This document shows positions 1 through 64,000 of a DNA stretch of 64,000 nucleotides, piece by piece. The DNA is from Siphonodentalium dalli (taxonomy: Eukaryota > Mollusca > Scaphopoda > Gadilida > Siphonodentaliidae): assembly GCA_032622095.1 (NCBI GenBank), contig CP136069.1:123122126-123186125 (forward strand), given 5' to 3'. The notes beneath the pieces are model-generated. The model was not told the origin of the DNA and did no database searches. It saw nothing but the letters and a program-made list of their open reading frames with translations. Within the stretch, counting starts at the first letter, position 1; each line of letters opens with the position of its first letter. Made by a program: the position numbers and the translations under genes.

Positions 1-58
1 GTTGTTGTTGAATCTGACGATATGGGGACTATCGATTCGGATTGAGTACCTTTTAAAT
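1..58. mobile_element. Truncated end of TTAA repeat family B
   Basis: The first bases end in GGATTGAGTACCTTTTAA, the terminal motif of a dispersed family whose full copies lie at 53,571-54,047 and 55,388-55,863. Only the terminal part is inside the window; the rest lies to the left. Confidence 0.6.
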
Positions 59-315
59 TGAAGGCATTATAATCTGCCAATGTGTGAACGTACACTAATT
101 AGCATAAGTCGGAAGTTTATCCACTGAGGCATCAATTTGTGTAGACCATGCAGTCACCTGTTTGGTGTTCATTTTCCGGTGGAAGAAATAAAGTAACTTA
201 TATAATTATGCACACCGCAAATCCCATCTGGCTCCAGTATTTTGGATTCAAGTTTTAAAAATTATTCCTAATTTTTAAATAACACACATGCTTCCTGTTC
301 CATTACTCCTTGTCA

Positions 316-474
316 CTGAGTCGCGTCATACTTGATCAATCCAGCCCGTTCCGTTTTTAGTGCTACAGGTCAAAGTTCTGAAGTAGCATTAAAGGAATGC
401 TACTCCAGAACTTTGACCCGTATCATTAAAAAAAACGGAACGGGCTGAAGGGATCCAATGTTGCCGCGACTCAG
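316..474. repeat. Foldback hairpin repeat
   Basis: An inverted repeat with CTGAGTCGCG at 316-325 and CGCGACTCAG at 465-474, and an inner long stem from CAGCCCG (342) to CGGGCTG (447) around a few unpaired bases near 392. Related single-arm sequence (ACGGAACCGGGGCTG, GGCCGCGA) recurs at about 28,640-28,740 and 52,430-52,550, so it is a dispersed family and not a local hairpin. Confidence 0.8.
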
Positions 475-479
475 TTATA

Positions 480-875
480 AGGATTATCCATGCTGACATT
501 TAAATAGGATATGCCTTTTTAAGATGCAGACATAATTTTATAACACCACCTTTCCTCTGCATGCAAACCTATTCCCAAAAGAGTACATATTTGTCATGCA
601 TCTCTTTAAGAACCAATTGGATGCGATGCGGCTCGTCCGAATACCAATAATTACACCTGCATTATTCATAAGATTCATATCCTCGTTCCTGCTAATTTGC
701 ACACGATGTACCTCGCTTTCTGAAGTGCGTACTTAGCCATGTACACGACGTCGTGTTGACAATAAGAGCTTAGTATGCGCAGAACTTATAGTCCGATATC
801 ACAGGTAAGTCATATACTTCAGTCTTTAAACTATTATCGCTCTTTGTATTTGTTGGAGACCTCATTTTCAAATGT
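480..875. other. Unassigned AT-rich stretch
   Basis: No open frame of note and no repeat that I recognise. Confidence 0.5.
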
Positions 876-1433
876 TTAAAGGGATACCGTACTCAAATAT
901 TGTTATTGGTTTCTATAGTCTGAGTCGTAGAATAAGGTAACCAGATTTCCATTATTTTAAAGTCTGTTGAGTACGAAGTAATGTTACTGATGGTAGATTA
1001 GCCGAATGCGAAAATACAAATTGTCGTTGTCGAGTAATTTTTGTACAGTTTTCAAGCAAATGTATGAAATAAATGTTATACTATATGCATATTTACGTTA
1101 TTTTATAGTCACCAGTCAATGAGTGGCTTGAATTTACGACCCGTATCAACATAATTTTACACGATCATGTATGTGTACCACGCGTTACCCAATCCACTAT
1201 CCATCAATTAATTTGATTGCGTCTTGTACACGGAAATTCGTATTAGTTTATGGCTCCAGCCATAAATTATATTTCTATCAAATTATTTACTTTTATTTTA
1301 AGTGAACCTATTAACTAGAAACGTTTACAGAATACATCTTAGACTCAATTTAATTATTTATATATATATTATCGATATTAGATCGTTATTATTACCGGGA
1401 ATTTTTTGAAAAAGGCGTACAGTACCCCTTTAA
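876..1433. mobile_element. TTAA repeat family A, copy 1
   Basis: A non-autonomous element bounded by TTAA on each side. The left end reads TTAAAGGGATACCGTAC and the right end GGCGTACAGTACCCCTTTAA, the inverse. It carries no ORF. Its interior (a TTGGTTTCTATAGTCT block, a GTCTGTTGAGTACGAAGT block and a TTTATGGCTCCAG block) is shared with 7,784-8,374. TTAA target duplication is used by piggyBac and Kolobok transposons; I cannot say which moved this one. Confidence 0.75.
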
Positions 1434-1465
1434 AGATGACGTATTTCTTCCCAGAAAGTTTTGAT

Positions 1466-2073
1466 TAGATTCATCGGTACATTATAAATTATAAATCAAT
1501 TACGACATAGGTACATTATAAATCAATTACGTCGAGTCTGATTAGATTCACAGGTACATTATAAATTATAAATCAATTACATCGAGTCTGATTAGATTCA
1601 AAGGTACATTATAAATTATAAATCAATTACGTCGAGTCTGATTAGATTCAAAGGTACATTATAAATTATAGATCAATTACGTCGAGTCTGATTAGATTCA
1701 TAGGTACATTATAAATTATAAATCAATTACGTCGAGTCTGATTAGATTCATAGGTACATTATAAATTATAAATCAATTACGTCGAGTCTGATTAGATTCA
1801 TAGGTACATCATAAATCAATTACGTCGAGTCTGATTAGATTCATAGGTACATTATAAATTATAAATCAATTACGTCGAGTCTGATTAGATTCATAGGCAC
1901 ATTATAAATCAATTACGTCGAGTCTGATTAGATTCATAGGTACATTATAAATTATAAATCAATTACGTCGAGTCTGATTAGATTCATAGGTACATTATAA
2001 ATTATAAATCAATTACGTCGAGTCTGATTAGATTCATAGATACATTATAAATTATAAATCAATTACGTCGAGT
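1466..2073 (+). repeat. 50-bp minisatellite
   Basis: About 12 head-to-tail copies of a 50-bp AT-rich unit containing GTCGAGTCTGATTAGATTCA followed by GGTACATTATAAATT. Some units are about 10 bp shorter because one ATAAATT block is missing. No gap or spacer separates units, so this is a tandem array and not a CRISPR. Confidence 0.95.
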
Positions 2074-2507
2074 CGGAGAAACAAGTCAACAAGAGATTCT
2101 GACTTCGGAAATATTTTCCACAAACTTGGACAGAAAAAGTGGTTGTTTTTAGACAATTATTCAGCTTATTGAAAACATATATTTTGAAAATGTTGATTAT
2201 CGTTGTGGCAACAGGGGCGTGACAACAGGGGGTGTGGTGGGAAATGTCGTGTCTGGCACATTAGTTCGAAATATAAGACCAAAAGTAGACTAGATTTGTT
2301 CTGATATAGTTGAATATGGCAACCATTATTTAGTGTGCATGAATTGTGTTGTAATAGACCCAAAATAGAATAGTTTTGTAGTTTCGATCAATGTTTTGGA
2401 CTGAAATGGGCATCAGTTGGAAATTTTAAACCACACGAGGTGTTGGGTAGTAACTGTTTAACAAGCTTGATATGTACCAGTTGGAACATTCTAACCCAAT
2501 GCGGGCG

Positions 2508-2530
2508 GGGGGGGGGGGGGGGGGGGGGGG
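2508..2530 (+). repeat. G homopolymer (23 G)
   Basis: An uninterrupted run of G on the + strand in AT-rich surroundings. Such runs can form quadruplexes and are also prone to length error in sequencing. Confidence 0.85.
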
Positions 2531-2661
2531 TACACATGAAATATCTCGGACATGAACATTTCGGTCTGCTTCAGTTGGGGTGCATTTTTTAACTTCCAAG
2601 TTGGAAAGCCCATCCCCGACCCTACTAAGAACCTCTAGCCACGCAAATGCTTGTTAAGAAC

Positions 2662-2972
2662 TTAACCCTTTAGCGGGTAGAACGACGTACGGTTGGTGGG
2701 TGGAACGATATATATGTCATTTGCGGTAGTTCTATTGTAATATCATGTTACTGTGTAAATAACTTCCAAACATTGTCTCCTAAATAGGCTAAAATCGTCT
2801 CCTATATAGGCTAAAATCGTCTCGTATATAGGCTAAAATCGCCTCCTAAATATATACAGGCCAAATTAGAATATATATTTTCAATTTTATTATTTTGCTC
2901 AGTTTATTTGCAAAATATATTCTCCCATGGGTATGACGTCATAAATGATTTACCCAACCACCAAAGAGTTAA
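2662..2972. mobile_element. TTAACCCTTT-type miniature element
   Basis: Bounded by TTAACCCTTTAGCGGGTAG on the left and, inverted, TTAACTCTTTGGTGGTTGGG on the right, with TTAA at both edges and no coding capacity. Inside (about 2,779-2,860) is a short tandem repeat of TAGGCTAAAATCGTCTC, unit about 22 bp. The ends resemble non-autonomous piggyBac-type elements. Confidence 0.65.
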
Positions 2973-4079
2973 GGGTTATCTATCTCCATTCTGAACTTTC
3001 TATACAGGTGCATGTAGGGGTATACGGAATAAAACATTTGAGTCAGAGAGACTAGAGAGTAGGAAATTTCTGTCAAAGGTAAATTTAGTTTTTTCAATTT
3101 GTTTTCGCGAATTGAGACAGAAAATGTGGCTATTTTTATAACAATACAATATTTTGTATTAAATATCTTTCTTTCATAAACATTTCATTGACCTTTAGGT
3201 GAATTATATGTTACATTAGTTGTTTCTCTTGTGTTTGTTTGCGAACAACGCTATAATCATTCCTTTAAAACGAGTTTTACAGATTAACAAAAAAATTATA
3301 TATTTGTTATTTTGGTATAATACCGGAGCAAGTTATATAAAAGCAATATGTCCAAATTGTCCTTGTACTATAGTGTTTCTTTTCCTGAATGATAATCTAA
3401 AAAAAACTACTATATAATTGATCAGTACCTACCAACACCGTGGCACTATACCAGGGCCAGTTAACCCAGCTCAATATATATATGTATATACATTCTCGGA
3501 TCAGTGCGAGACATGAATTTCTCCACCCCTAAATTTCTGTCCCGCAACTGATTACCTATAACGAATATTTGCGGCGTCATTGTGGATTTATTCCGATAAT
3601 GACTTTCTAAGTTACTATCTCTATCTGATTATCCCCTTGTCCAAGGGACGTATATAATTATTGCATGCAATGGTCACATGGTGGGCTTTTATACAAATTA
3701 AGAAAACCATAGCCAGAAATGGTAACGCCCTCAAGATCATATTATTAGGCACATATATAAATTATCATATAAAATATATTGGTTTCATGAATGCACCACC
3801 TCAGAATTCCGTTAAAAGAACGAATCCTTCAAATTATTACAACAACTACGGCTTATTACTGCAGGTTTCTCATTCACCACACCATAGAGCCTCTAAATGC
3901 GGACCAAAAATCTACTAATCGGATTAAATACTCACCCGATACTTCGCAATATCACCTTTAGTCTACATTCCAACTGAGACATACTTCATCAGCAATGTTA
4001 GCTATTATATATATTACCGTATGCATTGTGTTCCCCCAATAAAATCTTCAAGAGTGGCCCAGCCATTGTTCATACCTGA
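2973..4079. other. Unassigned AT-rich stretch
   Basis: Nothing with coding character. The short open frames here (for example 3,661-3,918) are of chance length and show no recognisable motif. Confidence 0.5.
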
Positions 4080-4235
4080 ATATCGAAAGTAATTAACGTG
4101 GTCATACAAGTTACATACTGCAACAATGAGACATCCGCGAAGATACATCCGCGAATACATACATCTGCAAAAACGTCTAACCGGTTCGCAATATACGTTA
4201 TTAATCAATATATATATGTATATCCCCATAGCTTC
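4080..4235. repeat. Dispersed repeat family C
   Basis: Contains GAGACATCCGCGAAGATACA, CTGCAAAAACGTCTAACC and CCCCATAGCTTCATAGCT. The same blocks in the same order occur at about 30,930-31,130 and 53,110-53,430. There is no ORF and I do not recognise the family. Confidence 0.65.
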
Positions 4236-4867
4236 ATAGCTCCTATTTTTAATTTAGTTTTTATATAAATTTTATTCGTCAAAAATAGCACAAGTAACGA
4301 ATATATAAACATAAAACAGTTCATAAAACTACAGTGCAAATACAACACATTTATTATATATGTTACTATTTAACTATTATATATTATTATACGGTATATA
4401 TCATACATGCAACGTCAGACATTGTTGATTAATCATTTCTTATCGAAGTTGTTTTCGTTACCTTTTTTTTTTTACCGTCGTTTCGCTTTTTTGATTTGTC
4501 GTAATATTTGGCGTATGCGGATAAAACAGTTTGTTTTATTTTTGCCGAAATTAAATTACATCTTCTGAAAATGATACCTGATGTATTGGTTATATTACTA
4601 ATCTTGGAAAATATCCCCAGAAAAAACGTTGGATGTTACCTGTTGGGTTATATTGTGGGAATATTACATTACTCTTCGTCTACTACAATTTCCTAAAATT
4701 ACTCGCATCGCGTGAAACCCGAAATGTGTTGACCTATGTATCCCCATAGCTCCATAGCTCCATTGACACGGCCAGATCAGCATGGCAGTATACAGCCATA
4801 GGGCGTAATTAACACGTTGTGTTAATACGTGTAGGCCAAGCCACCCGTACAGCTATTATTTAATAAA
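4236..4867. other. Unassigned AT-rich stretch
   Basis: Nothing recognisable apart from runs of T and TATA. Confidence 0.5.
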
Positions 4868-5000
4868 TAGAGCATGGCTTGGAGTGAAATACGCCGATAT
4901 AGTGCATAGTGAGGTTGTGTAGTTCACGACGCGAAGCGGAGTGAACTACACAACCGCACTATGCACTATATCGGCGTATTTCACGACAAGTCATGCTCTA
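4868..5000. repeat. Foldback hairpin
   Basis: Long imperfect hairpin from TAGAGCATG (4,868) to CATGCTCTA (5,000), with the stem continuing through CACTATATCGGCGTATTTCA and a short loop around GACGCGAAGCGG. It is non-coding despite a short overlapping open frame. Confidence 0.9.
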
Positions 5001-5439
5001 ATTATTATATTGTATCGAACAAATGCAGAAATTAAAGGCAAACCAGGAACGCAACGGGACTCCAGAGAAAACCTATGTAATTTTGATTTAGCAGTAGGAA
5101 ACTACTATTTTCAACTTTTACTAAGTTCAGACAATTGATGTTCGCCTTACTGAAGCTTTAATTTGGATCAGCGGCGAAATAACAAGTAGTTTCAGAACAA
5201 AGTTTGATGTAGTGTTCGTTACTATTTTTAGTAGTCAAAACTACATATACATAGTGCACGATGGGAGAGACTTGAAGGCGTAGTATACAACTACGACTAA
5301 TAGAGTCGAGTAGCCAACCAATCGGAAAGCTTGATTTCAATAACAAAGTCACGTGAGATACAATATTAGTTTGTATTTGGTCTTGATATTTGCTGTGATA
5401 TGTGAAATATCTTGATTTAACCCTTTCTCGGTGTGAGCT
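5001..5439. other. Unassigned stretch
   Basis: A 143-codon open frame on the minus strand (5,158-5,589) crosses this stretch and runs into the next repeat. It shows no domain or convincing coding character and is not called. Confidence 0.4.
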
Positions 5440-5600
5440 GCATTGATGCAGCATTAAGTGCCAGTGTATTCTCTTATATATACATGTCTCCCATAGGGAG
5501 CCTCCAATATATGCGAGAATGCACTGCTGTACCATGTTAATGTAAATATTGTTAGAGCAATGTATTCTCGAATATATAAGAGAATGCATTGGCCGCGTTC
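5440..5600. repeat. Hairpin repeat family D
   Basis: Carries TATTCTCTTATATATAC and ATATATGCGAGAATGCACTG, then ATATATAAGAGAATGCATTG. The family (ATTCTCTTATATATGCGAG and its complement) recurs at 23,121-23,585 and 30,640-30,810. Confidence 0.7.
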
Positions 5601-5955
5601 CATTGTGGTAGGAATGACATTGACAGGAGTGTTCACCAGGAAGTAATCGAGCTAACGAGCCTTTCCGTTTCCGTCATATATAATGGTATATTATTCTTAT
5701 AATATTCTTGATTGTGTCTGGATTCTAGGTGTGTCATTCTGGTCAATAATGCACGGAAGTGTGGAGCGTAGAGCAACTGTTCGAAGAACTAAGCCATTCT
5801 AAGCCACAAAGGGTAATCCATAATGTTGGCACATTTATTTTGTTTCTACCCTATACGGTGGTTTGCACATATACGCTCCTATACTGGACCGATCGATGAC
5901 GATAATTATGTTGTCCTGCGTATCTCTATTAGTACATCTGCACTTCTCTCTGTCA

Positions 5956-5990
5956 GAGAGAGAGAGAGGGAGAGAGAGAGGGGGAGATGG

Positions 5991-6035
<45 letters not shown>

Positions 6036-6050
6036 AGCGAGAGAGAGAGA
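5956..6050 (+). repeat. (GA)n microsatellite
   Basis: GA dinucleotide array with a few GGG interruptions. The overlapping open frames encode only Arg-Glu repeats and are not genes. Confidence 0.95.
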
Positions 6051-7204
6051 GGCTGGTCGTCAGAGGGTTAGACCCGGAAGAAATTTGTAATGAAGGTTTC
6101 TTGGTCTCATTTTGTAGGGGAAATGTCATGAATCACATATCCAAAATCAGCTAGCTCCGCTTTGAGCGAAATGTTCTATTCAAAATGGCGTCCATGATGG
6201 CAGTTTGTATCGAAAAAATGGTGTATTTCTGTGGTAGATGCACCCGCTAATGGCAAATTAGTAATAACATTAAATATACACAAACAACGCTTAGTCGTAA
6301 ACCATATATGTAGAATGTCTGCCCCAAATTGGCCCCCAAAATGGACAAAATGGGATTTAATAGGGATGTATTGATGTAACCTTTTCTAGAAGCAGAACTC
6401 TATGTACTCAGAGCAGTCTCATGAATGTGACCGACCATCATTTATTTTGATATATGCAACATCAAACCTGTCGAAATTCACTGCTATAGAACAGTATGAG
6501 TGCTATTCATAAAGTAATTGGTAACATGATTGTGTAGATCATATATATTGTCCGTGTCTTAAAATAGTAGTCATATTTTCCCCGGGTCAAGTGATGAAAC
6601 ACATGGTGGTATACTATGAACACAATTTATTAAAAACAAAGGAGTATACCACTGACCATCTTCAATAAAATTTAAACAACAAAAATTCCTACATGCTCTG
6701 TGGCAAAGACTATGTTTAAACCTGGAAATTATATTTGGTTATATTCACTTAGACCACATACACCCGAAACATACTACGTTTTCTGCAACCGCATCGTCGC
6801 GTTTAAAATTATCCCAAATGTTACACATATCTGCTTCACACAAAACCATATATAGCAACATTGAGCGGTCAACGTTGAAATAATAACTTTAAATGCTGAT
6901 CTATTGATATTTAGCACAGATACGTGGGTGGCATTAGTAAGATATGCATGTTCAAACAAGATACTAAAAACAAATATTGTGCCTTGTGTGGTAGCATATT
7001 CCAGTTGTATAGTGCCGACGGAATGAGTTTGGAAAAAGAATTCTACAAAATCAGATATAGTATATATACGACCCAAAGCGTCGGGCTTTGGTTCGTTATA
7101 ACAACAAACTTGTAAATTACCACTACGTATTTTCACCTCTAGGTGGTTATCCAATATATTGTTTTGGAGGTAAAAGCTGCTAAGGCTAAATCAAATTCGA
7201 ATAA
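6051..7204. other. Unassigned stretch
   Basis: Nothing recognisable. The open frame at 6,774-7,154 (minus) has no motif and no coding signature. Confidence 0.5.
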
Positions 7205-7372
7205 AAACTATCTTGATCAATTAACTTAGCTATCTTGATTAATCAACTTACTATCTCGATTAATCAACTTAGCTATCTTGATTAATCAACTTAGTTAGCT
7301 TGATTAATCAACTTACTATCTTGATTAATCAATTTAGCTATCTTGATTATTCAACTTAGCTATCTAACTGAT
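7205..7372 (+). repeat. Short tandem repeat, unit ~23 bp
   Basis: Six to seven imperfect copies of TTAGCTATCTTGATTAATCA, some lacking a few bases. Confidence 0.85.
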
Positions 7373-7783
7373 GTGAGATAGCACACAATTTATTAGCCCC
7401 CAAAGTAAAGAGATGCTGAAAAGTGTTTCCCAGAGGAAAGGGATGTGGCGCCTATAATTGTCTCGCCCCATTATATCGTATATTTGCACATCTAAACCAC
7501 CTTACACATATATCACAGAAACAAACTATCAACTTAAAGGATAGTTATTGGGGATAGCGTATATACTGATCAGTACACTAGTTATCAAAACTCGAGTAGT
7601 CTATATCGACATCCATAAGTGTATATATAGGTGTTACAACACAAGCATGTATTGATATTTCCTGAATTATGTACAAGTACAAACATATGAGTTTATTACT
7701 GACACCAGAACTATGACTATCATCGGAGAAGTCGGAAAATGTAATTATATATTCAAAATCGAAGAACAACTTCCCTTGTTGCA

Positions 7784-8374
7784 TTAAAGGGGTACTGTAC
7801 GCCAAATGTTGTTGTTGGTTTCTATAGTCTCCGAGTCGGAGAATAAGGTAAAAAAAATTCCATTATTTGAAAGTCTGTTGAGTACGAAGTCATGTTACGG
7901 ATGACAAATTTACCGGAATGCAAAAATACAAATTGTCGTTGTCGAGTAATTTTTGTAAAGTTTTCAACCAAATGAATCAAATAAAAGTTATATTATATGC
8001 ATACTAGTCCCATATAATCATTTAAGTTATTGTATCGTCGCTAGTCAGTGAGTGGCTTGAGTGTTCTCACCGTATCATCATAATATTTTAAGCAATCGTG
8101 TGTGCGATCGGTTTAAAAATCCAGTATCCCTCAATTACTATTTTTGATTACGGTAATTCGTAATTTAATTGACGCCATTTTATGGCTCCAGTCATAAATT
8201 CAATTTATATCAAATTATTAACTTTTAAATTATTAAATTTTAAGATAGCCTATTAACCTGAGCGTTTACAGAATACATCTTCGACTCAAATTACTTATGT
8301 TTCTATATATTATCGATATTAGATCGTTGTTGTCACCGGAAATTTAATGAAAATGGCGTACAGGACCCCTTTAA
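7784..8374. mobile_element. TTAA repeat family A, copy 2
   Basis: TTAA-bounded element. The left end is TTAAAGGGGTACTGTACGCC; the right end is GGCGTACAGGACCCCTTTAA. The interior is collinear with 876-1,433, with scattered substitutions and small gaps. It has no ORF. An isolated matching end lies at about 40,618. It is non-autonomous and probably mobilised in trans. Confidence 0.8.
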
Positions 8375-9110
8375 CAGCTATGTTTGCGAACGTGGTACTT
8401 TTAAATGTATTTGAGCCACACTCGACATTAAACACATAGATTTCTTGCACAAACAATCGTTGCGTGCATCCCGAACCAAAACACCACTGTGCTTCTTAAG
8501 TCGTCTAACACAAGCGTCAATAGCTCTTGAGTTACCAATGTCACAGTCTTCTACACATCATCGTATACACAATATGTTAGTTAAATTACAAACTTATACA
8601 TTGTTACTTATGTTTCCCTCATGCCATATATAGATTTGAATATATTACAATTAACATTTGAGTCTATTGCACAGTATTTTCCAAATCTTCAGTCGACATC
8701 ATTATTAAATATCTGAAACTGTCAATTTATAAACTTAAATGTGGCCTGTTTCCACCAGGGCGGGTTTGTACAACCAGATCTCGTACCTTCTGGTCACGTC
8801 CTTACATACTAATAATTCGATAAAAATTGGAAAGGTTTTCTGTTCTGTAATCAGGATAGTAACATCTAAAAACAAATGAGTATAAAATGTATAAATTGAA
8901 TATTGAACCAATATTGAAGCAAGTTTATTTAAAAAATTTCTCCAATTTCCCTTTTCCCGGTTCTATTTCATTTAGTATTTTGTTTTTAATGCTTATACTT
9001 GCAAAGAAACATTGTGTTCCACTTATTTTCCGATAAAACCATATATTTACATACACCTGATATTTCTTCTGATTTCCCCATAGCGTTACGGTAGACACGC
9101 CCCCTTATTC
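8375..9110. other. Unassigned stretch
   Basis: Nothing recognisable. Confidence 0.5.
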
Positions 9111-9114
9111 AATG

Positions 9115-9176
9115 CGTTCATAAACCTATGAACGTAACGTGACGTCACTTTCAATGTCGTTCATAGGTTTATGAAC
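9115..9176. repeat. Hairpin with 19-bp arms
   Basis: GTTCATAAACCTATGAACG at 9,115 pairs with CGTTCATAGGTTTATGAAC ending at 9,176. The loop contains the palindrome TGACGTCA. Confidence 0.85.
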
Positions 9177-9229
9177 ACATTGGTCCCGGAAATAACCGGG
9201 GATTGTCGGACATTACCGACTGCTTGAGT

Positions 9230-9600
9230 ATCTAGTCAGCCAATACGCCAAGGATTTGATAGCAAACAATATGTAATCGAGGTTCACGATTGGATGGCTG
9301 GTGGCATCTAATCGCGATCACGGGTGGCACGAGATGCTCGATTGACTATCAGAATGTTGGTTATCATTTAATCCCATAATATGTCAAATATAGCGAATTA
9401 TCGAAATATAAAATACAACGAAAAAGCGAAATATGAAAATACAGCGAAATAGCGAAATAGCACGAAAAATCGAAATAGGAAAATACAGCGAAATATAGAA
9501 ATAGGAAATTATTTTTATAAACGAAATAACGGAGATATATGAAAAAGTGTTTTTGACGAAATAACGGACATATTTGGAGAAGTGTTTTAAAGAGCGTAAG
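9230..9600. repeat. Dispersed repeat E with CGAAATA array
   Basis: A unique-looking left part (GGGTTCACGAT-like, CGATCACGGGTGGCACGAGA) runs into a degenerate array of CGAAATA words. The same order occurs at 52,110-52,430, so it is a dispersed family. The 156-codon minus-strand frame at 9,364-9,834 is an artefact of this array (Phe/Tyr-rich). Confidence 0.75.
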
Positions 9601-9620
9601 TATATAAATATAAATAATAA

Positions 9621-9760
9621 ACGGCGGATTCAGCGTGGTCATGGGTTTTGACCGCGATAAAAAATCAGCAAACTCCGCATGAACCCCTTCGGGGTTCATG
9701 CAGTTTGCTGAAATTTTCTCGCGGTCAAAACCCCATGACCATGCACATTGAAACCGCCGT
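9621..9760. repeat. Foldback hairpin, ~60-bp arms
   Basis: ACGGCGG (9,621) to CCGCCGT (9,760). The stem includes GGTCATGGGTTTTGACCGCG and its complement, with an apical GAACCCCTTCGGGGTTC hairpin. Confidence 0.9.
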
Positions 9761-10181
9761 TCATTTCTTATATAACTGCAGCGACTATTGTAATACAGTT
9801 CCAATGAGTCTGTTTCAACGATTGAGTGTGTCACTCGCTTTTTGACCGACCAAAGAATGCCATGGGGCCGATCGATCCCAACAAGAGTGTTGCGCTTTTA
9901 TTTATTGTATCAGTATGAAATTTCTCTGGACTGGAATCGCTGTTTCATTAGATTCGGTAAAGCTGACATCTTACCACAAATGCAAGAACCGATTGAAGTA
10001 ACACATATACAGATAATAATGGATAAATGTGCACTAGCCTATATAGGTACATGTATCTCAACCGCGATAACGCAAACCCATTAACTGAGATCGTGTCAGA
10101 AGAATTACTGACCAATCAGGTTTATATAATAGCACATTTATGGATTAGTGGCTGCACAATAACTCATAATAGGTATCGATA

Positions 10182-12245
10182 CCAGGGGCCTGTTTCATGA
10201 AGCAAGGTCATAAGATTATCTTAAGATGGACTTAATCTAAGATCTAAGGTGGATCTTATGATGTAACTTTTCCGTTTCAAACGCGTTTCACAAAACAAGA
10301 TTAAGTCCTACTTAAGTAGTAAGTTAAGTTCCCGCTCATTTAGACTGGTTATCGACAATTTTCTACAGTCCGGAACGAAAAAATGTGGGTTTGTGCAATC
10401 TTTATGTACGGCATTGAGAGGTTATCGAGAAAGAGCCGAGTCCGAGTTGACATTATTTTGTGACAGGGATGCTGGATATCGGCTGGGGTGAGGTGGGCGA
10501 ATCAGCGCATGTATCTTAGTTTCTATAGTCAATGCATGGCCTTATATTCGCATATGGATCTTAGACTTGTATGAGTTCCACGATGTGAATTCGAACATGA
10601 GTACATCGCAGGCTCTTAAAATGACGAGCTTTGCGTTTACTGACGAGTGGCGGTGTCAGAAATAAGACAATATAATTATATGGATCGATGCATGACTGCG
10701 ACCATGCATTCACGCCGAGTTAATCAACTGAGAGGAATGACCAGGCGGCGATTTTTTTTATGTGAGCCGACATAACTGTATATTATCGACCACCGCTCTC
10801 TACGTGTAGCAATAATCAAAATAAATCGGCGATGTCATCAGGACACACATAGGTCATTTTTCGATTCAAAGGGAAATTAAAAATATTTGTTAGAGTAACT
10901 TTTTTATTATTTTGTATGCAGATGTTTTATGCGGTTGTCATAAAAAAAAAACATGACAATAATTTGGACAGCCTTGAAAATCACGACATATGGGCGTGGG
11001 CATAAACTCAATAAAAATAATATTCTCTATAGAAAATTGTCACTATTTCTAAAACATATTTTGATAAAGAGCGTTTGTGTTACCTTTCCTATATGACATA
11101 TCTGCTTTGTAAACAGCCGATGGAAATTTGGAAAGAGGAAAGAATCAATACATTAATTGATCTCATTTTACCCCATCTGACACACACACATGGAATAATA
11201 GAGGAGATTGTGAGCTTTGAGCTAGGCCATGATTCTTATCAAAAGTTTAATTCGTGGGTAATCGATTTTATAATATATATTATCTATAGGTCACATACAC
11301 AGCTGATAATTGACTATATCCTACATTCGACGAGGCTCGGGGTGGCTAGTTTGTCTCTGTGGGTTGGGGGGGGGGTACATCGTGCAATTTCCAACTGCAC
11401 CCGCCCCTTAATTGAACCGGGCCAAACTTCCATGTTCGCGATATGCCATGTCCACCCCACCCGTTGGATTTAAACTATCCAATTGTTATCTCAAATATTC
11501 CAACAGTCCGAAATTTCTAACCTGACGCCCCTAAAGTTGGTGATTTTCGGTTGCTGCTGTTTGTCTAAAACAACACATTCCTTTACTAGTTAGAAATTCA
11601 AACAATTGAAACCTATATATAGTGTACGATTAATGTTCTTGTCAGGCATGAAATTTCCAATTGCTAAACATTTTTACCAAAGTGTGTGTGTGTGGTGGGG
11701 GGGGGGGGGGGGTAGAAAACACACAAACCCCATTCGCCACGTCCCCGATGATAAGTCTGTACTCTGAATTGTTTTTACCAAATTAACCCTATGGTTATAC
11801 GGTTGGGGGGGGGGGGGGTTGCCCTCTCCAAAATTTGGTTTTGGAATGTTTGATGTACCAGTTGGAATGTTTAAACCCAAAGATAATTTGGTGTTGTTTA
11901 AGGGGGTGTAGTTGGACATTTCGAGGCGAACACCCCCTCTCACTCTGTAGCCACGACCCTGTATACAAGACGACGAATTGCCCACCCAGACAATGTACAG
12001 ATATCTCCGTAATTGCAAAATAACATAGGCCGCCATACTTGTGATCGATATGCCACTTATCACGTGGGTCTTAACTTTAAGATTATCTTATGACACCTCA
12101 CAGCACTCTTAAAGTTAAGACCAAAGTTAAGACCATCTTAAGTTAAGACCTTGTTCGTGAAACGCACTTATGACTGAAGTTTGAACTTATGACCATCTTA
12201 AGTCCCAACTATGTCATAAGTTGCTTTCATGAAACAGGGCCCAGG
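10182..12245. mobile_element. 2.06-kb element with terminal inverted repeats
   Basis: The left end CCAGGGGCCTGTTTCATGAA (10,182-10,201) matches the inverse of the right end, CCTGGGCCCTGTTTCATGAA (12,245-12,226), at 18 of 20 positions. Subterminal regions on both sides are rich in TCATAAG, CTTAAG and GTTAAGAC words, as expected of transposase-binding repeats. I see no target-site duplication and no transposase. The interior holds G runs at 11,368, 11,696 and 11,804 and a few weak open frames. Probably a non-autonomous DNA transposon; the superfamily is not assigned. Confidence 0.6.
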
Positions 12246-13678
12246 CAATTGCCAGGTTTATACAGTCACGCGTTCGTGTAACTTACCATGAGTGTTGGCA
12301 TTGACCATGGATGTCACCTGACTCGCGTGATCATTTCGCCTACACGTACACTGTCAAACCGCTTAGAAGTTTTGTATCCAACGTGTAGCAGATGGAACTT
12401 GTAACGAAGGGGAATAAGCCATGCACTATAGCTATTCTGGTAACCAATTGAGCAATCAACACTGTCCAGGAATAGGTTTGCTTGCGCGGAAATATCTTAA
12501 TTAAATTGAAACTGGTCGAATTATGACCACTTGTTCTCGCAACCGAATTGGCTTTACATGTTTCGCTAGACATTGGCCGATATATATAAACGTGTAGGTT
12601 TGGTGCCATAAAATCATATAATGGTTCCCGTCATGTGCATCTCCATAGCATCTCCGTTATCTCCATACAATAAAGTAGCACAAGTTACACGTACGTGATG
12701 CTGAACTTGTTATTATCTCACTTCAAAGTATCTGTTACGTCAATGTGTGGTTATTATCTCGATATTCAATTGGGCGTTTAAGTAGTAGCTACACAAGTAA
12801 TTATCTGCATTTGACGATTTTCTTGGTCCATATATAATATATAGATACCAGCTCAACCCAAAAATGCTTCTATTGTCATGTATTTTCATCAGAAGTAAAT
12901 ACAATATAATTTTGTATAGATATCCCATAATGAGTCAGGAGACGTTGGTGTTTTCGATTCTGCATTGCCATTTTACCTGTCAATGTCATGACCTTACGGA
13001 AAAAGCATTATCAGTGGTTGAAATAAGTACCTATCTTGAACATAAAAAGGTGTTCAAATTTTTTTCATAATGTGCAAGAAAGTGTGAAAAACGATCACTT
13101 TGTTTACTCTTCGCCCAGTAGTTATGCATCTCTTATCGTAAGAGTAGTGCTACTTCCGCCCATAGTTGACGTGTTAGCTGTGGAATCCTGCTTCCTATCA
13201 TGCGTGCTGGTTCTAATACCAGAGATACCAGACTTTCGACATGAGATGCTTTTGTTTTGTTTAAGACTGGTGGGGGACATTCCCCTCCCCTAACTCTGGC
13301 GAAAACAACTTTTTGTTTAGAAAGGTCGAGTGCATTTCTCACCGTTTCATGACTATATATACAACATAATTGATAAAAACATGCATGAGATGATTTTTGA
13401 AGGTTTCTGCATAGGTGGGAAAAATATCCCGGCTTGGGCAGTCCCTATCCATCCCTAACACCTTTTTCTCAACAAGAGTACATTTTCTCTTGACCATATC
13501 AATGTTTGCAAATAGCTTGCCTATCACTCCTCTATATAAATTATTTGTATATAGGCTGCCCATGACATAGGGAATCTAATGCATGGTGTAGTTCAATTTT
13601 TTCTAAATGGCACCACTCGCCACGACATATATATGTATATATTTGCTCTGGTTGTGGCCAAAATATTTTATATTGAAA
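12246..13678. other. Unassigned stretch left of the palindrome
   Basis: Low-GC DNA with no recognisable gene. It forms the left flank of the large palindromic element. Confidence 0.5.
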
Positions 13679-13684
13679 CATGAT
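13679..13684 (+). repeat. Target-site duplication, left (CATGAT)
   Basis: CATGAT immediately precedes the element terminus AGAAGAATAGG and is repeated as CATGAT directly after the other terminus at 22,409-22,414. Six-base duplications are typical of Polinton/Maverick integration by their retroviral-type integrase. Confidence 0.9.
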
Positions 13685-13754
13685 AGAAGAATAGGAGGCT
13701 CGTTCGCCTCACATCTAAAAATAGAATCTTTGGGGTCTAAAATTGGTTGTACTA

Positions 13755-13925
13755 AAATATTCCCAAAATATCAAAACCCAAAAAAAATTTCAAAACTTCC
13801 AAAAATTATTTTTTCCAAAAAATTTCAAAATCCCAAAACTTCCAAAAAATTTTAAAACCCCAAAATTTCAAAAGAAAAAATTTCAAAACCCTCAAAATTA
13901 TTTCTCCAAAAAAAGTTTAAATAAA
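13755..13925 (+). repeat. Subterminal AAAATTTC/CCCAAAA repeats (left)
   Basis: Degenerate words CCAAAAATT, TTTCAAAACCC and AAAATTTC are repeated many times about 70-240 bp from the element end; they are mirrored at 22,168-22,338. The Lys/Phe-rich open frames here are products of this repeat and are not genes. Confidence 0.8.
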
Positions 13926-14712
13926 AAATTTATAACGAGTTTTCGGTTTCTGATAATCTCGATATTAAAAAAAATGTCGAATGTTAAATTATTTGCGCGT
14001 AATATCTTTCGTTATTTTTTTTGTTCAACCAATGTTTCAATGTATTTATTAATCGATGTTTAGAAATAGCTTTATTGGACATTGTGACCATCGGTATGAA
14101 TGCATACATTCCAGTGTTTTATCGGACGCAGTTCATATAATTGTCATACCTGAAAATAGACACCATTACTTTTACATAAATAATAAAGAGCGTTTATTCT
14201 TTACACTCTCTCTATCCCAGATGAAGTTATTGAGTATATGACAGGTGTGTATTATCGTGAATTATTGGAAGTATTGAGATGTACTATGTTGAATCACTAA
14301 CGGTCGAAAATTGTAATGTGAAATTACAACCCTCCAGAATGAATTGTCATATTCGCTGTACACGCAATCACACACGCGACATTGGTGGTAACAATGTGTC
14401 TTTCACACTTTGCTTTACCAAATGAATTATATTATTTCCCCGTTCACAGTTATATGCTATTCAGAAAACATATCGACTTAATGTCTGAACAAACGGGTTA
14501 GTATCAATTAAGGTTGATAAACTGTGTCATTGTTAGCATTAACACGATAATTAGTTATCCAAAACATGCATACATATTACGTCCAGGTCACTCAATTATA
14601 GAAATTGCTTCGGTGTCATTGTTATAACAACATTACGTAATAACCACTTATCACTCCATTCACACTTACGATCATTTTGTATACCAAAAATTTCAATATA
14701 ATGAAGATGACG

Positions 14713-14935
14713 AAAAGTTACCTATAATTCTGCTGTGGTTAAGCCACAACAACAACAACAACAACAACACCAACAACACCAACAACAACAACAACAACAA
14801 CAACAGTCACCAAGCGACATAACATCCTGTTTTGATGATCCAATGGCCAATGTCCATGAAGATTTTATTTCCGATGCAAGTCATATTTCAGACTAACTCC
14901 TGAAAAGTTACCTATAATTCTGCTGTGGTTAAGCA
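14713..14935 (+). repeat. Duplicated polyQ/ATPase 5' fragment, left arm
   Basis: A stretch of CAA codons followed by CACCAAGCGACATAACATCC and CCAATGGCCAATGTCCATGA matches the polyQ-to-ATPase junction of the ATPase gene. It breaks off after GAAGATTTTATTT. It is bracketed by two direct copies of a ~33-bp sequence starting GAAAAGTTACCTATAATTCT (about 14,713 and 14,901), which also occurs on both sides of the element centre. The piece is a copied, non-functional gene fragment. Confidence 0.8.
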
Positions 14936-15126
14936 TTCCATTATTTAGGGCATACCTGTATGTAGGCCTACCAGTGGATGAATAGTCTGCCGGAGAAGTA
15001 CTGTGTAGACAGGTCTTGTCGGTAAGAAAGTCAGACGAGTAGTGAAGGCTCGGCTATTAAAACATAGTAATGCGATAGCGAACATCAAACGAGTCTGCGC
15101 ACGCATATCTGTCAAAGGATACAATG

Positions 15127-15211
15127 GCAGTCATTGGTCAATTTATCCCCGGTGTCAGCTCGGTACAATAACAGTCATTGGTCAATTTATCCCCGGTGTC
15201 AGCTCAGTACA
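15127..15211 (+). repeat. 43-bp direct duplication (left arm)
   Basis: Two copies of CAGTCATTGGTCAATTTATC plus CCCGGTGTCAGCTC, 43 bp apart; mirrored in the right arm near 20,897-20,981. Confidence 0.9.
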
Positions 15212-15247
15212 CAATCGGCACGAAGCCGGAGGTCATAATTACTCTTA

Positions 15248-15806
15248 CGAATGAAGAGCGTTGAACATATACGAAATTATTACACGAATGAACTGAAATT
15301 TATATTTCACATCTTACCAACAACAGATACAGACATAGTCATAGTGTTATACTATCTTACATGTACCCATGCTGTGACATCATTCGAAGGGGCAATACAC
15401 GCAAGGAGTTAAAGTGACACGAAACAAGGGACGTGATGTAATATTGGTGTTTGAATCTTAAAGGAACACAAGACACTCTAAAGGGACACTCATTATGAAT
15501 GAATGTTAACAATACAAGCGCACGAATGAAGAGCGTTGAACATATACGAAATTACTACACGAATGAACTGAAATTTATATTTCACATCTTACCAACAACA
15601 GATACAGACATAGGCATAGTGTTATACTATCTTACATGTACCCATGCTATGACATACTTAAAGGGGGATAATGCACGCACGGTGTGGAATGTTAAAGTGA
15701 CACGAAACAAGGGACGTGATGCAATATTGGTGTTTGAATATTAAAAGGAACACAAGACACTCTAAAGGGACACTCATTATGAATGAATGTTAACAATACA
15801 AGCGCA
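15248..15806 (+). repeat. ~280-bp tandem duplication (left arm)
   Basis: Copy 1 is 15,248-15,522 and copy 2 is 15,523-15,806. Both start CGAATGAAGAGCGTTGAACA and end AACAATACAAGCGCA. Both arms carry the duplication (mirror 20,302-20,860), so it predates the inverted duplication of the arms. The short open frames inside show no family resemblance. Confidence 0.9.
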
Positions 15807-15989
15807 GTGGTTGAAAGTTAAAATGACAGATCAATATTTAAGGGTCAAATTTTCGGGCACTTAATGCACCTTTTATCATTACGTATCGTTTCTCACTCTA
15901 CAATTCCCAATAATCCACACACTCTCTCCCCCCAGCTTATAGATATATAACGAAAACGAGAATATCATGTTGATGAAGTTTATTGAAAT

Positions 15990-16373
15990 TTAATCGTCCG
16001 AATTGTCATCACTTTCGTCAGAAGTGTCATATGTTACGTCCATGAATTTTTCTAGCATCGGTTTGTACTTTAATATTGACATTTTCACTGCATCACATTC
16101 TCCATAACCATTATTCAAATATTTGTCGACTTTATCCATGACTCTGTTGTGCAGAGTCCCATTGCGCAGCTGCAGATACGATACTATTGTCCAAGCATAA
16201 TCATTCATAAAGTGTATCATATCTTTACTTTTAAGGTCCTTGTCAGCTTGTTCTTTTGCTTCTGCGTCTTTCGAGCCATTTTCCTTATACGTGTCCACTT
16301 TATCACTCCATTCCTCACGTGTTTTATCTCTACTTTCATCACACAAACTTTTGAAGTATTCATCTTCATTCAA
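15990..16373 (-). CDS. Acidic segment downstream of ATPase, left arm
   Basis: An open frame of about 127 codons encoding a charged protein rich in Asp, Glu and Lys that ends in an acidic tail (DTSDESDDNSDD). Its amino-acid sequence is the same as that of the right-arm copy. There is no in-frame ATG before about residue 52, and the frame opens (TTG) overlapping the last codons of the ATPase frame. It therefore looks like the C-terminal part of the ATPase gene put out of frame by a small deletion, and not like a separate gene. I do not recognise a domain in it. Confidence 0.45.
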   Translation of the reverse strand: MNEDEYFKSLCDESRDKTREEWSDKVDTYKENGSKDAEAKEQADKDLKSKDMIHFMNDYAWTIVSYLQLRNGTLHNRVMDKVDKYLNNGYGECDAVKMSILKYKPMLEKFMDVTYDTSDESDDNSDD

Positions 16374-17524
16374 TTTAATTTCCTTATTCTGACTATCATT
16401 AATTTTCGTTTTAACTTATTTTCTTGACACCAGTTTTTTACGTGTCTCTGAACATCATAATGATCTGCGAACAAAAGCCCGCATTCGTTACAAGGGTACG
16501 ACATGTCTTCTCGAATGTTTTGACGGTTCTTCTTATTAATTTCATCGAGCTCACCAGGTGGCCGTATGTCGTTAGTATAGTCATTATGTTGACCCTGGGG
16601 CACAATATAATTATATGTTATGCCCTTCTGTTGACCAGGGAGTTCTCTGTCATCGTATTTCATCGCATTCTGTTGACCCTGGGTCTCAGTGTCTTTTGTA
16701 TGTTTTTTCATCCCATTCTGTTCATCTGGGTGTTCTCTGTCTTTTTGGAGATTATATTTCATGCCATTCCATTCACCCCTATGTTGGTTCGTGTCCTCTT
16801 TTAGTACATTCTGTCGCAGACGTAATGTGTCCGGTGTTGCGGCTTTTAAATCCACCAGTAGGTAACCGTACGGTTCACTCGTCGCTTCCGAAAACTCTCG
16901 AACCATACGCTGAGGACATTCAGGATACATCTGTCTTGATAATGTTGAAATTAATCCCTTGTCGATTGGGTTATTGAACAATACCAAATATTGACAATTT
17001 CGTCGTTGCGTTGGATCTTTGTTGTAGTAGAAATTCTGGTTCAAACTTATCAAAGATAAGTTCAAATGGTGACTTCCTTCGGAATGCAAATCATTAACTC
17101 TCTGGTCTTTTGATGAAGTTTGCATCAAGTCATCGAGTATAACTATATTTTTATACCGGGGGTTGATAAGCGAATCCAAGTTTGCTGGTATTCCTCGTAT
17201 AAAGTTGACCTGAGGGGTGACGGTATACTTTAATTCGTCATATAGGGGCTGCCAATATTTATAAAACCATATTATTCTGTCAGGTGCGGGTGATATTTTT
17301 GAGGCAGACTTTTGTAGTAAGGTTTTCACGAAGTATGTCTTACCACAAGATGTCGGTCCACTTACACATGCCGTGAATGGATGCTTGAAAATAAAATCTT
17401 CATGGACATTGGATCATCAAAGCAGGATGTTATGTCGCTTGGTGGCTGTTGTTGTTGTTGTTGTTGTTGTTGTTGATGATACTGTTGTTGTTGTTGTTGT
17501 TGTTGTTGTTGCGGCTGATGATAC

Positions 17525-17558
<34 letters not shown>

Positions 17559-17646
17559 CTGAAGGCGTGTGTTTAACTTTGATATGACGCTTCAAACTAT
17601 CTTGCCAAGCATAGACACTTAAGCACTCTTCACATTGATACTTCAT
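16370..17646 (-). pseudogene. A32-like packaging ATPase, left arm, frameshifted
   Basis: Left-arm copy of the gene at 18,494-19,696. It starts at 17,646 with a C2H2 finger and glutamine tract, but an 8-bp deletion between CCAATG direct repeats near 17,410 shifts the frame just before the ATPase domain. The ATPase frame is open again from about 17,330 to 16,370. The C-terminal finger (C-x2-C-x12-H-x4-C) is complete here and truncated in the other arm. Relative to the right arm this copy lacks 13 bp close to its stop. PolyQ length also differs between arms, with a second YH interruption here. As it stands it cannot make a continuous ATPase. Viral-type packaging ATPases of this superfamily load genomes into capsids. 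Confidence 0.8.
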
Positions 17647-17925
17647 TTTCCTATATAATCAGTGAAATCGAGCGTTCTTCTATGCACCTATATTTATATA
17701 GAACAGAAACAAGGGAAACGTGGTGGACTAGTTAACTAGTTCAGGCTGTCGTTCACAACGTCTCTTAGTGTTGTTTGTACTGGATACAAATTTATCACAT
17801 TAGCTACAATACAACCTACCTATCCAAATGTCAATGCAATTATGAGTGATTTCAATATGAACACTCTATTATATAGATATGTGTAACCTGGTGACTGACA
17901 TGATGATACAGTTATGCACTAAATA
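17647..17925. promoter_or_regulatory. Likely upstream region of left-arm ATPase gene
   Basis: About 280 bp between the ATPase start and the GC-rich centre, matched by 18,215-18,493 in the other arm. Both contain CTATATAAATATAGG about 40-50 bp before the ATG, a plausible TATA element. The two genes therefore diverge from the centre with duplicated promoters. Function is inferred from position only. Confidence 0.4.
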
Positions 17926-18214
17926 ATGGACTGCTTAACCACAGCAGAATTATAGGTAACTTTTCAGGAGTTAGTCGGAAATATGGCTTGTTGCCATTCA
18001 TCGGAAAGCTCTCGCCGGCGGCGGCGGTATTGCGGTATTTTACTGCGGCGGCGGCGGTGCCGCCGCCGCCGCCGGGGTCCGCCGCCGGCGGACCCCGCAG
18101 TAAAATACTGCAATGCCGCCGCCGGCGAGAGCTTTCCGATGAATGGCAACAAGCCATATTTCCGACTAACTCCTGAAAAGTTACCTATAATTCTGCTGTG
18201 GTTAAGCAGTCCAT
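17926..18214. repeat. GC-rich palindromic junction of the two arms
   Basis: The centre of the element. The arms converge through GGTAACTTTTCAGGAGTTAG and its inverse, then enter a (CGG)n/(CCG)n block at about 18,010-18,130. That block holds two nested palindromes: one centred near 18,059, and GGGGTCC...GGACCCC at 18,074-18,096. The symmetry is imperfect by about 32 bp, so a small unpaired insertion sits at the tip. It is strikingly GC-rich for this AT-rich window. Confidence 0.9.
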
Positions 18215-18493
18215 TATTTAGTGCATAACTGTATCATCATGTCAGTCACCAGGTTACACATATCTATATAATAGAGTGTTCATATTGAAATCACTCATAA
18301 TTGCATTGACATTTGGATAGGTAGGTTGTATTGTAGCTAATGTGATAAATTTGTATCCAGTACAAACAACACTAAGAGACGTTGTGAACGACAGCCTGAA
18401 CTAGTTAACTAGTCCACCACGTTTCCCTTGTTTCTGTTCTATATAAATATAGGTGCATAGAAGAACGCTCGATTTCACTGATTATATAGGAAA

Positions 18494-18620
18494 ATGAAGT
18501 ATCAATGTGAAGAGTGCTTAAGTGTCTATGCTTGGCAAGATAGTTTGAAGCGTCATATCAAAGTTAAACACACGCCTTCAGAACAACAACAACAACAACA
18601 ACAACAGTATCATCAGCCGC

Positions 18621-18675
<55 letters not shown>

Positions 18676-19696
18676 GCCACCAAGCGACATAACATCCTGC
18701 TTTGATGATCCAATGGCCAATGTCCATGAAGATTTTATTTTCAAGCATCCATTCACGGCATGTGTAAGTGGACCGACATCTTGTGGTAAGACATACTTCG
18801 TGAAAACCTTACTACAAAAGTCTGCCTCAAAAATATCACCCGCACCTGACAGAATAATATGGTTTTATAAATATTGGCAGCCCCTATATGACGAATTAAA
18901 GTATACCGTCACCCCTCAGGTCAACTTTATACGAGGAATACCAGCAAACTTGGATTCGCTTATCAACCCCCGGTATAAAAATCTAGTTATACTCGATGAC
19001 TTGATGCAAACTTCATCAAAAGACCAGAGAGTTAATGATTTGCATTCCGAAGGAAGTCACCATTTGAACTTATTTTTGATAAGTTTGAACCAGAATTTCT
19101 ACTACAACAAAGATCCAACGCAACGACGAAATTGTCAATATTTGGTATTGTTCAATAACCCAATCGACAAGGGATTAATTTCAACATTATCAAGACAGAT
19201 GTATCCTGAATGTCCTCAGCGTATGGTTCGAGAGTTTTCGGAAGCGACGAGTGAACCGTACGGTTACCTACTGGTGGATTTAAAAGCCGCAACACCGGAC
19301 ACATTACGTCTGCGACAGAATGTACTAAAAGAGGACACGAACCAACATAGGGGTGAATGGAATGGCATGAAATATAATCTCCAAAAAGACAGAGAACACC
19401 CAGATGAACAGAATGGGATGAAAAAACATACAAAAGACACTGAGACCCAGGGTCAACAGAATGCGATGAAATACGATGACAGAGAACTCCCTGGTCAACA
19501 GAAGGGCATAACATATAATTATATTGTGCCCCAGGGTCAACATAATGACTATACTAACGACATACGGCCACCTGGTGAGCTCGATGAAATTAATAAGAAG
19601 AACCGTCAAAACATTCGAGAAGACATGTCGTACCCTTGTAATGAATGCGGGCTTTTGTTCGCAGATCATTATGATGTTCAGAGACACGAAAATTAA
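18494..19696 (+). CDS. Zinc finger-polyQ-A32-like packaging ATPase, right arm
   Basis: A 400-codon open frame starting at an ATG that begins a C2H2 finger (C5, C8, H21, H26). Next come a Gln-rich tract with a YH interruption (about 31-62), then an ATPase domain. The Walker A motif is GPTSCGKT (about 94-101), the Walker B-type motif is LVILDDL (about 165-171), and GSHHLNLFLISLNQN follows, with the Asn/Gln sensor expected of the A32/FtsK-HerA superfamily. From about 280 to 365 lie five imperfect ~17-residue repeats with Q-N/K-G/A-M-K-Y. A second finger starts at C382 but is cut short after H398 because this arm lacks 34 bp present in the left arm. A32-like ATPases drive genome packaging in Polintons and related viruses. 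The ATPase core is intact by eye. I recall similar ATPases as multicopy proteins in other invertebrate genomes. Confidence 0.8.
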
Positions 19697-19734
19697 CTGA
19701 GGACCCGGATGATAGTCAGAATAAGGAAATTAAA

Positions 19735-20118
19735 TTGAATGAAGATGAATACTTCAAAAGTTTGTGTGATGAAAGTAGAGATAAAACACGTGAGGAATGG
19801 AGTGATAAAGTGGACACGTATAAGGAAAATGGCTCGAAAGACGCAGAAGCAAAAGAACAAGCTGACAAGGACCTTAAAAGTAAAGATATGATACACTTTA
19901 TGAATGATTATGCTTGGACAATAGTATCGTATCTGCAGCTGCGCAATGGGACTCTGCACAACAGAGTCATGGATAAAGTCGACAAATATTTGAATAATGG
20001 TTATGGAGAATGTGATGCAGTGAAAATGTCAATATTAAAGTACAAACCGATGCTAGAAAAATTCATGGACGTAACATATGACACTTCTGACGAAAGTGAT
20101 GACAATTCGGACGATTAA
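19735..20118 (+). CDS. Acidic segment downstream of ATPase, right arm
   Basis: Mirror of 15,990-16,373 with the same predicted amino-acid sequence, including the acidic tail. It is separated from the ATPase stop by 38 bp that include a 13-bp piece missing from the left arm. There is no nearby in-frame ATG, so independent translation is doubtful; probably the displaced C-terminus of the ATPase gene. No known domain recognised. Confidence 0.45.
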   Translation: MNEDEYFKSLCDESRDKTREEWSDKVDTYKENGSKDAEAKEQADKDLKSKDMIHFMNDYAWTIVSYLQLRNGTLHNRVMDKVDKYLNNGYGECDAVKMSILKYKPMLEKFMDVTYDTSDESDDNSDD

Positions 20119-20301
20119 ATTTCAATAAACTTCATCAACATGATATTCTCGTTTTCGTTATATATCTATAAGCTGGGGGGAGAGAGTGTGTGGATTATTG
20201 GGAATTGTAGAGTGAGAAACGATACGTAATGATAAAAGGTGCATTAAGTGCCCGAAAATTTGACCCTTAAATATTGATCTGTCATTTTAACTTTCAACCA
20301 C

Positions 20302-20860
20302 TGCGCTTGTATTGTTAACATTCATTCATAATGAGTGTCCCTTTAGAGTGTCTTGTGTTCCTTTTAATATTCAAACACCAATATTGCATCACGTCCCTTG
20401 TTTCGTGTCACTTTAACATTCCACACCGTGCGTGCATTATCCCCCTTTAAGTATGTCATAGCATGGGTACATGTAAGATAGTATAACACTATGCCTATGT
20501 CTGTATCTGTTGTTGGTAAGATGTGAAATATAAATTTCAGTTCATTCGTGTAGTAATTTCGTATATGTTCAACGCTCTTCATTCGTGCGCTTGTATTGTT
20601 AACATTCATTCATAATGAGTGTCCCTTTAGAGTGTCTTGTGTTCCTTTAAGATTCAAACACCAATATTACATCACGTCCCTTGTTTCGTGTCACTTTAAC
20701 TCCTTGCGTGTATTGCCCCTTCGAATGATGTCACAGCATGGGTACATGTAAGATAGTATAACACTATGACTATGTCTGTATCTGTTGTTGGTAAGATGTG
20801 AAATATAAATTTCAGTTCATTCGTGTAATAATTTCGTATATGTTCAACGCTCTTCATTCG
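20302..20860 (-). repeat. ~280-bp tandem duplication (right arm)
   Basis: Inverse counterpart of 15,248-15,806, two adjacent copies. Confidence 0.9.
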
Positions 20861-21172
20861 TAAGAGTAATTATGACCTCCGGCTTCGTGCCGATTGTGTA
20901 CTGAGCTGACACCGGGGATAAATTGACCAATGACTGTTATTGTACCGAGCTGACACCGGGGATAAATTGACCAATGACTGCCATTGTATCCTTTGACAGA
21001 TATGCGTGCGCAGACTCGTTTGATGTTCGCTATCGCATTACTATGTTTTAATAGCCGAGCCTTCACTACTCGTCTGACTTTCTTACCGACAAGACCTGTC
21101 TACACAGTACTTCTCCGGCAGACTATTCATCCACTGGTAGGCCTACATACAGGTATGCCCTAAATAATGGAC

Positions 21173-21395
21173 TGCTTAACCACAGCAGAATTATAGGTAA
21201 CTTTTCAGGAGTTAGTCTGAAATATGACTTGCATCGGAAATAAAATCTTCATGGACATTGGCCATTGGATCATCAAAACAGGATGTTATGTCGCTTGGTG
21301 ACTGTTGTTGTTGTTGTTGTTGTTGTTGGTGTTGTTGTTGTTGTTGTGGCTTAACCACAGCAGAATTATAGGTAACTTTTCGTCATCTTCATTAT
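21173..21395 (-). repeat. Duplicated polyQ/ATPase 5' fragment, right arm
   Basis: Inverse counterpart of 14,713-14,935. The trinucleotide tract is about 15 bp different in length, which accounts for the shift of the coordinate sum from 36,108 to 36,093. Confidence 0.8.
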
Positions 21396-22408
21396 ATTGA
21401 AATTTTTGGTATACAAAATGATCGTAAGTGTGAATGGAGTGATAAGTGGTTATTACGTAATGTTGTTATAACAATGACACCGAAGAAATTTCTATAATTG
21501 AGTGACCTGGACGTAATATGTATGCATGTTTTGGATAACTAATTATCGTGTTAATGCTAACAATGACACAGTTTATCAACCTTAATTGATACTAACCCGT
21601 TTGTTCAGACATTAAGTCGATATGTTTTCTGAATAGCATATAACTGTGAACGGGGAAATAATATAATTCATTTGGTAAAGCAAAGTGTGAAAGACACATT
21701 GTTACCACCAATGTCGCGTGTGTGATTGCGTGTACAGCGAATATGACAATTCATTCTGGAGGGTTGTAATTTCACATTACAATTTTCGACCGTTAGTGAT
21801 TCAACATAGTACATCTCAATACTTCCAATAATTCACGATAATACACACCTGTCATATACTCAATAACTTCATCTGGGATAGAGAGAGTGTAAAGAATAAA
21901 CGCTCTTTATTATTTATGTAAAAGTAATGGTGTCTATTTTCAGGTATGACAATTATATGAACTGCGTCCGATAAAACACTGGAATGTATGCATTCATACC
22001 GATGGTCACAATGTCCAATAAAGCTATTTCTAAACATCGATTAATAAATACATTGAAACATTGGTTGAACAAAAAAAATAACGAAAGATATTACGCGCAA
22101 ATAATTTAACATTCGACATTTTTTTTAATATCGAGATTATCAGAAACCGAAAACTCGTTATAAATTTTTTATTTAAACTTTTTTTGGAGAAATAATTTTG
22201 AGGGTTTTGAAATTTTTTCTTTTGAAATTTTGGGGTTTTAAAATTTTTTGGAAGTTTTGGGATTTTGAAATTTTTTGGAAAAAATAATTTTTGGAAGTTT
22301 TGAAATTTTTTTTGGGTTTTGATATTTTGGGAATATTTTAGTACAACCAATTTTAGACCCCAAAGATTCTATTTTTAGATGTGAGGCGAACGAGCCTCCT
22401 ATTCTTCT

Positions 22409-22414
22409 CATGAT
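22409..22414 (+). repeat. Target-site duplication, right (CATGAT)
   Basis: Identical to 13,679-13,684 and directly abutting the terminus CCTATTCTTCT. Confidence 0.9.
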
Positions 22415-23120
22415 AGACTTATCCTTACGAAATGTGAGGACAAACCGCATGTTACAATGTAGATTTGTCCGTGTTAATCGGAAAATGACAGAAGTTTGCA
22501 TCGAGTACATTTACGCGATGAGTCAGGATGAGTCATGAAAACATACATATTCCGAAAAAACAGGGGTTTATTCTAACCAAAAAAGACGCACACATTCCTT
22601 CTTCGGCAACGCCAAAATATGTCAATTCATAATAGCTGTTCCTATTCGGGTGACGTTTCCCGCCACAACATAATCCATCTATATAATTATATCACTAACA
22701 TAATATTACACGTTACAAGCTACATATTATCTGATACTATATATATAACATAAACCTGCATATATACATGGAACTCATCTGATCTAGACACAAAAATCGA
22801 CATTATAGCCACCCAAAAGAAAAAAATATCACGGTGGCTTTACCATCCGGGTATTTTGGGTAAAATAAACTCTTCTTAATATAGGGAAGGTTGTGCTCAC
22901 TGTGATATATTACATACTCTCTATATAGACTTGTACGACTAATGCAATATCTGACCACATCGTCCCTGTCTAGTCCGTCGGCTTTAAAATTGGAGATTGA
23001 GTCCGCTCAATACCGCATACTTTTGTTAACATACATATACATGTGACTAAGGAACAATCGACAATGTTCCCACTGATAGCACAGCAACACTATGTGCAAA
23101 TGGTTCACGGCCATTTCAGT
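22415..23120. other. Unassigned right flank of the palindrome
   Basis: Unrelated to the left flank and AT-rich, with nothing recognisable. Confidence 0.5.
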
Positions 23121-23585
23121 ATATGTGACCCGCCATATCAAATCCAGTCGGAAGTCGGGATTTTTTTACCCTGTGCCAATGCATTCTCTTATATATGCGA
23201 GTCGACCATAGGTCGCCTCGCATATATAAGAGAATGCATTGGCCTAACAATTTTTTACTATTTTAATAATTTGTTGTTGTATTCTTTAACAATTTTATAA
23301 TTTCACCCATACAGAGCCCCAGACAAACATGAGCAGACGACACTTTTCTATATGCTTCTATATATGTGTGGGGCTCCATGCAGGGTAATGGATGTTTATT
23401 ATTTTATGTCCTAAAAATTGTAAGAAACATTTATTTAAAAAACATGAAAAAAAATTGTTAGGCCAATGCATTCTCTTATATATGCGAGGCGACCTATGGT
23501 CGACTCGCATATGTAAGAGAATGCATTGGCACAGGGTAAAAAAAATCCCGACTTCCGACTGGATTTGATATGGCGGGTCACATAT
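23121..23585. repeat. Nested foldback: two hairpins in inverted orientation
   Basis: The outer arms 23,121-23,260 and 23,447-23,585 are inverse copies (ATATGTGACCCGCCATATCA outermost). Each arm itself contains a complete hairpin, GCCAATGCATTCTCTTATAT folding on ATATAAGAGAATGCATTGGC. The ~185-bp spacer is AT-rich. Family D hairpins also occur at 5,440 and 30,640. Confidence 0.9.
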
Positions 23586-23623
23586 AAAGACAGAATCCCC
23601 GCAGTACTGGTAATGCTTATAGT

Positions 23624-24213
23624 AGCGAGATCTAATAGACACAAGTTACACAGCGAGATCTAATAGACACAAGTTACACAGCGAGATCTAATAGACACAA
23701 GTTACACAGCGAGATCTAATAGACACAAGTTACACAGCGAGATATAATAGACACAAGTTACACAGCGAGATCTAATAGACACAAGTTACACAGCGAGATC
23801 TAATAGACACAAGTTACACAGCGAGATCTAATAGACACAAGTTACACAGCGAGATCTAATAGACACAAGTTACACAGCGATATCTAATAGACACAAGTTA
23901 CACAGCGAGATATAATAGACACAAGTTAAACAGCGAGATCTAATATACACAAGTTACACAGCGAGATCTAATAGACACAAGTTACACAGCGAGATCTAAT
24001 AGACACAAGTTACACAGCGAGATCTAATAGACACAGGTTACACAGCGATATCTAATAGACACAAGTTACACAGCGAGATCTAATAGACACAAGTTACACA
24101 ACGAGATATAATAGACACAAGTTACACAGCGAGATCTAATAGACACAAGTTACACAGCGAGATATAATAGACACAAGTTACACAGCGAGATCTAATAGAC
24201 ACAAGTTACACAA
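23624..24213 (+). repeat. 28-bp minisatellite (~21 copies)
   Basis: Head-to-tail copies of AGCGAGATCTAATAGACACA plus AGTTACAC with only occasional substitutions (GATATA or GATATC for GATCTA). Units abut without spacers. Confidence 0.97.
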
Positions 24214-24451
24214 CCGCTTACAATCAAATTGTTTCAAATAACACTTTTATTATTTTCCTTCAGTCGTTGCGAAATACTGTTGTATGGGTAGTGCAAAATT
24301 TTATGTGAGCGAATTATCTATACCCATTTATCCTATTGACCGTTAGAGGTGTCTAAAGGGTTGTCGTTTGACTTGACATTCACCCCACTGAGCCACAGAC
24401 AGAAATGAAATGATTAGAAAGGGGATTACACAACAAGCCAAAGGCATTATA

Positions 24452-24807
24452 TTAACCTCTTCGCTGCTAAATGACGTTATGACGTCGTGTGCTGGGCTGT
24501 TGACGTTATTGGCATTTTCCAATGGGAAAATATAGCCGGAATGTCAAAAGAACCATAAAAGTGACTCAGCTGAAAGGCTATTATCGTTCACAATCGTGGA
24601 ACATCATACACTGTTTGAAAGGTCGAGATACAGTTATTCCGATGCACTAATATCTGAGTTCCATTTATATATAATGGCCTACTTCTAGTGTGCTGAAGTA
24701 GGTCCGTAGTCCGTAGGTAGGTCCGTAGTACCTACGGACCATATAGCACACGGCGTGCACTTTTACGTCCGTAATAGATACGGACGTCATAGCAGCGAAG
24801 AGGTTAA
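24452..24807. mobile_element. TTAA-flanked miniature element
   Basis: Ends TTAACCTCTTCGCTGCT and, inverted, AGCAGCGAAGAGGTTAA, with TTAA at both edges; 356 bp, no ORF. Inner palindromic words GGTCCGTAG/CTACGGACC and GACGTC are present. Likely a non-autonomous piggyBac-type element. Confidence 0.8.
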
Positions 24808-25082
24808 GTTTGCTCCCATGCACGTGTAGTTCAAAGTGGCACTGTCTGTTCCAGGAATGGGAGTTGGAGGAGGGTCTCCAAAGTCGACAAACACATGTTA
24901 TCACCCATTTCCCCAATCGAATTGGCATCACGAGGATCTGAGGAGTCGAATGGTGTAGACTGCATTTTCCGAAGTGGCGCCGTCCGAATCAGGGAAGGGC
25001 AGCGAGTAAGGCATTATAAATTTAAAAAAAAAATGTTATCGCCGATTTTTTTTACCAAACTTGTATGTATAAATCTTTAATC
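24808..25082. other. Unassigned, locally GC-richer stretch
   Basis: Both strands have short open frames near 24,830-25,000, but no splice-site pair or domain makes a case for an exon. Confidence 0.4.
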
Positions 25083-25716
25083 TAATGGTGTTCATGGCTC
25101 AAATTATTATTATTATTACTATTATTTACATTTAAGAAACGCATTCTACATAATGTTCCAATGCGCTTTACAAGTAAATACAATAAACACACATAAAACT
25201 ATAAAAATACAAACAATAGGCCTACTACTATTAAATACAATTTGGTAACTATATTAAGAAAAATAAATTAACTAATTAAATTTAACGAAATTACTATAAA
25301 ATTAAAGCTAAAGAAACTTGAAATTTCAGTAAAAAAAATAAAAGATTGATTTAAAAAAATTAAAATAAAAGAATAAATTACAACTTCAACAACGGTGTGC
25401 ATTGAAACAACCAATGCAATAAGATTTCCAAAAATAATGATTTATAAATTGAAACATTTTTTGTTGTTTTTGAACGTCTAATCTTTAACGGTAGTCCATT
25501 CCAAATCTGGATAGATGTCTCTTGGAAGCATTTTTCAACATAACGTCCGTCTGGTTTCCTGATGTTGGTTAGGTCTAGACCACACGCACTTGAACGGGTA
25601 ACTCTGTCACACGATTTCAGTATGAACATGTCTGTTATGTATGACGGTACTTGTTTTCTGAGGGATTTAAAAACGATCACAGCACATTTAAACTGCATCC
25701 TGAACTCGAACGTCAT
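25083..25716 (-). pseudogene. LINE 3' end fragment (CR1/L2/Jockey-like)
   Basis: The minus-strand frame 25,716-25,378 ends a reverse-transcriptase polyprotein in the style of CR1/L2/Jockey elements: VFKSLRKQVPSYITDMF, then an RS/TRS patch, and IQIWNGLPLKIRRSKT, which corresponds to the usual 'W-N-S-L-P-x-x-I-R' signature near the C terminus. The following 3' region is A/T-rich and ends in an (ATT)n run at about 25,102-25,125. Only the 3' portion remains; a 5'-truncated insertion. Confidence 0.75.
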
Positions 25717-27260
25717 TATGTGATTATGAATTAGAACTCGTGTTATGTGGTCAAACTTCGAAACGTTCCCAATAAGCCGAGCACAGGTTGATTCTTTTAA
25801 CGTTCCCTTTTGTCAAATTTGTAAGAAGTGAGTTGAGACTGTCCACGCGCACTACCACTAAGGTGAGAACAGCTCAAATGACTTTTAACTGTCACGGTCA
25901 TCGACATAGTATTATCAAAGTAGGAGCCCAAATTGACACCACCGGAGTCCGGGATGAAGCTTGGTGAGGTGCAACAAAAAGCTACCGAGCTTTCTAAGTA
26001 TTCAATATGCATTATGTTTGATATAACGGTGTAGTTTATAGTTATCAAAGTGGCGCTTTCTGAGACAGTTATGAAGCCGATGGAGGGGGCACCAAAGTTC
26101 ATAAAAAATATTAACTGATTTAACCAAATATTTTCATCTCCATGATGTGACATATATTTATATAATATTAACGTTGGTCTGAATTCACGACGCCTGCATG
26201 AGTCGGGAATGGGGTTCTGTGAACCATACACGTTAAATATTCGGCTTATTCTTTCGAATCGATTAAGAAAACAGAACTAGAGTGGCAATGGGTATATGCA
26301 TAGTTGTTATATATGGCCGATATGCGACATAAAGGCTGGGTTACTTTTTGACATGGGCAACTGCATGTGGAACTATAGTTTATCATAGAATCCAAATGAA
26401 TTATAATAGCGACCATGCATGTCTTGAATAGAATTGTTGTTGTCTTAGTATATACACAAAACCTTTAGCGCCATCGTTACCGATGCCAATTATATACATG
26501 TATATGTTATAGAGAATATGTAGAATCAGCGAATCTATAGATTGTACCCAGATTCCCTGTCAGATATAAATGTGTGGGTGCGTGTGTATGCTGTTTGTCG
26601 TGTTTGGTGTTTGTTCTGATGTTTTGTGGCACCATACATTGGTATTTGTATCAGTGTAATACAAACTATCTGAAACCGGTGTAATTTCAAGTCGAAAACC
26701 ATTGGAACCAATTGGTCACTGAAACATACCGATCTATCAGCAATCCATGCTCGGCATTGACAAACTGCGAAAATAAACAATCCCCTTATAGGAAGACATC
26801 CCTCCTCTCAGCGGCAGACTTGTATCTTGGTGCTAAATTTGGATTGTTGTATTTTAATTTTTTGTGACGAATTATTCATTTTTTTTCAGGGTCGTAGTGG
26901 TGAGTGGGGCATTCAATTAGTGTGGTAACACAAGGGGACACTGTCAGAAGTTACAACTTCGACAATGCAGCAAAGATATTGGATCTGCCAAATAGTAGTG
27001 ATCTTGTGGTCAAGTTGTGGAACAACTACCAGATTTCGTTGTTGTTGGTGTTAGAATCTTAACCAATTTTAAAAGCATTATTGACTCCTATCTATACGAT
27101 GAAAATGTGACTTGTTATTGTTCATAACCCATTTTGTGATATCGTTTTATATTTACTGTAATACCATCTGGGACTGTAAGTCGAACGACTTGTTCCTTAT
27201 TAAATTGATGTTGATATTGATATTACTAAGGTCTTTATGTGATTATATTTATTTCATTGT
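25717..27260. other. Unassigned stretch
   Basis: A 144-codon minus-strand frame (25,797-26,231) lacks recognisable motifs. A textbook acceptor (poly-T then CAG at 26,889) lies only 10 bp before GTGAGT, without a supporting exon. Nothing else is seen. Confidence 0.4.
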
Positions 27261-27295
27261 AGGTTGTCGTGACATCTACATGTAGTTGAAAAAGG

Positions 27296-27832
27296 TTGGA
27301 GCATGTGGATAGTTTCAGCCAGACAGATTCAACCCTAGAGAACGTGGCGCTCGAGTCGACAAGCAAACGACACAGCATTCCTTTAGGCAGTCCGTTCTAT
27401 ACGGAGTGGAAAACAGCAATAACGATGGAACATAACGAGGCACGCGATCCGCCAGGCGGCAACACCGATCAGCACGTCCCTTTGCCGCGGGACACAAACT
27501 GGGCGTCGGTTGACACGGCAACCAGAATCCGTATGTGTTACAACACTAAAACGATGCCATCATCGAATTCATCAGACAGTAACATTGCTGTTGTACAGGG
27601 AACTGTTGATAATAATCGCAAGTACGTCAAAGGCGATATGTCTTGTATCCAGACGAACATGGGAAAGAGCTGCGAGTACAATGAAACCAAAGGACATGAA
27701 AATTCAGGAAAATCGCTAGACATAGAAGATGTTGCTGACAGGGATGAACTCCATGCAAACGAACATATATCGGGATACGTGCCTGGGAATAAAAGGGTTA
27801 AGTCCCTAATTTCTGATTTGGATATTATGTAA
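27296..27832 (+). CDS. Orphan open exon, unknown protein (hypothetical)
   Basis: The frame stays open for 178 codons in AT-rich DNA and ends in TAA at 27,830-27,832. It has no low-complexity runs and a balanced, polar composition rich in Ser, Asn, Asp and Thr (SQTDST, SSNSSDSN), with no membrane segment or Cys pattern. This is like the disordered C-terminal exon of a larger protein. A stop lies in frame at 27,287, so coding would begin after an acceptor around 27,294, or at the in-frame ATG at 27,425. An intron-like TTTATTTCATTGTAG ends at 27,262 but in an unsuitable frame. The length is unlikely by chance; I do not recognise the protein. Confidence 0.35.
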   Translation: MEHVDSFSQTDSTLENVALESTSKRHSIPLGSPFYTEWKTAITMEHNEARDPPGGNTDQHVPLPRDTNWASVDTATRIRMCYNTKTMPSSNSSDSNIAVVQGTVDNNRKYVKGDMSCIQTNMGKSCEYNETKGHENSGKSLDIEDVADRDELHANEHISGYVPGNKRVKSLISDLDIM

Positions 27833-28639
27833 TGAGAGATGAACACGCACGTATACAATGTATGCTGGTCCGCAAGATGTACATGTGTATATGTACGTGT
27901 ACGGCAATACGGATAAATATTATGCAGATGTATACGGCATGTTCATGCTCGCAACGGCATCACAATCATGACATCTGGAACATATATGTGCATATTTACA
28001 ATATGGACTACATATCGTACAGAAATTGAAGTTTATTGCGAGAAGTAGATCCACTGTACAGGGGCTATTCATATATATGTTCTCAGTGTTGTACAGAAAT
28101 AGCTTTCCACGCGAAAGTTTTCCATAGTATACAGGGACGTGGCGAAAGAATGCGGTTGGGTATCCCACCCCCCCCCTCCATTTGGAAACAATTTTCAACA
28201 ATTGAAAATTCCATGCCTCGATCTTAGCAGCAGCTAACACTCTCAGAGCGAAAGTAGATTGAACAATAATGATCAACAATGTAAAACTCAGCTACCAACT
28301 TTATGATGATGCAATTGGTCGTCAGACTTTCTCGCATATCAATAAGAAGAACATGGAGAAATAGGTAAATCATTGTTATGTAAACAAATATTGCTAATCG
28401 TGTTGTAAGTTCAAATATGTTAGTCTTAATATTATTTCAGAATATTTTTCGCAATGTTTTGACCTTCAAAATTTCCAATGTTTACCGTGAAGAATGACAA
28501 ATAAAAGAATTAAGTCGCTCTTCAAAAGCTTTCGGTCTTTGTCCTTCTTCAGTTGATATTATTCAGACTAAATCACACGATGGCATTCAGGTAAACATAT
28601 ATATACCAATGACGAAATTGAATTAACACTGAATAATAT
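27833..28639. other. Unassigned stretch
   Basis: Mostly featureless; a short C run at about 28,168. A possible degenerate hammerhead-like motif on the minus strand at 28,529-28,556 is discussed under findings. Confidence 0.4.
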
Positions 28640-28745
28640 TGTAGCACTAAAACCACGGAACCGGGGCTGGGTGAATATATGAAACCACGGAAACTTGTGA
28701 ATCCAATATGGCCGCGAGTTAGTGACAGGGCGTATTGATGGCTGA
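28640..28745. repeat. Fragment of the 316-474 hairpin family
   Basis: GCACTAAAACCACGGAACCG, GGGGCTGGGTG and AATATGGCCGCGAGT align with one arm and flank of the family seen at 316-474 and 52,430-52,550. Confidence 0.6.
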
Positions 28746-29982
28746 CAAACATGTCAAACATACGGCAAATATTTCACGAACAATATTCAATCCATTTACA
28801 TGTAATTAGTTGGTAAAAAATGACGATGTTTCCTGCCAATTTCGATATAAAACTTTATGAAAATAACAACAGTTACTTTGTGCGAGGTTCCACACCATTT
28901 TAAAGATGGTCTATCACTTCCGAGCCACAATTACAACAACGACATTATTTTTTATAAATAGATTATTTGTAATTAGGCGCAATTCTATATGAAAGTTGTT
29001 AATCGAATTTAGTGGACGAGCTTTACAAATTTCGTATGGCATTGCGACGAATTTGAGATCCTTTTTATCACATAATCATATGTTATCAAGGAAAAATTAT
29101 CTCGAAACGGCTAAGGTTAAAAAATTATAATATTGATTTCCTTATCACAACCAAAGATGAAGTAAAGACACCTTCAAGAAAAAATAAAGTTCCATTTAAA
29201 TGTGTCTTTTCGTGTTGACAAAATTGTTCAACCACACTTACATCTTCCATGTTTATATCATAGTCAACACTAAAAAACCCAGAACAAATTGAATATCATA
29301 ATTGTATTCTAATAAACACAATAATAACAACATTGATCGATATCATTGTGCTAAGCTCTTACGTCCATGCGCGTGCCGATAATACACGTGTCTTACTAAA
29401 ATTATGAGACAGGGTTTAGGTATAAATCCTGATTTCAAGATTATAAATAGCAATTTTATGAATAAAATACAGATACAAATGCAGATGGGCTATATTATTT
29501 ATATATAACGCCCCAATAAAGTGGTTTATTTGTATCGTAATTAGAAGAAATCACGTAGCAAATCTGGAAATTTTCGTGATTGCATGACGCTGCTAAAAAA
29601 TATGCATGCATGTAGACTTCTCCTTCTTGGTACGCTCTAGGCACGCACTGGACGCTTTTGAGCAAATTTCTGTTCTAAAATTGGCTAGCCCCTAAAACTG
29701 TTCCATGAATGCCATAAGAAATTGATATTAATTGATAGAAGCTTTTTCCGTACAGGTGTCCTCGAATCGGATAGATCTCTTATTTTATGCCATGGAATGT
29801 ATATAAAACTTGCTGTGAAGAGATAGACTATCTTTAATAACTCTATATTGATAAAGTTGTTTGTAATCAGCAACGAGGTCGCATATATATTCAGATGGAA
29901 GATAGTATCAAACACATTTATTATGTATGATTGATTACAATCTCTATAATTATACCGCACACACAGGGCAACGATAAGGCGG
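28746..29982. other. Unassigned AT-rich stretch
   Basis: No gene or recognisable repeat. Confidence 0.5.
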
Positions 29983-30427
29983 CAAGTCTGCAAATAGCGT
30001 GCCTGTCATTTGCAGAATGAGGTCCCCAGAGGGTGAATTTAGTGATGCTATCCCGCATAGCGGGTTAGCATCACCAAATTCACCATATGGAGACCTCTTT
30101 CTGCTTAGGCCTCATCTTCTGGGAAGTATCTATAGTATCAAATTAACATTGTTTTTAGTTACATTTCCCTTCTAGAAAGTTTCTATATCCCCTAATTTTC
30201 ATAAGATAAAATTCATAATTGAGGTGTCCAATGGGTGAACATCACCAACTTCAACTGGGGAACTTCAATCTGATCCCAGATCTGCCATCGCAGTTGAGGG
30301 CCTTAGCAGAATGAGGTCCCCAGAGGGTGAATTTAGTGACACTAGCCCGCTATGCGGGATAGCGTCACTAAATTCACCCTCTGGGGACCTCATTCTGCAA
30401 ATGACAGACACGCTATTTGCAGGCTTG
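29983..30427. repeat. Nested foldback: hairpin pair in inverted orientation
   Basis: Outer arms start CAAGTCTGCAAATAGCGT (29,983) and end ACGCTATTTGCAGGCTTG (30,427). Within, two complete hairpins are built from GAATGAGGTCCCCAGAGGGT and its complement around CCCGCATAGCGGG-type apices, at about 30,012-30,106 and 30,304-30,400. This is the same architecture as 23,121-23,585, with unrelated sequence. Confidence 0.9.
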
Positions 30428-30592
30428 TAAGGCGGTCGCGTGGTCTCACTACTTGGACTAACTGACCTTGATATTTAGTTATACTCCATAACCCTAATAA
30501 AGTATATTAATAATATGGGAGGTAATTGTAAGTTTGTGTAATAGAAATTATAGAATACACGTCAATGGCAAAATGCATCCACCACAGTGGCC

Positions 30593-30854
30593 TTAACCCT
30601 TCTGTGGCGGGAGATGCTCTGGTGCAGCATTAAAGAGCATATGCCAGTGCATATATACGGGTTTCGCATATTGAGCCTCGCATATATAAGAGAATGCAAA
30701 GGCTTACACGGTCCAGGTAAATATTGTCAGGCCAATGTACAGTTTATTATCTTAAATACGAGAATCCCAATGGGCGACTCGCATATATATAAGAGAATAC
30801 AATTTCACAGGGTTTTCGTAAAACTTCAGGATGTTCCAGTCATGAAAGGGTTAA
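30593..30854. mobile_element. TTAACCCTT miniature element with family D hairpin
   Basis: Bounded by TTAACCCTTCTGTGGCGGG and, inverted, TTAACCCTTTCATGACTGG, with TTAA edges. It contains GCATATATAAGAGAATGC words of family D. It has no real ORF. Confidence 0.7.
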
Positions 30855-30929
30855 TTGGCCACATTTTTCAAAAAAGTTGAATCGTCCATGCCTGACACAA
30901 CACTATTTGAAATTGCAAATCAAAGCAAA

Positions 30930-31130
30930 TAACGCGGTTATAAAAGTCAACAATGAGACATCCGCGAAGATACATCCTCAAATAACATACATCCTGCAAA
31001 AACGTCTAACCAGTACGCAATGTAGCGAGTACGTTATTGATCACATTTACTCCATAGCTCATATGACAGCGACACATATGCCTGGCAGTATCCACCATAT
31101 AGAGGGTGTAATAATATATATATAATATAT
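30930..31130. repeat. Dispersed repeat family C
   Basis: Shares GAGACATCCGCGAAGATACA, CTGCAAAAACGTCTAACC and an AGCGAGTACGTTATTGATCA-like block with 4,080-4,235 and 53,110-53,430. Confidence 0.65.
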
Positions 31131-31159
31131 TTATTATCCGCCGTTTTACGATACTCATT

Positions 31160-31480
31160 GACGGGTTGTTTCGTTGGAAAATTGTAAAGCGGCAAACTTC
31201 AAAGTTGGGTCGCGCTATTAGCTATAGACAGCCAGCTTGACTAACGTAATCGACCGACGTTCCAGTTTTGTAGAAACTGGTTCAGATTATTCAGAGTTCA
31301 TGAGGCAACTTCAAGTTGGAGTATATAAGCGCTATAACCCATGCAATGTATATCGACGTTAAAAAGACGCCCGATACATATGAGATACGAGCGGCGTTGG
31401 CGGTGGGTATGCTGTTAAAATATGCACCTCCGTAAAAAAAAAACCGCCATAGACAGAAATAATAGTAAAATATAGACAGA
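31160..31480. repeat. Coding-derived repeat F, copy 1
   Basis: AAGCGGCAAACTTCAAAGTT, a GAAACTGGTT block and a block translating as EFMRQLQVGVYKRYNP correspond to 63,027-63,281, whose frame reads DFIRQLKMCSKRDNP. This copy is interrupted by stops. It looks like a decayed piece of a protein-coding multicopy element, family unknown. Confidence 0.5.
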
Positions 31481-31539
31481 CCTTGTTCTTTTACCAATCA
31501 GAAATATGGCATAAACAGTATTTTATTGTCAATCTTTTG

Positions 31540-31830
31540 CCTTTGTTATGTAAACAAAAGCAAAAAACGTTACAGAACCTGGCTTTTGTTTAGATCCGGA
31601 TATGGTAAACATATAAAGAGCGTTATTTGTTACTGTTTTCCTTATATGTATATAATAAAGAGCGTTTATATCATTTTTGTGTGATTAACCAATAGAATTG
31701 CGCTGTGTTATGTAAACAGAAGCACAACTTATGTAACACGAGCAGGCTCTTGTTTACGTACACCATCGTACGTCTTGACGACAATATACTATTTACGCGC
31801 TGATTATGTATGCTCTTTATAATAGAACTT
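31540..31830 (+). repeat. Repeat G with paired AAAGAGCGTT boxes
   Basis: Contains CTTTGTTATGTAAACAAAAG, two AAAGAGCGTT boxes about 42 bp apart (31,613 and 31,655), then TTGTGTGATTA and CTCTTGTTTACGTA blocks. An inverse copy lies at about 35,770-36,000. Confidence 0.75.
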
Positions 31831-31834
31831 GAAA

Positions 31835-34100
31835 ACATGGAAACGTCAGATCCGAGTGAATACTGGAAGTTTATTAAAAAAATGAGAGATGATAGTAGGA
31901 AAGATAACGACGATCTTGATCCAGACATTATGATTTATATTGCAACAGCGCTCATCGGGATAAAGATACTTTTATATGTAAAACAGACAAACCTAAGATC
32001 ATTTGCGATCTCAATAATGATGAAATTTCGACCCTGGAAGTAATAGGCGTTCTGAAGAGTTTGAAAAATAATAAATCTCCAGGCAGTGACGGGCTGCGGA
32101 ATGAACTATTGAAAGCCGTCGGACCGATTATGGCACAAGATTTAACAAAGTTGTTTAATTTGGTTCTGAACTCTTCATATTATCCTACATGTTGGAGCGA
32201 GTCCACACTGACACCTATCTATAAAAAAGGTGATCGTCACGATCCAAACAATTATAGAGCTATAGCTTTGAGCAGTTCTATAAGTAAAATATTTAACAAA
32301 ATAATCAATACACGAATTTCCAAATTTTTGGATGATAATGATATTATAAGTGATAATCAATATGGATTTAGAAAAAATAGAAGCACGATTGATAGTGCTT
32401 TCATTTTAAAATCGCTAACTACTAAGTACCTGAAAGAGGCAAAACCTCTATATGCAGTATTTGTAGACTTCCGTAAGGCATTTGATACTGTCCACCGAGA
32501 GACAATGTTTACTAAATTGAAACATGTTGGTATCAATGGCAATATTGTGAAAACTATTGAATCTATGTATGCGTCAAGTGCTTATTCGGTACGAACTAGC
32601 CAAGGTTATGGGCCTCATATTATTTCAAATATTGGCGTTAGACAAGGATGTATTATTTCTCCCACAATTTTCAAAATATTTATTGATGACATTAGCGCCG
32701 AATTTTATGATTCGTGCAAACCGGTTAAAGTTGGCGAATAATATCTAAGTCATATGCTATTTGCAGATGATCTGGTTATGCTATCTGAAACTGCTGAAGG
32801 TATGCAAAGATGTTTGAATAAATTGGAGAATTACAGCATAAGGAACAAAGTAGAAGTGAATCTTCAGAAAACTGAATGCCTGATATTCAGGAAACGAGCA
32901 ACAAAAAAAATAACTGCCTTTAAATTAAGCAACACTCCGTTGGAAACAGTTAAGGAATATACCTATCTTGGTATTAAATTTTGTGCGAATGGAAAATTTT
33001 GCAAAGCCCAGATAGATGTTAACAACAAAGGGTTAAAAGCAATGTATAGTTTAATGTCATCCTTGCGCAAACATGAAATTTTCTCAGTAAGCATTTGGTG
33101 TAAACTATTTGACAAGCTGATAAAACCTATCGTTTTATATGGTTGTGAAATATGGGCATCGCATATTAATATTAACAAGCTCGAATCTATTCCATGTGAA
33201 ATTACACATGTTAAATTTTGTAAATCGGTGTTGGGTTTAAATAGAATGGCGTCTAATCACGCGACAAGAGCAGAATTGGGCAGATTTCCGATAGCACATG
33301 ATGCGATAATGAATGCTGTAAGATATATGCTTAAACTGTCTGAAAGAAAACCGAATATGTTACTTCAGAATTCTGCCCAAATATGCGAGGAATATATAAT
33401 TCCACCGTTTTTGGCAGAAGCACTTCACATGCCAAAAATAAGCGATTTAGAGAATAACCTATCGCTGGAATATCTCAATAAAGTCCGGGAAGAATTAAAA
33501 TGCGTTCATATTCTAACGTTCAAAAACGAAATATTCGATGACAACAAGAAAAATGGTATGAATAAATTAAGAACGTATCGTTGTTTCAAAGAACAATATG
33601 AAATTGAACCATACTTACTCCAAATTACTAATTTTTATACGAGATCGTGTTTCAGTAAGTTTAGAGTAAGCAATCATAAGTTGCAGGTAGAGGTTGGGCG
33701 ACACGCTCAGCCAAAAATACCTTACGAGAAACGCATATGTAAAAAATGTGAAGCAAATGAAATTGAAACGGAAGAACACTTTATAATGAGATGTGAAAAA
33801 CATAACCATTTGCGGAAGAGAATTTTCACTGAAATAGGAGTTCACCAACCAATTTTCGTAAACTTTGATGAAATAGAAAAGTTCATATTCCTCATGAAGG
33901 CTGAACACCCGAGCATATGCAATCTGATCTGTAACATGGTTCGGCAGTTTTCCGCAAATAAATGAGAATATAGTGTTGAGTTACAAATACATGTTATATA
34001 TATATTTTATATGAAATTTTCTTGACTTGTGTTTAAATTATCTGTATTATGACAACTGCCCCGCGTGGGTGTATTATGTCAATAAAAAAATGTTAAATGT
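31835..34100 (+). pseudogene. Non-LTR retrotransposon (LINE), 5'-truncated and broken
   Basis: Remains of an ORF2 polyprotein. 31,846-32,043 encodes the spacer before the reverse transcriptase (DPSEYWKFIKKM). A frameshift near 32,045 leads into the RT frame from 32,061 (KNNKSPGSDGLRNELL). RT landmarks are NYRAIALSS, YAVFVDFRKAFDTV (motif A), GVRQGCIISP (motif B) and FADDLVML (motif C). A single in-frame TAA at 32,739 separates B from C. After RT come a thumb and C-terminal region and a Cys-rich finger (C-x2-C ... H ... C). The ORF ends at 33,965, followed by a 3' region with AATAAA near 34,080. The endonuclease is missing. Not capable of retrotransposition as read; clade not assigned. Confidence 0.85.
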
Positions 34101-34585
34101 TAAAAAATGTTATGAACAAAACTATATATTTTTTAATATTCCTTCTGTTGATGGCGATTTGAACAAATATGAATATTTCTGCAACGAACGCCGTCCGATA
34201 CATATTAATGTGTCCAAAAATCACACATAAAAATACGCGAGGTTCCTTTAATAAAGTCTTGCGAGGTCTTATAATAGCAATACGTTGGTCGAAACGAACG
34301 GTATTGAAATTCCCACCAGATCATAAACATAAACATTGTAAAATGTCAAAGCATCAACAACAATCTATGGATTCTCAACCGAAACATTTGAATTAAAATC
34401 AACATGCACATGAAACATGGATATCCTATACTAAAAACATAATCACGGTGGGGAATCACGTGGTTTCGAGGTTGGTGAATACCACGCATTCAAAATGTGC
34501 AAACGCACAAAATCATAATATACGAGGAACTGATACAAAACATATCAGTTTGACTGTTACGAGCATATGCTGGTTTATTTGTGAA
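34101..34585. other. Unassigned stretch
   Basis: Includes GGGAATCACGTGGTTTCGAG at about 34,451, found again inverted with mismatches near 39,995-40,020. Confidence 0.4.
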
Positions 34586-34780
34586 ACAAAGTTTATACCT
34601 TATTTGTTCGGAAATACTTAGTGGTTTTCTATGACATTCTGACCAAAGTTGCCAGTCGGAGGTGCGTGGAATACGCCAGTTCATAGTTCATACAGCTCGG
34701 AAAATCCTTCAACTGACAACTTTGGTCAGAATGTTAGAGTAAACAGATGTGAATTTGGACATAAATAAGGTATCAGCTTG
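34586..34780. repeat. Imperfect inverted repeat
   Basis: ACATTCTGACCAAAGTTG (34,633) and CAACTTTGGTCAGAATGT (ending 34,735) form 18-bp arms. Further out, ATACCTTATTTG and ATAAATAAGGTAT also pair. Confidence 0.75.
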
Positions 34781-35769
34781 TTTGAAAAATAGTATAGCAT
34801 CTGCTCATAGCTGTAAAAATACTACGTAATGCGTCATACCTTAGTATACCTTTTTTCCTCGCTTCTGGTCACGTTTTAGATCGCCTCGGCCATATTGAAC
34901 AAGAAAACTAAGATGCATGCATCAGGTCAGCCATGAACTATTTAGCATAGAATAATTCAGTTCGGTTGCAGTTTCACAACGTTACAACTGACATACGATT
35001 ACACCTTGAATGTGGAACTATGTAAGAGTGAATATTAATGTTCTAAATCCCATGTTTCACCTTTAGTGGTAATGGGGTCGTACTTTATTAACACGCAAGT
35101 AGTGTAATTAAGTACGGGTAATTAGAAGTAACAAATCGTTTAGTTTCTATCGTATCGGCTAAAAGGGGTGAGCAGATTGCTGATGATGAATGCTCTCGTT
35201 AGCTGCCAATATAATGTGCATATTTGCCCCGTTACGTTTATACACTGTAGCATTGGCGGGCCAGAGTGTGTTGACATGTTAAGTGTTTGGTTCATTAATA
35301 ACAGATCAGCAGGGATTTGTCGTGATAACGTATACGTGGAAATATTCTACCTAAACGGTTAAATTAACGGTTGATCTATTACACCACCGTTTATACTCGG
35401 TTTAAATAGGTATATTATATAGGGACGTGTGCTCAATTTTGGTGCGGACCGATGATAAAACAAAATCAGAGGTAAATGTCGGCGGGCGGGAGGGCCATTT
35501 TTTTCAATAATTTTAAAAGAAATTGAACAGTTGCAGCAGCAGCAAAAAAGGGTGTACAATTGGCAAATGATGAGGGTCGGCGTGACGTGTAACTAGGATT
35601 GAAATTAGATATGCAATTTGGAGATTATTGGATGAGGGATGTTATATTAATTATATTAAAGGGACGAGGGGGCTTAGTTGTCGAAAATATTCATATTTGT
35701 TCCAAACACCGTAAACAGAAAAATATTAAAACGCATACATTTTGGTTCAAATATACGATCACTATCGCG
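34781..35769. other. Unassigned stretch
   Basis: No gene or recognised repeat. Confidence 0.5.
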
Positions 35770-36000
35770 TAAACATCATGCTCACATAAAGACCTACTAA
35801 ATTTTACCTAAACAAGAGTCTGATTGTGTTATAGAAGGCAGCACAATGCTACTGGCTAATCACACACAAATGGTATAAACGCTCTTTATTATTTCCAAAT
35901 AAGGAATTGAGCAACAAAGAACGCTCTTTATGTTTACCATCATAATATAAAGAAACACCAAGAAAGTAACTTTTTATGCTTTGTTTACATAACAATCGTC
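35770..36000 (-). repeat. Repeat G, inverse copy
   Basis: Read on the minus strand it aligns block by block with 31,540-31,800, including the paired AAAGAGCGTT boxes (35,921 and 35,877 on the + coordinates) and TGTGTGTGATTAGCC. Confidence 0.75.
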
Positions 36001-36429
36001 AAATTTACGACAATAACATACTGTTTGTGAGATATTTCTCATTTGTATATTAACAAAGTATGTCTATATTTGAATATTATTTTCGTTTGTAGCGGTTTTT
36101 GACAGGTGGAAATATGTTCACAGGATACCCACCAAGGCCTTCCGTACCTTTAAGGTATACTGCAACTTTGTTTCTTGTCAATAGCAGAATACATAATGCT
36201 ATTAAGAAGTGACACAAAACACAGAACATTTTTTTTAATTATAAGTATTGAGCAGTGAGAAATATTTGAGTCGAGGAAACCAGTAACGAAAGGCGATATT
36301 AACATGATTTCTGTCAGCGAATAATTGTTTACGTTCCAATGAATATTAAAATGTACTGAAAACAAACTGCTAATGGGTGCCAGACTTTCATAAACACAAA
36401 TTATGTATTAATGGTGTAACGACATATTT
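36001..36429. other. Unassigned stretch
   Basis: Nothing recognisable. Confidence 0.5.
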
Positions 36430-36690
36430 CGTTCTTAATTGTCTAAAAAAATAGGGGATGGGGATGTTTGGATCTCTAGTTTAACGACATTTTTCGGTCT
36501 TTAATAGTTTAATGACATTTTTCGGTCTTTATAATATCTCAAGATATAGGGGGTATTTGGATCTCTAGTTTAACGACATTTTTCGGTCTTTATAGTTTAA
36601 CGACATTCTCGGTCTTTAATATTTCAAGATATAGGGGCCCTTAGTGGGTATTTGGATCTCTAGTTTAACGACATTTTTCGGTCTTTGATA
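36430..36690 (+). repeat. Tandem TTTAACGACATTTTTCGGTC array
   Basis: At least five copies of TTTAACGACATTTTTCGGTC, mostly preceded by GGATCTCTAG. They are arranged as mixed short (about 33 bp) and longer units that include CAAGATATAGGGG. Confidence 0.85.
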
Positions 36691-36754
36691 GCAAAATGGA
36701 AGAAGTACATCTTTGGAAAGATGTGGTGGCCCTAAAAAGGAAAGTTGTTTGGTG

Positions 36755-38213
36755 ATCTTGAAATGCAGTTTTTCTGAACAGTCTTCCTTGATTAAAGTGA
36801 CGTGAAACACTCCGACAGACAACGGGCAGAGTGATCAAATAGAAATTAAGAATAATCTTTCTCAAAGTAGTTATTTGTTACGAATATTAATCCAAATGGA
36901 TGATACACAACGTCATTCTTATATATTAGTTAAATGCAATGACTCTCGATGGCGAAATCATTTTTGTTTAATTATAGCCGATAGTTGCGCCCCGAATCGA
37001 GATGTAAATATTTACAATTTGGAGTAGTTCAGACGATGTTCTCTATGAAGTGGGGTGGTAGATTTTTTTGGAAATTTTCAGTGATGTTAGTAGAATGATA
37101 ACATTCCCCAGGTTGGCAAAGTGCCTGAGCACTGACTTATCAATTTCTCGCACCAGAAAAAGTCCATAACAAGTCCATAATATGTCTTTAAGCATATATA
37201 TAAATCTCCGAAAACCAAAATTCTAAAGCATTAAACGATTTCTTGAAATACAGTTTTTTCTGAACAGTCTTCCTTGATTAAAGTGATGTGAAACACTCCG
37301 GCAGACACCGGGCAGAGTGATCAAATAGAAATTAAGAATAATCTTTCTCAAAGTAGTTATTCGTTACGAATATTAATCCAAATGGATGATACACAACGTC
37401 ATTCTTATATATTAGTTAAATGCAATGACTCTCGGTGGCGAAATCATTTTTGTTTAATTATAGCCGATAGTTGCGCCCCGAATCGAGATGTAAATATTTA
37501 CAATTTGGAGTAGTTCAGACGATGTTCTCTATGAAGTGGGGTGGTAGATTTTTTTGGAAATTTTCAGTGATGTTAGTAGAATGATAACATTCCCCAGGTT
37601 GGCAAAGTGCCTGAGCACTAACTTATCAATTTCTCGCACCAGAAAAAGTCCATAACAAGTCCATAATATGTCTTTAAGCATATATATAAATCTCCGAAAA
37701 CCAAAATTCTAAAGCATTAAACGATTTCTTGAAATACAGTTTTTTCTGAACAGTCTTCCTTGATTAAAGTGATGTGAAACACTCCGGCAGACACCGGGCA
37801 GAGTGATCAAATAGAAATTAAGAATAATCTTTCTCAAAGTAGTTATTCGTTACGAATATTAATCCAAATGGATGATACACAACGTCATTCTTATATATTA
37901 GTTAAATGCAATGACTCTCGGTGGCGAAATCATTTTTGTTTAGTTATAGCCGATAGTTGCGCCCCGAATCGAGATGTAAATATTTACAATTTGGAGTAGT
38001 TCAGACGATGTTCTCTATGAAGTGGTGTGGCAGATTTTTTTGGAAATTTTCAGTGATGTTAGTAGAATGATAGCATTCCCCAGGTTGGCAAAGTGCCTGA
38101 GCACTAACTTATCAATTTCTCGCACCCGAAAAAGTCCATAACAAGTCTATAATATGTCTTTAAGCATATATATAAATCTCCGAAAACAAAAATTCTAAAG
38201 CATTAAACGATTT
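36755..38213 (+). repeat. Three tandem copies of a 486-bp unit
   Basis: Unit boundaries at about 36,755, 37,241 and 37,727. Each starts CTTGAAATGCAG or CTTGAAATACAG and ends CATTAAACGATT. Copies 2 and 3 are nearly identical; copy 1 is somewhat diverged at its start. A constant block GATAGTTGCGCCCCGAATCG lies in every copy. No open frame spans a unit. A satellite-like array that directly follows the TTTAACGACA array. Confidence 0.95.
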
Positions 38214-38224
38214 GCTATATTTCC

Positions 38225-38347
38225 AGGGCATATATTTCATCTGATTTTGCGAGAATCCATATATATATTTTTTCACGAGAATCCAGGGTAATTTGCGAGA
38301 ATATTTACGAGAATCTAGATTTGGATTCTCGCCGAAATATAAGCCCT
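38225..38347. mobile_element. Small foldback element, 123 bp
   Basis: Ends AGGGCATATATTTC and, inverted, AGGGCTTATATTTC. The interior repeats GCGAGAATC words in both orientations. Confidence 0.7.
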
Positions 38348-41300
38348 GATTTCACTCTGAAAGTGTGCCTAAATGGCATAAATTGTACCGTGGTTCCCAT
38401 GTTCGCCAAAGTGGCATAAATTTATTTCAGGATAATACTAATTTTAGGCATTCATTTATATCACTGATATCAGGACAATAAATAGCCATTTCCATTGCAT
38501 GGAACAAAGAGCGTTATTGTTTATCGGTGTTGTTTTTGGAAGTGGTGGTAGTTAAATTTTATACATTTCGACCCCCAATAAGTATTTCCGAACAAATGAA
38601 TTATTAACAAGCGTGACATGACATCATTGACGAAGATAATTAACACCGATCTACAAGCAATTAAAGTCTTAAAATGAGCTAAAATTTAACATTTTCTTTA
38701 AAAAATTTACATTTTTATCTCTCGCGACATAATTGTCACCAATAAAAACAAATTTGATTCATCGTGGAAGTTAGTCGGTGACTATAAATAATGTCACCAT
38801 TCAACTGAATGTTGTTGAGCATATTTCAACCAATTTTGGAAGTTTAAATGAATATTTTCTTCACACGCAAAGTAAAATTGACAAATTTCAGGATTTTAGC
38901 CTGCTTCGTTGGGACCAAAATTTGTTGTGCACACTCAAGAAACGTCTACCGACACTCGCTAGGCCAAATTATGCCATGACCATGCTATAAACTAGCTTGA
39001 AATTGGCAAAACAATGAATTTTTTTTGGTTGAAAACATTTACATGGGAATCTCCAGTCAAATATAGGCATAGAGAACGATTATTTTTCGATAAAAACGAA
39101 AATAATGCGAAATGAAATTCGGCACTCGTCAGAATGGTGCAGAATAACATACGAGTCTTGTTATATGCGAAAATTTGACCTCATTCGATAAATTAGTCTC
39201 GTAATTAAGGAATGTGGAATTCCGTCGCACTGTAGTGTTACTGTACATGGCCGACGCAATTTTGAAATGTAAACACGCATCAAACACGCATCAAATTTAC
39301 CTTTTGTGAGAATAACAAAAGCGCAACCTTGATCAAAGTAATACAATACACAACAACACATAGAATAAAACTGATATAAGTGAGAATAAGACGCGTATTC
39401 AGACGTGGAATTTGACAACATTTCTTCGCTATAAATATATTTGACCCAGATAACCGAGATGCAGCTGTTTTGCGCACGTCACTTTCCATATTTGGAATTT
39501 CCATATATGGGATTTGTGTTAACCTCAATACCGATCAAGTTATCTTAGCATAAACATAAACTATATTGTAATTTATGCAACTACGACCCTGGTGACCCTG
39601 ATAACTAATAAAATATACCGGCCAATTCATTTTAAGATCGTTATTTCACTTTGCTTTAGGCATAAATATACTCTTAAACGCACATAAACGACCCATTGGC
39701 GTTAAATTAAATATACTCGGTATTTATTAATATTAGTTTTTTATTGCTCAGTATAGAGTTAGACCCTTGACACCTGTCAATATATTTGGGCTGAATTCAT
39801 ATGATGCGGTATTATTCCTCGAAATAAACAACAAAGCCGTCGTTACTTAGAAATGTCGTTTGGGCTAACATTTACACAAATCCTCCGTGTGTTCTCCTCA
39901 ATTGACACGCAGGTTCTCAGTCGACACACAGGTTATCCCAGAAACCGGTGTGAAATAAACAGCCAAGGTTTGGCTGAAATGAGTGATACTCATCAACTCG
40001 AAACCACGTGATTCTCCATCGTGATAATTTTGCAATGGCCGTGGTCAGAGACATGTCATTCGATCAACGGGGACAGTCGCGGAACCCAGGAGTCGATTCG
40101 CGCGTGTTGACGAGTCCGTAATTTTCATTTACATGTATTAGATATTCATAACTACATTTTTTTTAGAGAATAATATAAATCTATGTATGACTGCATCCCC
40201 GGCCACTGTAAATTCTCAACTAAGAATTCATTTCCCGAATGTTATACTTTTAAAAATTTACTATATATGGTAATCATTATAGGCCTACAAACTTCGATCA
40301 TATCCGTATATGGCATATATATGCTTCTCTAATCGAAATTTATTTTTCATCAAAATTACGAGTTCTTGGTCCAAAATAATCACTTAAATGTTGGTGGGGA
40401 AAATAAAATATCAAATCAATCTTGACATTTACATTCTGACATTGGTGATCATCGGCAAGGTGGTCACTCCATGTCGTGCTTTTTTCTTGATGTGTCATTT
40501 GGTCTGGATTTGTTTCAGAAACCCTGCATTAAGCAACATTAAGACTTAAAAATGAATGCTCAAACAGAATAAACGTGTATCGCTTTTATTATTTTCTCAT
40601 TTCCATTTCTACCATTGTTAAAGGGGTACTGTACACTAAATATGGCTACTTACGGGACCATCTCATGTTATACTCAAAAGAATATATGCAACAAATGAAT
40701 TTGAGCCATGGATTAGTACCAAACACACCCACATCGACCGGTGTACTCTATGAACGATGCAAACAACATAGTAATTATATAACGAAAATTAATATATGAC
40801 TCGAGAGGGGGTATTCCAGCTGTTAGAACGGTTGAGGTAGATGTACCAGTTTGAAAATTCAGCAGGAACATATTCCAGGATACAAAGTTGAAATGTTTTG
40901 TTTTTTAATCTTTGAGACCCATGCATATATCGCTCCGTGAACACAAGGTTTTTTCCTATTCGATCTTGGACGTTCCATGTTAGTCTATTCCTGATATGAT
41001 AGAATAAATAACGTTTATTTCACTTTTTTTCGAAAAAATGAAAACTGTTGGAAAATGATGTGACCATGGAAACTATTTTTCAGAGCATTTGAAGCCGGTA
41101 TATCAATATTTCGTGTATTTGTCAACCTATATACCTCCTTCCATAGACACGACATATATATTCACTATTCAAAAACAACATTGATGACTCGACAATAATA
41201 ACAATGTTAATTAATATGTGGCTAGTACATATTACATTATAACATACATACGAATTACAGTATATAGATACGATTATAGACAGTAGCTAAGCTCCAGTTC

Positions 41301-41442
41301 CAGGAGCTTACTGATGCGCGCCACAATACACAGGCATTACTTTAATCCGGCGCCATTTATTTTCATCTCGCAAATCGATGATGACCTTGCGCATGTAAAT
41401 ATGTTGCTTTAGATTTGTATCTTGCCTCACCATGTATTGTTT
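38348..41442. other. Unassigned stretch
   Basis: No recognisable gene. One isolated family A end (TTAAAGGGGTACTGTAC) at about 40,618 and one AAAGAGCGTT box at 38,505. A T-rich low-complexity region begins at its right edge. Confidence 0.5.
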
Positions 41443-41444
41443 CT

Positions 41445-41475
<31 letters not shown>
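41443..41475 (+). repeat. Poly-T tract
   Basis: About 32 T followed by further T-rich DNA to about 41,600. It could be the A-tail of a minus-strand retroinsertion, but no body of such an element is recognised next to it. Confidence 0.8.
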
Positions 41476-41479
<4 letters not shown>

Positions 41480-41799
41480 ACTTGATGTAGATTTTGGTTT
41501 TTTTTTCATGTCAATTTTATTTTATACCTTTATACCACATTTGTTTAATTACTTCATTGGTTTTTTTTTCTTCTTTCGATTTAATATTTTCTTTTTTCTT
41601 GCACTTTCATGTTTGATTAGAGATTATTTTGTATATCTTTATGTAATTGTGTTAGTTTCCTGTGTTTGTCTGAAACTCTCCATGTATGGAGGAAAGAAAT
41701 AAATATATATAAATCAGTGAGAAATCACTACAACTCAACCTATGCTTAAAGTTGTGAGTTGAGAACACTGAGGTGAAGTCTGTCCTTATATCATATCCA

Positions 41800-42180
41800 A
41801 CAAAAAGTTCCCAAATCCAAATGGCGCCCAATATGGCGGACATATTTTTTCAAAATCACCGAAAATCCTTCATAATCACATCTTTTGGCGTTATTGTCAT
41901 GACAACTCCACACATGCTTACATTTGAGATAGGAATATTGAAACGACGCAATTACCTTACACCTCATGCAAGAAATGGTTTCCCAAATCCAAGGCGGCGG
42001 CTAAATGGGGAACGAAATTTGATAACTCCTATATTCATTTACTTTCTGTCAATGGGCGTTATTGTTACGGGAATTCTACCCAAATTTACGCGTGGATAGG
42101 GAAATTGATACGACGCATTGGCTTGAATTGGGCAATTGATACTCACAGCCAAGATGGCGGCCAAACTAGTGGCCAGAAAT
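41800..42180 (+). repeat. Degenerate tandem repeat with AAGATGGCGGCC words
   Basis: Two to three imperfect units, each with CCCAAATCCAA, a GGCG-rich word (AATGGCGCCC, AAGGCGGCGG, AAGATGGCGGCC), GGGCGTTATTG or GGCGTTATTG, and GACGCAATT or GACGCATTG. Confidence 0.65.
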
Positions 42181-43195
42181 TGAAAATTAGTCGGTATTTT
42201 AAAATTGTTCATAAATCAGCTATTGGTTCCAACTTAAAACGTCCTCAAACGCATAGCATAGCCAGTATCCTTCTGTGAGGACGATAACCCACAATTAATA
42301 ATCACGATTTGGTATTTCAAAATCCATTCTCCAGTAATCGCCGATAATGACAGTAACCGGATGCCGAATAATCGTATGACTTGCAAGATTCAGAACAATT
42401 ACATGAGAACAGATTCTGATTTGCCACATCCAGAACTATCTGCACCAGCTTCCATCTCTTCGTCTGCTAATTCTAACTCGATCACACCATCAAATTATTC
42501 TTCACTTCCTGGGAGAAGGGTCCCTCTAATCAGAACGTTTCAAACCACCCATTCCCCGGTGTGCGTCATCTTGAGCTAGAAAGGCATGCGGTCAATGCGT
42601 ATGCTAGATTTCAGAAAGTCACTTATATCTACGCCTTTCTCACAACTCATGCGGCTAACCACATGTACACCTGGTGATCTTCCAATTTATAGATATAGCG
42701 ACTTCTCAATAGATCATTCGTCAACTCACAAACTCAGCGAACGCATTGACGTACGTGGACAATGCCGTCAGGGGTTTCGAAAGTTGCTAGCTTTCTCATT
42801 CCCTTGGGCGAATGCATGCATCTCTGCCAAGAATATCATAATATACCAACACGTCTTGACCATGATGCTAAGCAATATTTGTGACGTATATACAGCAGTC
42901 ATCTCGTCGAAGACCTCCATTCACGCGGTGCTAGTTTGAGGATATTCGCCATTGATAATGGGAATATAATGGGACCACAATCTGCACGAGGTCTATGTTT
43001 CAGATATATGGCCTAAAATTCCTTAAATCGACATGTAGTTTGCAATAAAATCGAAAAATAAATTTTCGATATGCCGGTTATCATCATCATAATATGAAAA
43101 TATAGTATGTGTGGAATGTGTCACGTTAAAATGAGCACCGGAGGATCATGTTCCTATTTTTCAGCTGCCATGAAAACGGTAGGCACTTTTATGCA
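42181..43195. other. Unassigned stretch
   Basis: Two consecutive open frames (42,361-42,579 and 42,586-42,939) have no motif and a stop between them. I would not call a gene. Confidence 0.4.
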
Positions 43196-44029
43196 TGTTT
43201 TCTCCGTTACCAACCCGAAAAGGTAGCATATGGGTACGTACAGTCCATTTAAACATGTGGCAACAGTTTTATATTGTCACAATCAATACACAACGGTGGC
43301 TATAGTCAAATGCATGCAATTTTATAAAATACTCATGATTCGAGCTGTCACTAGCCAGATGTTTAGGGTCAATGGCTACCCGTATATCTTAGGATTACCG
43401 TGCAATTAAAAATTCATTCCGAATCGAACACTCTCTGTCACTCTATATGGTGTATAGACTGACGAAATGGACCAATTTCTTATGTGGGGATATATACCTT
43501 TTCGAAAACAAAACATGTGGAAAATATTGATGTGGCGTTTGTGATATGCGACACACATATACTACAGTGGGCGTGGTAACGGAGAAAACACATTTTGTGT
43601 CTTTATATTCCTAAATATTGCGAATCGTTGAAACACATTAAATTTTTAATAATATGTGACACAAACGTGTTTGGTTGAATTTCTAACTTCGCTAGAAACA
43701 TATTAACTATTATTTGAAACTACATGCAGTCCCATGTACTTTGAATGTGTATGTGTTTCCAGTAAACCCATATCATTGATCTATGCTGGTGCACACAATT
43801 CTGTGCATCTAAAAATAAGACCTGCGTAATCATGCCATTCAATTTTATTTGATTACATAAATATAAGAATGTGTTAATATATGTCGAACAAGGAATACCT
43901 GACAATTCAAACGCCCGGTGTAATATTAGCATGGACATGATGGTAACGGAGAAAAAACCTATATATAGTTATATACGACATGTATGCAAGTTTATGAATG
44001 AGGAATATTTTGCTAATGAACGAGGAGTG

Positions 44030-44656
44030 GTCACTTTCGATCCACCGGAGACTTCGTCCCAGGTGAGCTAAAAATTAAAGGTCAAAATGCAAAAATGTAA
44101 TTTTTTGTTTTTAGAGTTATGTCCCTGGCTCCGCCCCTATTTGACCCAGTGACCCCATTTGAACAAATCTGAACCCCAATCACCCAAGGTCCCTCCGTAT
44201 CAAATATGAATCCATTCGACCCGGTGGTACAAGAGAAGAAGTCGTTTTAAGAAATACTATGGAGGGAAAGAGTTATGGCCCAGGCTTCGCAACTATTTGA
44301 CACAGTGACCTCATTTGAACAAATCTGAATGTGAGTCACCTAGGGAACATCCACACCAAATATGAACCCATTTGGCCTGCCGGTATTTGAGAAGATGCTT
44401 AAAAGAATTACTATGGAGGGAAAGAGTTATGGCCCTGGCTTCGCAACTATTTGACACAGTGACCTCATTTGAACAAATCTAAACGAGAGTCACATAGGGA
44501 ACAGCCACACCAAATATGAACTCATTCGGTCTATAGGTTCCAGAGGAGAAGATGTTTAAAGAATTGTTGACGGATGGACGGACTGACGGACGGACGACGG
44601 ACGAGAAGTGATGACTATAGCTCCACCAGAGACTTCGTCTCAGGTGAGCTAAAAAC
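44030..44656. repeat. Repeat with CAGGTGAGCTAAAAA ends and ~156-bp units
   Basis: Direct copies of GAGACTTCGTCYCAGGTGAG plus CTAAAAA at about 44,048 and 44,627 bracket three ~156-bp units. Each unit contains GAGTTATGNCCC-GGCT and CAGTGACCYCATTTGAACAA. A GGAC-rich stretch lies at 44,574-44,604. Confidence 0.75.
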
Positions 44657-44820
44657 TACCAAAACAAAATGCATTGTTTTATTCATGGATTGGTACTAGT
44701 ATGCAATATGATTAAAATTCGAAATTAATTTTAAATAGCTAGTAGCCTTCAATTAATTTCCTGCCCATATAAATCAATTTAATAAATGTCATCGTTACTA
44801 GTGTCATCACATTGAGTCTA

Positions 44821-45510
44821 TATGTCTAAACATGACAAACACGTGAAATTATCACCGTCGTCAAAGACACCGTAATCCTCTCCGCAACCTTCATGAAACC
44901 ACTTGCCACAATCTGAGCACAACGCCCATTCGTCGCGTTTACTGGGGTCGAGTGGATCACCATAAACACATCCACACTTCCCACAAGAATACGCATCTTG
45001 ACAGTTATTTTCCGCACTCTTTTTTGAAGCTCGCTTGCCTTTGATGACGGTTGACCGAGAACCATTAGACTCGCGAACATGTGGTGCAGACATCGTTGTG
45101 AACTTCCAATTGCATTTCAGGTCGGATTCACCATTTGAAGTTAGAAACTTTAAACAATTGGCGCAAAAACATGACGTTTCTCTGGTAGCGATGCCGTTTG
45201 CGTGTTTGGTAGGAATAACCGCGTGTACCTTGAGTGTCCAGGAACGGGTAGGACATCGGGAAAACCAATTTCACGGCGCTTTCGTTGAGGTGAATAAATG
45301 CGACATTAACAATCACAAAATGTGGCGGCGTTCTGTATCACACATTTACCGGTCTTCACTGCAACGTCAGCCAACCTCTTGGAGGTCCCTCCAACTCCAC
45401 CACACGGCCCCTTTCCATGACCTGCTTCCAAATATTGCCAGGTAGCTTTCACGCCCATCTTAGAATGATTACTGACAAGGTTGAAGATATCTCTGTCGAT
45501 ATTGGCTGGT
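44821..45510 (-). pseudogene. Remnant of a multicopy PHD-finger protein
   Basis: Read on the minus strand. The upstream frame has WQYLEAGHGKGPCGGVGGTS followed by KRLADVAVKTGK; the next frame shift gives HLNESAVKLVFP; the downstream frame 45,093-44,821 encodes a Cys-rich finger (CGKCGCVYGDP ... WALCSDCGKWFHEGCGED ... CLSC), i.e. C-x2-C, C-x2-C-x3-WFH-x2-C, C-x2-C as in PHD fingers. 'HGKGP' domains and C-terminal PHD fingers of this kind are, from memory, common in transposon-associated multicopy proteins of invertebrates. At least two frame breaks make this a decayed copy. An exonic host gene is the alternative, but no splice sites support it. Confidence 0.55.
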
Positions 45511-45529
45511 GGGTGAATCCGAAATGTAT

Positions 45530-46130
45530 AGTGGATGTATTTGACACCAGGAACAATATATAACACCCTTTGTTTGACATAAATCGGCCAAGGGGTTGAG
45601 AGATAGCATGGGTGTCCTATTTGGAACCCCTCTGGACAGCGACAATTTTGGATCATGCAGGTTGAGGTGTGTGATGTGTTCGGAAAGAGTGCCTGGGGAG
45701 GCGCCCCCTACAACACCATTTGTTTGACCTAAATCGGTCAACGGGACGAGAAATGGCATGGATGTCCTATTTGAACCCTTCTGGTCGGCGGCCATTTTGG
45801 ATCGGGGTGGTGTGAAAGGGGTGAATATTTAGATTATCTTGGGGCACCCTTTGTTTTACCTAAATCGTCCAAGGGGTCGAGAAATGCCATGGGTGCCCTA
45901 TTTGAACATCTCTGGATGGTGTCCATTTTAGATCGTGGTGTGGTGAAGGGGGCGTATTTAGATTGGCTTCCTACACACACCTTTTGTTTGACCTAAATCG
46001 GCTGAGAAAAGGCATGGCGCCATATTTGAACCCTTCTGAACGGCGGCCACTTTGGATCTGGATGGGTGCGTGGATAGAATATCTGTGGGGGGGGGGACCA
46101 TATACAAAACCCTTTGTTTGACATAATTAT
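45530..46130 (+). repeat. Degenerate tandem repeat, unit ~130-145 bp
   Basis: Anchors of the form CACCCTTTGTTTGACCTAAA at about 45,566, 45,711, 45,845, 45,978 and 46,106, each followed by GTCGAGAAATGGCATG, CCTATTTGAACCC and GGCGGCCATTTTGGATC in diverged form. A G run ends the array at 46,086-46,096. Confidence 0.85.
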
Positions 46131-46309
46131 AAAAAATTCGAATAAGTAATAAGGAATGGAAGTCACCTTCGTTTTAATTGGTACTGTAACGGGGTGAATA
46201 TATTGTTAAGATAGATAACTCTGGTCGCCAGACAAGAAATCCATCCTACATAACCCAACAGAAACTCATCTGCCACTCAGAGCCCATCTGTCTTTAGCAG
46301 TGTGGGCAA

Positions 46310-46610
46310 TGGCAACCCGCACTGTCTCTTTGATTTTGCTGTCCCATTTTGCCCGGATAGCATGGCACATTGTCCCACTTTGCCCATTGCGGTGTCCCGA
46401 TTTGCCCAAAGGCACGGGCAAAGTGGGACAAAACAAGACGTTCCAAAAGGGACATACCGAGATGGTGTTTGGTATCAATGATCACCCGATTATATGCGCC
46501 GATGAATTATATACCAATCAACGGCTTTCCATTTTTTCCGGCGAAAATCCTATCTAAATTTCCTTGAAAACATTTGGTATCCCGCTTTGCCCGGGTTTCC
46601 CCTATTTGTA
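46310..46610. repeat. GTCCCACTTTGCCC-rich segment
   Basis: Several copies, in both orientations, of TGTCCCACTTTGCCC or its variants (CATTTTGCCC, GATTTGCCC, GCTTTGCCCGGG). Part of an unrecognised repeat. Confidence 0.6.
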
Positions 46611-47095
46611 ATTAAACTGGTTAGTTTTTTGTGTTGATCTGAGTCAAACAAACCCAGACTGCCGATATAGTATCGCCAAGGGGTTCATATGTGCCTAAAG
46701 AATGACCTTCTGATGTTCGCTGGTAACGGAGAAAACGGTAACGGAGAAAACCGCATATTGTTTACAACCATATACAAAAGTCTTGTGATATTAATTTCAA
46801 CATGCTCACGTGATATTTTGGGCTTGATAGACGTTCCGTCAGATGAGATTAGCAGTTGGAGTTAAATCGTCGATTTTCTATGTTTTATGGTGGTAACGGA
46901 GAAAACATCCTTAAATAAACTGTTTTGGGAGTGGCAACTGATCTCTCGTTATTTCTACATATGATTCATTTGCATTTAGAGCTATATGTTCCCCAGATTA
47001 CACGTGATATTGCGTTTCTTTGTATAAAATTAGGCACGTACAGCAAGTTGTATCTGTCAGTTATGACGATTTAAATTGATGGTAACGGAGAAAAC

Positions 47096-47830
47096 ACCGT
47101 TTTCACGGACAACATACCATGGTGGACTGCTTCCAAATATAGTAACGTTATAGAATAATGGGTTTTTAATGCGAGAATCGGTCATACAAGTGAGATAATT
47201 ACATAGGACTTGTATAACATAGTAACGGATTACTCAAGTTTCTGAGCTCATGAAATCGGATACCCAATAACGGACATCCCAAAAACAGCCAATTTTGTCA
47301 CTCAAACCTCCCATTTGTGAAATATAAGGAAGCCAACCGGATTTTTCTATGTGATATATATTCGTCATAAGACCCCTGTTTAATGGTGTGTTGCCATTGA
47401 GATGGCGGTCGAGACATGCATGAGATACACCCCTCGGACACGTATTTGCCATTTTTTCGCTACAAGGAATTTTGGGCCATATAATACCATGCGCGTCGGT
47501 ATTGTTGGTGTGTTCAGATTGTATTTCCACATCCGCTTCGAATCGGTTCTGAATCAACTGGACCATGGCCATTATGATGTGAATGACGGCTATTCTGGTA
47601 GCCATCCTGGCAGCCATTTTGAACTATCGCGTATGCGTTAATTTGTTTGGTTCTGATGTCTTATGCCACATTTAACAGTATCATGTCGAAAATTGGAGAT
47701 ATGCACACAAAATGATTGAGCAATAAAAGCATAGAAAACACACTCCAAAATTGTATTCTTGAGAAAATTATTGAATAGTAGATATTTGTTTATGATATAT
47801 CCGAAAATGCCACTTTTGTCCGGCCCTGTC
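47096..47830. other. Unassigned stretch
   Basis: The minus-strand frame 47,234-47,617 has no motif. Nothing else. Confidence 0.4.
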
Positions 47831-47834
47831 ATTA

Positions 47835-47935
47835 ACGGACTAGAGTCACTAGACTATACAACACAGAGGTCAGTCCCCTCGCTACGCTAAGTCTGCGCAG
47901 GGGACTGAACTCTGCATAGAGCTCGACTGCATACA
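47835..47935. repeat. Hairpin
   Basis: AGAGTTCAGTCCCCTGCGCA-type arms: TCAGTCCCCTCG pairs imperfectly with the inverse of GCGCAGGGGACTGA, with further pairing outside. Confidence 0.6.
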
Positions 47936-49138
47936 ACCCGGAACAGTCTACTGAAGAAACCCGGATCCTTGATTGCACTCATGTCAGACGCAATTGGGTG
48001 GGTATGTCGGGTCGGAAAAAATTACTAATTCAATTATTTTCCTTATATACACATAAATTTACTCATGTGTGTCCTCTATTAACATTATATAGACTCTAAA
48101 GACTTATCTACATTACTATATCATTTAGTACACAGTTCGCTGCCCGTATAATGGTCAATATATGGTCTGCATGAGGTTCCAATACCGCGGTACAAATTCA
48201 GGCATTCCGGCAGACATAACTCGAAGTTGCCAAGTTTGTGTTTGGTATAAATCACTTGATGCGTTTGCCAATAAAACCGAATACAAATCTCCAGAAACAA
48301 AACATTTTTGTGCTATTCCGTTTGTGTACTTCAACAGTTACGAACACGGGACTAATATCGTTATATGGAACTAAAGCAATATTATGTCGGCATTATCGTA
48401 TTTATCGTATAACAATTGTAATTATATGTTATACTCCACTTAATAATAGGATTTTTTTTCTTAATTAATAATACAGGCATGGTCATTAATTGTTATGGAA
48501 CCCCATCGGAAAATATATAATAGATGTGGCGTCAGCCATGTAGCCCCGAGCGAGCGACATGCGTACTATGTATACACGGGGCTAACCCCATGTAGTGCCA
48601 CCTCATCCTTCCAGACATCAAACCATAGGTTTTTAGCATTCTGATTGGCTCTGTACCTCCGATCAGTCACAACATTGCTACACAATACACACAATACCAG
48701 TTCACAACCAAGGAATGGACACGCAATTCACCTGATTTTAAAACTGTTTTATACAACGTTAACACACGATAACAGGCTCAGAATTATGTTGGGGTTAGAT
48801 TTGTTGTTTGTGCAGGTTTATGCATAGCTTGGTTCACAGAATAAAGTACCTATATTAATATGATTGAAGCAGATTGGGATAGAAATGTTTAATGTCATTT
48901 ATTTTTATCAATAGTCAATGATAATGGCGAAGACTCAATGGTATGGTAGGATGACACATATAGTTTTGAACTAGCTATACATTTGGAATGGTATTTCTAA
49001 TAAAAACAAATGAAATTATCAATGGCACTGCAGCTCAACTTGTAGGTGGGTAATTTCATGTGTTACAGTCAATGGAACGGTTAGGGAATGCGGAAAGTTA
49101 AAATGCCTAAGTAATATACTATTGGTGTCAACATGAAG
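47936..49138. other. Unassigned stretch
   Basis: A small imperfect hairpin around GTAGCCCCG / CGGGGCTAAC at about 48,541-48,590; otherwise nothing. Confidence 0.45.
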
Positions 49139-49154
49139 AGAGAGAGAGAGACAG

Positions 49155-49240
<86 letters not shown>
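49139..49240 (+). repeat. (GA)n microsatellite
   Basis: About 100 bp of GA repeats with one GACAGCAAG interruption. Confidence 0.97.
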
Positions 49241-49243
<3 letters not shown>

Positions 49244-49589
49244 TATATAGTAACATCCAATATATATATATATCTTTATTGCCTCCAGTATTGAAGATTT
49301 AACAAGACATAGTATACATGAATGTAACATAAATACATTTAGCAATCAAGAAGTAATGAAAAGACAGACAAGAGAACAAACTACCGAGGAAAAGAATACC
49401 ATTCTAATTGTATGTACACGAACACGAGCTTACATATCACATCAACAGAAAACACACGCCCTCTCGACCACACCCGTACGCATATACAATCTAACACATG
49501 GCGCAGACACAAACACAACCGTACATACATACGTTATGATGCACTGTCACAACAGCACACCATAAGCAGGTGCATACAATTACAAAAGG

Positions 49590-49985
49590 AACTCTAGTGA
49601 AGGATGTGGTATGTAGGGTGTGACAAAGGATTTTGTCTTGCTAAGAGTAGAATACAAGATGGCTGCCGGTGGCCATGTTTTTCATCGAAAATTCGATAAC
49701 TCCCATCTAGAGGTGATTCTAAACATGCCTGTATATTTTCAAAACAATTCTCCAATAAATGCGGGCTGCATGGTGTGCCGATGGATTCAAATTTGAAATC
49801 CAAGATGGCTGCTGGCGGCCATGTTTTTATACGAATTTCAGTAAAAGTTGATGACTCCCATCTAGAGGTCACCCCGAAGTTCCATATGCAGTTTGGTGAT
49901 GATCGGATGAGAGATGGACATGTAGGGTGTGCTAAATTATTTAGTCATATAAAGAGTCAAATCAAAGATGGCCGATAGCAGCCAT
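49590..49985. repeat. Repeat with AAGATGGCTGCYGGYGGCCA units, part 1
   Basis: Imperfect units carry GGATGTGGTATGTAGGGTGT, AAGATGGCTGC-GG-GGCCATG, GATGACTCCCATCTAGAGGT and ATTTTCAAAACAATTC. They resume at about 50,460-50,990 after an inserted family B copy. Confidence 0.75.
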
Positions 49986-49988
49986 GTT

Positions 49989-50454
49989 TTAAAGGTACTC
50001 AATCTGATCAGACGGTCCCCATATCATCAAGTTACAACAAAAACAACATTTATTCAAATTACGCTTTTGTGATCAGAATCGGCTAATTACAACAAAATAA
50101 TGGTAACCGCTGTCAACTATGGTATAAAATTTCCCAAAACGTGTTATTTGTCAACATGTTGTTCAACGAAATATGGCGTATTAACATTTGAGTATCACGA
50201 AATTTTGCCGTATAACCATTTGATGTTAGAGTTATCCATCTTCATTCGCAATTTTGTCCGAGACCGTGGATTTGACGGCTCTTTTCTGGGCCATAAATGA
50301 TTCCACATTTCAAGAAATAAAAAAATTCAAAAATCGATATCTGATCACTCTGAGCTTTGAAGTGTGAGTTCCTCGACTCGAATCAAATATTTTTTACCCC
50401 CGAAGCCAAAAAAATAGTAATTTGGGAGCTTTATTTCGGACTATGCATCTTTAA
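49989..50454. mobile_element. TTAA repeat family B, diverged copy
   Basis: Begins TTAAAGGTACTCAATCTGAT and ends CATCTTTAA, and contains CTCGACTCGAATCAAATATT and TTACCCCCGAAGCC as in the copies at 53,571 and 55,388. It is inserted in the AAGATGGC repeat, so it is younger than that repeat. Confidence 0.75.
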
Positions 50455-50914
50455 CAGAATTCGGGGGAAATGGTAAGCTCTCATCTAGAGGTCACACCGA
50501 AAATCAATATCAAGTTTGGTGGTGATCGGATGAGGGATGTAGTCTGTAGGGTGCGCCACAGGATTTAGTCATGCAAAGAGTAAAATCCAAGACGGCTGCC
50601 TGTGGCCATGATTGTTTTACGTCGACAATTGTTCAAATTCGGTAGCTCCCGTCTAAAGGTGATTCTAAACATGCTTGTAAATTTTTCCAAACAATTCTGC
50701 AATAAATGCATGCTGCGATAGCTCCCATCTCGAGGGGATCGTAAACATGGCTGTAAATTTTCAAAACAATGTTCCAATAAATGCGGGTCGATGAAATCAA
50801 ATTTGAAATCCAAGATGTCTGCTAGCGGTAGTGTTTTTTTTAACGAATTTCGGAAAAAATCGATGACTCCCATCTAGAGGTCACCCCGAAGATCCATATG
50901 AATGATTTTGGTGA
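50455..50914. repeat. Repeat with AAGATGGCTGC units, part 2
   Basis: Continuation of 49,590-49,985 with the same words. Confidence 0.7.
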
Positions 50915-50993
50915 TGGTCGGGTGGGAGATGTGACCTGTAGGGTGTGCTAACTTAGCACACCCTACAGGTCACATCTCGCACCCGACCATCTG
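50915..50993. repeat. Near-perfect hairpin with almost no loop
   Basis: GATGGTCGGGTGGGAGATGT running into GACCTGTAGGGTGTGCTAA is followed almost immediately by its inverse, with one mismatch visible near the base of the stem. It lies 240 bp upstream of the DFPase start codon. Confidence 0.95.
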
Positions 50994-51054
50994 CTAACAT
51001 ATTATGTTTTTCTCTGACCCAAGATATCATATATGGACATTGAGCAAAATGTTT

Positions 51055-51071
51055 GGGGGGGGGGGGGGGGG
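51055..51071 (+). repeat. G homopolymer (17 G)
   Basis: Uninterrupted G run about 160 bp before the DFPase start codon. Confidence 0.9.
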
Positions 51072-51233
51072 TAACAAAAGATGGACAAAAGGCAATAAAC
51101 TTACAGTCGCTAACACGCCATGTCACTTTAAGTGAAAAATAAACAAACGTGACAGTCATGAGTGCTATTTCGCATCTATCCGACAGCTCTGTGTCGTTCA
51201 AGGTCCGATGCGCAGCTATATAACTGCATTGAC

Positions 51234-51401
51234 ATGGAGATTGTGGACGGCTTGGATTTCGAAAAGATTTTTGAGGGTCTGCCAGGTGCCGAGGGTCCTG
51301 TTTTCACAAAAGATGGACATTTTTTCGCCGTTGCACCCGAAGTGGAACGAGAAGGAATGCCAGCCGGTGAAATACACATGATCGACATAGCTAACAAAAC
51401 G
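51234..51401 (+). CDS. DFPase-like calcium-dependent hydrolase, exon 1
   Basis: Encodes 56 residues beginning MEIVDGLDFEKIFEGLPGAE, clearly the N-terminus of a diisopropyl-fluorophosphatase-type six-bladed beta-propeller (the squid enzyme hydrolyses organophosphates such as DFP). The motif PGAEGPVF places the calcium-ligand Glu at residue 20 (Glu21 in the squid enzyme), followed by the conserved blade-1 signature APEVE...PAGEI. The ATG at 51,234 has G at -3 and +4, and starting here gives the family's usual N-terminus, although the frame is open further upstream. The exon ends at a clean donor ACG|GTATGTG in phase 0. The physiological substrate in animals is unknown. The next exon is 9.3 kb away. 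No signal peptide, so cytosolic. Confidence 0.88.
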
Positions 51402-52109
51402 GTATGTGTTTCCGCTCTTTTTAATCCATATCAATCGATATGTCTCTACTGTAATGCGATTGAAGACGAGTAACTCTACTAAAACACATTCTGCTTTACT
51501 GCGCTGCACACTTAAAACAAGCAAACCATAGTCAGAATTTGTAATGCCCTCAATGTCATATTATTAGGGATATACAAGATATGTTGGAGCTTTAATGTAA
51601 TGATTCAAACTCCATGCAGCGCCCTCTCCGTTATCACTGCGATAGATCACTGCCACAAGGATGGTACTTTGCGGACCATCTATATTTCTACGCATCGTCG
51701 GAACTGTATTTTGTCACCTATTATTTTATTTTGACCACCACAAGTTTGCAATAATCGTAATTCTTTCGGTATTGATAAGAAAAATATGAACTGATCCAGA
51801 TATAGACAATTTTAATCCTAAAACATAAGAATTACATGTAAGATCATGTCAGAAATCCTTACCAAATGTCCCAATGGCCGTGGTATCTCAGCGGAACGAT
51901 GGGAGGTAACTCTGACTGGTGTTTGGTAGTGATTGTGAAAAATGTGTATATAGGTCACCCCTATATGTAGTTGATTATATGTAATTTGTTTTGAATGTGT
52001 TTATAGTGTGCGTTTAGTGAAACAGCATGTGAAAATCGGACATGCCAAAATTGAGGCAGTTGCAAATAACAGTTAATACATTAAAAGTTACACATTAAAA
52101 TAAAATACA

Positions 52110-52430
52110 TGTAATAGGCCAGGCAATACGTACACGCTTGACTACCAAAAGATAACATATCGGGGTTCACGATATCATGGCTATTGACATACAATCGCGA
52201 CCACGGGAGGCACGTGATGTTCGATTGAATATCAGAATGTTGGGTATCATATAATACCATATCACATAATATGTCAAATATAGCGAATTATCGAAATATG
52301 AAATAAAACGAAAAAGCGAAATAGGAAAATATATCGAAATAGGAAAATACAGCGAAATAGCGAAATAGGGAGAAATATAGAACGAAATATAGAAATATGA
52401 AATTATTTTTATAAACGAAATAACGGAGAT
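52110..52430. repeat. Dispersed repeat E with CGAAATA array, copy 2
   Basis: Collinear with 9,230-9,600: GGGGTTCACGAT, CAATCGCGACCACGGGAGGC, ATATCAGAATGTTGG, then CGAAATA words. Confidence 0.75.
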
Positions 52431-52555
52431 ATGCTACTCCAGAAATTTGACCTGTATCACTAAAATCACGGAACCGGGGCTGGATTTCTCTCTGAAACCA
52501 CGAAACAGATCGGGATGAATTCAATACGGCCGCGACTCATTGATCTCGCTTATTG
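52431..52555. repeat. Fragment of the 316-474 hairpin family
   Basis: TGCTACTCCAGAAATTTGAC, CACGGAACCGGGGCTGG and ACGGCCGCGACTCA match the hairpin family. Confidence 0.65.
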
Positions 52556-53109
52556 ATTGAAATTTTCATCGCCAAACATGCAACGGCCATTGCATTGATA
52601 CCCTAATAACCACACACACATTGCCAAAAAAAAGTGGCGAACGCCTTGATGATTGACTAACACTAACTGATAGTTTCTCGGTTCTCTTATACGACATTTT
52701 GAAGTTTGTTATTTGTTCTAAATTCTATTGAAATATAGAGGTCTGAATAGTGCATGAAATAGCATGCAGAATAATAGTCAGGCCAAAAGTTTCTAATCAC
52801 ATATTTAGTCCATCCAAGTACGCAAACAAAATACTGGTTCCCGATGAAGATATTATTTTTAAAAAACATTTACTGACAGAAGTCAATCTATACGGCGGCT
52901 GAACACTGAATGGTTTACAAACAATCCCGAGACTCGTTATCGATAATTTCGACTAGGTTTCATTTACCACCTATTATTAAAACAACTCAATGGTTGAGAT
53001 ATATAATCCATGGATTCCGATTATTGGAGACTATAGATAATCATAATTCCTTCAAGGTTTCGTGAATGCAGCACTTCCGTTAAACAGCTACCCTTCAAAT
53101 TATTACAAC

Positions 53110-53430
53110 AACTAAATATCGAAAGCAATTAACGCGGTCATAAAAGTTACATACTGCACCAAAGATACATCCGCGAATTTGCGCGAAGATACATCCGCGA
53201 ACACATATATCCTGCAAAAAGTATAACCGGTACGCACATAGCGAGTACGCATTTGATCATGTTTTCCCCATAGCTGCTATGACACCACCATATCAGCCTC
53301 GCAGTAATACACACCCAAAAAATATCAAAAGCAATTAAAGCGTCATAAAAGTTACATACTGCACCAATGAGACATCCGCGAATACATACATCCTGCAAAA
53401 GGTCTAACTAGTATGCACATAGCTAGTTAC
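53110..53430. repeat. Dispersed repeat family C, two partial copies
   Basis: Two partial copies in tandem with ACATACTGCACCAA, GATACATCCGCGAA and ATCCTGCAAAA words. Confidence 0.65.
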
Positions 53431-53570
53431 ACCCTGTAGAGCGCGTAATAATACATAGACCTAAACATGAAGCAATAAGTGAAATGTATTGGATGAAATG
53501 ATAACGTATAGGCAAAGTAATAATGCGATATATAATCACTTATAATAAGAATAATGTATCATTTTTTAAA

Positions 53571-54047
53571 TTAAAGGTACTCAATCCGAACAGAGGGTCC
53601 CCATCTCAACAGATTCCAACAACAACAATCCGATCAGAGGGTCCTATATTACTATTTCTTTGGCTTTGGGGGTTAAAAATATTTGATTCGAGTCGAGGAA
53701 CCCATCAAACAAAGCTCAGAGTTATTAGATATTGATTTTTGAAATTTGTTATTAACTCGAGATGAGTACTAATAACTGCCGTAATCTGCTCTGGATGTGT
53801 ACTCCAAATCTATTCAAACAGACAAGGATGGATAACTCTAAAATCAAGTGGTAATTTTAACGCAATATTGACTGAGTTCTGGGCCAGATAGTATTCCCGA
53901 TAATGAAAAATAATAGATTTATAAAATCGATATCTAACAAATCTGAGCTTTGATGGGTGACTTCCTCGACTCGAATCAAATATTTTTGACCCCCGAAGCC
54001 ATTGAAATAGTAATTGAGAGGAGTTTTATCGGATTGAGTACCTTTAA
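53571..54047. mobile_element. TTAA repeat family B, complete copy
   Basis: 477 bp, from TTAAAGGTACTCAATCCGAA to TCGGATTGAGTACCTTTAA. It contains a symmetrical pair of ATTCGAGTCGAGGAA-type blocks in inverse orientation. Very similar, inverted, to 55,388-55,863. No ORF. Confidence 0.85.
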
Positions 54048-54375
54048 CTTTTTCGTTTATAAAGATGCATTCAGGGTTACAGACCTCCACTTTCTACACG
54101 GAGTATAAAAGAATGTAACACAATTTGGTTTGTCCAATCGATAACATGTCATATCCAATAAAATCTTCTCATAGCTTGTATAAGAAATACTGATAGTCGA
54201 GGTCGCCACAAAATTACGATGTATAGTTACTAGTTTATTGTCTACACGATGTAAATCCGCCGCGATGGTGTTGTATATACACATATACTATCTCCAGCAA
54301 TGACCAAGAACCGGAACTGCTATCAGCTCCAAGATATACGAAAATATCACAGAAATATTACAAGAATATATTTGT

Positions 54376-54432
54376 CAGTTTTGAATTCGCGCAGCTAGGT
54401 GCGCGAATTTAAAGTGCGCAAATTCAAAACTG
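54376..54432. repeat. Hairpin
   Basis: CAGTTTTGAATTCGCGC pairs with GCGCAAATTCAAAACTG (one mismatch); the loop region holds a second CGCGC pair. Confidence 0.85.
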
Positions 54433-54559
54433 AGCGAAAGATAGTACAGCGCGAATTTAAATACGAGTAAGGTATATTAATTAGCCTGTTGTCCAGAATA
54501 CACATTTAAGTAACTAATTCATTTATTTAGTCTTCCCAATACACTGTTCAAAGAGTTTC

Positions 54560-54780
54560 CGTAAGTTTACGGAGTAAAGCGCTGGACAAATATTTTCCAG
54601 AACTTTGTTCCGTAAAATTACGGAGCTATTAACCGTAATATTACACGACATTTGTCCGTAATTTTACGGTATACAATCATCTGTGAAACAATTTTGTCCG
54701 TAAATGTTTATGGTTCAACGTACTGTATTTGTACGGACTTGCGTTCCGTAAGTTTACGGTAAAATCATCTGTGAAAGGAT
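54560..54780. repeat. Cluster of CCGTAANNTTACGG palindromes
   Basis: TTCCGTAAGTTTACGGAG, TTCCGTAAAATTACGGAG, GTCCGTAATTTTACGGTA and TTCCGTAAGTTTACGGTA within 220 bp, with a repeated AATCATCTGTGAAA between them. Confidence 0.85.
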
Positions 54781-54985
54781 TTATCATGTATATCTGACAA
54801 ACATTTGACATATACTTTTATCACATGATTAGCACTATTTTCCGATGTAATATTCGAGCGTAATAGACACGTGTAATATCGTCGCGTGCTATGACGTCAC
54901 GCTGCTCTTTGGGACAATGATCGCTGGCTGCAGTTAATTGTTGTTTTCGATAATTTTTTAGCGATTATATGATCATGTGATAACA

Positions 54986-55132
54986 AGTATCTCAAACTCG
55001 TTCTATTTTATACGTAATTTATCAACCTCGTCCACTAAATTCTATTTGAGCCTCGGTAAACCTCGACTCAAATCGAATTTAGTGAACTCGGTTGATAAAT
55101 TCCGTATAAAATAGTAACTCGTTTGAGATACT
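54986..55132. repeat. Foldback hairpin
   Basis: AGTATCTCAAACTCG to CGTTTGAGATACT, with a stem through TATTTTATACG / CGTATAAAATA and AAATTCTATTTGAG / CTCAAATCGAATTT, and a loop near CCTCGGTAAACC. Confidence 0.85.
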
Positions 55133-55387
55133 CTATATACAGTGGCTCGAGGTTAAATATACAGTTCCTTTCATTTCATTGCCTCTTATACGTTACATGA
55201 AGACAATTTTAAGTGTATAATTATAGGAAATTGTTGGAACTAAAAATTGTTTGGCTGAATTCGTTTAATTCGTAGGTTCTGCAGAGCAGCATGTCCCGGT
55301 TAACACCGTTTGTCGTCATTTCGCATGCAAATTCACACATTTCGCATGCAAATTATACACATTTTGTTTAGTTTCAATATTTCTTAG

Positions 55388-55863
55388 TTAAAGGTACTCA
55401 ATCCGATCAAACTCCTCTCAATTACTATTTCAATGGCTTCGGGGGTCAAAAATATTTGATTCGAGTCGAGGAAGTCACCCATCAAAGCTCAGATTTGTTA
55501 GATATCGATTTTAGAAATCTATTATTTTTCATTATCGGGAATACTATCTGGCCCAGAACTCAGTCAAAATTGCGTTAAAATTACCACTTGATTTTAGAGT
55601 TATCATCCTTGTCTGTTTGAATAGATTTGGAGTACACATCCAGATCAGATTACGGCAATTATTAGTACTCATCTCGAGTTAATAACAAATTTCAAAAATC
55701 AATATCTAATAACTCTGAGCTTTGTTTGATGGGTTCATCGACTCGAATCAAATATTTTTTACCCCCAAAACCAAAGAAATAGTAATATAGGACCCTCTGA
55801 TCGGATTGTTGTTGTTGGAATCTGTTGAGATGGGGACCCTCTGTTCGGATTGAGTACCTTTAA
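55388..55863. mobile_element. TTAA repeat family B, complete inverted copy
   Basis: Inverse of 53,571-54,047 with few differences. The 1.34 kb between the two copies is unrelated to either. Confidence 0.85.
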
Positions 55864-56044
55864 TACCTGTTCCTTAGTAATGCATTTCACTGTACGTGAA
55901 GGTCCCTACTCGAAATGGCACGATTTAAGCATCGACGTACATATATGTCGATGATTTAAGTGACTTTGTGATCTATTTTGCTTTGCGTTGCTTATACAAT
56001 CATGAAATGTCTTCGGCATGGTTAATTAATTAAATATTTATTGC

Positions 56045-56513
56045 GATATCTATGGGCGCCATTCGGTCGGAAATTACATGAAATAAAAGTTAATGGTGGT
56101 TTGTGAAAACAATTACAATCTAGTATTTCAAACCAATAGTCTCCATTTTAAAACCAATAGTCGTGAGAAATCGGCTATTGGTTAGAAATATGTCCATTGA
56201 TTAAGAAAATATGGCTATTGAAACGGAATATACGTTTATTGAATATGCGATGGCTGTACTAATTGTTTGTTATTAGATATTAGTTGAACAGTGAATACTA
56301 TTAAATTAAAATAGAACATTAATTTTGCATCAGTCAACATTGATTATGAATCTACATCTATATTAAAACGGAATTGTCTCTTATTGAATCCAAGAACGAC
56401 TATTGGTTTGAAAATGGAGACTATTGGTTTGAAATAGATTGTAATTGTTTTCAAAAATCACCATTTACTTTTATTTCATGTAATTTCCGACCGAATGGCC
56501 GCCCATAGATATC
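56045..56513. repeat. Foldback repeat, ~110-bp arms
   Basis: GATATCTATGGGCGCCATTC to its inverse ending at 56,513. The arms continue through CGGTCGGAAATTACATGAAA, ACAATTACAATCTA and ACCAATAGTCTCCATTTT. The spacer repeats 'GGCTATTGGTT' and 'TTATTGAAT' words. It ends about 300 bp from the 3' end of the receptor transcript. Confidence 0.9.
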
Positions 56514-56812
56514 AGCTCACAGAAGTCACACAAAAAGCTTACAATCTCGAGCGGGGACCACCCCCTACTGGGAAGTATATTAATGAGGAGCAAGTATATT
56601 AGTATTAACAAATAAATAAATTCCTGTCTTGTTTGTTCAATGTTATCAAGTTGGCTGTCAAAACGACCGGGTCAGAACATCAAAACTTTCCCAGTTTTTT
56701 TACTGGTGGAATATGTCGATCTCTATGGGTGTACGTACAGGGTAGAGATTCGTGACATGCTCTACATTAGGATCTGCAATGACTGAATCAGTCTGAATGC
56801 CAGTTAGTTTAG

Positions 56813-56818
56813 TTTATT
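56813..56818 (-). terminator. Poly(A) signal of the receptor gene
   Basis: AATAAA on the minus strand, 52 bp downstream of the receptor stop codon. Confidence 0.6.
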
Positions 56819-56869
56819 GTGTATTTCCTGGCAACTGAATTCTCTCTTCACAGCTGCTCTTTGTGAGTA

Positions 56870-58039
56870 TTACAATGTCAGGAATGAGAATATTCCAATA
56901 GTAATTGCTACTGCGGCGATGCCGTGTAAAATGAAGAATATGAAATCCATTTTCCTCGCCACTGTCTTTCTTTTTGTCAATCTATCTCCACTAGGACTCT
57001 GTGGTTTTGCAGATACTCGTCTTCTAGATAGACAGCAACACTGTTTAAGGGTCGATTCGTGTTCTTCTCTGTCATTCAGCCAGATGGCTATGGCGGCCAT
57101 GAATACCGCGACTGCACACATGACTAGCGTGAGGATGAGGTAAAGCAGGAAATAGCTAGTAGAACTCGCTGTGCGTGGTGTGAGGCCTGCTATGTATGTC
57201 ACGTATACAGCATCGGTAAGAAAGATCGAAACAGCAAAGGATAGTTTCTCACCCGACTCTGCAGGGACCAAGAAAACCGTTGTTGCTAAAAAGGTCAAGG
57301 CAATTGGCGGTATGATGTCAATCATAGCGTGCAATGTCGGTTTCCTTTGAATGTTGAAGTTGAATGCCATCATTTCAGTTTGGTGTTGTTGTGATTTGGA
57401 TTGCGATCCTTCACACGACACAAGCGCCCACAGTGTGTTATCTTCATACAGATTCAACCGAACGGCTATTCTTGATACAGCCACATGCTCCTTTTTGTAT
57501 GTCTCTATGTTCAGATTTAAGATGCATGTTTGTTTGTCATATGGATAAAAGGTAATATCTAACAAACATGAGAACCGAAACATAGCACGGACATTCATCT
57601 GAACGGACCCAGATGAATAGAAGCTTACGTAACTGCGTGTTGTATCCAGTAGAGATTCTGAACTTCCAATACTATTCGTCACCGCTAATGGAGGAGACCA
57701 TACGTTTGCTGTGGTGATTGCGACCTCGGTATCTGACTCGAAGATACCATAACTCGAACCGTTGAACCTGAGTCGTTCATCTTCCCAATGGACTTTCAAA
57801 TCACCAAGGACTTCCATTTCGTCGCTTGTTTCGATGATCCGCACAATCTGCTTTGGCAGAAAGGTTATCGTGACGTTCGTTGTTGTGTTTTTAGGTGGTC
57901 TTACTCTGACGTCATAGCCGGACGTGTCGAGGAGGTCTCTCAGGAGTGCGGTCTCATCCGGAACAAAAGACAGAGATATCACTAAATCTGAGCAATGAAT
58001 CATTATCAGGGAACAAACTGCCAGCACGTATGCAAACAT
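56870..58039 (-). CDS. Cys-loop receptor (nicotinic-like), intronless
   Basis: A complete 389-residue pentameric ligand-gated channel subunit in one exon. In order: hydrophobic signal peptide (1-24); extracellular domain with N-glycosylation sequons at N51, N55 and N93; the VWSPP element (113-117); and the Cys loop C158-x13-C172 containing the diagnostic FYPYDKQTC. Then TM1 (about 236-258), TM2 (264-286, preceded by SGEKLSF, whose Glu is typical of cation channels), TM3 (294-320), a short cytoplasmic loop (321-363) with a CCC cluster, and TM4 (364-387). The loop C region (SCEGSQS) has only one Cys, so it lacks the vicinal pair of a classical acetylcholine-binding alpha subunit. Resembles divergent, expanded nicotinic-like subunits of lophotrochozoans. 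It lies within DFPase intron 1 on the opposite strand; no in-frame damage. Confidence 0.9.
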   Translation of the reverse strand: MFAYVLAVCSLIMIHCSDLVISLSFVPDETALLRDLLDTSGYDVRVRPPKNTTTNVTITFLPKQIVRIIETSDEMEVLGDLKVHWEDERLRFNGSSYGIFESDTEVAITTANVWSPPLAVTNSIGSSESLLDTTRSYVSFYSSGSVQMNVRAMFRFSCLLDITFYPYDKQTCILNLNIETYKKEHVAVSRIAVRLNLYEDNTLWALVSCEGSQSKSQQHQTEMMAFNFNIQRKPTLHAMIDIIPPIALTFLATTVFLVPAESGEKLSFAVSIFLTDAVYVTYIAGLTPRTASSTSYFLLYLILTLVMCAVAVFMAAIAIWLNDREEHESTLKQCCCLSRRRVSAKPQSPSGDRLTKRKTVARKMDFIFFILHGIAAVAITIGIFSFLTL

Positions 58040-58664
58040 AGTCTAACTGAAATGTGCCGCGTATAATTGAATTGTCAATATGAGTTGAATTTACTTGCTC
58101 GATTGATGCTGGCGTTTAGATTACACACAATGCGAAAGTTTAACGTGAAATATCTGCGTTGGAGCACATTTCTTGAACGGCGAAGAAAATGGCACTTTCC
58201 AAGGTGTTAAAGCTTTATGATAATCCACTGTTAGCACGCTTGTATTCCAAATCGTGCCTCTCTTGGAGACAGAACACCAATTGTTTGTTAACGGAGGAGT
58301 CGGCCAGTGTTGTGATTCCAATCTGCGACACGACAGTGTCAATATGCACTTATCCCATCAACTATATATGCATGACGCGGTTGTACTTTGTTTGGACATC
58401 ATTTATTAAAAAAAACATGAAAAGTCAACATAATTAAGTATTTCAGTTCCACAATCATGGGTGCGTGCAACGCACCTCGTATCGACCCTGGTTATATACA
58501 TCCCTACGGACATTTCATCAAAGGCGACAATCATATATAGATAATAATATAATCATACATATAAGAATGTGATGGCGCACTTGCAAGCGTTTATACTCTG
58601 CTGCTACATAATTCACAGGAATCCGACGAACCCATGTTCAGACTGATACGCTTCCTAACTACGA

Positions 58665-59042
58665 AACTTCAAAATACGATTTTGTGATCAGAATCGATTA
58701 ATTACATAATAATGCTAACCGCTGTCAACTATGGTATAAAATTTCCAAAACGTGTTATTTATCAACATATTGTTCAACGAAATATGGCGTATTATCATTT
58801 GAGTATCACGAAATTTGGCCGTATTACCATTTGATTTTAGAGTTATCCATCTTCATATAATACGCAATTGTGTCCGAGACTTGGATTTGACTGCTCTTTT
58901 CTGGGTCACAAATAATTCCACATTTCGAGAAATAACAAATTTCAAAAATCGATATCTGATCACTCTGAGCCATGATATGTGGGTTCCTAGATTCGAATAC
59001 AATATTTTTTACCCCCGAAGCCAAACAATTGTGCTTCTTTAA
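58665..59042. mobile_element. TTAA repeat family B, partial diverged copy
   Basis: Matches 50,050-50,430 (GATCAGAATCGATTAATTAC, CGTGTTATTTATCAACATAT, GAAATATGGCGTATTA) and ends TTTTACCCCCGAAGCC then TTAA at 59,039. Confidence 0.7.
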
Positions 59043-59419
59043 GGATATATATGTCCCCATAGCCGACGTTCATTAGCCGACGTTCATTGTTAGGTCGTGA
59101 ATACGATCATCGTAGTCCGGGCTAGATGAGGTTGGCACGGATTAGAACCCAGACATGGTGAAAATGGGGACCAATGTGCCATTACGATCGATAGATGGCC
59201 ATTTCGATAAGAAATGAGAATTTGTTCACTGAACTAAGCACAATCATATGAAATCAATGAACACCCATCGCATATATACTGAGTCCGTGCACCCATAACT
59301 CTGATATATATATACACCAGTACCAGTAATCGTATATGGAAACAGCTGCAAAAAACGAAGAAGAAATAAAGATATTGAATTTCACATAAACACCGACATA
59401 ATTGAATCCGTAAACAGTA

Positions 59420-59535
59420 AGCAATTATTTCATGTGTCTTTTGGGAACAGGCAAAATTGTTGTCCCTCGGTATCAGGAATGACTATCGAACTGTTGCCCA
59501 AGGCCTGTTCCCAAAAGACACATGAAATAATTGCT
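59420..59535. repeat. Hairpin with perfect 33-bp arms
   Basis: AGCAATTATTTCATGTGTCT through GGGAACAGGC (59,420-59,452), repeated inverted at 59,503-59,535; 50-bp loop. Confidence 0.95.
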
Positions 59536-59694
59536 TTGTTACCCAATACATTTACTTGTATATAATCAGGTCATTGCTAATTAATCAATTAATTAATTCA
59601 TAATTAATTTCGAGCGTGACAGTGACAATGCGGAAATCCGGTATAATTAAAAAACGAAACCGGAAATAGTCGAAACGTCACGGAATTTGCAAAC

Positions 59695-59855
59695 CATATA
59701 ACAGTTCGTTCGGGCCAATCAACAGTTCGCTCGGAGCCAGTCAACAGTTCGCTCGGGTCGGGCAACAGTTCACTCGTGACGTCACGAAAGCTGACCGTGA
59801 TTGCAAACCAGGCAACAGTTCATTCAGGGCGGGCAACAGTTCGTTGTGGCGTTAC
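59695..59855 (+). repeat. CAACAGTTCGCTCGGG tandem repeat
   Basis: Six imperfect copies of CAACAGTTCGYTCGGG, about 21-24 bp apart, interrupted once by a TGACGTCACGAAAGC segment. Confidence 0.85.
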
Positions 59856-59904
59856 GAACGCGAATTTGGAGTTAACCAGTTAATTCTAAATCCCAATGAT
59901 TTAC

Positions 59905-60215
59905 GAAGTAAAACTCTACTATTGGGTAACAATTATAAATATCTAGGTAACAGAATTCAATAAAAACAGTAACTTCGCAACCGACAGAAACACACGGTGC
60001 GGTAATGTCAAGAAGGCAATGTATAATCGCGAGGCAACAAACTGTCCGTCGAAACGAGTTTAGATATCTATGAAAAATCAATGATAATATAAGGCCAAAT
60101 TTCGTCGAACAACATTTTGATAAATAACACGTTTCGGGCAATTTTATACTATAGTTGACAGTGGTTAGCATTATTTTTGGGCAATTAATCGATTCTGATA
60201 ACTGAAGCGGCATTT
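59905..60215 (-). mobile_element. TTAA repeat family B, partial inverse copy
   Basis: On the minus strand it reads TAGTTGACAGTGGTTAGC-type inverse blocks shared with 50,100-50,250 and 58,700-58,800. Confidence 0.6.
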
Positions 60216-60746
60216 CTAAAAATGTTGTAAGAGATGTGCATTATAGGCTATATTGTGAGTCCAGAAAATGAGGATTTAATTTGACCAAACAAAAAATCTG
60301 ATTTGGCAAAATAATTTGGCCAAGAGATTTCTCGGCCCAGCCTGAAAACTGTAAATATCGACTATTGCTGACTATTTTAGGACAAGCGTGCACACCAAGC
60401 ACTTTTCAATTTCTCAGAACGGGTTGACTTCTAAATCTAAATCACTAATCATGTTCCTCACAGTTTATGTATTTACAGAGAAATTACAGAGAAATCAAAA
60501 TTAATATAAGCTCAATGTCAGCTCAATAATGTTATGTAGATAAATTGGTAAAATAGAAGACGTGAAATGCCATAATAATTTGTCAAATTATAAAAAAATA
60601 AATTAAATGCATGTAATAAGAAAATTTAAAGCCTACCTACCGGTCCTATAATATTTTTTAGACGTGTAACCCCAACCAGACATTTAATATCTTGTGGCCT
60701 TATACATTTAAAAAAGATATATATAGTGTGGTTTTTTGTTATTCAG

Positions 60747-60887
60747 AGTAAAGTACTGTGTCGACCGAACGTTGGTGGTTATGGCGGAATTCCTGCGGGG
60801 TGCCAGTTGGATAAGGATGGCAGTTTGTGGGTTGCGGACATGCGACTTGGTCTTCTTCACGTCCAGGCAAATGGAGACTATCAACAG
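60747..60887 (+). CDS. DFPase-like hydrolase, exon 2
   Basis: 47 codons in phase 0 on both sides, reading SKVLCRPNVGGYGGIPAGCQ followed by LDKDGSLWVADMRLGLLHVQ. YGGIPAGCQ and VADMRLGL are the strongest family signatures of squid-type DFPases. The acceptor TTTTTTGTTATTCAG is strong. The donor CAG|GTTATAT is weak for the consensus, but the frame and family length fit this end. It directly continues exon 1 without missing family residues. Confidence 0.88.
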
Positions 60888-62253
60888 GTTATATATATAT
60901 CATATACATGCATTCAAGATCGCGGTATATAGGGTACCCGTGGCTTTTAATAAAATTTCGATCAGAATATTGAAATGCTAAGTATGAGTTGAGTACATGT
61001 ATCCCGAATCATTCAGGGCAAAGTAAACGGCTTGTATTCTGCATGGTCACAAAACTTCCCGCTGGCATGCGACTTAAATTTGAGATCGGCTTATAGTGTG
61101 TATGTGATAAAACGGAGAGCGTTCGTGCGAAATATTGAAAACAGCCAATAAGTTATGTCACTTTGGTATGTTAAATTCATTTAAAGTCTCTTCCTATGTC
61201 GTGCGACACTAAGAAATCGCGCGGCAATTGCGAATTCGACGTCTTCGGTGAATTATGCGGATACCATGGGACATCCGTGGAATTATTTCGTACTTCACTG
61301 GTTATTGTGCAAAATATTATAATTCCTATATGACTATAGAATGATTTCTTCATTAAATATACCTGCCATAACCATATTTGAATAATTTAATATTACATCT
61401 ACACTTTAATGATCCTTATATATATTTGTAATTTTACATCAATACAAACCACAAAATAACAAAAATACAACGTTGTTTTTGCGAACAGCGCGAATTGTAC
61501 CCTGAAAATCTTGTTGACTAAAACCTCTACTCAACACATTGCATGTGTGATAGTTTGTTGAGCGGTTTGTATTCAGTGGTTTAATTAGTTCAGGATATCT
61601 GTTTCGGATTTAATAAACACGTTGATTAAAAGTTTTATATATATAGGAACAATAACTCAATGTAAAACACTGTGCATCTACAATGGTATAGTCATTTCGA
61701 GATGTTTAATCTACGTTTCAACATTATTTTTGGATCTATAAATGCAACGTTGGGATGGGAGGAAATGGTCGATAGGTATATGTATATATGTCAGAACTTC
61801 TTAAGTTTTCCACCCTGATTCGGTCACTGATTCTGGATATATCATCCAGTTCGGTTTCGAGAATTCTTCCAACAAATATTTCTACTTTTATTAACTACGA
61901 AAGCTATAATTTTCAGTCAACAGTACTGTTGAACGATTTCACTTTAAGTGTTGAGTAAAAAAAATATGATTAACTCGTTGAGTAGAAAAAGTTTACTCAA
62001 CAATGTAGTGCAACGTTGAGTGGTGTTATACCTATACTACGGTTGAGTGATTGTTGGGTAAAATTTTAAGTCAACGAGATTTTCAGTATGAGTACAGGTA
62101 ACTCCGCATCTGGCGGTTGTATCTTCTGTGACGTTTGTTCGCAACCACTCTCATTGCACGCGGCATACTGGTCTAATTTGGCGAGTCCGTCCATTTCGCG
62201 CACGCCGTGCAGGACTTTAAAGGGAATAGTTATGTATATGTATTTTGTGACAG
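60888..62253 (+). other. DFPase intron 2
   Basis: AT-rich with no recognisable element. Around 61,960-62,085 the word GTTGAGT recurs. Confidence 0.75.
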
Positions 62254-62385
62254 GTATGCGTGTCAGATGAGGCTGGAGATCGCATGCAGGGCTGCAACGA
62301 CTGCATATTTGACTACGATGGTAATTTATGGGTGACTGGACCCGCAGGAGATATCGCCCCTGCCGACTACCGCCGTTCGTTGGAG
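62254..62385 (+). CDS. DFPase-like hydrolase, exon 3
   Basis: 44 codons from acceptor TTTTGTGACAG|G to donor GGAG|GTGAGT, phase 0, reading RMQGCNDCIFDYDGNLWVTG then PAGDIAPADYRRSLE. The Asn-Asp pair (N118-D119 by this count; Asn120 and Asp121 in the squid enzyme, a calcium ligand and a catalytic-site neighbour) is conserved. The exon's last 18 bases and its donor are the template of the minisatellite that follows. Confidence 0.9.
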
Positions 62386-63034
62386 GTGAGTAACAGGGGA
62401 GTTTAGATTGTATACCGCCGTTCGTTGGAGGTGAGTAACAGGGGAGTTTATATTGTATACCGCCGTTCGTCGGAGGTGAGTAAAAGGGGAGTTTAGATTG
62501 TATACCGTCGCTCGTTGGAGGCGAGTAACAGGGGAGTTTAGATTGTATACCGTCGCTCGTTGGAGGTGAGTAACAGGGGAGTTTAGATTGTATACCGTCG
62601 TTCGTTGGAGGTGAGTAAAAGGGGAGTTTAGATTGTATACCGCCGTTCGTTGGAGGTGAGTTTAGATTGTATACCGTCGCTCGTTGGAGGTGAGTAAAAG
62701 GGGAGTTTAGATTGTATACCGCCGTTCGTTGGAGGTGAGTAACAGTGGAGTTTAGATTGTATACCGCCGTTCGTTGGAGGTGAGTAACAGGGGAGTTTAG
62801 ATTGTATACCGCCGTTCGTTGGAGGTGAGTAACAGGGTAGTTTAGATTGTATACCGCCGTTCGTTGGAGGTGAGTAACAGGGGAGTTTAGATTGTATACC
62901 GCCGTTCGTTGGAGGTGATCGAGTAACAGGGTAGTTTAGATTGTATACCGCCGTTCGTTGGATGTGAGTAACAGGGGAGTTTAGATTGTATAACGCGTTG
63001 GAGGTGAGATACAGGGGGAGTTTATATTGTATAG
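62368..63034 (+). repeat. 45-bp minisatellite containing a splice donor
   Basis: About 15 units of 45 bp beginning TACCGCCGTTCGTTGGAG|GTGAGT, the first unit being the true exon 3 end. Around 12 units keep an exact GTGAGT. One has GCGAGT and the last few are altered; one unit is shorter by about 13 bp. The unit length is a multiple of three and the + frame has a TAG in GTTTAG in each unit. The open frame on the minus strand is a shadow. Confidence 0.97.
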
Positions 63035-63970
63035 CGGCAAACTTCAAACTTGGGTCGCTATTATCGACCGGAAGTCAGACGATTCTCGTGATCGCCAGAC
63101 GTTCATAGCAGAAACTGGTTATATAGGTCATTCAGATTTCATACGACAACTTAAAATGTGTAGCAAACGCGATAACCCAATTCAGCTAGTTGACATACTG
63201 TTGCCTTATATTATGATATTACGTCAACAATTAAGACACCGGAGACTGGAATTCATTCGTCCACCAAAACATCACACGTGAAAGCTAAAACTCGTGTGGC
63301 GGCGTGGATGTCGACAAGCATTGAATTATTAGCAAAACAAATGGGCGATGAGACAACATTTTATTACTTCTTAGTCAAATGACCTATGGTTGATGTAATT
63401 CAGTCTCTTGCGTCTAGATGTGTTGAAGTTATGGACATTCATTCAGTAAATGTGTGAACATTATCATATCAGTGTAAAATCATGAATTGTATTTTATATT
63501 TTCCTATCATGTGCGCAGGACTCACCACTCTCGGTTAAAGGTACACAATCTGATTCGAATTCGATGGTCCAGTTAAACAACAACGGAATTTAATCAAAAG
63601 CCGATTTAGTTATCCAAATTATTTTATTACCAATAAATACTCACAACAATACCATGCACGATATCATATTTGCCGAAAAAGCACTATAACAACAGCTGAT
63701 AACGTTTTTTCGTGACTGTTTGTACGACGAACGAGTGCGGTTTGCAACTTTCCAACTACCATAATTATATATGGTGATGCCCATAATTTTAGTGGAATTC
63801 CACACACGTCATCACAAATGTAAACAAAACACATATACACGTGTAATCGGCATCCTGTTATATATAACATGCCTATTTGCGTGACTAAAACATGCTTACC
63901 GAGCCGTAAATAAGGAGATCCTATATATGTATCCGCGCGTCAATAACTAAATAATTTATGTGTTTTCCAG
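62386..63970 (+). other. DFPase intron 3
   Basis: Begins inside the minisatellite and ends at TGTGTTTTCCAG (63,970). It contains repeat F (63,027-63,281) and a family B end at 63,536 (TTAAAGGTACACAATCTGAT). The rest is unassigned. Confidence 0.8.
63027..63281 (+). repeat. Coding-derived repeat F, copy 2
   Basis: Homologous to 31,160-31,480 and open for 84 codons: GYIGHSDFIRQLKMCSKRDN, then LVDILLPYIMILRQQLRHRR. A fragment of some multicopy protein that I do not recognise. It starts exactly where the minisatellite fades out. Confidence 0.5.
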
Positions 63971-64000
63971 GAGCCGTTCGGGTCTGTATATTGCTACACA
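63971..64000 (+). CDS. DFPase-like hydrolase, exon 4 (partial)
   Basis: The first ten codons, EPFGSVYCYT, follow a good acceptor and match the family segment after blade 2 (F-G-S-x-Y). The exon continues beyond the window. Together the four exons give 157 residues, about half of the roughly 314-residue family length; the remaining catalytic residues lie outside. Confidence 0.85.

Follow-up and report, generated by a model that had tools for sequence, protein, structure and literature searches.

Palindromic Polinton relatives in the genome of Siphonodentalium dalli as probable integrated snapback genomes

The window analyzed here is a 64,000-nt stretch of Siphonodentalium dalli DNA (assembly GCA_032622095.1, contig CP136069.1, positions 123,122,126–123,186,125, forward strand). 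It contains a palindrome of 8,724 bp at positions 13685–22408. Arm-to-arm alignment showed that the right arm (18071–22408, minus strand) is an inverted copy, more than 98% identical, of the left arm (13685–18070, plus strand), which confirmed the two head-to-head arms described in an earlier note on this DNA. The termini given there, AGAAGAATAGG/CCTATTCTTCT, and the flanking CATGAT pair (target duplications at 13679–13684 and 22409–22414, plus strand) are all exact. The arms share mirror blocks of 1639, 1106, 976 and 566 nt, each 97–100% identical. With the asymmetric centre left aside, they differ by five isolated substitutions; one altered patch lies at about 16400–16440 / 19689–19708, and five indels of 3–15 bp fall mostly within CAA/GTT repeats.

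The outer part of the left arm (13685–14690, plus strand) begins with AGAAGA, that is (AGA)2, and is 92–93% identical to the terminal inverted repeat of two full-length Polintons, L031 and L032; its mirror forms the other end (21403–22408, minus strand). The inner edge of the terminal repeat (14877–14961, plus strand) recurs as an inverted 94% copy shortly before the centre, in a stretch adjacent to the fold-back (17906–17990, minus strand; mirror copy at 18150–18234). The centre itself is a GC-rich asymmetric hairpin (18020–18115; TGCGGTATTTTACTGC ... GGGGTCCGCC/GGCGGACCCC ... CCGCAGTAAAATACTGC).

The right arm encodes a 400-aa ORF (18494–19696, plus strand) with zinc-finger-like ends, a polyQ stretch and an A32-like packaging ATPase core (Pox_A32 E 8.6e-5, 22.6 bits, just under the cut-off of 22.8), which lacks its C-terminus owing to a frame break. 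In the left arm, a 7-bp difference at 17406 severs the ATPase core copy (319 aa, 16370–17329, minus strand) from the N-terminal zinc finger and polyQ (17362–17646, minus strand); the ATPase frame is interrupted in both arms of this copy. The earlier note had recognized an A32-like ATPase and nothing else: the ATPase stands, but each arm also carries a 127-aa ORF (19735–20118, plus strand; left-arm copy 15990–16373, minus strand). This ORF is similar to the C-terminal domain of that protein: a single comparison with the C-terminus of the zinc-finger ATPase in element L012 gave 26% identity across 119 aa (E 6e-5). Neither PolB nor integrase was found in the two largest ORF kinds scanned, the zinc-finger ATPase and the 127-aa ORF. 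Rather than a full Polinton, the window holds a non-autonomous derivative.

Full-length relatives with the same ends, a check proposed for the Polinton assignment, do exist. These 16-kb elements carry PolB, an rve-chromo integrase, a capsid gene and an ATPase. L031/L032 have terminal inverted repeats of about 1.1 kb (97.8%) and profile matches to DNA_pol_B_2 (PolB2; E 2.6e-51), rve (4.5e-15) and Chromo (8.6e-8), besides the A32-like ATPase; the search for an adenain-like protease gave a weak Peptidase_C5 match (5e-4, 20.2 bits, below the cut-off of 21.3). In both, the PolB region is split over two ORFs and the capsid gene over two frames. The capsid ORF had no sequence match in Pfam or PDB, and the 370-aa version in L046 has 111 homologs. 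A model of one homolog, P0139 (pLDDT 90, built from 35 of the 111 aligned), matched the capsids of iridovirus, Sputnik, mavirus and PBCV-1 (best E 1.6e-15, TM 0.5–0.65). The modelled protein is this homolog rather than the element's own, and its predicted fold is that of the virophage/NCLDV jelly-roll major capsid proteins. No relative was found in the viral contigs scanned. The family of the window palindrome is Polinton.

We then considered 23 loci retrieved with the window's outer arm, the first 22 of which were selected by similarity to that arm. They hold 24 elements, 21 of them palindromes; the 2,159 first-look candidates are not taken as an element count. A perfect 6-bp target duplication with two readable ends was seen in 20 of the 24, namely 18 elements with both ends resolved and the two elements at L035. 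The right end is unreadable in L029/30, L036 and L038 and damaged in L034. Chance is excluded as the source of these duplications, since all 18 two-end-resolved elements have a perfect repeat as against 0 of 944 offset controls, which were drawn from 16 of the 18 (all except the window and L037). All 18 also have (AGA)2 ends, with the exception of the right end of L032, which reads (AGA)3. The further palindromes with 6-bp duplications of their own that the earlier note had proposed to look for are numerous.

Both ends are intact and readable in 17 palindromes (16 and L035), and in these the target duplications abut the outer ends. The host flanks show no palindromic relation (in 16 elements, 166 matches out of 640, the chance level). 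These two observations indicate that the palindrome was formed before insertion. They also bear on two other explanations. Inverted chimeras are a known class of artefact, so that a single real arm might have been mirrored by the library or the assembler. However, the mirroring stops at the element termini in the 16 elements, the main arm blocks diverge by 0.4–3.3% with gaps counted, and in the same assembly an integrase probe gave one inverted neighbour pair in 100 sites as against 31 in the 100 listed for an ATPase probe; we regard an artefact as extremely improbable. Two monomers could likewise have inserted in opposite orientation, as large families yield such neighbours by chance, or a chromosomal inverted duplication could have followed insertion. 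Neither event would give the shared outer 6-bp duplication found in 16 of 16 intact-ended palindromes and at L035, which refutes both at the resolved loci. The ATPase probe, moreover, had no convergent and no same-strand neighbours within 15 kb among the 100 listed sites, and such origins deserve hardly any credence.

The window palindrome is not a one-off, as those 31 inverted neighbour pairs, all divergent and within 15 kb, came from 100 listed of 708 ATPase sites. A further 38 of the 100 have no inverted partner; these could represent either monomers or palindromes in which the partner site has mutated. The integrase probe gave 0 divergent, 1 convergent and 2 same-strand neighbours (100 sites). 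Genome-wide, 1,039 copies of the terminal motif were counted (531+508), as against 0 for its reversed-pattern control. Among 100 terminal sites listed (C1 up to 205.5 Mb), 44 pairs were found, in 43 of which the variable letters agree between the two ends, and 12 sites outside the pairs had no partner. The listed pairs span 3.1–11.1 kb in 34 of 44 cases. Ten of these 34 short elements contain the exact ATPase probe; six show mirror-symmetric copies (offsets differing by 0–16 bp), two are monomer-sized, and two measure 6.9 and 8.4 kb. The other 24, unclassified by the probe, include two known palindromes (L009 and L019/L020).

Empty sites were sought for six palindromes. The result was clear for one, L021, where a single CAGGCT is present in six neighbouring units of a 173-bp tandem array (94–96%). 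L026 has a candidate at 23216–23344 of the window (90%, two gaps), and none was found for L018, L019, L023 and L025. The empty-site check was therefore positive at L021 but not for the window's own palindrome. In another case, a full Polinton (target duplication GATGAA) had inserted within one palindrome arm, and the site is uninterrupted in the opposite arm.

The origin of the arms was traced through putative parents. L012 is a 5.8-kb monomer with Polinton ends and one zinc-finger ATPase gene, and it carries the window's central hairpin module between this gene and the right terminal repeat (type A). The nearest parent found for the window palindrome is this satellite, not a full Polinton. 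From the sequence comparison, the palindrome appears to be a fold-back of L012 at the GC-rich hairpin, the direction probably being from monomer to palindrome, although for type A it could have been the opposite. A like fold-back arose separately from a full Polinton and in other lineages. L037 is the integrase end of a Polinton folded back (97.5–98% identical): its positions 5220–9901 correspond to 3265–7931 of L032 (98.0%) and its positions 520–5230 to 8102–3397 inverted (97.5%), with a loop of about 121 nt and GGCG shared at the junction. The loop is about 638 nt in L022 and about 2.3 kb in L018, where some 30 bases at the junction are unexplained; the junction of L025 is apparently different. 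The hairpin motif lies at or near the centre in 14 of the 21 palindromes, and the sequence around it is of at least two kinds.

These structures have features of Foldback-type transposons (Galileo/FB), a cut-and-paste class in which terminal repeats would have grown inward by recombination until they met. Galileo has a P-like cut-and-paste transposase. Both groups are mobile with very long inverted (terminal) repeats, and L018 and L025, whose palindromes are partial and have an unpaired centre, also agree with such growth. Foldback elements, however, are without Polinton genes, whereas the full-length members here encode PolB, an rve integrase and a capsid protein, and no P-element-like transposase parent was encountered. 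Furthermore, the centres of L018 and L037 extend a single arm, the arrangement of an asymmetric snapback, and L037 shares with the remaining half of L031, the related Polinton, the terminal repeat only (matches over 60 bp). We consider a Foldback origin very unlikely.

There is also a resemblance to defective viral genomes. Adenovirus has a protein-primed linear genome, and its defective genomes can have one end inversely duplicated; the duplicated end is alike, but those genomes are neither integrated nor vertically inherited. In AAV, according to PMC8235507, snapback subgenomes have one end duplicated head-to-head, either symmetric or asymmetric with a loop. The palindromes share the duplicated end, with or without a loop, and a usable end on both sides; the doubling of a known parent's end through a one-arm loop is seen in L037 (versus L032), L022, L018 and the window (versus L012). 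AAV is, however, a parvovirus whose snapbacks were found in virions (PMC8235507), whereas the present palindromes sit in the chromosomes, flanked by target duplications, and have multiplied. Likeness to Polintons/Mavericks lies in the 6-bp target duplications, the short tandem-repeat end motif starting with AG, the terminal inverted repeats and the PolB, integrase, ATPase and capsid genes of full-length members. Intact vertebrate Mavericks measure 12.7–24.6 kb with two gene modules according to PMC8097293, as compared with 34 of 44 listed C1 pairs at 3.1–11.1 kb and 21 of 24 palindromic elements here. The stem 'palindrom' is absent from the text of that article, and no palindromic or snapback Polinton was found among the listed matches of open-access literature searches or in parts of PMC12721341 and PMC2836005, which does not prove absence.

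The inverted dimer could also have arisen at a chromosomal fork, by strand-to-strand template switching at an integrated copy (as in ODIRA) followed by release and re-integration. As outlined in PMC4689423, ODIRA dimers form at short interrupted inverted repeats, like the junctions here, and are then integrated; they differ in that they comprise cellular chromosome segments, pass through a circular intermediate and have no transposon ends. A fork-based event does not explain why the palindromes end exactly at Polinton termini, while this coincidence is expected if the element's own ends are the ends of the replicating molecule. We hold this route to be quite unlikely. Microhomology-mediated fold-back during chromosomal break repair, followed by excision, could in principle also produce such dimers.

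Full Polintons, 5.8-kb ATPase-only satellites and head-to-head palindromes from one end of either coexist in this genome, each inserted as a unit. Together with the full-length relatives, the further palindromes with their own duplications and the L021 empty site, this supports the snapback interpretation of the earlier note. We propose, with a probability of roughly 0.84, that the palindromes arose by snapback replication of free linear Polinton DNA, then integrated and multiplied, and that the window holds the snapback genome of a Polinton satellite. Protein-primed replication would start from an origin in both terminal repeats of the free linear DNA; a strand, whether nascent or displaced, would fold back at a hairpin or a few bases of microhomology and copy itself back to its own origin, and opening of the loop would yield a linear palindrome with two good ends. 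A Polinton integrase would then insert this molecule into the chromosome, generating the 6-bp duplication; for the ATPase palindromes, supply of the integrase in trans fits these observations. Lineages centred on the GC-rich hairpin would subsequently have amplified as palindromes using a helper polymerase. At somewhat less than even odds, the palindromes are themselves the propagating genome form, hairpin-centred palindromic DNA satellites, in which the encoded hairpin causes the 5.8-kb monomer to fold back routinely and a palindrome with two origins and two promoters outcompetes the monomer and helper Polinton.

We know of no observation of an animal Polinton replicating in free form. According to PMC8097293, Maverick particles have not been observed. 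Integrated snapbacks with a parent, junction, loop and duplication would be evidence, from the genome itself, that Polinton DNA was free and linear and had usable ends before it integrated, and that an integrase accepts a molecule with two ends of this kind. They would thus be a fossil trace of the copying of virus-like elements. This opens the replication mode of Polintons to testing in a living animal. Integrated palindromes of such great length, with arms that can be dated, should also be useful for studies of palindrome stability.

Outside the terminal repeats, the arms of one element are barely closer to each other than to those of other elements (0.1–0.9%), and most type A/B palindromes may consequently be copies of few founders rather than separate snapbacks. 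Trees of internal arms were almost star-like and were dropped as proof of separate snapbacks. Orientation flips of the central spacer were also dropped as evidence, being uninformative because a palindrome can insert in either orientation. A satellite/helper system inside one genome is suggested, and the terminal repeat of L031, which clusters with those of the palindromes L028 and L033 at about 1.1–1.3%, points to helper–satellite exchange.

The palindrome occupies positions 13685-22408 of the window (8,724 bp) and is made of two arms of ~4.39 kb that match by more than 98%; CATGAT directly abuts both of its outer ends. A probe taken from the outermost 1.1 kb of an arm was run against the host genome (G000; 2.23 Gb, 9 contigs), only the best candidates being scored. 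This search gave 43 matches at 23 loci including the window, and all other 22 loci were fetched. Because one locus (L035) contains two nested elements, these represent 24 elements, of which 21 are palindromic past the terminal repeat, with main inverted arm blocks 96.7-99.6% identical. The remaining three are not palindromic in this sense: the 5.8-kb ATPase-only monomer L012, one Polinton of full length (L031/L032), and the inner of the two L035 elements, also a Polinton. All 18 elements with both ends resolved (16 palindromes, L012 and L031/L032) are flanked by a perfect direct repeat of 6 bp, different in sequence each time, and an offset control on 16 of them gave no match in 944 comparisons. 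The nested pair of L035 adds two more duplications, ATTATA and GATGAA, and the palindrome L034, whose right end is damaged, shows TCCATG; the right end was unreadable in L029/30, L036 and L038.

The host flanks are devoid of mirror symmetry (166 matches out of 640, at 40 bases per side in 16 elements). The flanks of six palindromes (L018, L019, L021, L023, L025, and L026) were joined in an empty-site test. L021 sits in a tandem array with a unit of 173 bp, and its joined flanks with a single CAGGCT match six uninterrupted array units at 94-96%. An unclear match, at 90% with two gaps, was obtained for L026, and none to the joined flanks for L018, L019, L023 and L025. In L035, a full Polinton lies within one palindrome arm with GATGAA on either side, while the opposite arm is continuous through GATGAA. 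This indicates that the palindrome is older and that the Polinton moved in later. The left junction of the nested Polinton appears twice in the fetched sequence L045 (467 and 1923) because of a 1.46-kb tandem duplication.

The full-length Polinton L031/L032 spans ~16 kb with terminal repeats of 1.1 kb, and the terminal kilobase of the window palindrome is 92-93% identical to both of its ends. It encodes PolB (DNA_pol_B_2, 2.6e-51), an integrase (rve, 4.5e-15, and Chromo, 8.6e-8), a putative protease of weak Peptidase_C5 similarity under the cut-off (5e-4), and a 225-aa ATPase of weak A32-type similarity that is 31% identical to the satellite ATPase; the PolB region is split over two ORFs and the capsid gene over two frames, so that this copy may not be intact. 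The capsid ORF (370 aa) of the second full copy, nested at L035 (L046), had no sequence match in Pfam or PDB. It has 111 homologs, and the structural model of one of them, P0139 (pLDDT 90), matches capsid proteins of iridovirus, Sputnik, mavirus and PBCV-1. A study on vertebrate Mavericks reports target duplications of 6 bp and end motifs in repeated units, to which a role in jumping-back during protein-primed replication is ascribed (PMC8097293); the end motif here is (AGA)2, with a third unit at one right end. Among the 120 listed of 180 ATPase relatives, the animals named as sources are bivalves (Pecten, Mizuhopecten, Pinctada, Mytilus, Mya, Mercenaria, Ruditapes, and Solemya), and one relative is labelled as a bacterial MAG; the bivalve sources make a molluscan host likely.

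The fold-back can be followed in the palindrome of the Polinton integrase end, L037. Its positions 5220-9901 correspond unbroken to L032 3265-7931 (98.0%), and positions 520-5230 correspond to L032 8102-3397 in inverted orientation (97.5%). The arms are 99.6% alike and meet at a loop of ~121 nt, the exact letters common at the switch being GGCG inside an imperfect inverted match; in both arms the frames of the integrase and of an ATPase are open, and the target duplication is AATAGT. For the window-type palindromes (the window copy, L010/11, L013, L033, and L034), the nearest monomer found is L012, which has one open 589-aa frame flanked by ~1.3-kb terminal repeats. The protein contains zinc-finger-like segments, polyQ, an A32-like ATPase (Pox_A32 above cut-off) and a C-terminal domain. 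A GC-rich hairpin located between the gene and the right terminal repeat of L012 is the centre of the window-type palindromes, with the gene side mirrored. Fold-back occurred via ~638 nt of a second arm class (type B) in L022, via ~2.3 kb of a third (type C) in L018, and apparently at another point in L025. These fold-backs correspond to the asymmetric kind of AAV snapback genome described in PMC8235507. Fourteen of the 21 palindromes have the hairpin motif at or close to their centre; it is partial in L029/30 and absent from L018, L022, L025, L035, L037 and L038.

Genome-wide, the exact terminal motif has 531 + 508 sites and the reversed pattern none. The 100 listed sites all lie on contig C1, as far as 205.5 Mb, and comprise 44 pairs and 12 unpaired sites; 34 pairs measure 3.1-11.1 kb and 10 measure 15.6-17.4 kb. 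The ATPase probe (34 letters) has 347 + 361 sites. Among the 100 listed (C1 and the start of C2), all 31 pairs of neighbours within 15 kb are divergent, none being convergent or on the same strand, and 38 sites are without partner. By extrapolation, ~220 palindromes of this type would exist if the listed sites are typical. The integrase probe has 77 + 75 sites; in the 100 listed, no neighbours are divergent, one pair is convergent and two are on the same strand. Nine of the 10 listed 16-kb C1 elements contain a single integrase site each, located 2.8-3.0 kb from one of their ends. Ten listed C1 elements carry the ATPase probe: twice at mirrored distances (differences of 0-16 bp) in six, and once in four, two of which are of monomer size (5.7 and 6.0 kb). 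The convergent integrase sites, 8.6 kb apart (C3:191340194-191348849), may belong to another palindrome built from the integrase end. At C1:159746518-159773483, six same-orientation terminal motifs with identical variable letters follow one another every ~5.4 kb and so form a tandem array of element ends.

The ATPase core of L012 gave dN/dS values of 0.11-0.29 against palindrome copies (seven comparisons with small counts, 6-7 silent and 3-7 replacement changes; Fisher p 0.003-0.03 in the four tested, all sharing L012). These low values indicate that the core was constrained on the path between them. Among palindromes, 0-3 silent and 0-5 replacement changes give ratios of 0-0.77 where defined, counts too small to judge. 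In the window copy the frame is broken in the left and right arm alike. The type B and type C arms examined match mainly the C-terminal part of the satellite ATPase protein, at 76% and about 50% identity, respectively, and in one type B arm a stretch of 105 aa aligns at 74% with a different ORF of the full Polinton.

The 34-letter terminal motif has two variable stretches, letters 11-14 and 21-25 (window 13695-13709 and mirror). The variable letters of both ends are identical in 43 of the 44 listed C1 elements and agree in 8 of 946 pairings of different elements; 37 distinct combinations occur among the 44. These letters may serve as a code by which ends are recognised, or may result from the copying of ends. 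Within the outermost 900 bp, an element's own two ends resemble each other more than they resemble any other element in 17 of 18 cases. In the tree of ends they are sister tips in 15 of 18, those of L009 being separated by the root alone and those of L021/L023 intermixed. The terminal repeat of the full Polinton L031 clusters with the repeats of two palindromes, L028 and L033, and the inner arm regions have nearly star-like relations. Taken together, these data suggest that a few palindrome lineages were amplified, that the two ends of each molecule were equalised shortly before insertion, and that helper and satellite exchanged end sequences.

The parent, the junctions, the insertion as a unit and the numbers of probe sites are direct observations. 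The process would involve free linear DNA with strand-displacement replication starting at its ends, on which fold-back priming may take place. The resulting hairpin would be turned into a linear palindrome and probably integrated by the integrase of a Polinton, acting in trans on palindrome types that do not encode one.

Elsewhere in the window, tandem arrays lie at 23624-24212 (unit 28 bp), 36756-38213 (486 bp) and 62368-63033 (45 bp). A 480-bp inverted repeat (53570-54049 / 55386-55864; 98% alike, 1.3 kb spacing) is distinct from the palindromic element. At 32061-33965 (+), two ORFs share one reverse transcriptase (RVT_1 4.2e-27 and, under the cut-off, 1.7e-6), and at 56870-58039 (-) a cys-loop receptor-like ORF of 389 aa was found (Neur_chan_LBD 1.5e-33).
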